Source: Trileptium ribeirensis
Lineage: Eukaryota > Nematoda > Enoplea > Enoplida > Thoracostomopsidae
Assembly (NCBI GenBank): GCA_030248225.1
Contig: JASANE010027972.1
Location: forward strand, 1-64,000
Length of the DNA: 64,000 bases
Reading direction: 5' to 3'
In this document: piece by piece, positions 1 to 64,000 of the stretch
Layout: every line of letters starts with the position of its first letter
Position numbering within the stretch: position 1 is the first letter of the stretch
Notes under the pieces: generated by a model
The model's input: the letters and a program-made list of their open reading frames with translations, nothing else
What the model was told of the DNA's origin: nothing
Database searches by the model: none
Position numbers and translations under genes: made by a program

Positions 1-2897
1 TTTGCTTTCAGATACAATGGTAGTAGATTTTATGGGAGTTTTTATTGATTCTTTACATTATAATGAACAAAATATTACTGAGAAGTGGGACATTTTCAAG
101 TACGAGGACGGCCTGTATTTCCAACAAATTGGGAAAATAAAGGCCAAGGAGAGAAATTTAAACAGAAAACAATTGGAATCAAATATCAGAATAACACAAG
201 CCCTAGTGTGTCGCTACCCCCAAGATCCAATATTTAAAGCACAATTAAAAAAATTAAATGTGAAACAGAATTTATAAATGCTTTCTACATAGCAAGTTGT
301 AAACATAATACATACTACAGTGATTTTGTGGACGACAAATTATCATTGTCGACCACCAAATCGCTACAACGCAAGGATTGGGAGCAGCGACATCTTTTTT
401 CACTTATGTCTTCGAGCGGTGCATTGTTGTATGGTAGTGCAAGTATTCTCCGTGAAGTACGTCATCAGTACTCAGTGCTATTCACATGATAACCAGTTAA
501 TGAGGATATGCTAAGCTTATTTTTGGATCAACCAAATTTTCCTTGTTTGAACAACGAGGACAAAATGATATTAGATAAGGAAATTACAGTAGATGAAGTT
601 TTATCTGCAATACGCTCATGCCTAGGTAAAAAGACGCCGGGATTAGACGGGATTCCAATTGAGTTTTACGTACTTTTCGCGGAGAAATTTTCGCCAATTT
701 TATGTGCATTATACAACTCTTTTTTGCAATTGGATATGATGAATTTGTCGGCATATGATGGAGTTATAACTTTGTTATATAAGGGTAACGGTGAAAGGTG
801 TAAAAGGGAAAATTGGCGACCAATAACACTTCTTAACACAGACTATAAAATCTTCTCAAAACTGTTGCCAAAAAGGTTGGAAAAAGTGATGCAAAAATTG
901 GTCCACACCGACCAAACAAGCTCCGTTCCTACTCATACCATACAAGACAGTCTCAATCATGTGAGGTGCGTAATTGATTACGTAAACGAATCAAACGCTG
1001 ACGCTTGTATTCTGTCTCTTGATCATCAAGCTGCTTTCGATATGGTTGAGTGGAATTTTGTTATAAAAACGTTGGCGAAGATAAATTTTGGTTCAAATTT
1101 CATTCAATTTATAAAAACGATCTATAAAAAGGATTTTACAAGGTCAGCGGTAATAGTAAACAGCTTTGTATCGCGACCTTTCTATGTAGGTAGAGGGTTT
1201 CGTCAGGGTTGTCCGTTATCACCGTTATATGTGGTGACTTCTGAAGTGGTCGCACATTATATTCGGATCAATACCATGTTAACGGGAATACCGTTATGTG
1301 GAACAAATACTAGAATAACAAAGTTTGCAGACGATACTAGTATTTTTATTACAAACTGGAACGAGGTCCAAAAAGTTTTTGATACTTTCAATTGGTATAG
1401 AATGGAATCAGGTAGCCGTCTAAAACTCCCAAAAACTCAATTATTACGATTAGGTTCCTTCAGGCAGTATCAAGTGCCTAACATCTGGCGCCATTTAGTC
1501 GTAGAAAAATTAAAACTTTATGATGTTTGCGTGACTTCTGGGGACTTCGATACAGAAGAAAATTGGAGCAAAAGTATTGACTCAATAGAAAGATTAGAAA
1601 ATAAAATTCCACCGCATGGTATTTCTATTTTTGGGAAGAATCATTTTGCTATGATCTATTATTTGTGTATGTTTAACTATATTTGTAATGTTGCAACGCC
1701 AACGTTGAGAACGACAAAAAGGGCCTATAAAATGTTACGGCAGTTTCTATGGTACCCATCTAGAACAAATGTCGTAAAACAACAAATTTTGATGTTGCCT
1801 CCAGATAAGGGAGGAATCGGCTTTCCAGATTTAGAAATTCGCGTTAAAGTTAACCGACTGAGCTTTTACATACACATCCTAACTTTTAAGGAAATTCTGA
1901 GTTGGAAAAGAGGCTTTTACCATTTTTATAGCAAAATAGAGGGACTAACCAAACAACAAACAAATGCTGCGGCTGTGCCTAAGTTCTATAAAGAAATTAG
2001 TCTTGCTGTTATAGAATCAGGGTTCAGCAAAACAGGGGAATTTTGTTGGATTTTCGGTAAACGATTCTCCATCATGAAAATAAGACCGAAACTAATTTAT
2101 GGGTTGTGGATAAATAATAAATACATTTCAAACATGATAACCCCAAATTTACGCTGGACAGAAACCTTGGGTTCAACTCAACAGTATGTTCAAAAATCGT
2201 GGGAATGGGCAAAATCAAAATTTACTGATGGTAAGGTGAGGAACTTACATTACAAACTTAGGCACCAGCGGTTTTTTACGAATGATAGAGTATCGAACTT
2301 TACTGTGACGCAGAGTACGTGTCCTTTTTGTTTATTACAAGGGTTTGAGGTAGACGAAACAAATGAACACGTTTTTATATACTGTAGTAGAGCATACGAT
2401 TTCTACACAGTTTGGACCCCAATGCTGAAACGTATAGCCGATGTTAACACAATTGAATTATCGGATTTAATCTTAGGAAGAAGACTAATGTCTAAAAGCA
2501 AACAAATATGCTTTAATTTTGTTATACAGCATTGTCAGTTTGCTTTGCGAAAAGCACGTTACATGTTTAATTTTGATGGAAAATTGGAATCCCCGGAAAA
2601 AATTTTCGAAAAAAATGTTTTTAAATCGCTTTGTAGGATTAGAACCCGTACAAAGCGTCAACTTTCCTTCACAATGTTTAGTGATATAATTTCACCAATA
2701 GACACTATATTAGGTTTTCGGCTGTCACTATAATAGCGTGTTTTTGTCTTAAAGCTGTGTTTCTTGGAAGTATTTTGAAAAATAGATACAATGGTTGTTG
2801 TGTGGATTTATATGACATAATTATGTTCACATGCGTAACTATAACTGTATATCTCTATAAAAATGTTATAATGTTATTTGAATAAAATATCATACCC
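1..2897 (+). mobile_element. LINE, 3' two-thirds of ORF2 plus 3' UTR (arm 1 copy)
   Basis: This is the arm 1 counterpart of the LINE at 12960-17451. The window starts inside ORF2, between the endonuclease and reverse transcriptase domains. After the ORF2 stop (2733) comes an AT-rich 3' UTR with an AATAAA at 2881-2886. The element ends at about 2897, directly against the LDH exon 3 donor; positions 2898-2923 are the 3' target-duplication copy. There is no long poly(A) tail. The reverse transcriptase layout (QGCPLSP, FADD, C-terminal CCHC) fits the L1/Tx1 side of the non-LTR elements. Confidence 0.9.
2..2733 (+). pseudogene. LINE ORF2 reverse transcriptase, frameshifted (arm 1)
   Basis: Non-LTR reverse transcriptase that in life would copy LINE RNA into DNA at a nicked target. 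Frame 2-277 runs into a frameshift at about 258 (one T lost against arm 2). An in-frame stop near 488 follows, and 508-2733 is then open for 741 codons. Seen in the long part: LDGIPIEFY, WRPITLLN, motif A LSLDHQAAFD, GFRQGCPLSP, catalytic FADD (about 1327), and a C-terminal Cys-x2-Cys-x12-His-x4-Cys (CPFC...HVFIYC, about 2322-2387). One Leu codon in the SPLLY motif is missing against arm 2. It is better preserved than arm 2 after the fingers region, but the frameshift and stop make it inactive as it stands. Confidence 0.9.
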
Positions 2898-2899
2898 AC

Positions 2900-3010
2900 C
2901 TTTGAATATTTCAACGTTCTTTTGTACCAAATCGAGTCGACTTTCGCCTTCACGTTGTCGGGCACCAGCGGTTATTATACAAGCAGTACTGCCGGCCGAC
3001 ACAGCATAGT
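2900..3010 (-). CDS. LDH: L-lactate dehydrogenase exon 3, left copy (intact)
   Basis: The 111-base exon follows acceptor CTGCAG and ends AAAG before GTGGGT. With the last base of exon 2 it reads [19 protein letters not shown] then [18 protein letters not shown]. It supplies the mobile substrate loop: Arg101, Gln102 (the residue that selects pyruvate over oxaloacetate) and Arg109 in family numbering. Phase matches exon 2 (ends after base 1 of a codon). The LINE lies immediately downstream, so the splice donor beyond the GT is made of LINE 3' sequence. Any further exons of this copy lie left of the window. Confidence 0.93.
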
Positions 3011-3757
3011 CTGCAGGATAGAAATATACCCATTAGCGTAACTCACTAACATAACCATGTAATACGTAGAAATTATAATTGACGGCTATAAAGTAGTCTT
3101 CATGTGTTTTACTTGGTGAACCTTCTGCTCTGAGATCTACAAAAAGATCCGTCAGATATGGGACAGCGGAGTGTTTCTAATTTTTAGGTTCTTTTTTAAT
3201 TATGAGATCTTTCTTGTGTGTCTTATGGGAAATAGGTGACTTAATTTTTTAGAAAAATTATGAATCATCTTAAAACATTTAAAATCATCCAATACAATGA
3301 TTTACGATTCTCCAATGTTCGTAAGATCTCAATCATAGTCCAAAATTCTCATAATATACCATTAATTTGCATATATGCCGTCTAATGCCGGAAATAGCTT
3401 CTTTAAATGAGAACCAAGACGTGACCCAACTAATTGGGTTCTAATCAAAAGGAAAACAAAAATCGATTGCTGTATCATCAAGCGTGCATTTCGGTACGCA
3501 AGATAAACTGAGTGATCTCAATCCGTGGGCTGCCAGATCAAAGAATTGCTGCGTGCAGGTATTATTTTACTGTAATGGAGCCTTCAAGTTAAGTTGTGTG
3601 CAAAATGACTCTAAGTTGTCCAAGAGTCTATCGAAGCGCACACCGTTTCCGCACATAGCTTTACTAGACACTCCAGACAACTAGAAGAGTCTTACATGAC
3701 TGCAAGGTTTTGGATAGACAGTCTGCGCTGACTTAATTAATTAATTTTAATTTTGAT

Positions 3758-3786
3758 TCTATCGGACGTTAATTTTGTCCGATAGA
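3758..3786. other. Short hairpin in LDH intron 2 (left copy)
   Basis: TCTATCGGAC and GTCCGATAGA form a perfect 10-base stem around a 9-base AT-rich loop. The same structure is conserved in arm 2 near 12070-12098. Its role is unknown. The rest of 3011-4282 is AT-rich intron in which I see no gene. Confidence 0.6.
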
Positions 3787-4282
3787 GTCTCCCGCGACTA
3801 TAGCTAACACGCGCATCAAAATTTCAATTTCATACCTTGGAGTCAGTCAAAAAATGTAATTGTTAACAATTTGAAATTTTCCACGATGTAGCACTGCCAA
3901 AATTTGAATTTCTCGCCTCGCCAACTGTTAAAATTTGAATTTCTACTGTCATGGAATAAATCAAAACATTTATCGCATAAATCAGTCCGACAGGACACTA
4001 TAGTCTGTCCTATATAGTCAGCCTAAACTAGACAGATTATCGAGAGAGATACATACGGCTGCAAGGAAAACACGTATAGCTAGCTCGTGCTATAGCAATG
4101 TCCACTGAATCTACTTTGATAGCCGGACACGACTAAGCCAGGCTGCACTCAACTTATCGTAAACGAGTCATAAGTCTGTATTAAATAATACCCAAGATTA
4201 CTAATTGATATCTAAGTCAACTACTAAATTTCACTTTTATATCAATAATCAAACAACAAACAACTGCCCCATAGTAAAGCAA

Positions 4283-4540
4283 GGTGGCCGCGTGGCCCAG
4301 TGGTTAGAGCGCCTGCTTCATAATCGTGAAGTTAGGAGTTCGAATCCAGTGGTCGCGTTAATCTCATTGGGCAAGGGACTCAGCCACAATTGCTTCGCAG
4401 TACCTATGCGTTAAACAGGTACCAGACTTTGGTCTAGGCGGATAAGATGATGGGTGGTGTGAAGGGCACTCATCATGGCCAGCTTCACACAATGCTTCGG
4501 CATAATATCCCGGATTCGAGTGCCAATTGCATGTTTATCC
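4283..4540 (+). mobile_element. tRNA-derived SINE (copy 1)
   Basis: The head looks like a tRNA gene with RNA polymerase III boxes: A box TGGCCCAGTGG at 4293-4303 and B box GTTCGAATCC at 4338-4347. A shared non-tRNA body of about 185 bases follows. The same unit occurs in arm 2 (11316-11573, minus) and at 45438-45703. It is a short retroposon that depends on a LINE for copying. The acceptor stem does not close, so it is not a working tRNA gene. Confidence 0.88.
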
Positions 4541-4587
4541 TACTAGAGCAAGACTAAGCAGAGAAGACAACCCAATTGGCAATGTAA

Positions 4588-4746
4588 CATCTTTAGAGAT
4601 ATCAGTAAGTATCTAAATTCATATTTTTCATCGTCATATCCATCTTTAGAGATATCAGTAAGTATCTAAATACATATTTTTCATCGTCATATCCATCTTT
4701 AGAGATATCAGTAAGTATCTAAATACATATTTTTCATCGTCATATT
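4588..4746 (+). repeat. 53-base minisatellite, three units, at the SINE tail
   Basis: Units start at 4588, 4641 and 4694 with CATCTTTAGAGATATCAG and differ at a single position or so. They directly follow the SINE and look like tandem duplication of SINE 3' flank. The mirror copy is at 11111-11266. Confidence 0.9.
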
Positions 4747-5239
4747 ACAGAAAACAGTAAAAATATTGCACTGAAATTTTAGTAAGTGTGCTAAGACAAC
4801 CACAAAGACTGTCGCAAATATAGTAAGGGAAGCGATAAAATATAAAAATGTCCAATTTTCCACATTCAGAGCTCCAAACCTAAAATAATCTAAATGAACA
4901 TTCTCGGTTAGGCTGAAGTAGAACCATGTTTCACTAAGTTTCAGAAAAAACTGATAACAATCTTACATTATATTCAACTATTTAAAAGCCGATTAAAATT
5001 ATACACTTTTGTTCATTTGTTATATATTACAGCTTTAGTGGTTTACTCTAAAGATGCTTTTTCCTTGCACATATAGCAAGTATTAAAATCTTAGATGCTT
5101 TTTGAAAAATTGGAATTCCTCACAAACCAAAATTGTGAAGATTCAAAGATATAAATAGCAACATGGAATTACTTAAATATTCAATTCAAATTACTTCATT
5201 AATTATTTCCAAAACTGTAACAGCGCACGAATTCTTGGC

Positions 5240-6120
5240 GTTCTAGATATATATTTGAAAACTGTACTATTAAGTGGAGCTTGTGTGTTGCAGGCGTGAA
5301 AGCTTGTAAATTCCGTCTGGGTGTGTGTGATCGACTATAACTCGGGAACGACTTAACTGATATCCATGATCTTGGGCTCATTCGAACCGCACGATGTACA
5401 CTACCGAGCATTTTTTGATTTGGAGTCTGGTTCAGGGATCAGGATTTTTGCGCCATTTTAGTCCATTTTAGTACCCTTCCCGAAAGCAAGGTTATTTTTA
5501 TTCTAACTTTCGAATTTTTTTCTCTCGTTGGTTTTATTTTATAGTTAAATGATAAATGCCGATGCGACTTTTTTGTTTTATGGTTAAGGCTCCGGTTCTA
5601 AGTTATGGGATTTGAGATATGACACGCTCGTCGCTCCTCGACCCAAAATTATAAAATTTGTTTTGACGTCTTGGGCGGCTGACAAAATTCACTTGGGGGT
5701 TCTCGGGCATGGTAAACTCATTTCCAGTGTTGGTTTAGCTGTACAACCAGTGGTTTAATGGGTACGGGGATATGGCACCCCATGGTTAGGTGTCAGAGGT
5801 CAAAATTATGGTTTTAACCCTATTTTAGTATATCCCCGTATTTTAGCAAGATTATTTTTATCTTAACTTGCGATATTTTTCTCTGGTTGCTTTATTTCAT
5901 AGTAAAAGGGAAATACCAATGCATTTTTTGATTTTTCGATTAGAGCTCCGGTTCTGGAGTTACGGGGTTTGAAGTATCGCGCCCTCGTACATCATCGAAC
6001 CAAAATTCGAAAATTTGCTCTGACGTCCTTGGCGAATGAAAAGTTTCGCTAGACGGTTTTTGGGCATCGGAAGCTCACGGATAGGTATATATAGCGAGAT
6101 TGGCAGTTCCGCCAGGTAAA
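5240..6120 (-). repeat. Dispersed repeat family, copy in arm 1
   Basis: Reverse-strand copy of a repeat also present at 9735-10615 and, more diverged, at 42340-42890. Hallmarks are GTCGTTCCCGAG followed by a GATCACA(C)ACAC stretch, and CCAGAGAAAAATA next to AAAATAA(C/T)CTTGCT. The first half is itself doubled (two related blocks of about 180 bases). No coding sequence is evident and the family is not recognised. Confidence 0.7.
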
Positions 6121-6206
6121 GCAGTATTTGTATTGGGCAAATGCTTCGGTTTTGAAACACGCATGGAAAGATTGGAAAACGCTAATCTTATTAGTGTACA
6201 TAGTAC

Positions 6207-6324
6207 CTTTAGAAGCTTTGATAGTGCAATGTTTCATAAATGGCAGTCCATGTTGAAGATCCATTAATTCTCCTTTCAGTTTATTTTCCATAACGTCAAC
6301 GAGAGCAATTTCACTGGCAATATT
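6207..6324 (-). CDS. LDH: L-lactate dehydrogenase exon 2, left copy (intact)
   Basis: The 118-base exon runs from acceptor TTTTAG to AAAG|GTACTA. It reads [20 protein letters not shown] then [19 protein letters not shown]. This is the second half of the NAD-binding Rossmann fold, with the acidic residue (LVD) that contacts the adenosine ribose. The length equals the conserved vertebrate exon as I recall it. It is identical in coding sense to exon 2 of the right copy. Confidence 0.95.
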
Positions 6325-6782
6325 CTAAAATGTACAATTGTTATATATATCTGTATTAAGTTGATATTTGGCGCATCCTGGAAGACAGTTATATTTTATC
6401 GCAGAAGGTTCGGTACGTTAAAAAGCGACACCTATTTCATCCAAATCGTAAAAACTAAAAAATAAGGGCATCGCCAAGAATGAGTTGCGAACACTTGTCG
6501 AGGAATAGTATTATCAAGAGTTCATTACACAAAATTCGTAGAAGACTATGATACTTGGTTATACTCACGTACTTTCCTTATCAGATAAGCATAAAACAAT
6601 ATTAAAAACTAAGATGTAATAAAGGTGTGACCAAGAATTAGTTGCGAACACGCGATAAAGAATCGAATAACCAAGACTTCATTAAACAAAATTCGTAGAA
6701 GAGTATGACATTCATTCATACCCATGTACTTAACTGTATTCGATAATGTCCATACAAGCAGATAGTTGAGGGAAAAGAAGTA

Positions 6783-6910
6783 TTATCGTCCGCTGAGGCG
6801 TCGCAATCCACTATAAGCGCCTCAAGCGCCAGCAGCCGCCCCTCCTTCCCCGAGGATCCGGTTACCACCCTATGCAACCTCGGTATTCGCTTTAGGCTCA
6901 GTGGCCAGAA
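6783..6910 (-). repeat. GC-rich block in LDH intron 1
   Basis: A stretch of about 130 bases that is clearly GC-richer than its surroundings and is conserved at about 8935-9070 in arm 2. It looks like a fragment of an unrecognised element. The rest of intron 1 holds nothing I can name. Confidence 0.4.
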
Positions 6911-7330
6911 CGTTTTCAGCCCTAAGGTTGAGTTAAACATTGATTCAAATGTAAAGTTTTAACTTAAATTAAGCCAAGTTTGACTCGTATTGAGTAGATA
7001 CGTAACCCAAATTGAATCTGTTTGATACAAGGTTTATTATTAAAATCCACTGACTCGACATTCAAAATTTTATTCAACGGTTTTACAGTGGTGTTTAATT
7101 TCAGATATTTGACCACAGAGTAGGGCGGCCAATAACCCGCGGTTCTGACAGTGTAAACATGCCGATGATTGCCTAGATTTCCTGGTTTTTGCAAATGGAG
7201 TTTTCTCAACTCGCAACCGTAAGACCGATCTGTTGAGTCGACCCCCACAGTGCTTTGGTAGCAGTTTCTTCCCTCATTTTCCTCCTTGTTGCAGGAGGAT
7301 AGAAACACTTTCAATAATTCGAAAACATAC

Positions 7331-7465
7331 TTGTACTAAAATACTAAACGCACACGCCATTCCCACTTGACCAACGCCAACAATGGTAACTTTGCCGTGA
7401 ATTGTTTCATGTAACGGTGCAATTTCTTTGAATAAGCCTTCCATCTCATGAACTACCGTAGACAT
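7331..7465 (-). CDS. LDH: L-lactate dehydrogenase exon 1, left copy (intact, start codon)
   Basis: Forty-five codons from ATG at 7465 to CAA before GTATGT. N-terminal arm MSTVVHEMEGLFKEIAPLHE, then beta-1 and the dinucleotide-binding loop GVGQVGMACAFSIL (GxGxxG). Phase 0 junction to exon 2. LDH interconverts pyruvate and lactate with NADH in the cytosol. The start is chosen because it is the first in-frame ATG and gives the usual LDH N-terminal arm. The partner ATG of the right copy is 910 bases away on the other strand, so the two genes would share one divergent upstream region. Confidence 0.94.
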
Positions 7466-8374
<909 letters not shown>

Positions 8375-8519
8375 ATGTCTATTTCGGTAGTTTGCATCAA
8401 GAGATAGAAGGCTTATTCAAAGAAATTGCACCGTTACATGAAACAATTCACCGCCAAAAGTTTCCATTGTTGGCGTTGGTCAAGTGAGCATGGCATGTGC
8501 TTTTAGTATTTTAGTACAA
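8375..8519 (+). pseudogene. LDH: L-lactate dehydrogenase exon 1, right copy (broken)
   Basis: 145 bases against 135 in the left copy. Small insertions after codon 2 and around the HETIH segment shift the frame; a TAG follows within 11 codons. The last glycine of the GxGxxG loop is changed to Ser (GVGQVSMACAF). Donor GTATG is kept. Because the damage is a cluster of 1-5 base insertions close to the palindrome fold, it may be consensus error and not a biological mutation. Confidence 0.88.
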
Positions 8520-9531
8520 GTATGATTTTCGAATTATTGAAAGTGTTTCTATCCTCCTCAACAAGGAGGAAAATGAGGGAAGAAACTGCTACCAAAGCAC
8601 TGTGGGGGTCGACTCAACAGATCGGTCTTACGGTTGCGAGTTGAGAAAACTCCATTTGCAAAAACCAGGAAATCTAGGCAATCATCAGGCATGTTTACAC
8701 TGTCAGAACCGCGGGCCTATTGGCCGCCCATACTATATAGTCAAATATCTGAAATTAAACACCACTGTAAAACCGTTGAACTAAAGATTTTGAACCGTCG
8801 AGTCAGTGGATTTTAATAATAGACCTTGTATCAAACAGATTCAATTTGGGTTACGTATCTACTCAATACGGAGTCAAACTTGGCTTAATTTAAGTTAAAT
8901 CTTTACATTTGAATCAATGTTTAACTCAACCTTAGGGCTGAAAACGTTCTGGCCATTGAGCCTAAAGCGAATACCGAGGTTGCATAGGGTGGTAACCGGA
9001 TCCTCGGGGAAGGAGGGGCGGCTGCTGGCCCTTGAGGCGCTTATAGTGGATTGCGACGCCTCAGCGGACGATAATACTTCTTTTCCCTCAACTATCTGCT
9101 TGTATGGACATTATCGAATACAGTTAAGTACATGGGTATGAATGAATGTCATACTCTTCTACGAATTTTGTTTAATGAAGTCTTGGTTATTCGATTCTTT
9201 ATCGCGTGTTCGCAACTAATTCTTGGTCACACCTTTATTACATCTTAGTTTTTAATATTGTTTTATGCTTATCTGATAAGGAAAGTACGTGAGTATAACC
9301 AAGTATCATAGTCTTCTACGAATTTTGTGTAATGAACTCTTGATAATACTATTCCTCGACAAGTGTTCGCAACTCATTCTTGGCGATGCCCTTATTTTTT
9401 AGTTTTTACGATTTGGATGAATAGGTGTCGCTTTTTAACGTACCGAACCTTCTGCGATAAAATATAACTGTCTTCCAGGATGCGCCAAATATCAACTTAA
9501 TACAGATATATATAACAATTGTACATTTTAG

Positions 9532-9649
9532 AATATTGCCAGTGAAATTGCTCTCGTTGACGTTATGGAAAATAAACTGAAAGGAGAATTAATGGATCTT
9601 CAACATGGACTGCCATTTATGAAACATTGCACTATCAAAGCTTCTAAAG
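9532..9649 (+). CDS. LDH: L-lactate dehydrogenase exon 2, right copy
   Basis: Intact 118-base exon after TTTTAG, ending AAAG|GTACTA. It encodes the same residues as the left copy ([15 protein letters not shown] then [17 protein letters not shown]). Its intact state between the broken exons 1 and 3 speaks against long-term pseudogene decay. Confidence 0.93.
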
Positions 9650-9734
9650 GTACTATGTACACTAAATAAGATTAGCGTTTTCCAATCTTTCCATGCGTGT
9701 TTCAAAACCGAAGCATTTGCCCAATACAAATACT

Positions 9735-10615
9735 GCTTTACCTGGCGGAACTGCCAATCTCGCTATATATACCTATCCGTGAGCTTCCGATGCCCAAAAA
9801 CCGTCTAGCGAAACTTTTCATTCGCCAAGGACGTCAGAGCAAATTTTCGAATTTTGGTTCGATGATGTACGAGGGCGCGATACTTCAAACCCCGTAACTC
9901 CAGAACCGGAGCTCTAATCGAAAAATCAAAAAATGCATTGGTATTTCCCTTTTACTATGAAATAAAGCAACCAGAGAAAAATATCGCAAGTTAAGATAAA
10001 AATAATCTTGCTAAAATACGGGGATATACTAAAATAGGGTTAAAACCATAATTTTGACCTCTGACACCTAACCAGGGGGTGCCATATCCCCGTACCCATT
10101 AAACCACTGGTTGTACAGCTAAACCAACACTGGAAATGAATTTACCATGCCCGAGAACCCCCAAGTGAATTTTGTCAGCCGCCCAAGACGTCAAAACAAA
10201 TTTTATAATTTTGGGTCGAGGAGCGACGAGCGTGTCATATCTCAAATCCCATAACTTAGAACCGGAGCCTTAACCATAAAACAAAAAAGTCGCATCGGCA
10301 TTTATCATTTAACTATAAAATAAAACCAACCAGAGAAAAAATTCGAAAGTTAGAATAAAAATAACCTTGCTTTCGGGAAGGGTACTAAAATGGACTAAAA
10401 TGGCGCAAAAATCCTGATCCCTGAACCAGACTCCAAATCAAAAAATGCTCGGTAGTGTACATCGTGCGGTTCGATGAGCCCAAGATCATGGATATCAGTT
10501 AAGTCGTTCCCGAGTTATAGTCGATCACACACACCCAGACGGAATTTACAAGCTTTCACGCCTGCAACACACAACCTCCACTTAATAGTACAGTTTTCAA
10601 ATATATATCTAGAAC
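9735..10615 (+). repeat. Dispersed repeat family, copy in arm 2
   Basis: Mirror of 5240-6120. Two related blocks (about 9810-9990 and 10160-10330) share GGACGTCAGA or GACGTCAAAA, an AATTTTGG block, an ACCGGAGC block and a CCAGAGAAAAA block. The end carries GTCGTTCCCGAG and CACACACAC. The third genomic instance in this window is 42340-42890. Confidence 0.7.
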
Positions 10616-11110
10616 GCCAAGAATTCGTGCGCTGTTACAGTTTTGGAAATAATTAATGAAGTAATTTGAATTGAATATTTAAGTAATTCCATGTTGCTAT
10701 TTATATCTTTGAATCTTCACAATTTTGGTTTGTGAGGAATTCCAATTTTTCAAAAAGCATCTAAGATTTTAATACTTGCTATATGTGCAAGGAAAAAGCA
10801 TCTTTAGAGTAAACCACTAAAGCTGTAATATATAACAAATGAACAAAAGTGTATAATTTTAATCGGCTTTTAAATAGTTGAATATAATGTAAGATTGTTA
10901 TCAGTGTTTTCTGAAAATTAGTGAAACATGGTTCTACTTCAGCCTAACCGAGAATGTTCATTTAGATTATTTTAGGTTTGGAGCTCTGAATGTGGAAAAT
11001 TGGACATTTTTATATTTTATCGCTTCCCTTACTATATTTGCGACAGTCTTTGTGGTTGTCTTAGCACACTTACTAAAATTTCAGTGCAATATTTTTACTG
11101 TTTTCTGTAA

Positions 11111-11266
11111 TATGACGATGAAAAATATGTATTTAGATACTTACTGATATCTCTAAAGATGGATATGACGATGAAAAATATGTATTTAGATACTTACTGA
11201 TATCTCTAAAGATGGATATGACGATGAAAAATATGAATTTAGATACTTACTGATATCTCTAAAGAT
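11111..11266 (-). repeat. 53-base minisatellite, arm 2 copy
   Basis: Three reverse-strand units with GATATCTCTAAAGATG, the mirror of 4588-4746. The unit number is the same as in arm 1, so the arms separated after the array formed. Confidence 0.9.
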
Positions 11267-11315
11267 GTTACATTGCCAATTGGGTTGTCTTTCTCTGCTT
11301 AGTCTTGCTCTAGTA

Positions 11316-11573
11316 GGATAAACATGCAATTGGCACTCGAATCCGGGATATTATGCCGAAGCATTGTGTGAAGCTGGCCAGGATGAATGCCCTTCACACC
11401 ACCCATCATCTTATCCGCCTAGACCAAAGTCTGGTACCTGTTTAACGCATAGGTACTGCGAAGCAATTGTGGGCGAGTCCCTTGCCCAATGAGATTAACG
11501 CGACCACTGGATTCGAACTCCTAACTTTACTATTATGAAGCAGGCGCTCTAACCACTGGGCCACGCGGCCACC
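11316..11573 (-). mobile_element. tRNA-derived SINE (arm 2 copy)
   Basis: Reverse complement of copy 1. B box on the minus strand at 11509-11518, A box near 11555-11565. Several single-base differences and a small change in the anticodon-like loop separate it from arm 1. Confidence 0.87.
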
Positions 11574-12847
11574 TTGCTTTACTATGGGGCAGTTGTTTGT
11601 TGTTTGATTATTGCCACAGAAGTGAAATTTAGTAGTTGACTTAGATATCAATTAGTAATCTTGGGGATTATTTAATACAGACTTATTACTCGTTTATGAT
11701 AAAGTTGAGTGCAGCCTGGCTTAGTCGTGTCCGGCTATCAAAGTAGAATTAGTGGACATTGCTAAGCAGCACGAGCTAGCTATACGTGTTTTCCTTGCAG
11801 CCGTATGTATCTCTCGATAATCTGTTTAGTTTAGGCTGACTATATAGGACAGATTATAGTGTCCTGTTGTACTGATTTATGCGATAAATGTTTTGATTTA
11901 TTCCATGACAGTAGAAATTTAGTTTTAAACAGTTGGCTAGCGAGAAATTCAAATTTTGGCAGTGCTACATCGTGGAAAATTTCAAATTGTTAACAATTAC
12001 ATTTTTTTACTTACTCTAAGGTACTAAATTAAAATTTTGATGCGCGTGTTAGCTATAGTCGCGGGAGACTCTATCGGACAAAATTAACGTCCGATAGAAT
12101 CAAAATTAAAATTAATTAATTAAGTCAGCGCAGACTGTCTATCCAAAACCTTGCAGTCATGTAAGACTCTTCTAGTTGTCTGGAGTGTCTAGTAAAGCTA
12201 TGTGCGGAAACGGTGTGCGCTTCGATAGACTCTTGGACAACTTAGAGTCATTTTGCACACAACTTAACTTGAAGGCTCCATTACAGTAAAATAATACCTG
12301 CACGCAGCAATTCTTTGATCTGGCAGCCCACGGAATTGAGATCACTCAGTTTACATTTTCTTACCGAAATGCACGCTTGATGATACAGCAATCGATTTTT
12401 GTTTTCCTTTTGATTAGAACCCAATTAGTTGGGTCACGTCTTGGTTCTCATTTAAAGAAGCTATTTCCGGCATTAGACGGCATATATGCACGAACTTATA
12501 TTATGAGAATTTTGGACTATGATTGAGATCTTACGAACATTGGAGAATCGTAAATCATTGTATTGGATGATTTTAAAGAAATGTTTTAAAATACGATTCA
12601 TACTTTTTTAAAAAATTAGTCACCTATTTCCCATAAGACACACAAGAAAGATCTCATAATTAAAAAAGAACCTAAAAATTAGAAACACTCCGCTGTCCCA
12701 TATCTGACGGATCTTTTTGTAGATCTCAGAATAGAAGGTTCACCAAGTAAAACACATGAAGACTACTTTATAGCCGTCAATTATAATTTTATGTATTACA
12801 TGGTTATGTTAGTGAGTTACGCTAATGGGTATATTTCTGATCTGCAG

Positions 12848-12957
12848 ACTATACTGTGTTGCTGGTAGTACTGCTTGTATAATAACCGCTGGTGCCCGAC
12901 AACGTGAAGGCGAAAGTCGACTCGATTTGGTACAAAAGAACGTTGAAATATTCAAAG
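12848..12957 (+). pseudogene. LDH: L-lactate dehydrogenase exon 3, right copy (one-base deletion)
   Basis: 110 bases against 111 in the left copy. One base is missing between 12858 and 12868, where the left copy reads VSAGS, so the frame shifts at the exon start. The rest ([23 protein letters not shown]) is unchanged. Acceptor CTGCAG and donor GT are present. It is inactive as read; the intact left version and single lost base leave room for a consensus error. Confidence 0.87.
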
Positions 12958-12959
12958 GT
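12934..12959 (+). repeat. LINE target-site duplication, left copy
   Basis: 26 bases starting AAAAGAAC and ending CAAAGGT, repeated at 17452-17477 with one mismatch. They contain the last 24 bases of LDH exon 3 plus the intron GT. This is the length expected for target-primed reverse transcription. Confidence 0.9.
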
Positions 12960-13125
12960 GGGTATGATATTTTCTTCAAATAACATTATAACATGTTTGT
13001 AGAGATATACAGTTATAGTTACGCATGTGAACATGATTATCTCGTATAAATCCACACAACAACCATTGAATCTAACATTCAAAATACTTCCAAGAAACAC
13101 AGCTTTAAGACAAAAAAACACGCTA

Positions 13126-16100
13126 TTATAGTGACAGCCGAAAACCTAATACAGTGTCTATTGGTGAAATTATATCATTAAACATTGTGAAGAAAAGTTG
13201 ACGCTTTGTACGCGTTCTAATCCTACAAAGTGACTTAAAAACATTTTATTCGAAAATTATTTCCGGGGATTCCAATTTTCTATCAAAATTAAACATGCAA
13301 CGCGCTTTCCACAAAGCAAACTGACAATGCTGTATAACAAAATTAAAGCATATTTGTTTGCTTTCAGACATTAGTCTTCTTCCTAAGATTAAATCCGATA
13401 ATTCAATTGTGTTAACCTCGGCTATACGTTTCAACATTGGCGTCAAAACTGTGTAGAAATCATATGCTCTACTACAGTATATAAAAACGTGTTCATTTGT
13501 TTCGTCTACCTCAAACCCTTGTAATAAACAAAAACGACACGTACTCTGCGTCACGGTAAAGTTCGATACTCTATCATTCGTAAAAAGCCGCTTATGCCTA
13601 AGTTTATAATGTAAGTTTCTCACCTTACCATCAGTAAATTTTGATTTTTCCCATTCCCACGATTTTTGAACATACTGTTGAGTTGAACCGAAGGTTTCTG
13701 CCCAGCGTAAATTTGGGGTTATCATGTTTGAAATGTTTTTATTATTTATCCACAACCCATAAATTTGTTTCGGTCTTATTTTCACTATGGAGAATTGTTT
13801 ACCGAAAATTCCCCTGTTTTCCTGAACCCTGATTCTATTACAGCAAGACGAATTTCTTTATAAAATTTAGGCACAGCCGCAGCATTTGTTTGTTGTTTGG
13901 TTAGTCCCTCTATTTTGCTATAGAAATGGTAAAAGCCTCTTTTCCAACTCAGAATTTCCTTAACAGTTAGGATGTGTATGTAAAAGCTCAGGCGGTTAAC
14001 TTTAACGCGAATTTCTAAATCTGGAAAGCCGATCCCTCCCTTATCTGGAGGCAACATCAAAATTTGTTGTTTTACGACATTTGCTCTAGATGGGTACCAT
14101 AGAAACTGCCGTAATATTTTATAGGCCCTTTTTGTCGTTCTCAACGTTGGCGTTGCAACATTACAAATATAGTTAAACATACACAAATAATAGATCATAG
14201 CAAAATGAATCTTCCCAAAAATAGAAATACCATGCGGTGGAATTTTATTTTCTAATCTTTCTATTGAGTCAATACTTTTGCTCCAATTTTCTTCTGTATT
14301 GAAACCCTCAGAAGTCACCCAAACACCATAAAGTTTTAATTTTTCTACGACTAAAGGGCGTCAGATGTTAGGCACTTGACACTGCCTGAAGGAACCTAAT
14401 CGTAATAATTGAGTTTTTGGAAATTTTAGACGGCTACCTGATGCCATTCTATACCAATTGAAAATATCAAATACTTTTTGGACCTCGTTCCAGTTTGTAA
14501 TAAAAATGCTAGTATCGTCTGCAAACTTTGTTATTCTAGTATTTGTTCCACATAACGGTATTCCCGTTAACATGGTAGTGATCCGAATATAATGTGCGAC
14601 CACTTCAGAAGTCACCACATATAACAGTGGTGATAACGGACAACCCTGACGAAACCCTCTACTTACATAGAAAGGTTGCGATACAAAGCTGTTTACTATT
14701 ACCGCTGACCTTGTAAAATCTTTTTTATAGATCGTTTTTATAAATTTAATGAAATTTGAGCCAAAATTCATCTTCTCCAACGTTTTTATAACAAAATTCC
14801 ACTCAACCATATCGAAAGCAGCTTGATGGTCAAGAGACAGAATACAAGCGTCAGCGTTTGTTTCGTTTACATAATCAATTACGCACCTCACATGATTGAG
14901 ACTGTCTTGTATGGTACGAGTAGGAACGGAGCTTGTTTGGTCGGTGTGGACCAATTTTTGCATCACTTTTTCCAACCTTTTTGACAACAGTTTTGCAAAG
15001 ATTTTATAGTCTGTGTTAAGAAGTGTTATTGGTCGCCAATTTTCCCTTTTACACCTTTCACCGTTACCCTTATATAACAAAGTTATAATTCCATCATATG
15101 CCGACAAATTCATCATATACAATTGCAAAAAAGAGTTATATAATGCACATAAAATTGGCGAAAGTTTCTCCGCGAAAAGTACGTAAAACTCAATTGGAAT
15201 CCCGTCTAATCCCGGCGTCTTTTTACCTAGGCATGAGCGTATTGCAGATAAAACTTCATCTACTGTAATTTCCTTATCTAATATCATTTTGTCCTCGTTG
15301 TTCAAACAAGGAAAATTTGGCTGATCCAAAAATAAGCTTAGCATATCCTCATTAACTGATTCTGATGTGAATAGTACCGAGTACTGATGACGTACTTCAC
15401 GGAGAATACTTGCACTATCATACAACAATGCACCGCTCGAAGACATAAGTGAAAAAAGATGTCGCTGCTCCCAATCCTTGCGTTGTAGCGATTTGGTGGT
15501 CGACAACGATAATTTGTCGTCCACAAAATCACTGTAGTATGTATTATGTTTACAACTTGCTATGTAGAAAGAATTTATTACTTCTGCTTCGCATTTAAAT
15601 TTTTTTAATTGTGCTTTAAATATTGGATCCTGGGGGTAGCGGCACACTAGGTCTTGTGTTATTCTGATTTTTGATTCCAATTGTTTTCTGTTTAAATTTC
15701 TCTCCTTGGCCTTTATTTTCCCAATTTGTTGGAAATACAGGCCGACCTCGTACTTGAAAATGTCCCACTTCTCAGTAATATTTTGTTCATTATAATCTAA
15801 AGAATCAATAAAAAGTCCCATAAAATCTACTACCATTGTATCTGAAAGCAAAAGAGTATTTGCTTTAAAGCAACCTCTTCCTCTTTCGAGAGTGCCGAGT
15901 TTAATTTTTATACGAAACAGTCGATGATCCGTTAAATTAACACTTCGCGCGGTGCAGAGTGCATTTTCTGACAGATTCAATGTTGTATAGACTCTGTCCA
16001 GTCTCGACTGCGTGTTGTGGATCGGCGATAAGTATGTAAAAAATCATTTTTCTGCGGGTTCTTCTGTCTATAGACATCATGTACGGACAAGAGATCTTTT

Positions 16101-16638
16101 AGCATGATGAATTCTGGTAACCCTATTTGCCGATCCACAGACGCATTGGATCTGTCAAGAAACACATCTTCCATAACATTAAAATCCCCCAAAATTCATA
16201 GCCCTTGGTGTGTGTACCATTCTGATTGATTCACAAAATCTAATATATCATAAAACTGAGCACGATTGTCCGGATTTGCCGGTGCATAAACACCTATGCA
16301 GAATAATGTAAACAAATTGACCGAGAGTGAAATCCCGATAGCTCTTCCCTGAATTTGAAACTGTAACTGTTCGAGCGAAGAACATAATTTAAGATTAATC
16401 AAGAAACACACGCCGGTTTTATTATTTTCTGGATTCTTAAAGGAGTGAAATATTTTGGAAGAACCACAGAAAATTCTATCAAAAACCTCACTCTCTTCCT
16501 CGTTTTGAAAATGTGTCTCTTGTAGGCATACAATGTCTAAATCTTTAGTTTTTCGAAAACAATTGATGCTTTCCTAAAGTGTTTAATACCGTTGCAGTTT
16601 AATGTTGCAATCGATACAAACTCCAGGGAAGTCGCCAT
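13126..16638 (-). pseudogene. LINE ORF2: AP-endonuclease and reverse transcriptase (broken)
   Basis: ORF2 of about 1,170 codons starting MATSLEFVSIATLNCNGIK at 16638, inside the end of ORF1. Endonuclease motifs seen: LNCNGI, CLQETH, YAPA, LGDFN, QSRLDRVY, DHR. The reverse transcriptase has LDGIPIEFY, WRPITLLN, LSLDHQAAFD, GFRQGCPLSPLLY and FADD, then a C-terminal CCHC. Damage: frameshifts near 16560, 16195, 15990 and 13790, a nonsense codon at 14361 (Trp in arm 1) and an early stop at 13246. The uninterrupted core is 14361-15980. It is dead in this copy, but arm 1 shows different lesions, so the parent element was intact recently. Confidence 0.92.
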
Positions 16639-17448
16639 TGGGATCCACTCTATGACAATTTTGAGATAGACATACGCCTCGACAAAAAGACATTGCCCGT
16701 TTACCGGTAGACTTCAAGCCGGACTCGGCGAGACTGCGTTTATGACCTCGCCCAAATTGTTCCACGACGCAATATAATATGCTAGTGTACTCGCTGTGAT
16801 ATAATGGATGCTGCGACATATTATGTCGCAAGTAAGTCAATAAGTCACCAAACAAATTTAAACAACCTAGGGGCCATTTGTCCCCACCGCCAGCATCTTT
16901 GTGGTCTGCCTTCAGACCACAGCTCCATACACTTCTACCTGTATTCGCTTCAATGATGAGACCACCAGTTGACAGTAAATGAGTCCGTAGTTTTTTGGAC
17001 TGTGCATATTTCTGCCAATTAGCGACATAAAGTAACTCCCACATTGTTCGCGTGTAGTGGGTGAGTTCACCATTCCACAGAATTTGGCTGTGTAACCTCT
17101 TTATTTTTACGGGATCGTCAAGTGCCAAAATAGCTGTTTCAATGTCCTTCTGCCCACAGAGCCGCGATTTCCAGACCCCTAAGAACTTTTCGACAGAACT
17201 GTAATCCTCACCCCAAATATTTATTGGGGTTTCACAAACGTGAAAGATGGAGAGACAGTTGTTCTTATGATGCTTAGACCAAATGTACTCCTTATGTATC
17301 GATCCATTTTTATCGAAAGGTAGACGTTTTGATTGTTTCACGGCCAAAAAATCGTTGAAGTGCTTATAGTTAGTGAAATTTTCTGCTTCTGCTGGCAGAC
17401 ACTCGTCAAGCTGTGTTCCAACCGGTTCTTCAGCCTTAAAACCAGTTT
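16583..17448 (-). CDS. LINE ORF1 fragment with NADAR (DUF1768) domain
   Basis: The frame is open from the truncated 5' end of the LINE to TAA at 16583; there is no genuine ATG at its beginning. In order: a short acidic lead (LDECLPAEAENF), then from about 17240 down to 16820 a NADAR domain. Matches to the family: GEDYSSVEKF (family pattern VEHYFQAQK, with the conserved Glu), AILALDDPVKIKRL, LRTHLLSTGGLIIEANTG, WSCGL, and LNLFGDLLTYLR (family NLLGKLLMEVR). A Cys-rich tail follows (CRGVCLSQNCH, CIDC). NADAR enzymes cleave N-glycosidic bonds in ADP-ribose or riboflavin-pathway compounds. The stop lies 56 bases inside ORF2, tying this ORF to the LINE. ORF1 normally encodes an RNA-binding protein; here the enzyme-like domain is the surprise. 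Confidence 0.83.
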
Positions 17449-17451
17449 CTT

Positions 17452-17477
17452 AAAAGAACATTGAAATATTCAAAGGT
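17452..17477 (+). repeat. LINE target-site duplication, right copy
   Basis: Second copy of the 26-base duplication, one mismatch. It contains a relic of the exon 3 end and its donor (AAAG|GTCGG), now orphaned inside the intron. The intron sequence that follows is presumably the original intron 3 start. Confidence 0.9.
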
Positions 17478-19094
17478 CGGAATTTCAATTTTAATACCTT
17501 TCGTTCGGGGAGCATTTACCAGAAGCTATATGAACCCGCGTTTCAAGTTTCAGTTATATTTCTGCTATTCATAATCCAAAATGAAGACTTTATTCAAGTG
17601 CATATGTAACTTTTATTTCTGTTTTAAAGAAATATCGATGTATTTTATTCCTTTGAAAGCACATGAAATAGATCCGACCAATTCATGAAATCAATTTAAG
17701 ACAGTCGTCAACAACTATTGTTAGTTTGCTATAGCAATATAAGTGAAAGGACAAGATTAGTTCGGAGTTCAGGACAGCAAGGACTTGTAAAGGACTAGCG
17801 GTTGTACAAGCCTCATATGAAAAGCCTAAAGTTCGGCTAATTCATAGGCTAATGACTTGTGCATTATATTGAAAATAGAATTGCAGTTGCGAATAGCTAT
17901 AATTCAAGTGAAGAATTGATGCTTACTTCGGTTTATCAGAGAATCCTTACATTCAAGAATTACATTTTCATCACAGGAGACATATTGTACAATCAGTGAT
18001 AGCAACAGTGCATCAGTGGAAACTGGGGGTTATGTGCATGACGACCTCCCCCAAAAAAACTGGGGATGGTCAGGCCGAAAACGCGCGCGTCATCAAACAC
18101 GGGTTAACATATGACTGCAGGGAAGTGCCGTTCTCTTCTCTAATGCACTCTTGGTGATAGGAACAGAAATTATGTTAGTTTTATCGCTACTACGCTGTGA
18201 AATAAAATAGTCCTTATCGTCTGTTCCTCAGTGTTGGAGAGAGGGTGTTGTGAAAATACTGAACATAGGTATGACCCTCGGTCATACATATTTAATTTAC
18301 CATATCCGATGATGTGGTCGTTTTTTAATGTGCCCTACCAAGGATTGTAGGGTGATACCCCCAAGATTATTTTTATATATTAATTCCCACGCAGTTCATT
18401 GAAGTGGGTTTCAACTACACCTCAAATCACCGTGGACGCAGGCCCCCAGAAAAGCTTGGTTTGTTTAGCCGAAGCCTTCCAAAGTACTGTCGAAATGGGT
18501 AGCCAATATCCCCTGAGAACTTTGGGCGTGTATCCTATCACACAGCAAGGCTAAGTAGAAAATGACCACACCGTCGAAAATACGTTAATCGTCCATCCCC
18601 CCTCTGGGCGTGTCGTCGGGTAATAAACGAGAAATTAATTATATATGCATTAAATTTTAAAGATTTTAAAGTTTACCCCCAGTTTTATACCAGTTTGCAA
18701 AAGTATTTTAAAAAGTCGTTTGAAGCTGAATTTAATGTAAATAAAACTAATATTTGCGAATTATTCGCTAATTTATAATAAAACAGCAAATTGATAAAAA
18801 ATTCTGTTTTGCGTTTTACACATTAACCAGAATAATAGGCGCAGAGTGGGGCAAAATTTTCGTAGTCCTCTATAAACCTATTCGGATTAACTGATTAAAG
18901 CATTTTGTTTTGCTACAATTTGGGTGACAAAATTTTTATTTTTGTCTTCTAGCCCGCTAACTCCCAGACTCAAAATTTCAGCTCAACATTTGAAGGTGTG
19001 AATGAACGCATATTTGGTAGCACTTATTAGCATAGAACTTTGATATGATGAGACACGTCTAGCGCTGCAACATTCAGTACAACTTTTATTGCAG
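17478..19094 (+). other. LDH intron 3 after the LINE, no gene seen
   Basis: AT-rich sequence with stops in all frames. 18020-18620 is locally GC-richer (runs of CCCCC, CGCGCG) and looks like an old repeat fragment. No exon with LDH similarity and no TIR pair was found. Confidence 0.5.
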
Positions 19095-19157
19095 GTATAA
19101 TTCCAAATTTGGTCAAGTACAGTCCGAATGCAATATTGCTGATTGCTTCAAATCCAG
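19095..19157 (+). CDS. LDH: L-lactate dehydrogenase exon 4
   Basis: 63 bases between TGCAG and GTAGG. With the exon 3 last base it reads GIIPNLVKYSPNAILLIASN then P. ASNP holds the catalytic-site Asn140. 111 (exon 3) plus 63 equals the 174-base exon that I recall in vertebrate LDH, so an extra intron splits the ancestral exon here. Confidence 0.93.
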
Positions 19158-19624
19158 GTAGGTTATTTTAAATCAATTATATTTAGTCGAAAGAATATGT
19201 ATGTTTAAAATATATTGAATTGCATTATTTTGTGTGCATGGCCTGAACATTTTACAGTTGTACAGTATACTTCTATGTTACAGTCAAACTGGTAAAGTAA
19301 CTAACTTAACTTAACCACTGATGTTCGAATATTCTTTGAAATAAATATATCTCGGATTTAAAACGATTTAACCATGTCATTTGTAAAGCAAGAGTGTTAG
19401 ATGACATGTTCTTATAGGGGAAGCATAGAATTTTTGGATAGCATACATTGCATAGTATAAAATAGTACAGAATTTTTGGTTTCACTGCTTCATGATCTCT
19501 GCGTGAGGTAAATTTTAAATATCTGATACAATTTTTCCAAATTTATTACAACACATTTACTAAATATTTGGGAAATATCAAAAAACCTTTTTATACATAA
19601 TTTGAGATATATGTACGACCTTAT

Positions 19625-21715
19625 TCACAGAGAAGTGCGTACACGAACTGCACACCGTAAGCTATTGCAGCAACCATATTTTATTAAAACAATATCGCAA
19701 TGCATTATATTATTGAAAACATTGTGCCGTCAATAGCAAAAGTTAAAAATATTGCTGCTGCAATAACATTGGATTCTATTGCACTCTTAATATCACAAGC
19801 CAAAATCATTGCTGCTGCAATAACATTGGCTTGCATTGCAGTCTCAATAGAACAAGATGAAATATTGCTGCTGCAATAACAATGACTTTTATTAAAAGAA
19901 TGGGCGAGTAACGGGTCGGGTAATGTTGTGCATCTTTGTGGCGGATCAACTTAACTGAGCTGAGCTTTGAACGAGATATTGACCCTTCAATCAAAATTCT
20001 TAGTTACGACCACAGCGCGTTGCAAGCTCTTCAAAAATGGAGTGGGCTGGTCAATTAAATTCATTTTATTAAAACTTGTCGCAAGAGAGGTGTTGCGGCC
20101 CCCACTTTTTACTGACAAACGCGAAAAATTTATTGATAGGATTATAATAAAACGAATGTAAATGACCGCTCCCCTCCACTTTTTCTGGCCCTCTCCACTT
20201 TGGAAGAGTTGTGCCGCACATGTAGCTTCATCAGTTAATTATTTTCACGTTTGTGAGCAAAAAAGCGGAAAGGCCCGGTACCTCCTCTGGTGTCGCCCCT
20301 GCCCTCCCAGCGCTAAAGCGTCCGCGAGATCAGAACATTCTAGCAATTATTAGCAAAAGTAAAAAAAGCTAAAGGAAAAATTAGAAAATTACGCGAAAAA
20401 ATTGGGAAGACAGGAAATGTTTGATTACTCCCAATTTGCGCCAATTACCGCCGCTCACACCATCTTTCGCCAACATCATATATATTATTAACAGACGAGC
20501 CTTAAACAACAACAATATTTTATGTATGTAATTACATGAAAGCTTTATGTGTAGTGTATGGTCGTGGGACGGGCAGGGTCAAATCTGTTTGAACTATGTT
20601 TTTAAAATTCAAATGTAACATTACAAATGCGTTTAATGCATGGCTTAAATTAAATATTATGTTAGTTTTATTGGCAGTTTCATTTCAGCTATTCCTAGTT
20701 TGTTCCTAAATTAAACATAGCAGTGGTGCGCTGATACACCATGTTGAAAGTATACAATGTCTAAATTTGCGGACACAGCATGCAATCGACATGGGTTTCT
20801 TAGGTTTGCTAGAATGTTTGATTTGTGCCGAATTATATTATGAAATTCATGTTGACATATTTAAGCCGCTATACTATTCCGTATGTCGTTCGCATCCGCA
20901 CTGCGTGCATTATGCGATAACTATTACAATATATTTATGTGGCCGCAAAGATGGTTAAAACTGAAACTAGATGGCACATGCAATTTTTCTCAAAACAGAT
21001 TGATTGAGCATGCTTAAAGGTTGAACCATTTCGGCTGTAGCTTTTGATTAAAAGGCAAATTAATAAGTTAGCGGCCAGTCGAACGCTGTACTATTATTTT
21101 CATTTTTAGATTATATGCGTGATGTCATTATTCGAGCAGTCGATACTGAGTCTGACAGCGATAGCAGCAGCGACCGCGACTACGATACTCAACCTTAACT
21201 GACAACAAGCTTTAGCCTAAGAAACCAGCAGCGTCGCACTGTCTGTTAAAAACGTGGCACCCGGTAATGCCAACGTTGCACAGAGGTCAAATACTTTGGA
21301 CGCGGATTCAGTAAGACTTTCCGCGATGCCGACACTGTGTAGTCCCACCGGCGTGCGAGAAGGGCAGCAATAGCTGCAGGCATAATCTTATTGCTGCAAC
21401 AGTAGAAATATTTTATATCTACCGTCATCATGCCGCAGAATAACTATTGCAGCAACAATATAAGAAAGCATAATATTGCTGCAAAAGATTCTACTGCTGT
21501 TCAGTACAAACCAGTGTTATTGTAGCAGCAACGATTTTGGCTTGTGCTATTGAGAGAGCAATACAAGCCAATGTTATTGTAGCATCAATATTTTTAACTT
21601 TTGCTATTGACGGCACAATGTTTTCAATAATATAATGCAATGCAATATCATTTTAATACAAAATGGTTGACGCAATAGCTTACTGTGTGCAGTTCGTACA
21701 CGCATTTCTCTGTGA
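19625..21715. mobile_element. 2.1 kb element with about 250-base terminal inverted repeats
   Basis: 19625-about 19890 is repeated inverted at about 21430-21715: TCACAGAGAA at the left tip pairs with TTCTCTGTGA at the right tip, followed by matching GTACACGAACTGCACAC and CAATAGC blocks. Inside each TIR the motif TTGCTGCTGCAATAAC recurs two to three times. The middle has no convincing protein. No target duplication is obvious. It is a non-autonomous DNA element of unknown superfamily in LDH intron 4. Confidence 0.8.
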
Positions 21716-22305
21716 GTGATGCTAGTAACTTATATATTTTATGAAAAATGCGTGACAAAATTTCATAGCAAAAGAACCGTAGTACAGATTCCAGAGCTTG
21801 GATTTCATAATGCTTGTATAAATCTTTAGTTGTTTTTGTCTCTTCTACGAGTAATATGAATTATGGTGGCTGTAGTAATGCACAACTAAACGTAAAATGA
21901 CCCCGCTTACCATCCTATTTCGTTTTTCGAAAAAAATGAGTTCTCGAATATTTTCGCATCGGTCGAAAAAGCCCATTTCTGTTCGCAAACATATTTGTCG
22001 CGAACAAAATTTTGCGGGATTTGTATCCACAATGGATTTGTTCGCGAACATTTATTCATAAATAATAGGACCGTTCGCTTGTGACGTCACCGTTACATTA
22101 AATTTGTTAGGAACAGAGACTAGTCCGAATTCAAAACTATCAAATGTTGTTTAAATGTAGCTATCTAAACTAAAATGGCAAAAACTCAGCTAGCAGTGAA
22201 ACAGATCGAATTTCCTTTTTGTTCCGTAACAGTGGATGTGTACTCCGCATCGGGTTTTGCAGAATAGGATGGCTAGTGGGGCAGCGTTAAGTTTAGTGGT
22301 GCATA

Positions 22306-22817
22306 ATGCGGCGTTCACGTTATAATGTCCCCGCTGTTTGGAACTTTTGACCCCCTGTAGTCGCGACCCTACCGTATAGACAGTCAGGGTGACACTCATA
22401 CTGTAAATATAATGCCGAGGGTGTACGACACACCCTTAGCTACTAAATTTTTTCTAGACAGTGTCGTACACACCCTTAGCTACCAATTTGGCGCGAATTA
22501 ACTATAACGGACACCGTCTGTAGCGAATGCGGTTTATTAGTCAACTGTCCTGTGGAGTTTTTCATAAATTCTCGATATTTGTATCTAGCCCATATGAACA
22601 TTGCTCAAATAATTCCGAACAGTGTCAATAAAACTGCCAGAAGACACGGTGTGCCTGACACTGTCGGCAAGTGGTAATACGCGTAACTAGCTACCGTTGA
22701 AAAAATTTATTAAAAACTTGGGGGTGTCTAAGACACCCTGTTGTCAACAGTGTGTCTGACACTGTGTGGGGTACATAGGTTCCAAACGTTGGGGACATTA
22801 TAACGTGAACGCCGCAT
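22306..22817. mobile_element. 0.5 kb TIR element in LDH intron 4
   Basis: The left end ATGCGGCGTTCACG continues through a TTATAATGTCCCC block to GTTTGGAAC and is mirrored at 22780-22817. The inside carries the phrase CACCCTTAGCTAC twice (about 22430 and 22470) and further GACAC palindromes. No ORF and no clear target duplication. Short non-autonomous element, superfamily unknown. Confidence 0.78.
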
Positions 22818-22990
22818 AACTGTATATACTAAATTATTGCTCACAAGGACGCTGTTCATATAGGATATGAATTTCAGAGCTTTTGGAAGATGGGTATAAG
22901 ATGGAGATAGTATGACTGCAAAAAACACAGTTGGCCTTATATTATGCTGACGTCATAGCAATAAAAGCTTTTGTGTTTTTGTCGTTCTAG

Positions 22991-23164
22991 TTGATATAAT
23001 GACTTGGGTAGCTTGGAAGATTAGTGGACTACCGCGCGAACGCGTATTCGGAAGTGGGACCAACTTAGATTCAGCTAGATTGCGCTTTCTGATGTCTGAA
23101 CGTCTACATACTGCACCAAATTCGTGTCATGGGTGGATTATTGGCGAGCATGGTGATTCCAGTG
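22991..23164 (+). CDS. LDH: L-lactate dehydrogenase exon 5
   Basis: The 174-base exon lies between TTCTAG and GTAAGA. It reads [35 protein letters not shown], then [13 protein letters not shown]. It holds the active-site residues Asp168, Arg171 and His195. Same length as the corresponding vertebrate exon. Confidence 0.96.
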
Positions 23165-24140
23165 GTAAGAAATCCAATTATTGATATGTAATTAAAGGTG
23201 TGTTGATACTTTCTAATATTCAGCTCTACATTTGACTGCAATTTATAATTGGAAAATGTGACCAATCGCTAAATGGTAAATGCAACAAATGCCTATAACT
23301 TTGAATATAATATTTACAATATACTCTTAAATTTTGATTGAAACCTTCGTCACATTTATTCTGATGATGTTTTGTTTTACAGCAGTTTGGAATTGTGTTC
23401 ATGTATTCACTGTCACTAAAAGGCTAATGTATAAGGCAAAATCCTTAGAATTTTGTCCTTTTGAGTTTTTCAAAGGCAATTTTGTATAAACCTTTGAACG
23501 TAAGAAACCACCGGTGTTTCGGCGTTGAACGTATCCAGTTTATTATTAAGTTACGCAAAAACTAAATTGAACTTAAAATAATTTCAAATTTTGTGTTTTC
23601 TGTTTTCAATATTAAATTACAGATGAAAATATGTAGCTATTTTGCGATGCAATATCGGTCAGTTCATGGGCATCAATCGAAGATCCTTTTTTTGGCAAAA
23701 ATAACATATAATACAACCATAACCAGTCCTCTACGCTGATAAACAGCTTTCGCTTTATAACTTTATGCTAAATTCGACGAATAAGAATAGTTGTCCGGTA
23801 AACTTTAAAACCAAGTACTCACTGAATTCGTGCTAAACATATCTAAGAGCGTATATATATAATTGGTACTCAATAACCATACCAAATTCGTTTTAAAATT
23901 AAAATTCAATAGATATATCTGAGGCGGTAACAATGTCACCGTTAGGTAATTCATACAGCTTTTTACATGTCATTATTTCCGCGAAAATATCGAGGTTAGG
24001 CAATATTTTAAAAATGTTGCAAAATTCATGTCTAAATATATATATATTTAGGTACTGACGACAATATGAGACCGCGGCAATTGTAAAGATAGCCACTGAG
24101 TTTTAGGATTAGGAAAAAAACTACGTCAAAGTACCAATAG
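23165..24140 (+). other. LDH intron 5, first part; nothing recognised
   Basis: AT-rich intron DNA, no repeats shared with the rest of the window that I could see and no coding segment. Confidence 0.5.
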
Positions 24141-24149
24141 TACTCGAAA

Positions 24150-24640
24150 CATGAAACTTAAATCTGGATCTTAAACTAGGTTACTCAGCTACTAAAAAAT
24201 CAAATAACTGTTTTGCAGTTGTTGTTTGGAGTAGCGTTAATGTTGCTGGGGTTCAGTTGAAAACTATAAACCTTGAACCTTGAAACAGGATCTTAAACTA
24301 GGTTCCTAAACTACTAAAAAATCAAATAACTGTTTTGCAGTTGTTGTGTGGAGTGGCGTTAATGTTGCTGGGGTTAGTTGAAAACTATAAACCGAGAACC
24401 TTAAAACAGGATCTTAAACTAGGTTCCTAAACTCCTAAAAATCAAATAGTTTTGCAGTTGTTATTTGGAGTGGCGTTAATGTTGCTTGGGTTCAGGCGAA
24501 AACTATAAACCTTGAACCTAAAAACATGATGTTAAACTAGGTTCATCAGCTACTAAAAAATCAAATAACTGTTTTGCAGTTGTTGTTTGGAGTGGCGTTA
24601 ATGTTGCTGGGGTTCAGTTGAAAACTATAAATCCAAAAAT
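24150..24640 (+). repeat. Fourfold tandem array containing the exon 6 acceptor and exon start
   Basis: Units of 117-122 bases, each with TGTTTTGCAG (TAGTTTTGCAG in unit 3) followed by the first 45-50 bases of LDH exon 6 ([11 protein letters not shown]) and then intronic filler. The acceptors are followed at 24219, 24341, 24458 and 24580. Only the last unit continues into a full exon; in the others the frame ends shortly after KTIN. The repeat gives the transcript four near-identical 3' splice sites. Confidence 0.93.
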
Positions 24641-24697
24641 GGGCGAACCAGGAGATCCTGAAAATTGGGCTCAACTTCATCGTAAAGTCATCGACAG
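24580..24697 (+). CDS. LDH: L-lactate dehydrogenase exon 6a
   Basis: 118 bases from TTTGCAG to GACAG|GTCG. It reads [20 protein letters not shown] then [20 protein letters not shown] (last Ser completed by exon 7). It corresponds to the surface helix region before the Thr246 segment. A second version with the same length and phase lies at 27912. Confidence 0.95.
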
Positions 24698-25239
24698 GTC
24701 GTTATAATTATAATTGATAAAAGATGCATGATCAGATTTTTAATTTATGTCTTTTCTCTTCGTTGTTTTTAGTCCTGTTTTGATTTTTGTCCACACAATT
24801 TCTTTGCGGTGTCACAGTTTTACTACCTACAAATTCGAGTAATTTTAGCTTTACTATTTGAAAACTAAATGTTCTTTCGAATGTTTCTTTGAATGTTTCA
24901 AACTAAATGTTTCATCGAGTTACTGTGTCAAAATGTTTATATATAGAACTATCTTGTCTACGTTGGGAAATGCTATCGTGGTGGTAAGCATGTTGTATAT
25001 GTGGACTTTATGTTAGCTCGGTCCGATGTTCCTAAAATTGTATTGACTTATGTCTCAATGGGAATAAGTAAATGAATAAACATAGCCTTAAGCTACGAAC
25101 ACCTATTTACTAATGTCATTCGCATAAGCTTATACGCGCAATCGCTTCTAAAAGTTTTCCCTCTTACCTTTTAAAACATTACTCAGGCATAATTGTTTTG
25201 ACTGGCTAGGCCAGTGACATAATAAATTTGTCTGATGCA

Positions 25240-25514
25240 TTACGTCCGCAAGCTCGAATTGTGTGAGTTAGTCATATCTTCGACAACCCTGTGTAACAAC
25301 CAGCCCTCCTTTGGCTGTTTCCGTAACCCCTTCCGGCACAAACCCAATCCTTTTTTCAGTCCCACGTCCACCCTCCCCCCCTCGTGGTCTTTCCCCGAAC
25401 CCGGGAGGCTGCGGCGGGATATGAAAAAACCCAAGAAAAATCGATTTCTCTTTCCTCCGCGGGGAGAGAGCGAGGAGGCCAGCCACAACCACACAAACAC
25501 CCCCACCCCCGTTG
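25240..25514. other. GC- and C-rich block left of the Merlin element
   Basis: A strongly C-rich top strand opens several overlapping frames on both strands, a composition effect. No recognisable protein. Possibly an older element into which, or beside which, the Merlin inserted. Confidence 0.4.
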
Positions 25515-26192
25515 GGCTCTGGTTCGGTTAGGGGGGATAAAATCAGGGAAGGGGCCCACCATCTTTTCAGGTATAGCCCCCATAGTCTCTGGACCCCCAA
25601 TCATCTCTCACCCCCAAAACCGATCTCTTCGAGATCAGGGTCGCCCCTTTTCAGGTATAACCTCCGATATGCTGATTCAACATTCTTTTATTTTCGGATT
25701 TTTGGGGGATATGGAGGCTTTTCTGGCAATTTTTTTCCTAAAGCTTCGCTTTAAGATTCTTCCCCCCTAACCCCCCGGGGGGTAATTTTTCCCGCTCTTT
25801 CCAATGGAGAAGGTTTTAGGGCTCTATCTCTTAAGGGGGCTTCAGCAAGGGGCCGTAATTTCAGGGGTCGGAATTTTTTTAAAAATGTGGTTTTTGGTTA
25901 TTTTTACATTTTTGACCATAACTTTTTATTGGATGGACCGATTTGGCTCAAATTTGGACATGAAAAAGAAGGTCCCATGCGCTATCGAAGGGTGTATGGT
26001 ACGAATCTGCAGGTAGTCAGGGTAACGACATATGGAGCCCGATACTGGCAATGCAAGCGAAAACTGATATTTTTAAATGAAATTCTTATGCGTTTAAATG
26101 GATGGATTTTTGGCATTGGTTATATCGTGATTAGGTTTAGTGGGAGAACAGCTTAGTAGGGGGGGTGCGGGGGGCGGAGCCCCCGGCTGCTC

Positions 26193-26216
26193 GGCTTAGG
26201 CTTAGGCTTAGGCTTA
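26193..26216 (+). repeat. (GGCTTA)4 telomere-like repeat
   Basis: Four perfect GGCTTA units, that is TTAGGC in another register, then degenerate copies to about 26240. TTAGGC is the nematode telomere unit; in most other animals it is TTAGGG. It is inside the transposon, so it is not a chromosome end. Confidence 0.85.
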
Positions 26217-26301
26217 GTCTAAGGCTCAGGCTTAGTCTAACATAGTATAAGATAGTGTAAGTGTAGTTTATAATTTAAATAAATAAAGGTGTACGTACTT
26301 C

Positions 26302-27294
26302 TTAGACGTGGTACATGTCGCGGACTTGAGCGACGAATGCACCGAGAAGGTTGCGTTTGAATTGTCTGCGCCATTGAAACTCCATCAGGGTGCGATCGAA
26401 GAGATCGGCGGCAATACCTCGACGCTTGCGCAGGAAGTTTTTAAGGACGCCCCATAAACCATCTATATTTTGAGTGTGGATCTCGGCATTGTCAGGGCTG
26501 ACGAATTGTCTATTGAAATGATTGACAGTCGCATGCAAAAACGGCGATGGACGTGGGATATTGGCAAAGCCGCGGACATAGGTAGCGTAGCTATCTGTAA
26601 CGACGCGAGTTCCAGGTTGAATATGCTGGAAAATGAGCGGCATTATGGTTACCATAGTTCTGTCTGGAACGGGAAAAAGGAGGCAGCGACCTGTTTGACG
26701 CTCGATCATGCCTACAACCCATCCATGTTTGCGGCGTGGGAGACCTCTATGATATTTTTGCTTAAAAAACATAGATTCATCAACTTCAACGTCTATTCCT
26801 GGGCCGCCCAGTGTCATGTTGCGGACGTGATGTCTGTCAAATGCTACAGCTATGTCGCGACAATAGTTGTACCAATTAGTGCAGGCCTCTTTACCGACTT
26901 TAGCTTGTTTCTTTGCCCATTCTGAGGGAAGTTCGTCAATATAAGCGAAGATTAAAATTAGTACTTGGTTTAGTGATAGCTTATGGTGCGCGAAAAAAGA
27001 AGAGTGACGAATGGAATATTTTTGGCGGCAATTTTGGCATCTCCACTCGTAATTGTCAATTCTGGCGATATCATTACGAGCAGCTAAATACATATGATTG
27101 CCGCATGTGCAAGTTTTACTGTTACTGATTTGGCCCCATTCAGCTAATAGCTGAATTGTAGAGTCATAACTGATGGTGCGTTGAATCATTTCAACGAAAA
27201 TGATGTTAATGTCATTTATATGTAAAGCATCTATTACATTATTATTGTGTATTATACTGTATCTAGCAGAGCGGGGTCTGCCACGTTGAGCCAT
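26302..27294 (-). CDS. Merlin (IS1016/IS1595-like) transposase
   Basis: 330-codon uninterrupted frame. N-terminal MAQRGRPRSAR contains an AT-hook-like GRP core. Next is a zinc ribbon (CTCG near residue 58 and CQNC near 83), then the ISXO2-like DDE domain: first Asp in DVEVDESMFF, second in VVTDSYATY, and the third position in HTQNIDGLWGVLKN. Family members have Glu in that last motif (NIE); this copy has Asp (GAT). Cut-and-paste transposase acting on the 36-base TIRs. Being unbroken it is a recent arrival, yet the Glu to Asp change could lower or abolish activity. Confidence 0.92.
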   Translation of the reverse strand: MAQRGRPRSARYSIIHNNNVIDALHINDINIIFVEMIQRTISYDSTIQLLAEWGQISNSKTCTCGNHMYLAARNDIARIDNYEWRCQNCRQKYSIRHSSFFAHHKLSLNQVLILIFAYIDELPSEWAKKQAKVGKEACTNWYNYCRDIAVAFDRHHVRNMTLGGPGIDVEVDESMFFKQKYHRGLPRRKHGWVVGMIERQTGRCLLFPVPDRTMVTIMPLIFQHIQPGTRVVTDSYATYVRGFANIPRPSPFLHATVNHFNRQFVSPDNAEIHTQNIDGLWGVLKNFLRKRRGIAADLFDRTLMEFQWRRQFKRNLLGAFVAQVRDMYHV

Positions 27295-27911
27295 AATATA
27301 TGCGGTATATATAATCTAAAATTCTGAAAAAATATCACATATATATATCGTCTCGTCATTCTGCGTCTATCTATGTTACTTGTGTCTATTTTGCTCATAA
27401 AAATTTTTTTACCGATTTTTCAACGTACCGGGTCCCCCTTAGTACTGAGGTCAAAATTTGAAAAATTTGAAAGTTGTTGGAATATGGTCAAATTTGGTAC
27501 CATTGAACTCGCCTCGTCGAGCTGAGTCGAATGGTACCAAAATCATCGCTGTACGACGATTCCCTGATTTTATCCCCCCCAATCGAACCAGTGCCGGATT
27601 TTGTATATGCATAGACCCTTGCGGAATATGGAAGCGTCAAGATCCCTGAATCCACCGCATACTTCAAACTGATATTATACCAACTAAAATATAGGCTGGA
27701 TTTAAGGTGTAGTGATTTTAGCCCATCCCCATCTCACCATTGTGTTGCTTTTTGGCATTAATATGCTGTTATTCCAAGTAAGCTGGTGAAGCCAATAGAT
27801 TAAACTAAACACAAAGAAAAATTTTATTCAATTTTAAAAGCATCACTCAAATACTTAGCCCTATGTATAGTTAGGTATGGTTTTACTATTGGGGTTTGTT
27901 ATAAAATTTAG

Positions 27912-28029
27912 TTGTTGTGTGGAGTGGTGTCAATGTTGCTGGCGAACAACTAAGAAACATTAACCCCAAAATTGGCGAGCCAGATGATCCCGAGCATTGG
28001 ACGGAATTTCACCGTAAAGTTATCGACAG
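27912..28029 (+). CDS. LDH: L-lactate dehydrogenase exon 6b (alternative exon)
   Basis: 118 bases between AAATTTAG and GACAG|GTGA, fully open. It reads [20 protein letters not shown] then IGEPDDPEHWTEFHRKVIDS. Same phases and length as exon 6a, so only one can be used in a normal mRNA; using both would add a second copy of 39 residues and shift phase. Differences from 6a (GVQLKT to [15 protein letters not shown] to IGEPDDPEH, AQL to TEF) sit on the protein surface side, while the VWSGVNVAG core is kept. Confidence 0.93.
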
Positions 28030-29009
28030 GTGATTTTCGTATAAAAATATGAACTTGGGAAATGCTTTGATTTGATATTTCCGCTGCTGGGAAGTTGTGT
28101 AAAAACCTTGATTCATTTATAAGCATTAGCATATGATACGGAGATTTAACTTCCAGACCAGCCCAACAGTAAAGTGAATTTAGAAATGTGTGCTCTTTTC
28201 ATAGCATGAAATATCATTAATGATTGTAGATGTCAGTCTTCTGCTCTATAATTGTTTTACTTTTCATTTAATTTATTTATTTCAAAAATATGCTCGTTTT
28301 CTAAAGTTGCATGTTTATGGCACTAGGTTGCCATTGTGACTGCAATATATACTAGGTGTTTTACACGCCAAGGTTCACTTTGAAATGTCATTGGCACACT
28401 TTACATTTGTATAGGAATCCTTGTATAACATAGGTACCCATAATGCGATACCTGAGAATAAGCAATATAAAGACCGTATTGCAGCTGGGTCGGAAGTCAT
28501 GTAGAAAAATTTTATCTCTTTAATACAGCAAAGCAATTGCTTCCCATATAGCCTGGCTACGGAAGTCCAAACATGCTAAATAAATAAGTATGTGAATTTG
28601 TAATTACAACGTATATATATGTAAATATACGTATATACAGGTTTCAAGGCTTGAAAGTACTAAATGTGACATACAGTATATCTAAGATCGTTATGTGCAA
28701 AAAGCGTGTTGAAAACTTAATAAATACTACGACAGCCTCAAATCCACTATTGCTTTTAGCCAAAATGGCAATAATCTGAAAATTTACAGACTGTTAGACA
28801 CCGCGATGAGGTAGTGCTGTGAATACAAGAGGATTGGGTGCATCCACGCGTCAAATATATTTAGCTGTTCCCACAATTACTTCATATATTTTGTTTGAGC
28901 GGTTTTTACATTGTGCCCTCCTGTAGATCTGCATTGCCAAAAATATGTCATATTCAGTCATACTTTATATATACTGATATAATTATATGTATGATTATAT
29001 ACATACTAA
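28030..29009 (+). other. LDH intron 6, first part; nothing recognised
   Basis: AT-rich, no coding segment or shared repeat that I could identify. Confidence 0.45.
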
Positions 29010-29390
29010 GCGCCTTGGTCAGCAAAATCCCAACTGCTGTAAAAAGTGTCGAATTTTAATTATAATTGAAAAAAGATGAAACAAAAAAAACATGAAGCGA
29101 AGCCAAAAACAGACTCTTGAGGACTAACTATAAATATTAACGTATAAACCACCATTGTGCTAGTCGCCACGAAATTATAACGCAGCAACGAACAGAAATT
29201 TTTTGGTCCGCCGGCGTCGCATACTTCAGCTTGAACATAGCCGAAAGTAGTAAAAGGCACAAATAGGTGACATCTTTTTTGTAAAATAGCATAATGGGTT
29301 ATGCTTCTTTTCTCTCAGGCTGACGATTTCGTGAAGAAATTGCGCATTTTTCTCGAATTTAGTGCAATAAAGGCCCAGCGGTAGTTGGGA
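29010..29390. mobile_element. Dispersed short element, family A (copy 1)
   Basis: Begins CGCCTTGGTCAGC then CCCAACTGC and ends AAAGGCCCAGCGGTAGTTGGG. The ends share CCCAACTRC in inverted orientation. The middle matches the copy at 47311-48743 in AAAGTAGTAAAA and GGCACA blocks. Further start fragments occur at 56161 and 57300. No ORF; non-autonomous. Confidence 0.65.
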
Positions 29391-30529
29391 ATAATTTACT
29401 AAATGTCACAGAGACTTATCTCCAAATACGGACTAATAAAAATGTACAACTTATGTATTCAAATATATATAGTTTTGGCGTCAAATTTATTGCTATCGAT
29501 TATATATTTCATTGTCTAACCACCATATACGAGCTAAAATACGTTTGTTTAATACCATTATGACTGTTACTTATATGAATATAAAATAATGATACACATT
29601 TTACCGTTTTACGTTGGTCCGCAATTCACATTTGCATATAATTGATGTACTTCTAGTAGTTACTGTCTCAAGTTGTGCTATCAACTAGTAACACGTAAAC
29701 GTGGGTGACGGAGGCATGGTGGTTAACAACGGCGTGAATAGTGCATACAGCTTGTGGAATTTCTAACATTTTTGGTAACAGTTTAAAAGTAACATACTCA
29801 TTTAAATCGAGTAGCTACACCTCATCTTCGAATTTTCACCATGAAAACAATTTTAAGAAACTGAATTTATTATGTAAAATAATGTTCGACTGCGACTCGG
29901 CTGCGACTGCTCCGGCTGCGACTCGCCACCTTCGGTGGCTCGTCTTGCCTCCGTCAATAACACACTTAATAATTTTTAACTCATTTTTAAGAGATTTTGC
30001 TTAATTTTAAGAGAATTTATAAAGGTAAGTAGATCACTCGTATATAGTCTTTTAGAAAACGTGAAGGTACATGTTATGTCAAAAAATGACCGAGATAGCA
30101 CGAACGGTTGTCGAGATATGATGAACTTAGGTTTCCCTAAGTCAATTTTAAGAGAATTTGCTTAATTTTTAAGGAAAGAGATGAAATACGTCAATCAGCT
30201 ATATACAGCTGTTTAGAAAACGTGAAAATACATTTTATGTAAAAAAATCGCCGAAATAGCACGAACGGTTGTCGAGATGCGGTGAAAAAGCTGAAAAAAT
30301 GGCAAAAATCCCTAAGTTTGAGGAACATTTGCTTAATTTTGAGTACAAAGCAATTTTCGTAGAAAAAAGTGCTCAATGAAAGGGCACTCCGCAAGAGAAT
30401 ATGCAACACGAAGAAAAAAAATTTCTAAAATCGGCCCAGGCGTTCAACCTGCAGACCTGTCTGTGACAAACAAAAAAAAGTCACAGAGAAAATTGAAATT
30501 TTGCGTCTAGTATATTGATATATATAAAG

Positions 30530-30652
30530 TTAAATGTACGCCTCCGGCTGCGACTCGCCACCTTCGGTGGCTCGTCATGCCTCCGTCAATAAAGTTAAAT
30601 GTACGCCTCCGGCTGCGACTCGCCACCTTCGGTGGCTCGTCTTGCCTCCGTC
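30530..30652 (+). repeat. 65-base subrepeat, two units
   Basis: Two copies of a unit that begins AAAGTTAAATGTACGCC and includes the GCCACCTTCGGTGGC hairpin and TGCCTCCGTC. The same unit occurs three times at 33178-33372. Confidence 0.9.
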
Positions 30653-33177
30653 TACTAGTAACACGTAAACGTGGGTGACGGAGGCATGGTGGTTAACAAC
30701 GGCGTGAATAGTGCATACAGCTTGTGGAATTTCTAACATTTTTGGTAACAGTTTAAAAGTAACATACTCATTTAAATCGAGTAGCTACACCTCATCTTCG
30801 AATTTTCACCATGAAAACAATTTTAAGAAACTGAATTTATTATGTAAAATAATGTTCGACTGCGACTCGGCTGCGACTGCTCCGGCTGCGACTCGCCACC
30901 TTCGGTGGCTCGTCTTGCCTCCGTCAATAACACACTTAATAATTTTTAACTCATTTTTAAGAGACTTTGCTTAATTTTAAGAGAATTTATAAAGGTAAGT
31001 AGATCACTCGTATACAGTCTTTTAGAAAACGTGAAGGTACATGTTATGTCAAAAAATGACCGAGATAGCACGAACGGTTGTCGAGATATGATGAACTTAG
31101 GTTTCCCTAATTCAATTTTAAGAGTATTTGCTTAATTTTTAAGGAAAGAGATTAAATACGTCAATCAGCTATATACAGCTGTTTACAAAACGTGAAAATA
31201 CATTTTATGTAAAAAAATCGCCGAAATAGCACAAACGGTTGTCGAGATGCGGTGAAAAAGCTGAAAAAATGGCAAAAATCCCTAAGTTTGAGCAACATTT
31301 GCTTAATTTTGAGTACAAAGCAATTTTCGTAGAAAAAAGTGCTCAATGAAAGGGCACTCCGCAAGAGAATATGCAACACGAAGAAAAAAAATTTCTAAAA
31401 TCGGCCCAGGCGTTCAACCTGCAGACCTGTCTGTGACAAACAAAAAAAAGTCACAGAGAAAATTGAAATTTTGCGTCTAGTATATTGATATATACTAGTA
31501 ACACGTAAACGTGGGTGACGGAGGCATGGTGGTTAACAACGGCGTGAATAGTGCATACAGCTTGTGGAATTTCTAACATTTTTGGTAACAGTTTAAAAGT
31601 AACATACTCATTTAAATCGAGTAGCTACACCTCATCTTCGAATTTTCACCATGAAAACAATTTTAAGAAACTGAATTTATTATGTAAAATAATGTTCGAA
31701 TGCGACTCGGCTGCGACTGCTCCGGCTGCGACTCGCCACCTTCGGTGGCTCGTCTTGCCTCCGTCAATAACACACTTAATAATTTTTAACTCATTTTTAA
31801 GAGACTTTGCTTAATTTTAAAAGAATTTATAAAGGTAAGTAGATCACTCGTATACAGTCTTTTAGAAAACGTGAAGGTACATGTTATGTCAAAAAATGAC
31901 CGAGATAGCACGAACGGTTGTCGAGATATGATGAACTTAGGTTTCCCTAAGTCAATTTTAAGAGAATTTGCTTAATTTTTAAGGAAAGAGATGAAATACG
32001 TCAATCAGCTATATACAGCTGTTTAGAAAACGTGAAAATACATTTTATGTAAAAAAATCGCCGAAATAGCACGAACGGTTGTCGAGATGCGGTGAAAAAG
32101 CTGAAAAAATGGCAAAAATCCTTAAGTTTGAGCAACATTTGCTTAATTTTGAGTACAAAGCAATTTTCGTAGAAAAAAGTGCTCAATGAAAGGGCACTCC
32201 GCAAGAGAATATGCAACACGAAGAAAAAAAATTTCTAAAATCGGCCCAGGCGTTCAACCTGCAGACCTGTCTGTGACAAACAAAAAAAAAAGTCACAGAG
32301 AAAATTGAAATTTTGCGTCTAGTATATTGATATATACTAGTAACACGTAAACGTGGGTGACGGAGGCATGGTGGTTAACAACGGCGTGAATAGTGCATAC
32401 AGCTTGTGGAATTTCTAACATTTTTGATAACAGTCTAAAAGTAACATACTCATTTAAATCGAGTAGCTACACCTCATCTTCGAATTTTCACCATGAAAAC
32501 AATTTTAAAAACTGAATTTATTATGTAAAATAATGTTCGACTGCGACTCGGCTGCGACTGCTCCGGCTGCGACTCGCCACCTTCGGTGGCTCGTCTTGCC
32601 TCCGTCAATAACACACTTAATAATTTTTAACTCATTTTTAAGAGACTTTGCTTAATTTTAAGAGAATTTATAAAGGTAAGTAGATCACTCGTATACAGTC
32701 TTTTAGAAAACGTGAAGGTACATGTTATGTCAAAAAATGACCGAGATAGCACGAACGGTTGTCGAGATATGATGAACTTAGGTTTCCCTAAGTCAATTTT
32801 AAGAGAATTTGCTTAATTTTTAAGGAAAGAGATGAAATACGTCAATCAGCTATATACAGCTGTTTAGAAAACGTGAAAATACATTTTATGTAAAAAAATC
32901 GCCGAAATAGCACGAACGGTTGTCGAGATGCGGTGAAAAAGCTGAAAAAATGGCAAAAATCCCTAAGTTTGAGCAACATTTGCTTAATTTTGAGTACAAA
33001 GCAATTTTCGTAGAAAAAAGTGCTCAATGAAAGGGCACTCCGCAAGAGAATATGCAACACGAAGAAAAAAAAATTTCTAAAATCGGCCCAGGCGTTCAAC
33101 CTGCAGACCTGTCTGTGACAAACAAAAAAAAAGTCACAGAGAAAATTGAAATTTTGCGTCTAGTATATTGATATATA

Positions 33178-33372
33178 TAAAGTTAAATGTACGCCTCCGG
33201 CTGCGACTCGCCACCTTCGGTGGCTCGTCTTGCCTCCGTCAATAAAGTTAAATGTACGCCTCCGGCTGCGACTCGCCACCTTCGGTGGCTCGTCTTGCCT
33301 CCGTCAATAAAGTTAAATGTACGCCTCCGGCTGCGACTCGCCACCTTCGGTGGCTCGTCTTGCCTCCGTCAA
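33178..33372 (+). repeat. 65-base subrepeat, three units
   Basis: Period exactly 65 (33178, 33243, 33308). Each unit carries the 6-base-stem hairpin GCCACC/GGTGGC. The array closes the larger tandem repeat. Confidence 0.92.
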
Positions 33373-33375
33373 TTA

Positions 33376-36150
33376 TTTTTTTATGTATTTCTACTTATGA
33401 ATGCATACTTTATGTGTAACTAATATTTGTTACTTTATACCATTCTGACACTTTGTATGCACACAAAATACTCGAATTCGCGTAAATTCTGGTGCGCAGT
33501 TTGACATTTGCAATGAATATTTGTCTACTTGATATTGCGATAATATCGCTGGTTTAACCATATTATTTTAGTTTTTTATGGCTGGTGGTATATACTTTAA
33601 TCATCTAAAAATGAAGCAAAGATTCAATGCTCGCAATTTCTTGCTACACTTCCATAATTCCTTTAACCCGAAATGGATAACGCATTATGGACAATGCAAC
33701 AGTTCTATGTAATAAGGCTGGCTTGACCGGTAATAAACAATGTTGTTGTTGTTGTTGAATCTTAGATATAAGGCAAATGTCCTAAATGTATGAAAAACTC
33801 CTGTTCAATCGTCCATTCAATAGATGATGCGTTACAAAACTTGAGGAAAGAATAAAATCTGTCTCATAAAAATTATAATTAGTGGGCCTTGATTGATATT
33901 TGCACAACTGGGCATCTGCAATTTATTAGCATCCTCAAATTTTCAAATTACTGGGTAATTACTGTGTATTACGATTAGTACACAGAAAATTACTGGATGT
34001 ATCAAATTTTAGCAGCTCTCACAAATTTGCGCCAAAAAAATTTATTGAAATTATTTTATCATCCCCCACCAATTTTAAAGTGGACGATCTATAAACACGG
34101 ATTTAAGTTTTTAATATGATTTTTATAATAGAGTTATGGGTAATCAGAATATGTATGCTTACTCCCTTGTGGTCAAGAATATAGGATGTTTCTGTACGTA
34201 TTTCGATAAGATGATAATATATGCGAAAATTTAAGCATAATCGCTATTACCTAGCGTAAACAGTGGTAGGCATCATTACGTTGGGTCGTTACCCCAAGTG
34301 TATGTAAACAGTAAGACTAAGAACCATTTTTAAACTTTATGGCACAAGATAACGTGGACATATTAACTTTATCGAAGATGATTTGAAAATGGCTACCGGC
34401 GACGGGCCGTCACTCACTGATACTAGTTACCAAACGATACAAATTTAGAAAAATCTCATTTTCCATTATTACTGAACTAGTTATCTTCTTTTGCCCAGTA
34501 TGGCGCTCAGCATACAGCAGAACATTTGTTTATAAATGATGTGTTTTCGCTTAGCCCAACCACAGCCTGAAAATCGTCAGGTTTTGAAGATACAGCAATT
34601 ATTTTGGTAAAATTTGACTCAACTATACCAGACGATTTAAAAATTGTCCATTTGGGGCAATATTGATGGCAAAAAATTTATCACATTTTTATGGGTAATT
34701 GTAAGCAGTCATACGCAATCACCTTGGTACTGAAAATTTTTAAAGAAAATTGAAAAATTTATATACCATTCGAACCGCGTTGACCATTTGATTTGAACTA
34801 TGTTATGCCTGCTCGATTTCTTTATGGACTAACGAGATGAGCGTTTTTGTGAACAATGTTATGGTCAATTATTTGACAAAATTTCTGCGTTCTACTGCAA
34901 GTGTAAATTTTAAACTGTTACGCTAGACTGAAATGTATGCAGGTTGCGTGAGTACAGGTTCGCGAGTATATTGAAAATACTCAAGCTTCAGACGGAATTC
35001 AAGCAGCACGTTTAGTGGCCACAGATGTATACATGTGGATCCATTATAGCCAAGGACTGAATTAAGTTTTGAAGTAGAATTTAATGCTGACGGCATCTTT
35101 TATCGATAATATTGAATCAATTTTTTGGCTACGCTAAATTATAACCCTGTTCAAAGTCACGGATTACAATTAATATCTACGCTATTTTGAACAGGGTAAA
35201 TACTAAGTAGTTATGACACCTTCATTCTATGACGAGAACGTTTCCCAATCTGTGGGTATTTTAAATAAAAATATAGGGATTGTTAATGTGCTGTTGGAAT
35301 ACATGTGCCACCAGAGGACACATCCACGATCAAGATTTAAATTAAATCGCATAAATTATACCTCAAGATATATATGACTACGCAAAATCTATATTGGTTT
35401 AAAGTTTTGAGTCCCTTATTCAATCGTAGAGAAGATGTTACAGCTGCAGAAATTGTGTTTAGCATGCTGTAAAGTTGTACAAGCAGCAAATTTAAAGCTA
35501 ATCATACCAAGAGATACCAAGACAATTTATAAACACAGCAACAAGGGCAACACAGCAACAACGCATGTTTAACCGCTTTATCGTCTTAATTGAGACCATT
35601 AGAGATACTTGAAAATAACACATTTCCATAAGCCACAATTAGTTTCAAATCGAAATCTTTTAGAATTATCACAACGTAAAGATCTTTTGATTGCAATTTC
35701 GTGTGGTTATCTGTGCTACATATACTCGGCTCGGAAAAAGCATCTAGCACCGCTCGTATTTTATGCAACATATACATATTTTAGGATATAATGTTTATTA
35801 AACTACTTAGCGGATGAATGTTCAATGATAGCCTTAATGGTCAGCATTTTACAAACAATATTGGCTTGGCTATCGTCCGTATTGCTATAGGATTCGGCAC
35901 TTTAGACGTTGCACAATACGCCGTGTAAAACATTCAGTCGCAAATGAAGCGAATTTTAGAACAAATGTTGAAGTAGTTGTTACGAATATTACATTTTTGT
36001 CGTAGTAAGAGAAGCTTCTTGGCCGCCCGCATGATCGCTCGGTCGTTAGCCTGACGTTACCCCACACTACCTTACGTCAGCTGTTTCATAGATATTTGAA
36101 TAAGTCAGTTTGTTCCTAACAAAGGCATAGATGGTAAGAGCAAAATTTTA
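33376..36150 (+). other. LDH intron 6, middle; no gene seen
   Basis: 2.8 kb of AT-rich DNA. A fragment with ATACCATTCGAA near 34763 resembles the CCATTCGACTC-type dispersed repeat also seen near 27510, 43570, 46745 and 50830. No exon found. Confidence 0.45.
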
Positions 36151-36253
36151 AAGCTGGGTTCATACGTCAAATTTTTGTCCTAAATTTAAATTCAAATTTG
36201 ATCTAATTTGAGCTCAAAGTTTGAGCAAAAAAATTGACATGTGAACGCAGCTT
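36151..36253. mobile_element. 103-base MITE with 30-base inverted ends
   Basis: The left end AAGCTGGGTTCATACGTCAA pairs with the right end TTGACATGTGAACGCAGCTT. The middle is AT-only. It is nearly a pure hairpin, typical of a miniature inverted-repeat element. Target duplication unclear. Confidence 0.8.
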
Positions 36254-36419
36254 CAGATTAGTTTTGCCATGAAAATAGTAAATCGAAAGGCACAATAGTG
36301 GAGTTATACACAGTAGCTTATATCAATATGTATGTCTATTCTTGATCGCTTCTAATGGTTGAAAATTTAGAAACGTGCGCCAATACGACCATGTGTTGTG
36401 TGCATAGGAGCACTGAGGT

Positions 36420-37330
36420 CTTACCTGTACCGTCGTCAGGTGTAAAGAGGAAGCCCCACATCCCCTAACAGGTGCTCCAATCCGGCCGCAGGCCCCCACA
36501 CATAGGTGCCACACCCCAGCACCCCTCCCCCGTCCCCCGCTGACAGGCTGACATCCTTTCTGAGAACGAAGACCCACCTCTCAACACCACAGCTACCGTC
36601 CCTTGGACCTCGGGCCTCGAGCAGGTTCGGTTATGTATTTTATGGCCTAAGAGGTTTTCAGATATTTAAATTTAAATTACGGTGAAATTTTTAAATTTCA
36701 CAGGAAGTAAAACATTCCGGCAAATATCATAGGTATACGATAAATCTAGACATTTGAAAATTTCGCTAGAACTATGAATTTTGGCTGTCGTATACCAATT
36801 TCAGCTATAGCATTTAAAAATTTGTGGATACGTTCAAGCAACCTCAGATACGACAAAGCGGTCTCAGTTTCGCGTTTTCTATTATTTATACCTATATTGT
36901 TACAATTTCAATTAATATTAAGACTCTATATAGGAATGTAAAGAAGTTATAACTAAATACAAGCAAGTGCTTTACATATTTCTTACGATGTTTATAATGG
37001 AGTTCTATATATACATATGAAACCTCAATACACAAGTCGACAAAGTTGTTTTGCTATAAAAGGCAAATGTATTGGAAGTTTCATTATCTAGGTGTATCAT
37101 ACATGCTCTAAGGGGATGATATTCCCCCGGAGGCGTGGGATATCCACGCCCACTCGGCGGGAAGCGCCGTGCCTTCCTGCCAGCTTCTCAAACACCCGCT
37201 GGCGGCGCTCCAGGCGCAGAACAGATAGGCGCCGAAGGTGTTGCACCCTTCCCCCCTTGAGATGTAAAAGGTAGACCCTACCTTCACCGACACTCCGGCT
37301 ACCTCCCGATCCCTCCGAACTCAAGCATGT
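36420..37330. other. LDH intron 6, end; two GC-rich islands
   Basis: 36470-36610 (C-rich) and 37110-37325 (GC-rich, with CGGAGGCGTGGGATATCC) stand out from AT-rich surroundings. They read like decayed retroelement pieces. No recognisable protein. Confidence 0.4.
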
Positions 37331-37563
37331 ATATATGGCGTATGCCTATATTTGGATTTTCTAGTGGATTATGACTTGATCGTATAACGTAACTTAATTG
37401 TTTGAAAAAAGACTCGACACTAAATGAAATACCTCACTAGCTTCGGCATAATATTGCTGATACAGTCTCACAACATTTACAGTTCGGCTATGGTATGCTG
37501 TTACAAAGCCTTGAAAGCATGGATAAATTATATGCATAAAATTGTTCATACAAATACTTTTAG

Positions 37564-37687
37564 CGCGTCAGAAATAATCAAGTTGAAAGGTTACACAAGC
37601 TGGGCGATAGGACTTAGTTGCGCCGCAATCGTCCGTTCAATATTCAACAACACCCGAAACGTATTTGCGTTATCTGTAAATGTTGAA
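37564..37687 (+). CDS. LDH: L-lactate dehydrogenase exon 7
   Basis: 124 bases between CTTTTAG and GTAAGT. It reads ASEIIKLKGYTSWAIGLSCA then AIVRSIFNNTRNVFALSVNVE. It contains Thr246 (GYTSW), which lines the pyruvate pocket. Length equals the vertebrate exon as I recall it. Confidence 0.96.
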
Positions 37688-37859
37688 GTAAGTGGCAATC
37701 ATCACAAATCGCAACCCTTGTTTGCAAATATAAATTTTAATCCGGTCACCTGGAATGACCGCTCCAGGTGGGGTAAATTGTGCATGGTGAGAATATTGAG
37801 CTTATTTGCTCATCCCGACCACTTTACTCAAGCGAGACTAGGTTGCACTCACAATAGGG

Positions 37860-39240
37860 TGGGTATCGGGATATTTGCGACAACCAGGACTGTTAGGTAA
37901 GTCGGAACAGTTCGGTAAACAAGACAGTTGTTATAATAAGCCCAGCGGTAGAATCGGGCCGGTTCAGACATTTCGCATAAATAGTTGAGAATATCAGGAC
38001 AGTTGAGATAATCGTAGCAGTAAGAACATTCGGCGCAGATGAAATTAAGGTGGCAGTTCGGAGAGATGTAGGGCGCTCGAAACAAATAGGACAACCGCCC
38101 TAGCTCCAAAATTGGAAAGATATAACACTCAAGACAATTAGCCCAATTGCGAAATTTGAGACATCGTAAAGAGTAGAGCCAACCAGAACATTTAGTACAA
38201 TGGGGCGATTTGGGACAGTCGGGAGAGTTTAACGCAATCTAATCAGTAGGGACGATCCCACAATTGCGCCAATATTGACAGTAAGTACAATCGAAATAAC
38301 TAGGCCCAGTTGAGACATTACGGTTCTGGTTAGTTAGGAAAATTTGGAAACTTGGGTCGGTCGTACCAGTTGCAGAGATTAGAACATATAGCACAGTCGG
38401 GACTGTTCGGGCAATCATGTCAACTGAGAAAGTTTTGAAATTCCGAAGAGTTTGGACAATCAGGAGGGTTCTAGATATTGAAGCTAGTGAAACAACCGAA
38501 ACAATTATAGCAATTTGGCGAGTTGGGAAAATCGACATATTTGGGATTACCGTGCTATTTGGGCAATCAGCAATGATATTACGATCGAGCTATTTAGGGT
38601 AATAAGGGCAGTTAGGAAGGTGTGTGGATTGTGACAATTGTAGAATCCGGTGCATATAGAACAATTAGGTCTGTTAGGACGATTCCGCAAGTCTACCGTT
38701 GGGAGTTACAGCAATGCGAACAATTGGAACATTCTAGATAATAGGTACAATTGACACTGTTGGGACATGCAGCACAGTTAGAACAATCGGGTTAATTAGG
38801 ACAATCAGCATAAATGGGACGACCGCGCCAGTTTAGGCAACCAAGATAGATAGGATGATCAGCAAATTCCGACAATAAGGACATTTAGGGCCTTCAGGAC
38901 GGTTAGCTTAATCAGAATAGTAACAAAATCGAACCAGTTGGAAAAGTGGCGACGTTAGGTCAATGGGGATATTTATTAAGACAAAAAGACCAATTGGGAC
39001 GATCACACCAGTTAGAACCATCGGGCCGGTCTTACAGATAAGATAGTCCGGCCAGTTGGAATACGTGGATCATTTTGGTCAATATCATTACCTAGGACAA
39101 TTGGGTAAATTGAACCAATCGTGCCTTATTGGATTAAACGCAGCAGCTAGACCTGTCAAACCAGTTAGGAAAATAGACAAGATAGCAACAATAATACGGT
39201 CATACCAGTTCGCGATATATACTCACGACACTTGAGTCAA
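37860..39240 (+). repeat. Degenerate short repeat field (GGACAATTGG-like)
   Basis: About 1.4 kb built from loosely repeated words such as GGACAGTTGGG, GGACAATCGG, AGAACATT and GGACGATC, roughly every 9-10 or 18-20 bases. No two stretches are identical, so it is an old or fast-mutating minisatellite-like field. It fills most of LDH intron 7. Confidence 0.8.
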
Positions 39241-39523
39241 TCGGGATTGTTGGTACGGACGTCCCGACATAACAGTACAATTCATGTATTGTATAATAGT
39301 ATAAATGTTTTTTGCTGCGACGTTAAATATACAAAATCGAATTGCAAAAATTTTCCCATCGACCGTTATGGGTTGCAAAACGGAGGCGACCATGCTTCCT
39401 TAACTAATAACTAAAACATATATATAATATATCAATAGTTATGATATATAACTAAAAGCCCGATATATATTATATATTATTTAATATAACGTGACATTAT
39501 GGATTAATTTTTAAAATTTATAG

Positions 39524-39688
39524 GGAATGCATGGAATTGACAAAGAAATATATCTATCGCTTCCAGCGGTATTGGGTGCAACTGGTGTGACACATATTAT
39601 TCGCCAAAAACTTAACGAAAGTGAACGATCGCAGCTTCAGCGCTCGGCCAACATACTTTTCGAAGTCAAAGAAAATATTCGACTATAA
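39524..39688 (+). CDS. LDH: L-lactate dehydrogenase exon 8 (C-terminus)
   Basis: 55 codons including TAA, after TTTATAG. It reads GMHGIDKEIYLSLPAVLGAT then GVTHIIRQKLNESERSQLQR and ends ENIRL. This is the last strand and the long C-terminal helix of the subunit. Phase 0 with exon 7. Confidence 0.96.
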   Translation, partial: GMHGIDKEIYLSLPAVLGATGVTHIIRQKLNESERSQLQRSANILFEVKENIRL

Positions 39689-39728
39689 CCACAAAACATT
39701 TATAGCACCTTGATTATACGGAAGCTAT

Positions 39729-39734
39729 ATTAAA
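39729..39734 (+). terminator. Possible LDH poly(A) signal (ATTAAA)
   Basis: A variant poly(A) hexamer 41 bases after the LDH stop. No canonical AATAAA is closer. Confidence 0.45.
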
Positions 39735-42339
39735 ATACGAGTATTTATACTTATGTACTAGTGCATGATTAAACTTAGCTGCGCCTCCTACCATCTTTTT
39801 TGACACTATGTAAAAACGCCGTTAGAGCACAAAACAGCCAGTATAAAAGCCAATTACAAATTAAAAAATTTCCATTCGCAAACGCAGGGCGATTGATTTC
39901 AAAACGGGGTAATTTCTGTTCGTTAGTACAATGCGCTTATTTGCTGTTTGTCCACGAATTCATTTCTCAACGCACAACGTGGCAACTGGCATTCACGATT
40001 TTCGGTTATGCAATCACATTTCGTTTTATTAATGATTATATATATACGGGTAGTTCGCGAACATTACATGTGTTGAGCAGCTTTTGAAACGACAAACGTG
40101 AAAATTTTCGTTCGATATTAAAATAAAAATTTTCCAGCGCAATGTCATACGGTCACAAATAGGTTACTTAACGCTCTTAAGTAATCGTTAATGGGGCAAT
40201 TTGTTGTTTCTTCACGTTTTGAACGCGTTGCCCAAAACGCCAATTTTATGGTCTCTTTGATGTTGACTAATGGGTGGTACGTCGAACAAGCGATCGTCAA
40301 TTGCTAATGCCAGAAGGGGATGGTAGAAGGGTGCACGTTAAGTTTACCCATGCATAATATTAACACATTTCCATTTTCATTTGTCTAATGACCTAAAGCG
40401 AGCCAGCTGCGGTGTGTAAGGTCATGAAACAGAAACAGAGCGGCTTTATAATCGATGATTACCGAAATTTCAAACTGGTGTTTCTTTGCGGACTTAAAAG
40501 CTCCGTAAGGACAATAATCAACCAGCAATTCATTACGAATAATACCTATTGCAGCCATAATTGATCAGCACAACATAAAAACAATCGAACCGCTTTTGTA
40601 TTACAGCAACCTAAAGTGCTAGACGTATATCACTTAAAACATTTAGATTCCGCAACTTCTAGACTCTTTACAAACCTCTACATAGAACTAAAATTGAAAA
40701 AAAACGATTAAAAGTTGTCGCTTTTACAGCAAGGTTTGTTTTCTCCGTTTGTGGCAACCCCTGTAACATAGAAAACGCCCCAGTGAATGCATTCTAGGCA
40801 ACAACGACTGATACTAACAGTCCAAATTTTAGCACCTGGGAATGAATTAGGCTATATCTATGGTTTAAGTTGAGTAGTGCAAAGTAAACCGTAACCTGTA
40901 CTGCATTTTAGGCACCTCGCTATATAGCACTTACGCTTTTTGGTCAATTCCATCTCTGCGATGTCATACTGTAGTAATTTATATCTAGTTCGTGATATAT
41001 ATATTGTATATAAATATATATTTATATACAATCGTGTCCTGTTAAATAAACCATTTGAAAATTTGGTTCGTGTTCTTTACCGGAAGCACATTACCCTGCT
41101 CTTGCCAGAATAGTATAGATTGGAACCAACTCCAATGCCGGACAACTCCAGAACTTTAGTGCTGTCTAGAATCGCTGTTCATAATGTCCTTGACAACTCT
41201 ATAAAACAGCAAAATCTTTAAAATCGGAAAACCTGAAAAACAGTAAAATTTGTACGATATCCTTAAAAATATGGATGCATGTCGCCCTTTAAGGCTTCCT
41301 CATTGCCCAAGAAAATTATTTAAGAGTGCTCAAAACTGACCTAGCTGGTAAGCCTGTCGCAGCTTTCTCATTTGGCCTGGATGTATGAGCCATCCCGAAC
41401 GTTCCTACTGTATAGCAGACGTGAGAATTGCGGCCACCGATTACATCCAAGACGGTCCGAAACGTTGCAGCTCCTAGACGGACATGCCCAGATTTTTAGC
41501 GCGCTGGCCGGGTTAAAAAATTTCAAACTTTTCTCATCTGGTTTATCTAGAAACTATAAAAGTACTTTTATATTGTGGTCTTTTGAGATATTAAACCAGT
41601 CCTGTCAGGCCGACCAGACCGTTCTTGAAAAAGCATAGGCACCTCGGCAACATTTCGGTCCGAGAATTATAGCGTCAAACCATGCAATTCTTGTTTTTGT
41701 GATGCATGTTTTGTTGTGTACGGTATCGCAGTACACTGTAGCTAATCAATATAGCTTTATAATTTCAAAAATGAGCTAAATATATAGTATGGCATATAGT
41801 AATAAGGGATACTGTTTTTCTGTAAGTGCTGATATTGGGGACAACTATTCAGTATGCGTAATGATGAATGTATTAGATCGCGCTAAAAATTATAGTCTTA
41901 GAGCTCTGACCGGCGCGGTGCGGGTGCGGCAGCATTGGCGCCGCAAAAAGCACTTATGGATTCGGCGCCTCCAGGCGGAAAGTCGGGTGAACTATCAGGG
42001 GTAGGGTACCAGGACTCTCTCGAGGGGGAGTCTGGACATCAGCGGGTAAACTCTGCCCCATATAAGCATGCATAACTCACTGAAGAGCACGTCAACCTTC
42101 AGCTTTGCTGCGTTACCGTCTACCATGTCTAACTATGTGCTCTCTCCATCCACGTTTTTAAACTAGTAACTGTATCGATATTGTAGAGCGTAGTGAAGCA
42201 TAGGTACACCTATGCCTTTTGCGTGCACAGCCAATGAATCAGCTCTCAGTAGCATACGTCGATGTTATATGTGAATATCACAAAATACCGCACAAGTTAG
42301 AATAAAAGTAACACCAGCAATAAGTTTCCCATGGCTATA
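39735..42339. other. Intergenic DNA between LDH and RPL10; no gene seen
   Basis: AT-rich with an AT palindrome at 40990-41035 and a GC-rich patch at 41905-42060 (GGCGCGGTGCGGGTGCGGC). No ORF with recognisable content. Confidence 0.5.
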
Positions 42340-42890
42340 AGCGTCACAAGACGTCACAATAAAATTAGGAATTTTGAGCGGAGAAGCGGCGCCACGCACT
42401 AGTACCCATGTGTCGCTGAGCAAAACTAACACCATCAATGAATTTCCCGTGCCCAAAAAACCCCAAGTGAAACTTTTCAGCAGACCAGGACGTCAGAAAA
42501 ATCTACGAATTTTGGGTCGACGAGCCACCAGGGTGCCATGCCTCAAAACACATAACCGCGGCCATACTCGAAAAACAAAAAGAGGCATCGACATTTCAAA
42601 TTTTACTATGAAATAAAACCAATCAGAGTAAAATACTCGGAAGTTGAAATAAAAATAACCTTGCTTCCGTGAAAGGTACTAAAAACCCTCATTTTGACCT
42701 CTGACCCCGGAAACAGACCTCAAATAAAAACACTGGAGATGTACACGGTAACCGATTTTGCCGGTTCGACTGAGCCGAAGATCAGAAAATCGCTTAAGTC
42801 GTTCCCGAGCTATGACGGATCACAAACACAGACAAAATTTAAAAGCTTTCGCTCGTGCAACACACAATCTCCCTACGTTACACTACGTTC
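42340..42890 (+). repeat. Dispersed repeat family, third copy
   Basis: Collinear with 9820-10600: CCCAAGTGAAACTTTTCAGC, GGACGTCAGA, CCAATCAGAGTAAAATA, AAAATAACCTTGCTT, TCGTTCCCGAGCTATG and CTTTCGC(T/A)CGTGCAACACAC. More diverged than the two palindrome copies are from each other. Confidence 0.72.
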
Positions 42891-43109
42891 TGTCTGCTGA
42901 CTTAGACTCAACGCATAATCCTGGAACGCAAAAGATATGCTATACCTATGTTATACACTACCAAAATAAGGCTCCACAGTATGTTGGGCATTATTTTCAG
43001 CATTATGTAACAATGTCCATGCTCTCTGTAAGGTTCGATAATAGCAACTATGTTAGATTGCAAAGTAAAATTGCGAACATGCGATTCACGTGACCCCATT
43101 ACCTCTACG

Positions 43110-43360
43110 GTTTGTACAATATATCCTGGCGCGCCGAGGTGTCAGGAGGGTAGCCGGGGTCGGCTGGTGGGAGGTCGTCTCAGGCAGCAAACGCTTCCAG
43201 GTGATGCTGAAATCTCCCACTCTCCCGAGGACCTCCTTCATTTTGCTCCATTTTTGCTAAAATTTAGCGCGCCGCGGGTTGCGACACACCTGGGGAGTTT
43301 CCTCAGGTTCTACACCAGGGTCTCGGGGGTGGGAGGGTCCCCTGAACCCCTGCTTCAGCA
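43110..43360. other. GC-rich island near the RPL10 3' end
   Basis: About 250 bases with GGCGCGCC and GCGCGCCGCGGG words in AT-rich surroundings. Function unknown; possible retroelement fragment. Confidence 0.35.
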
Positions 43361-44435
43361 CGTATGGTTCTGTACGTATTCCGTCGTATGCGGTTGTATC
43401 ATATCAATTGGTGCTGGGAAGAGATTTCGACAGCATTATACAACATAAAAATGACACTACCTTTGGTTTGAGACCATCAAAAATGAAATTGAGCATCTGG
43501 ACTTTGAATTCCATGACATCTCAGCGATTTTTGGGCTGTGAATAGCCCCCTTTTTCGCGAAATACGATATACCATACGAGCCGAAGACTGAGAAGAGTCG
43601 AATGGCGTCAAAATGAGCGAAACCGGTTCAAGGGTTAGACTCCATGAAAATCTAAGCATAAATTTTAGCCTAAGTCGTTAATCCACGAACCAATTTTGCT
43701 CATTTTTACCCTTTTTAAAAACAGCCCGCTAACCCCTTTCCGCTGAATAATGAATAATTATGAGTTTCGTACAATGCTCAAGAAACGTTTATCGAGGCGG
43801 CGAATTGAAATCTTATCGGTTCGATGAGACTGGTATTTTAGCCACCAGGTTATTTGGCAGCTGTTGCTCGGTTCTTTAAGGAATCACACAACGAGTGGGG
43901 CCAACGATCGTGCAAACCTACGCGGCAAGACTAGCTCAGATCACGCATCGCATCACAATGCACGCTGCCATATATACACGTGTAAAACTATATGGGAAAG
44001 CGGTTAAAGATTGGCATACAAATTAAATGTATTTGTCACACGTCATTTTCAGTTCCGAAGCTACTCGAGCGGTTTAGTTCATGATCATGGTCACATTGGG
44101 ACAGTGCAAGCTTTTAGCGACTGCACGGCGAAATATTAAGGTGACTTACGAATGACTGACAGACAACAAATTCTGGAGCAAATAGCCGCAGCTACTCTAT
44201 AGAAGCTCCGATTGTTTAGCAAACTCCGTTTCAACTATCTCGTGGCAATGCCGATATCTGTTAGATGTTGCCAACAAATCCAGTCAAAAATATTTCCAAC
44301 AAGCGGACTTCCTATCAACTCTGATATAATTAAATCTTTTTCAATTTAAAACTTTAATTTCTCAACAATAACATTTAATTACCACAGTAAACAAAACGTA
44401 CATCATGCTAATTAATTAAGGTCTAATCGTTATTC

Positions 44436-44681
44436 TTAAACAGGATTTTGAACCCAACGAGTAAGAGGTCCGTGACCACTGATATATTTTGCGTTAACTC
44501 CATCGGGAACGAGGCGACCATTTTGCCTCATTTCTTGATAACTTTCTTTCGAAAATTTCGTAAAACCCCATTTATCCGAAACCAAGATGTGTTGCCGGCC
44601 TGGATACTTGAATTTTGCTCGCCGGAAGGCTTCTACCATTGCAGGTTCATGCTGCACACGACCTCTAACCGACATGATGAC
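44436..44681 (-). CDS. RPL10: Ribosomal protein L10 (uL16), last coding exon
   Basis: 246 bases after acceptor TTTTAG, ending TAA. It reads [40 protein letters not shown] and ends [11 protein letters not shown]. 81 residues, which with 133 from the first exon gives 214, the usual animal length. uL16 sits at the tRNA-entry side of the large subunit. Phase 0 junction after GQ. Confidence 0.97.
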
Positions 44682-45437
44682 CTAAAATAAAATCTTTATT
44701 CATTAATATCGCGATTTGGTGACACGGTTAACATATGCTGCTTTATGGAGTTATATTCGCTGGAGGAGGCACTCACAAGCAAGTAATAATCGCAATCAAT
44801 CTACAGACGGTGTCACATAATTTTTCTTCATTCGTAAACGGCAAATGAAACAACTTTCAAATGGATTCAGATCTGGCATAACTGAACTAGCATGAGTTTA
44901 CTTAAGCTATATTTTGAAGCTACTACATCCTGTATCTTTGTCTGTTTATCCCAGTTTTTTATTCGTTCATATTTCCGAACAAGTTGTGAGATTTTCTTAG
45001 ATTTTATTCTGTCCGCATGGCAATAAGATGAATATCTTTGCCCGCTTCTGTCGATTGAAATATGATAAGAACCACCACAATATATCTAAAGATACGACCG
45101 CAAAACCGACTCTTATATACTTCAGTTTTGTACTATATTTCGTATAGCAGCCTACTATATTTGAGCCTACAATAATATTTTTGAGTTTTAGGTAACGTTT
45201 AAATTATATCTTTGAGTCATCACACTGTATAGTTTAAGAAATATGAAATGATTGCAATGCAGACAAATCCAAAAGTAGCATTTTGGGATTTCCGCAATTT
45301 TAGATAAAAACGTCATAAATCTGCGAACATGCACCGACCAGATTTCGGCTGTTTGTTGTTTTGTTAGCTGACAGGCAGTACTATCCGCGGTGTATTAGTT
45401 TCAATTTAGTTTTAAGTTCATCTAGACTAAAGTTCAC

Positions 45438-45703
45438 GGGGTGGTCGCGTGGCCGTGGGGTTAGAGCGCTTGCTTCCTAATCGTGAAGTCAGAAGTTCGA
45501 ATCCACTGGTCGCGCTAATCTCCTTGGGCAAGGGACTCAGCCACAATTGCTTCGTAATACCTATGCGTTAAACAGATACTAGACTTTGGTCTAGGCGGAT
45601 AAGATGATGGGTGGTGTAATGGGCAATCATCATGGCCAGCCTACACACAATGCTTCGGCATAATAACCCGGATTGTTACCTAGTGCCAATTGCATGTTTA
45701 TCC
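45438..45703 (+). mobile_element. tRNA-derived SINE (third copy)
   Basis: Same head and body as 4283-4540. A-box region GTGGCCGTGGGGTTAGAGC is degenerate, B box GTTCGAATCC at 45495-45504. The body shares GGTCTAGGCGGATAAGATGA and the CAATTGCATGTTTATCC end. No minisatellite tail here. Confidence 0.88.
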
Positions 45704-46340
45704 GTTTATCCGACAGTTCATGGTCGAATCTAAGCTCCTCAGAAATAAAACCCAAAAAATTGACGCGGCCATATTATGTTGTGATGTTTGGACCAAACCA
45801 AGCTTCACTGGACGAAGGTTGAAATTTAGCAGGATTTTTGAAGTCGCTCAGCGTGTGCCAACACAACACAAATGTCGAAATCCCAAAATTGTAATTCCAA
45901 TTCTGTGATTTGCTCATTTCAAACTGTAATATCCGTAAATGAGGAACGGACTGTCCACTTTGACGAACGTTTTGTTTTCTTAGTTCAGGAGAGGTAGTGC
46001 TTCCCTACCGTTAGAAAGTTGTGAGGGTTCAAATAACATTGATAGGAACAGCTTAGAGCGACAGCCCCCCGACATAGGCTTAGTGTATGACCCATATAAA
46101 GACCTTAGCTTAGGCTTATTATACCCAGAACGGCATGGCCTAAATCTTATTTCTGCCCCTCAGGGTTACTTGGGCCCTCATAATTTTCTAACGGTGGGAT
46201 AGATTTCAATAAATTACACACCAGCCGAGTCGAACGGTGCCCAACATGACCATATTCCGAAGAAACAATTTTTTGGTTCCAAGGGGGGCCATCGGGACCT
46301 CAAAAAATCGAAAATAATTTTTTGTCAGGGATGTAGGTAA

Positions 46341-46721
46341 CTGGCCTGTCCACAGCCCTCCGAAAAGTGGGGGGAATTTCGGGGGCCCCATGTTCATTCT
46401 CGGGGGAAATTCCAAAGTGGGGGGGGGGGGATAAATTTTGCTTAAAAATACAAAATATTTCCATATTTTCATGCATTTTTACTACTGTGAACGTACTTGC
46501 AAGCTAAAAAACAATATTTTAGCATTATAAATAGTGGTAATTAATGTTTAAAAAACAATTTGCAAACAAAGAACATAAATTTTCAGACATAAAAAATTTT
46601 TGGAATTATTTGAACACGGGGGGTTTCGGACGAGTGGGGGGGGGCGGACATGGGGGAAAATCTCACGAACATGGGGGATTTAGAAAGTGGGGGCCCCCCA
46701 CCCCCACTGTGGACAGGCCAG
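46341..46721. mobile_element. Non-autonomous TIR element with 5-base target duplication (copy 1)
   Basis: The ends CTGGCCTGTCCACAG and CTGTGGACAGGCCAG are perfect inverted repeats, flanked on both sides by GGTAA (46336-46340 and 46722-46726). G-rich subterminal parts (runs of 5-12 G) are followed by an AT-rich core. The copy at 61834-62188 shares the core and also has a 5-base duplication. Superfamily not identified. Confidence 0.9.
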
Positions 46722-47310
46722 GGTAAGATGGGTATTTTCTAAACCTGTTCATCGAGCTGAATCGATTGGTACCAAAATTTTATCTGTACCTTCAAAACTG
46801 ACGAAATCCCGGCTCGGGGAATAACTGAAAAACCCTTTAGGTTTACGTCGAGTTAGGCACAGCTGAAGGAGTTCTCTCGCCATAGTCGTCAGAAATTAGT
46901 CGCATAGTTATACGATCACGTCTGGTATAAACCAGACAACTCCGCAGGACGAACTATGTTAATATAGAAATATTTTTAAATATTTCACTTTAGCCACAAC
47001 ACAGAAACTTAACATTGAGTAATTCTGCTCATTTCAACCTACAATGTCCATGACTAGAAATGTCTTGTCGGAAAGTACTATACTACGTGAACCAGAAAAA
47101 GTTTACCGGACTGTCTTGGGATGAAGAACACTAAATGGGTTTTAATCTTAATTGATAATAATGATCTTGGTTATAAATGGCAGTGTGCAGTTGACAAACG
47201 CACCAATATTTTTAAGCTGCACTAAGTGCCTCAACACAGATCTAAAAGTGGCTAAAAAGAAATGAGAGGTTTTGCCAATTTCACAGTCACAGGTATTTTA
47301 TTTCAATTCT

Positions 47311-48743
47311 AGGCGCCTCGGTTAGCGAATTCCCAACTACCGCGAAAATTCAACTTTAAATACTGCTAATTAAAAAAATCAAACATGCGAACAAAAAACA
47401 AAATATATTTGTGTTTAAAAGCCTCGCTATGTAACAAGAAACATTATGTTAACTGCCAGAAGATATAACACATAAAATACATGGAGGAAATTTATTTGCG
47501 TCGTCGACGTCACACCTTCAGCTTTATAAATAGCTAAAAGTAGTAAAAAGCACAGCTAGCGTACAATATCTTTTCTTCAAAATAGTGTGTTTAGTTTTCG
47601 CCTGTCTATAAAACTGTGCTCTCTTAAAATTTGTATGATGACCATTTGAAACAGTTATTGTGTGATATTATTTCGCTACAATTTGTATAAAAATTAACAC
47701 AAATACGGGCATTTGTATGGCGAACAAATCCTACATGAATTGTGTACCACTTTGTACATTATGTATGATTATGTCAACATAAATTGTAAGAAATTGACCA
47801 CAATAAATGTATGACACATTTTACATAATTTGTATGAATTGTAAGACAGAATATGTATGATTATTTACATATCCTTTGTATGAATTTACACATAAGAATT
47901 GTATGACTTGTTACACATTGTTTTGTATGAAATTCCATACAGCATATGTATGATAAATCGTACTTGATTTGCATGAAATTGCATACAAAAAATGTATGAT
48001 TATTTGCACATAATTTGTATAAAATTTCAGATAATAAATGTATGTTTTGTAGCACATAATTTTTCTAAGCTATACAAGGCAGATATATCATAAAATTAAA
48101 AATTAATACAAAAATAGTAGTTAACTATAAATATTCATACATTAGGTGTATCTTATTTCATACAAATATTTATGAAAATTCACACATTAGATATATCATA
48201 TTTAATACAAAAATGTGTGAAAATTCATACTTTAAATATATGTAATCTCATACAAATCAACATAAAATTTCATACAATACATATATTATTTTTCATACAA
48301 ATGTATATTAAAATTCATACATTGTATATGTTGCATTTCATACAATTAATATTCAAATTAATACAATGCAGGTATGGTATTTGATACAAATATATATGAA
48401 GCTTTGTACATTATGTTGTATATGTCATACTATAAAGTCATAAATTTCTGTCAATTACAATTGTATTTTTTATACAAGCGTATCGAAAAATTCATACAAA
48501 CGAGAAAACTCCTTTATGAAATTCCATACAAAATTGTTTTGATATCCATACTTTACAAATGTATGAACTGCCGCACTAAAAATGTGTTACACAGTGTATG
48601 TAAACCAGACCACACAAATAATGTATGACACTGTACACATATATGTATGACATATAATGCTAATTTTTAAGAGTGTGGATTTGGTATAAAAATTACACAT
48701 TTTCTACAATTTCGTGCACTAAGGGCCCAAAGAAAGTGGGGAA
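47311..48743. mobile_element. Family A element with a mirrored tandem array inside
   Basis: Starts GGCGCCTCGGTTAGC then TTCCCAACTACCGC and ends GTGCACTAAGGGCCC, collinear with 29010-29390. The extra kilobase (47630-48640) is an array: GTATGA words every 25-30 bases in the left half (47630-48040) and their reverse complement TCATAC in the right half (48130-48550). The halves can fold on one another. Confidence 0.75.
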
Positions 48744-48952
48744 AACAACGATGAATAGTGCATTGAATTTGAAACAATTTGTCGGTATCGTCGAATAGAA
48801 GGTCGGTATCCACTCTGCCAAAGGTTAGATTATATATGCACTGATTTTATCCTGTCGAAAATATCAGTTCGACTTTGAACAAATGCACATTGTAAGAGCA
48901 TGGTGTCAGCCTGCTCTCAGACTTCTCAGTCAGCCCTGTCCCGATTCCAAAA

Positions 48953-49195
48953 TGTCAGCTAAGCCTAATACAAAGTCGGTCAAAAACTGAGAGTGTCAGC
49001 AAAGCATAGTACAAAGTCGGTCAAAAACTGAGAGTGTCAGCAAAGCATAGTACAAAGTCGGCCAAAAAACTGAGTGTCAGCAAAGCATAGCACAAAGTCG
49101 GTCAAAAATTGAGAGTGTCAGCAAAGCATAGTACAAAGCCGGGCAAAAACTGAGTGTCAGATAAGCATAGTACAAAGTCGGTCAAAAACTGACTC
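48953..49195 (+). repeat. 39-base tandem repeat, about six units
   Basis: Units read GAGTGTCAGCAAAGCATAGT followed by ACAAAGTCGGTCAAAAACT, with small changes and 2-3 base deletions. Lies in the RPL10 intron. Confidence 0.93.
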
Positions 49196-50667
49196 GTATT
49201 TGAATGAAGATTAAAAATATTTCAGACGCTACAACGGACGCTCCATCAAAACGGCAATATACCACGTAGTGATTATAATTGTTATTTAGCAACATCTAAA
49301 AAATTTATTTACCCAACAATTACCTATAAAACAGGATAATTCGCCCTACTACCACCATTTATGTATGCAACACCTCAGCAAATAGAACTCTACTAGAAAT
49401 GCACTGCCAAGTATTAATTAGAAACAATACATTAGCAATCTTGACACCAATATAACAAACGCTGTAGGTACATACTGCAAAAACAAACTGAGTAAGTTAT
49501 TACTCGTTTGAATAAGTCAGTAATGAGAAAACAACAAAGCTGCGACCATGCATCGTCCAAAAGTACATAAATCATGGCGCTCAGCGATCCTGGTCAATTA
49601 AACTAGTCATGAATTGGAAAAAAAAGAAAACCCAGACATCCCCGATCCGTTTCATCACACCATTTTTCGGCCCCTTTTTTAACAATTTAAATGTGAACAT
49701 GTATAATTTAATGCGCTCCCTGTGTAATAAAAGTTTCAGTCAGTAAGTCGATGGTTAGTTATTAAAGTAAGTACCCAAAAACTACGCAACAATTTTCGTC
49801 CAAAATTTTTTTGGCAAAAATAAAAATTAGCCTAATTATTATTTCTTACTCCGATATATTTCTTATATTACCGTTTTAAGCAACATAACTAATATAAGTA
49901 TGTTAACGCCCAATTCACAAAATATACTAATATTTTGTCAGCGTTAGAAAATAAATATATATAGAATATATATCTAAAATTTGCGAAACAAACAAAGAAG
50001 GATCAAGCATTTTGCTTTTTAGCAGGCGAAGTACCAGCTTTTTAGCAGTTTTATATGTATATAAACGATAAAGAAACCATGAAGCTGACGTTGGACCATT
50101 GTTATTATCAGATAAAAATTTTAGGGCCTTTTAACTCATTCTAAAAATTTTCAGTGTTTTAAGTGAGTCGGCCGCAGTACATTTTGCACTAAAATCCTTA
50201 TATTAATCGATTTATAATATGGTATACCGATAAATTACTAGATGCGGCGATGAGACCGTTGTATCGGTAGCATTAATTAAACTTAGAAAAAATTACTTTA
50301 ATATTTTTATGCTAAAGGCTACAAAACTGTAGGGCAGAATATCACAGTGTATCATGTGTAATTAATATCACCCAGTATTGTGTAATATTTATGCACTGTG
50401 AAAATATGGGTGAATTGGTTTTAACCGGTTTAACAAAACGATAAATTTTGAAGAAACACAGTTAATTGTGATAGCACTGAAATCTGGTCGTCGAGAAGGT
50501 TAAAAATCACCATTACAATTATATTTATACCAAAATCTTTTCAATTTTCATATACCAATCGATGAGCTGTGTTGACTAGTGTCAAAATGAGCTGAATTCT
50601 TGTGTTAACAAGTTAGATTAGGTTTAACATTTTATTTAGATGGCCATAGCTCCTTAATGCTTGAGAG

Positions 50668-50808
50668 CTGGCTAGTCCAAAGAGGGGGGCCGGCATTTTC
50701 GTCTGCCCCCGAAATAAACGTGTAAACGCGACAAAAACCGGCAAAAAAATTGCCCCCCCGGGCAAAATCCGCACCCCCGCTATAATTTCCGAGGTTTGGA
50801 CTAGCCAG
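50668..50808. mobile_element. 141-base MITE related to the CTGGCC elements
   Basis: Perfect 14-base ends CTGGCTAGTCCAAA and TTTGGACTAGCCAG, then G-rich and C-rich subterminal runs. Same terminal layout as copies at 46341 and 61834 (CTGGC..GTCCA). Flanks GAGAG and GCAGAG could be a damaged target duplication. Confidence 0.8.
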
Positions 50809-51384
50809 GCAGAGAATTGAATTGATTTTGATACCATTCGACTCAGGTAGTCAACGCAGTTCCATTGGTATATTAAATTGTACATCTACTGAGATTAGAT
50901 CGGACTGGGACCTATAGCCAAGAAGACGCAAAAAATTCGCGTAGATGTTGCACTAAAACATTAACGGCAGGTATAAATATAATTGTAGTTGGACACGCGT
51001 AGATTTAAACGCAACTGTTAGAAAAAAGTTAGCGGAATACCGCGATCGAGTTGCTGAATTGAGTTCCAGCAAAATTTGACGAATATCATAGTGACATATT
51101 AAGTACATGTAAGCTCTGGCTATGTGATCATTTTTGTTAATTTTTATTTTGTGGTGCGTCTTATTAATTATAGTACCTATCAGAATTTATCTATGATTCC
51201 TGGGTGACTCTTACATTAGCTTACATGACATTGTACACGAGTATGTTCATCTTTGAGTTCAAAAGTTACATGATAGAAACGTGTATTTTTCGCAATTAAT
51301 GTCTGTTATTACATGGAATTTTACCCAACAGTGATTAAAAAGTCTACAACCTTCAGATTACAACGGTGCAATAAATTAACCTAC

Positions 51385-51783
51385 CTGTCCAATATTAACA
51401 CGCGCAACAAGACCTTGCGGTTTGCCGAACGCTCCCCGCATACCGGTCTGCAGGCGATCCGCTCCGGCACACGACAACATTTTATTGATTCGGACTACGT
51501 GAAATGGATGGACTCGCATTCGCAGATGAAACGCATCCTTGCCCATGTTTTTGACCAAGTATTTGTTTGCACAAATGCGTGCAGCTTCAAGCGCTTCCGA
51601 TGACAGCTGCTCGTATTCATCGGATACCATGTGAACGCAGTGCGGAAACTCGTCGACTGGCGTTTTCTTTTTGCCAAGATCAAAAATTCTGATTTTCGGA
51701 TCCGGAACGCCACGACAAAATCGCGACTTTGGATAAGGCTTGTTCTTACAATAGCGATAGCAGCGCGCAGGTCGTCGACCCAT
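51385..51783 (-). CDS. RPL10: Ribosomal protein L10 (uL16), first coding exon
   Basis: 133 codons from ATG at 51783 ([20 protein letters not shown]) to GGACAG before GTAGGT. Includes [16 protein letters not shown], the basic loop segment [20 protein letters not shown] and [11 protein letters not shown]. Start chosen from the invariant [11 protein letters not shown]-terminus. It is a housekeeping gene and a good anchor for judging assembly: no frameshift in either exon. A 5' UTR exon is likely further right but cannot be placed. Confidence 0.97.
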
Positions 51784-54343
51784 TTTTTGTTGCTTATTTA
51801 AGTAAAACAATAGTGTGATATCTAAAACACAAAGCCTTGAAATAAAAGCCACGGCGGTAAAGCGAGTCGGAAGAATCGTTTTAACCTCTTTACACACTCT
51901 GTAGTAAAGCATAGAATTCAATTTTGTGTTATTGAGAGCATACGTAATGTACAGGATGCTCAATAATTATGGCTTGAAAATATCTCGTTTTGTCTAAGTT
52001 ATTAAGCGGAGCGAAGCGAAGCGTCTTTGTTTTCGTCAGAGTGGAAAAATTCGGCACTATCTGTCCGTCCATCCATCCGTTCAACTCCTCAATAACTACT
52101 GGGCCGATTTAAAAATATTTGTTCTTTGATAGGCCTAATATTGGACAGGTGCAAGACATATAGATTTTGTCAAAATCTGCTTTAGTTAATTAGTAATTAC
52201 CTAAGTACTTAAGCGTGTTAGCCTATTTTAGCAATTTCACACAAAAATTGCATATTTTTCAATAGTGTAAAGCTATTATTTTGGTGCATATATACTACAT
52301 CTCGCCGTGGTGATTGTGAATCTGGTGCTTATTTACTATTCGAGGAAGTTAAAAATGCTAAATACTATCCGGGAGTTTTCTATGTCGCTGATTACGAATA
52401 TAACATTTCTGAAGCTCTAAAACCTGGCTGTATATGCTAATTTTAGTTGGTTAACTATCTAATTAGGTAATTTTATGCAAATTTTCAAATCACTTCAAAA
52501 TTGCTAATTTGTTGCGCTCGGGGGTTTTTGATGTTGCTGAATATGAATATGTGGCCTTCAAAGCTCTATGATTTTATCAGGGTTGCTAATTAGGTAATTA
52601 ATTATTAGCTAATTAGTTGATGTACCTAATTAGCTAATTTCTTTTAGCTAGCGAACTTTTTGTATGGTGGATTTGATATCAATTGCCTAAAACGTGATAC
52701 TTATTATAAATTGATTAAATAGTTGAATCACACATACACACAAATAAGAAACCAAATACTGTGCCTATTGCCCCGCTCACTTTTTGTAATTCGTTACGTT
52801 TACTAGTTTTAATTAATATTTTAGGGTTCGTGGTATACACAAATTCGAACCACAATGATTGAGCACTAAAACTCTAGAAACTACTTAAGAGAAGCGATAT
52901 AGGTGCTAGACAGCTTTGGAAAAACGTTTCAAATCCTGAGGCAGTATATATCTGTAATTTTCGTGAACATATACTGGAACGCTAAAATGATAATCCCACC
53001 AATTTCGCTCAGCTATGCGATGGAGAATAGTAGCAATACTGCTGAGAGGTTATATATCCAAAAAGGGCTACCAAAATATACTTTGGGTTTTCCCTTTAGT
53101 CCTCCCACCTCCAAATTTCGACTCAAATTGATAAAGCGATTGAACGTGATCCTGTTCTTTTGAAACTTTTCCGATTCTCCACAAGCCGTCCTTCCCCTTC
53201 CTTTGCACTTGCTGGAAGCGATATATGTACTGAAAACTTAACCACGTTTTTTCATAGCTACGGAGGTACCCATATTGTGTTACTATAGGCTTGGATAAGG
53301 TCCAAGAAACTTAGGTGTGTACCTGAAATTTCTTTGTGTCGCACCGGTACTCAAATTCCGGCTATTCCCTAGTATGTACACATTAAGGGTATTGAAGTCC
53401 TAATTGCATTCTTAAAGTGCGAGTGCTGATCTCCCATTCCATTGCACTCGTAGTCAGAGTTGCCGAAGCACAAGCTGTGAAGAGATGCCAGTCCTAACAT
53501 GGGAACTATTTAAGCTTCTAAGTAAGCTGGTACCCTAAAGGCAACACGGTCTTAGCTTCTTGCCCAAGAAAATCATGAACACAGGAAGGATGGAATAAGC
53601 GACCTCATGTTTGCGAGACCTGTGTTCGGATTACGAGGCAACACTATCTACTTTGCATCTACACAGTAAAGCAACTGTATCAGATTGTTAATTTCGCGCA
53701 AAGGTAAAGCCGCAACAACCAACAGGAAGTAACCACTTTGACCAAAATGAAAAAATTCCTAGGTTTTACATGACAAAAGTATTTATATCAGGAATAAGCT
53801 GGGAAAAGATTGTAAATATAAAATTCCAACCTACCTGCTGAACGCTAGAAGAGATGCGCGCTCTAGACTTCCAGCATGTTTGACGTCAGATGTTCCCTTT
53901 TTAACAATCTGCTGCTAAATAGTGCATTTCAGCGTAATGCCGAAGAAACTTACCGCAGCACCACGTGGATTGAACCTCCATCGTTGGGTTGCGCTCTTTT
54001 GCTGTTTAGGAGCTGCTGCTTGATTCATTGCAACTTCTCAAACAATCGGTTTGCAAGCTAGAGTTTCGTGATAAATTACGTTTTACGTGCCGCTTCGCAA
54101 TATAAGCAGTTACAGATGTTTGGCACCATGTGGTAAAAGGTGAGATACAAATAGTAACTTAATTTGACCCTACGTTAATAAATTGGACTTAGCAGCTCAA
54201 TTTATAAAGTCGTACCAAAAACTGAAAGTAAACTAGCAATCAATAAATTCGTTTTAAGTATTTACTAAAACATAAAAATCTGGGCATTGCAATCTTACAC
54301 AATCTCAAATATATTAAACATGATGAGAAAGGGATTAGAAAAT
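51784..54343. other. Intergenic DNA upstream of RPL10; no gene seen
   Basis: 52040-52200 carries a repeat-like CTGTCCGTCCATCCATCCG followed by CTACTGGGCCGATTT. 52190-52640 is rich in AATTAGCTAATTAGG-type words. The rest is AT-rich with no exon recognised. Confidence 0.5.
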
Positions 54344-54351
54344 GTCGCAAC

Positions 54352-55156
54352 TAGGGATGTGGAGCGGAGCGCTCCGCTCCTCGCTCCGGGGGGTGGGGCG
54401 GAGCGGAGCGCTATGACTAAATCGGAGCGCGCTCCGGTTGAAAACGGAGCGCTCCGCTCGAAAGTGGAGCGCTCCGCTATTTTGGTGCGCTCCGGCTCAA
54501 AATTCAACGATTTTGAGATGCCAACAACCTTTTTGTTGTTTTTAAGTTAAATAGATGTTTTATACGTAAGCTAGCTCCTCTTTATGAAACCGAAAACTGT
54601 CCACCTGAGATACTTGCCGGCCGACACACACAAATGCATTTTTGGTCCCCTACCCACGACCCAGGGGTCAAGGGAGTCGAGACCCCAAAAAGGCACATCT
54701 TCAGTTAGCTAGCCGAATTCAATTCGCAACTGCAGGTGGGCAGCTGTACACAATTCTTCCAAAATTGCGATGTTTTTAGTAACTTATATAGCTCTTAAAC
54801 AGATGTAAGGATGTTGACTGGCTTGTTTATGCAATTCATCTTAACGCCTTACTCTTTTTCCAGTTGGGATCAAATTTGTGACTTACGTGTTTACCGTCTG
54901 CACCTGGCGAGCTTTATACCATTTTCCTTGCCGTGTTGAAGTTTATTGATTATTTCCAAACATATGATCAACAGTAGCTGGGATCTTGCCGACAGAGGGG
55001 CTTCTGTACATATTTATATGCGGATAAAAATAACGTTTTCGGAGCGGAGCGATCCGGAGCGGAGCGACCCGCTCCGGGGGGTGGAGCGAAGCGCTCCGCA
55101 TTTTGAGTGGAGCAGAGAGCCCATGAAAATCCGGAGCGCTCCGCTCCACATCACTA
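54352..55156. mobile_element. Complete non-autonomous hAT element
   Basis: 805 bases between perfect 8-base target duplications GTCGCAAC (54344-54351 and 55157-55164). Ends TAGGGATGTGGAGCGGAGCG and (reverse) TAGTGATGTGGAGCGGAGCG, the start typical of animal hAT elements. Subterminal zones on both sides are packed with GGAGCGGAGCGCTCCGC palindromes. No transposase. The perfect duplication points to recent insertion. Confidence 0.93.
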
Positions 55157-55230
55157 GTCGCAACAAAACATAATATTATAAGGTACAGTTTGTGGTCTGA
55201 AAACATGTGTACAAACATGAATACAATATA

Positions 55231-55437
55231 GATTTCTGTGAAATCTAAAAGAAATTTATTTGAATTTTGCACCAATAGATATTCTTTTAAAATTCAAAGC
55301 AACATTCCCGGAAATTCTCAAGAATTATTTTTTAAGAATTACATATCTTTGAAATTTCAACTAATATTTCTTTGAATTTTAAAAGAATATCTGATGGTAC
55401 AAAATTCAATTAAATTTCTTTTATATTTCACAGAATG
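55231..55437. mobile_element. MITE with about 75-base inverted repeats
   Basis: Left arm TTCTGTGAAATCTAAAAGAA onward and right arm ending TTTTATATTTCACAGAA are inverted copies; TATTCTTTTAAAATTCAAAG recurs inverted in the inner part. TA lies on both sides (55229-55230 and 55438-55439), compatible with a mariner-type target but not proof. Confidence 0.78.
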
Positions 55438-55439
55438 TA

Positions 55440-57620
55440 TTTTGAGCGTATGCTTGTCTTACATTTAAGGAAAAACACCGATATTTCACACATAGATTTT
55501 GATCTTTTAAAATTTTTTGGAGTCGAAACATCACCCGTATAACATGATCTGTTTGACACACTTAGTGCCTCCTCTTTCCGGTACTTACTGAACACAAAAA
55601 ACACAACGTCTTTAGCTGACCTCCTTGCCTGCTCGGATCTTTAGGCAGGCGCTGTGCTGGCGACCAGGTTCCACCTCTGTGAAACACTAAAACTTCAGAA
55701 CCATCACCATCACTGTATAGCAACACAAACTAAAAACTATAATATCTACAAGTTAACAAGTTATATATATACATCCTTTACGTTTAGTTTTTCTGTCTTA
55801 TAAAGCTGCATGGTTCTAAACATTGCGACTTTTTGGCAGACATAAAATTAACATAACAGACAAACTGAAAACATATAAATACAACCTATTTACAAAACAT
55901 GTACAATTGCAATACAACGTGGAACATGATCATAAACATACATAAGCTACAATGGCAATATTAGACACACATATTATGAAGGACGAAAACATAATATGCT
56001 ACAATCATACTACAAGATATATGCAACTTAAAAAAACTACTAAAATCATTATGTAAAACTGGTTTATTTCTTAAAAATCTTTTGCAAACTGTTCGCGTTT
56101 TTATGAATTCTATATTCGGGCTATGAAATAAAAAAGCTTAAAATGTGCTATAAATACAAAGGCACGACGGTCAGCGAATCCTCAACTACGACTGAAAATT
56201 GGTTTCAAAATAGGTAAAGCCCAAAATGCGCTATTGACAAACAGAGCAGTAGTGTTACATCGTATTATGATCAAATACAACTATTATAAAATTAACCAAT
56301 TATCAAAACACCATGAATGTATTAAATGTGACGCGCGTGTCGCACATACTATAAAGGTATACAGACGATTTGAACATTCAGAGATAAAAATATTGTACAA
56401 AAAGCGGCTGACTGTATAAATCCACTTTACATCCAGAACAGAACTGCATATGTTAAAGGGTTAAATATTCTTCACGTATTTTATTGTTAACTACGAAAGC
56501 AACTAAATACATACACAAAATCATTGGTGTCGATACACGGTTACCCGCTAAGAGTTAGACCCCCAAGCCACATTTACCTCCCCCTGCCGCCGCTGCGCGC
56601 CAAAGGCTTACAAAAAATGAAAATAATTAGCAACAATTGGTGTAAAATTGGCAAAATGTCGGCGAGGGAAGATAGGTCTACACTATCTGAGAACGATAGC
56701 ATACCACCCAGCGGACTTTCGATCCCTATGCATAAAATTTATAATTTAATCAAGTGCTGGTTTATCATACCTTGATATCTAGCATTATTTTATAACCTAT
56801 CAGAGACAAGATGTATTGACTGATCGGATAACACGAAAGTACGGATGCTATTGGCAATGCTAGTTTTTGATTTTATCACGAAAATATTGCAACTTCGTTA
56901 AGTATAAATAAATGAGAGTATGTTCTTTACTTGATACGTTATTAATTATTCAAACCCAATTCCGTTTTCTCAAGAACATTATAAAATGTATGTATATATG
57001 TCATAAACTGCTATTTACACAAACTAGTGTCATGTACATAAGTTCGTCCAATTATTTGACTTTTAGCACGCACAAGCGCTGTCAGTCCACTTAAACGAAA
57101 ACCACATAATTCAATCAGACTGTGAAATATCATTTTGCTAGCGAATATATATATTACACGAATATATATACAGTACGCGGAGAATTGGCTTTAGCTGTTT
57201 GATCGAGCGATCAGTGTAGTTGTATTAACACGTTTCGAGCAGCGAACCAATAGCTTTCATTTCTGGAGGCTACTGTACATACTACGGAAAAATATACAAG
57301 GCCTCAGCAAGCGACGAAACCCCAACTCCCGTCTTAGGAGTGAAACATAACGTACCGCACACTGCGTGAAACATTACGAAATTATACGTAAAAACATGAA
57401 ATAACTGGTATTCTCAGAAACACAACTGGGTATATTTTTGGCAATGTTCTTCAAGCCTTTTAAGCATATATTCTTATACAAAACACTTAAATTTATGTCG
57501 CTGTTTTGTGGAATTTGGAGCACTATGGGTATTTGCGAAGTGACTACCTTTTGATCGAAGGCTATCTTCAGCAGCTACAAACGTTATTTCCGTGGTACTA
57601 TTTTAATATTTATAAATAGC
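55440..57620. other. Intergenic DNA with two family A end fragments
   Basis: Fragments at 56161 (CGACGGTCAGCGAATCC) and 57300 (GCCTCAGCAAGCGACGAAAC) match the left end of the family A elements. No gene seen; 56540-56620 is locally C-rich. Confidence 0.5.
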
Positions 57621-59940
57621 ACACATTTCTCAACATACCATGCAGTGATTGAGTGATAACTGTGGATTGAGCACAATAAATGTCGAAATTATACTTTAGG
57701 GTCTTAGTCGTGGGTACTTTAGTTTAATTATGCGTACCTTACAGCAGGAATAATTGATGAAATTATAATCTCAGTTGCTGGGGCTTAACTTATTACTGAT
57801 TTTCGTCTAGGAATAACAAATCACAGGTCCGTACTGGGCGCATTAACGTTTCTATTTACGACCTTGAGACAGGTTCAGTTTGTCGAAAGTATTAAAAAAG
57901 CTTACTTCTCGAATCTTTGATTAAAGTTCGAATTTTAAAGTTAAGCAGTTTTCTGCAACCCAATTATTACAGTTTTTACTGCACCTTTCACCGATGTGTA
58001 TTAATTTATTGATGGATTTTAGTGAAAGGCACTAGAAGTATCAGATAACTTTAAGCTAACATGAACAAAAATTTAATATTAGCTCTGGGGTAGACGATAC
58101 GCGTGTCACCGGAAAGGAACTGAAATTCACTAAAACTTTGAACTAAATCTGCCACAAATGATAATCCAATGGAAACATATTAAAAACGACAATAGACAAG
58201 GTCTTCGGGTATCTTATATCAGAAAACGTTTCACCACCTGCAATTTCGTACCATAGTGAACCCGCAACTCCTGATTCGAACTGTTAACCGATTTCAATTT
58301 TTAGAACTGTTAACAGATTTCAATTTTTGCTGATAATTCAACAGTTTACATTCACGAAGCATTGGAAGCTCGTGCATTCAAATATGTAACCACGTACACG
58401 CATAACATAAGTAGTATTGTACTAAAGATAAAATTGGTTAAACCATTCCAAACAAACAATGCTGCAAATAATTATAAAAGTTTGCATAGCGCAAAAAAGT
58501 TGATTTGACAGTTTTATAAGGTTTATAAATACGTATCTTCTACAACGAGTTGGGTAGAACACACCAAGAAAAAATGCTGAGCATTCGTTCATCCATATTG
58601 CTAAGCTATGATATTAAAAGTATTATATCGAGAATTATTTGCATAGCTATGTGATCTTAATTAAACGATACAAGGTCCTATTACCTACGGTAGTTAGAAA
58701 TTCTAAAGTAATAGATCTTTTATGTACATTAAAAAATAATCCTTGCTTACTTCGGGGCAACAACATGGACATTAGAAAATATATTTTGAGCTTTTTTAGA
58801 AAACTATAAACTAATAACTATACACACACGCGACAGGAACCTTGTTTCTAACATTTCGATGGCTTATCTTTTTTAGTAAAGACGTAAATATCTGCAGCAG
58901 GGAATAACCGGAACGGAAATTTACCGCAACCGCCCATTTAAACCTGATTCGGAACATGGTCTTCGAAATTTTTATATAGTAAAACAGATGAATTAAGAAA
59001 TGAAGGTATAGTGGATTTAATGCATTAAAAATAGCTTTTACATTAAACTTAATGTATTGTGATGGCACAATTGCCTTTCTGAAACTTTAAAGAGACTGAG
59101 AAAGCTGATAATTGTTATTTATCGATCAATATGTCGGTTTTTGGACACAAAGAGCAAAAAATGCCTTCCACTATACACCATTGCGTATACTGCGTAAAAT
59201 TGAATGTGCTTCCAACGCTTGGAGCGTAGAATGCACACTTTCGCTCTGTCTCCAGTCGCCTGCCTTTACTACACATTATACATTTGTTACGTTCTCCTAA
59301 ACTTGAAATAATTATTAGTTTATATGATTCTAAGAGAAAATAATAGATAGAAGTAATTTTGTTATCAGTGGTCACAAACACTGTTTAGGCTAGCGTTGGA
59401 CAATCAGTGCCCGTCAGTTAGATGATAACTTTCGAATTAGAATGCTATAAATGAGACAAACTATGATGCTGCTCACACGGTTTCAATAAATACAGTTCAT
59501 TGCCAAGAAAGCAGTTTCTGACTGCGTTGCAGATAACGTTAGTTTAGTCTGTTCAATTTAGACTGGTTTACCAAGTTTACAAGAGCACTGGCCGGTGCTT
59601 GACACAATTTATGTTAGCCAAGCATACGCTAAGTACTTCTACGTAAGCCATACTCTGTTACCGAGTTGGACCGGTTTAATTCGAACGTACCCATCAGACT
59701 TCTGAATGTGTAAAACAGCTGCTACAAGCATTGACCTGGCTTTGATTTGTTAACAGATTCCTGCTGCAGGTTATTATGAAAAATTCCTACTGAAATTATA
59801 TGCCCTACTTACGTTTCACACGGCAAATTGCTTAGTTAATCTTTTCTTTTGCTTGGTTGCATTGGAGCTTGATCATTGTATAACATATATCATATGTTTG
59901 GATCACAGATGAATCAAAAATATAGAAAATTTCAAATAAA
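57621..59940. other. Intergenic DNA; no gene seen
   Basis: AT-rich. A 27-base tandem doublet (GAACTGTTAAC then GATTTCAATTTTT) lies at about 58279-58332. Nothing else recognised. Confidence 0.5.
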
Positions 59941-59949
59941 AATTTTTAA

Positions 59950-60048
59950 ACCGGAATTCCGGTTCCGGTATGGTTTTTGCCCTTTGCTGGAACCGCAACC
60001 GGAACACGATTTTCAGCGCAACCGGAATTCCAGTTACTCCCTGATCTA
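59950..60048. mobile_element. Fragment resembling a hAT end
   Basis: Repeated GGAACCGCAACCGG and CCGGAATTCC words end in AGTTACTCCCTGA, similar to hAT tips rich in GGAACCGG palindromes. The other end is not obvious. Confidence 0.4.
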
Positions 60049-60194
60049 CAGAAAATATTTCTAAAACAATAGATTATCATTTATGACTGTAAAATCTTGC
60101 TTTCTTTAAGGCAACAATACTGACAATAACAATCACAGATTTTAGCATTTAAGATTCTAGAATAACATTATAACAAAAATTAGATTATTCAATA

Positions 60195-60455
60195 TCAGGA
60201 TATACACGAAGGCCTCAGTCCTCCTAAACGACTCTGTTTTTTTCGTTTTGACGGCTCTGAGGGTTCTGGAGAAGGAGGCGACTGCAGTTGACCACGTTGA
60301 GCTGGGGTTAGTGTAACCAAGGCAGATGCAATAGCAAGACCAGACTGGCCAGAAGGGGCATAGCGACCGCCACCAGTTGGAAGGCGCACCGCTACTGTAA
60401 CAACCGCAGCACGATAATTTGAGCACGGCTCAATACTAAGCGGTGTTGCAAATTG
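60195..60455 (-). CDS. ATRN: Attractin-like protein, last coding exon
   Basis: 87 codons after TTTCAG, ending TGA at 60195. It reads QFATPLSIEPCSNYRAAVVT then VAVRLPTGGGRYAPSGQSGL and AIASALVTL. This is the cytoplasmic C-terminal segment of attractin (family pattern: IALEPC, RAAV, VRLPRG, PPGQSGLAVASALV). After it the tail is Pro/Ser-rich and then basic (SKRKKQSR) and unlike the vertebrate tail. Attractins are large single-pass membrane proteins with CUB, EGF, kelch and PSI domains; those exons lie to the right of the window. Orthology to ATRN or ATRNL1 not separable here. Confidence 0.86.
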   Translation of the reverse strand, partial: QFATPLSIEPCSNYRAAVVTVAVRLPTGGGRYAPSGQSGLAIASALVTLTPAQRGQLQSPPSPEPSEPSKRKKQSRLGGLRPSCIS

Positions 60456-61469
60456 CTGAAACATATATAAGGCGATAACGAGAATATAATGCAATACTCG
60501 CCACATTTGACAACTAAACTGCCTTAAGCATGAAAATGGAATACTATGAATCATTTAGCGTACAACTTTAAGAAATCTGTGGTGGCTAATCCATATAAGC
60601 TATATTTCATCTGGACTAAATGCGCATTAAACTAATTGCTTTAGCATACTGCTAGCAGATAAAGTCAGCCAGAAAGGGAATACAATATTTTTTATTTTGT
60701 TTTAAAAGAGTATTGCAGAGATCTAACAGAATGAACTACATATGTTTTTAAAAGCTTGTGATTAAATAAAATTTTGGTCCTTGACTTTAAATTTTTGCTT
60801 TCCATTACTTGTTCAGTCTTGCTTATTAACGGGAATTTAAATTTCTTACACATTTTACATCGTACTAAAATTTCGCCACAAGCCTAAAACAGCTATTTTG
60901 TGAATTGTTTTGTAATAAAATTTACATTGCATTGCAGTTAACAAGGTAGGACAAATGATTTGTCGATGCATCCATCATTATTTCAATAGAGTACTGATTC
61001 GACTAAATATTAAATATTTATATCAGACTAGATATTAGAAATTTTCTGAAAATACAAAATTACACATGGCCATAAACAGTATAACATGAGTATTATAGTC
61101 ATGAGAGTTTTGACGTCGTAAAGCAAACGATCCATGTAAATAAGGTCATATTATTAGCACTGTTTAAAACTTATAATGCGGTCGAGACTAATAATTAATA
61201 TTTTTGCAGCCCGTATCAACGTTCTAAGCTCGATGCGTGGCTAAGCTCTTGCAAATATTAAACTACCATAAAACTATTGTACATAAATTTGTGACAAATA
61301 AGCTCAAAAATCAACCTGGTTAATATTCCAGACTTCACAAAATAATGCACAAGTAAACATTAGGTGCGTACACGTGTCTATGTTTTATCAAGTCAGGTTA
61401 CAATTTTCGGCCATAAATTGTATTAGTGTCGTTACTACGTATTATTATGGATAACTTACTGTTGCATTT
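60456..61469 (-). other. Attractin intron, first part; no feature
   Basis: AT-rich, no repeats or coding sequence recognised. Confidence 0.5.
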
Positions 61470-61778
61470 AGAATTAAGTGCTCAAAACTCGATCGAAGCT
61501 TCGTTCGATTTCCATCGTTTGCGTTTAAACGAAAATCGATTGTTTAAAATAAAATAGATTAATGTAACGAATTTCGATTGCGTCAAAATAAAAAACAATT
61601 TATTAAAAAATGTTAGTTCGCGTTTAATATAACGAATTTCGATTGTGTTGAAATAAAAAATATTTTAATAAAAAATGTTAGTTTGCGTTTAATTTAACGA
61701 ATTTCGTTCAAACGAAGATTGATAGATTACGTTTTCGTTCGATTTCGTCTGCGTTCGATTTTATAAGCACTTAATTCT
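61470..61778. mobile_element. TTAA-flanked TIR element with internal tandem
   Basis: Left end AGAATTAAGTGCTCAAAACT and right end ATAAGCACTTAATTCT are inverted. TTAA borders GTGC on both sides, as in piggyBac or Kolobok insertions. The inside has a unit starting TAACGAATTTCGATTG repeated about 2.3 times (61575-61715) and CGTTCGATTTCG palindromes. A second copy starts at the very end of the window (63974). Confidence 0.75.
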
Positions 61779-61833
61779 GATTGTAACTGTTATACAATTT
61801 GATAGGAAACTTTAAAAAACAATTACACCACGA

Positions 61834-62188
61834 CTGGCCTGTCCACAAACCTCCGAAACAGGGGAACTTCGGGGGCCACACTCTCGGGGAAAATTAAAAG
61901 TGGAGGGGATAAATTTTGCTTAAAAATACTAAATATTTCCATATTTTCATGCATTTTTACTACCGTGAATGTATTTTCAAGCTAAAAACCATATTTTAGC
62001 ATTATAAATAGTGGCAATTAATGTTTAAAAAACAATTTGCAAACAAAAACCATAAATTTTTAGACATAAAAAAATTTGGAATTAGTTGAACACGGGGGGT
62101 TTCGGCCGAGTGGGGGGACGGACATGCGAGACAATCTCACGAACATAGAAGAGTTGGAAAGTGGGGCCCCCCACTATGGGCAGGCCAG
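61834..62188. mobile_element. Non-autonomous TIR element with 5-base target duplication (copy 2)
   Basis: Ends CTGGCCTGTCCACA and (T)ATGGGCAGGCCAG, flanked by CACGA on both sides (61829-61833 and 62189-62193). The core matches 46400-46650 (TTTTGCTTAAAAATAC, TTTCATGCATTTTTACTAC). Sits in the attractin intron. Confidence 0.9.
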
Positions 62189-62504
62189 CACGAACAGAGC
62201 AACTACAACCGTTCAGCATGTCATTTTAATGAATATGCACAAAGGTGAAAAATTAAAAAACTGAAAGCAAATTATTGTGTTGTACATAACAGCACCAGTG
62301 GTCGAGTTCACAAAGCTTATAATATTACAAAAAATAGTAAGTTATTGTAAATAATAAATTTTTGCCAAATTCAGTTGATGAGTTTGACAAAAGAGCAACC
62401 ACGGCAGCTAAACTTTACTCATACACAAACATAATATTATTACAGGAGCTGGATCAATTCTCAACTGGAATTCACGTAATTCGAACTGAGACCCGAAAGC
62501 TTAC

Positions 62505-62591
62505 CTTTTGTAGCGGTTCTTTTTCAGAGAGATCTAACTGAACAGACCCAAATGGTCTGCTAGCCATTTGCTCCATTTCGACAAACATGCG
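62505..62591 (-). CDS. ATRN: Attractin-like protein, penultimate coding exon
   Basis: 29 codons between TTTTAG and GTAAGC, phase 0 at both sides. It reads RMFVEMEQMASRPFGSVQLD then LSEKEPLQK. EMxQMASRPFxSV is the hallmark juxtamembrane segment of attractins. It joins in frame to the last exon at 60455. Confidence 0.9.
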
Positions 62592-63234
62592 CTAAAACAA
62601 AAGAAAGGGTTAGTGCAGTTTGTTTCCAAAAAGACCGCACGCAAGTTAACAATTACATTTAAAAACTACTTCAGAACATTCTACACTGAAAAATGCTAAC
62701 CCACAATGAGATTTATTATATTTCTAAACAGCTTTTGCCACACACCAAAACGACCTGTGTATCATTGTGTAGGCTCCCGTCATACACGTATTGATACAGA
62801 TGGTCTATTAGGCTCAACAAAAATCTTTGTCTCAACCCATCGACATTTTATTAAAGCTAATGGTAAGTTAGAACCCCTGTATAAATGCAGTTTAAAGCAT
62901 GGGCTATAATGCAACGCATCATTTTCATTTTAAAGGAGTGCATAATTATGTCTAGGTGCAGTTTCATTTGAACGAGTTCAGATACCCTCTAGAGATCTGG
63001 CTATAACTTCGAGACCTGTTCCATTAATACGTACTTTATTAACAACAGAAAATGTTGAAATATTTCAACGAAAACTTCAGTGTCTTTTTTTAAGTTTCAA
63101 GTTACCAGATCAAGTTCCAAGCTTTCTTACCAAATTACTGTCCAATTTCTTACCTTGTATTATTATGTACATACATTTTGCCTTATCATATGAAGACAAA
63201 CGGTCATAATAATATTAATCAGTGTATGTGATAT

Positions 63235-63410
63235 ACCAAAAGCGCGTCTTTCTCTCAATATGCGCCCAAAATGAACGTGCAGCTCCACAAAACACTTCAT
63301 GAATAAAACTTGGTTTCATTGCTAAAATTATAATACCAAAAACTCCGAAAAGGAAAAAGTACCATCCACAGTACTGCTGAAACAATCTTCCCTCGCCACT
63401 GCTATTACAA
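63235..63410 (-). other. Possible upstream attractin exon with a membrane span (uncertain)
   Basis: The minus-strand frame contains QYCGWYFFLFGVFGIIILAM, a hydrophobic run, after a TTTCAG at about 63382. Attractins have their single membrane span just before the MASRPF exon, so the position fits. No donor in the needed phase 0 was found and the following residues are not clearly attractin-like. It could be chance. Confidence 0.25.
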
Positions 63411-63973
63411 GAGTCATTGTCTTTCTGCAACGGTACATCGCGCTTCTATTTGCTATACATATTAGTATTTGATGGTTGGATTATTGGAGATTATATTGGA
63501 AACTGGCTATTACGTACATATTGGAAATCGATGACTTATTTTAAGAAATAATATAACTCAACAAAAATATGGTTTCTCAGACGAACTGCTTATGGCCCGA
63601 TGCTGTAGCTGGCACGGTTTGTTGCTACAGTTTAAGATTTTGGCAACATGTATTTATATCAAAGTATCATTTCTCAGAATATAAGGTAAAACATGGCACG
63701 ATATTAATCACAGTTAAAAAATATATGATACATCTTGGCTGCAAACTATTGGTTCAGGGTGTAACATACACTTTATAAGTTATAAAATTATAATTTTAAT
63801 AAAATTCTTCCTTCACTATGTAGGTAAACAGCAATCTACTACTGGCACACGATCACACAATCAATATACGATCAACATTATGACACCAGAAGTCGTGAAA
63901 CGTGAAGAGTAACGATTTAAAGATATTTAGAGATATCACACCGCCGAATCTATGTACAGCTACAATCAGAGTT

Positions 63974-64000
63974 TAAGTGCACAAAACCCGAACGAAGTTT
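63974..64000 (+). mobile_element. Left tip of a second TTAA element, cut by the window edge
   Basis: TTTAAGTGCACAAAACCCGA matches the left end of 61470-61778 (TTAAGTGCTCAAAACTCGA) and continues ACGAAG. The element goes on beyond the window. Confidence 0.65.

Follow-up and report, generated by a model that had tools for sequence, protein, structure and literature searches.

The closest described counterparts of the element analysed here are the Tx1 LINEs of Crassostrea gigas (Repbase), whose NADAR-bearing ORF1 is already in print (PMC12477816). Like our LINE, they belong to the L1/Tx1 group and carry a NADAR domain of the YbiA family in ORF1; the two were compared by description, and they could represent the same lineage. 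A LINE ORF1 with NADAR is thus a kind already known, contrary to the earlier note on this DNA, which knew of no described LINE ORF1 of this kind. Among the literature matches listed, none outside PMC12477816 paired NADAR or YbiA with a LINE ORF1, none mentioned NADAR in Polinton- or adintovirus-like elements, and those on NADAR and bivalves held nothing on transposons. We add further members, proof by target-site duplication, a more complete ORF1, and data on selection and on the active site.

A retrotransposon of Ectocarpus with a conserved NADAR, described in the same paper, is, unlike our LINE, an LTR element of a brown alga. NADARs of invertebrate positive-strand RNA viruses likewise reside on an RNA-using selfish element, but as part of a virus polyprotein and without a LINE; their proposed target is host ADP-ribosylation (PMC9503650). 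In the DarT1-NADAR toxin-antitoxin system NADAR also takes ADP-ribose off guanine; however, that NADAR belongs to the BC4488 subfamily (with Asp) and has a DarT partner, whereas ours has Glu and is adjoined by ORF2, with no DarT transferase adjacent to it. NADARs of several families free ADP-ribose from guanine (PMC11543638, PMC11125620), and the roles of the domain across eukaryotes are described as unclear (PMC11125620). The NADAR of Phytophthora nicotianae (8bau, YbiA family), from which the residue roles used below were taken (PMC11543638), differs from our copy, in which its R79, W89, R93 and D130 are lost.

The window, that is, the whole stretch of 64,000 nucleotides analysed, is the start of contig C18394 and contains the following parts of the LINE.

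12960..17451, minus strand: LINE insertion, 5'-truncated, 4492 bp, without poly(A) tail (from the target-site duplication; 3' end from sequence)
17452..17477, minus strand: target-site duplication, 5' copy, 26 bp, one mismatch with the 3' copy
12934..12959, minus strand: target-site duplication, 3' copy, pairing with the 5' copy
16583..17449, minus strand: ORF1 frame, 288 codons and stop (C-terminal part of ORF1; the last residues lie past a one-base gap and extend into ORF2)
16817..17281, minus strand: NADAR domain, frame residues 57-211 (Pfam PF08719)
13126..16638, minus strand: ORF2 (endonuclease and reverse transcriptase), broken into several frames (start and stop from sequence)
1..2897, plus strand: 3' part of this LINE insertion as found on the opposite arm of a large inverted repeat

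Between the two regions compared, no other two 26-mers agree with one mismatch or none. As the target-site duplication fixes both ends of the LINE, the element is 12960-17451, and since the duplication brackets exactly this segment, the 5' end of the insertion lies inside ORF1, as the earlier note had placed it. A target-site duplication and 5' truncation are expected of LINEs from the L1/Tx1 group, and both are present. The truncation explains why Met is absent from the frame ahead of residue 136. A run of 288 codons stayed open in none of 2000 mononucleotide shuffles.

The Pfam profile of NADAR (PF08719) matched the frame with 58.1 bits (E 1.7e-15, profile positions 3-162 of 163), the curated cut-off being 35.1 bits, so that a score below threshold, named beforehand as the outcome that would speak against NADAR, was averted and the identification held. 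The domain has the YbiA-family fold, and the matches of NADAR in a viral structure library were proteins of giant viruses, phages and RNA viruses, as the fold predicts. Its identity to 60 other NADARs is just 20-29%. A single-sequence protein search with the window ORF1 gave no match at E 1e-3 among 249 candidates. A profile search gave 3447 matches, of which 120 were listed; other LINE ORF1s may be among the 3447. The best Branchiostoma matches were considered as LINE ORF1s and rejected, each containing two NADAR stretches.

The open pieces of ORF2 in the window are 16196-16573, 14361-16043, 13785-14360 and 13246-13857; as ORF2 is split in this way, the copy is dead. Its reverse transcriptase was recognised by RVT_1 with 103.8 bits, and among solved structures LINE-1 ORF2p was the best match (E 1.7e-61; R2, E 8e-14). 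The endonuclease profile reached 20 bits in the window copy and 20.9 bits in L060 (below the cut-off of 24.5), and 48.9 bits in L067. Judged by sequence, the LINE is of the L1 type, having an apurinic-type endonuclease and a reverse transcriptase nearest to L1 ORF2p. ORF2 relatives of the same LINE group (P0121-P0140) occur in ena, jgi and lgn sources, on contigs roughly 2-12.5 kb long, with identity of 33-57%, most of the best 18 being at 46-57%; scans of viral_contigs and genome_contigs found nothing.

The assembly (687,459,628 bases, 20,229 contigs) was searched with the ORF1 protein, and 136 of 347 candidates were scored, yielding 90 matches, including that of the window, at a threshold of E <= 1e-3. 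Genome size and gene content suggest that the host is an animal. We examined 13 places besides the window (L059-L071), picked non-randomly by score and open frame. Two of them are sister insertions, L059 on C10720 and L060 on C3637, whose DNA, where it aligns, is 91-95% identical to that of the window element; L060 is damaged by an in-frame stop and by a break in the reading frame. In 10 of the 13 places (L059-L067, L070) NADAR is followed downstream by L1-type ORF2 sequence. The others are L068, whose contig ends at ORF1; L069, where no L1-type ORF2 was found in the stretch examined; and L071, which is of the Gypsy type. L068 and L067 form one family, their ORF1 DNA being 86% identical over 818 bases. 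The divergent LINE families with a NADAR ORF1 show about 25-46% identity to the window family. NADAR is thus a recurrent part of ORF1 in the window LINE and in several divergent LINE families, and, given this recurrence, not a single transduced piece. The earlier suspicion that other family members might lack the frame was not borne out among the copies examined: the two sisters and the related families keep it.

The sisters also clarify the shape of ORF1. In L059 the open frame has 466 codons and extends N-terminally of NADAR, where a CCHC knuckle and an RRM-like stretch were seen by eye; Pfam recognised NADAR alone (48.7 bits), with no match for RRM, and in L068 zf-CCHC_3 reached 20.4 bits, below its cut-off of 27. 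We therefore read these as visual assignments, by which ORF1 would be a nucleic-acid-binding protein (CCHC, probably an RRM-like part) with a C-terminal NADAR. In both sisters the ORF1 stop lies 11 nt ahead of the ORF2 ATG. The window lacks one base relative to both of them, shortly before the ORF1 stop, and because of this gap its frame runs 56 bases into ORF2. The overlap between ORF1 and ORF2 reported from the window is thus real in this copy, but specific to it.

The earlier note had proposed to check NADAR for purifying selection. This is what we observe in one family: for L067 and L068, where both NADAR frames are uninterrupted, the NG86 estimates over 168 NADAR codons are dN 0.074 and dS 0.477 (ratio 0.155), and the ratio over all 272 aligned codons is 0.176. 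In the window family, the dN/dS ratios among its three closely related copies are 1.37, 0.29 and 0.56 (NG86 over 234 codons, with gapped codons and one C3637 stop codon excluded); they show no selection for this family and include decay after insertion.

The active-site residues of the window copy, numbered by frame residue, are as follows.

17189..17191, minus strand: E87, corresponding to E43 of the P. nicotianae NADAR (alignment; role from PMC11543638)
17168..17170, minus strand: K94, equivalent of K50 (alignment)
16949..16951, minus strand: E167, aligned with E125, the defining glutamate of the YbiA family, placed in the last strand (alignment)
16925..16927, minus strand: W175, equivalent of W133 (alignment)

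The residue table contained eight LINE rows (the window, L059, L060, L065-L068 and L070, with L068 entered by virtue of its identity to L067), as well as one Gypsy, one SGNH-like, two A32-type and one SF1 row. In the LINE rows E43 and E125 are kept in 8/8, K50 in 7/8 and W133 in 7/8 (Tyr in L070), the catalytic Glu, Lys and Glu occurring together in 7/8; W89 (4/8), D130 (4/8) and R79 (2/8) are kept less often. A table that includes the decayed L061-L064 (nine rows) is patchier (E43, 8/9; K50, 6/9; E125, 7/9). In the 60 other NADARs R79 is Arg in 55, and W89 and D130 are Trp and Asp in all 60. In the window family, the equivalents of R79, W89 and D130 are Ser, Tyr and Arg in all three copies (window, C10720, C3637), and that of R93 is Met; the alignment from R79 to R93 is gapped, which makes single positions there less certain, and the equivalent of D86 in the window is Leu in one alignment and Glu in another. 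L065 keeps R79, W89 and D130, whereas L067, L068 and L070 keep two of the three. The contacts made by R79, W89 and D130 lie outside the Pfam definition of NADAR, and hence bear on activity, not on membership. As a group, the LINE NADARs are probably enzymes, to judge from the kept residues. With three near-invariant ADP-ribose contacts replaced in 3/3 copies, the activity of the window's own family is uncertain: its substrate may be shifted or its activity weakened.

Given that NADARs release ADP-ribose from guanine and that NADARs of RNA viruses have been proposed to counter host ADP-ribosylation, we infer, at about an even chance, that in these L1-type LINEs a NADAR hydrolase carried by ORF1p reverses defensive ADP-ribosylation by the host. 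ORF1p would coat the element RNA, and its CCHC-bearing part would bring the hydrolase into the LINE RNP. A host ADP-ribosyltransferase would attach ADP-ribose to guanines of the RNA or cDNA (or to bound proteins) as a defence; NADAR would strip it off, and reverse transcription could proceed. The replaced contacts and the dN/dS ratios of the window family, the patchier residues of the decayed relatives and the difference in GC content between ORF1 and ORF2 speak against this reading, and the precedent of the guanine-modifying enzymes of clams may not apply to the present host. As the LINE group keeps NADAR in ORF1, selected in one family, and other element classes carry it too, one can now ask directly by experiment whether animals defend themselves by ADP-ribosylating the nucleic acid of mobile elements, and whether the elements reverse it.

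Vice versa, the domain could be a binding or structural module with no need for hydrolysis, acting as a reader of nucleic acid or ADP-ribose or as a part of RNP assembly. L1-type ORF1 proteins are mainly RNA-binding, and the replaced contacts in 3/3 copies of the window family, together with L066, where the equivalents of K50, W89 and D130 are absent, would suit such a role. However, Glu/Lys/Glu persists in 7/8 LINE rows despite the low identity to other NADARs, and L065 retains all three contacts, and we rate the non-hydrolytic role as unlikely.

Small molecules or RNA caps could also be the substrate of the hydrolase in place of ADP-ribosylated nucleic acid: NAD caps, cyclic ADP-ribose signals or RNA-repair products. 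The substrates of NADARs are diverse: those of YbiA are riboflavin intermediates, and for viral NADARs an action on ADP-ribose signals and a role in RNA repair have been proposed (both PMC9503650, PMC11543638); the authors of the Ectocarpus study suggest that RNA intermediates of transposition are processed (PMC12477816). The fusion to a putatively RNA-associated, CCHC-bearing ORF1 would nevertheless favour nucleic acid or the RNP as the substrate, and we consider small molecules or caps an unlikely target.

A one-off chimera, in which a host NADAR mRNA was joined to the window LINE by template switching at insertion, would explain the higher GC content of ORF1 (0.433 vs 0.357 and 0.366 in ORF2) and the start of the frame at the insertion point, but it has practically no probability left, being refuted by the same ORF1 in the two sister insertions and by eight further divergent loci (L061-L067 and L070) in which NADAR stands ahead of an L1-type ORF2. 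Similarly, although animal NADAR proteins outside LINEs exist (e.g. the named matches in Branchiostoma, Lingula and Patella), a host gene adjoining or containing the LINE is refuted as the source of the frame, and the early assignment of the frame to the LINE rather than to a host exon upheld, by its position within the target-site duplication and its recurrence with ORF2 elsewhere.

NADAR is found on other element classes of this genome as well. A genome search with NADAR gave 2317 first-look candidates, of which 150 were scored, all 150 being over the cut-off. Fifty of the scored places were examined: the best 30 (L005-L034) and 20 chosen for long or varied frames (L035-L054); L055-L058 were left out of the analysis. 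The L1-type reverse transcriptase profile matched at none of these 50 places, within flanks of at most roughly 1.5 and 2.5 kb. In 40 of them the neighbour of NADAR is an A32-type ATPase (Pox_A32, 26.3 and 24.4 bits, cut-off 22.8), a TBP-like frame (TBP, 112 bits) or another frame common to those loci, and in the remaining 10 it is an SF1 helicase (AAA_12, 97-101 bits). The A32/TBP-type loci look like Polinton- or adintovirus-like elements.

The Gypsy-type element L071 (G000:C18068:31500-35500) contains, in one frame, Tudor (32.8 bits), NADAR (81.7), RVT_1 (106.3) and RNase H (133.7), with a protease match of 20.9 bits, below its cut-off, between NADAR and the reverse transcriptase. Here NADAR precedes the weak protease match and the reverse transcriptase, and in its NADAR the element resembles the Ectocarpus retrotransposon; it adds Tudor, which PMC12477816 names for a different Ectocarpus Gypsy family. 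Further matches of the ORF1 search sit in frames of 852-2405 codons. In L069 (G000:C10416:28300-30300) positions 356-1423 encode NADAR (102.7 bits) and, continuing its frame, a tail that by eye resembles an SGNH hydrolase.

We put forward, tentatively and at less than an even chance, that unrelated elements (at least two divergent LINE families, the Tudor-bearing Gypsy type, the A32-type-ATPase and the SF1-helicase types) each captured NADAR as a convergent counter-defence against an unrecognised host ADP-ribosylation of mobile-element nucleic acids, comparable with the guanine-modifying enzymes of clams.

As for the setting of the insertion, segments 1-7649 and 8191-15852 of the window form an inverted repeat with 96.7% identity, whose spacer contains a 200-bp A-rich tract (7881-8080). 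Since the window starts at base 1 of the contig, the repeat is likely a fold-back assembly artefact. Neither a tRNA nor an Rfam family reaching its gathering score was found in the whole window. On the minus strand, 51376-51966 encodes the beginning of ribosomal protein L10 (uL16) without interruption (134 residues; E 1.1e-81 for the best match among solved ribosomes) and looks like a processed copy, and 26302-27315 holds a frame of 337 codons resembling, by eye, an IS1595/ISXO2-type transposase. The region 29676-33373 consists of repeated copies of an approximately 840-bp unit, about 99% identical; within it, a 65-bp repeat forms arrays at 30524-30652 and 33177-33373.
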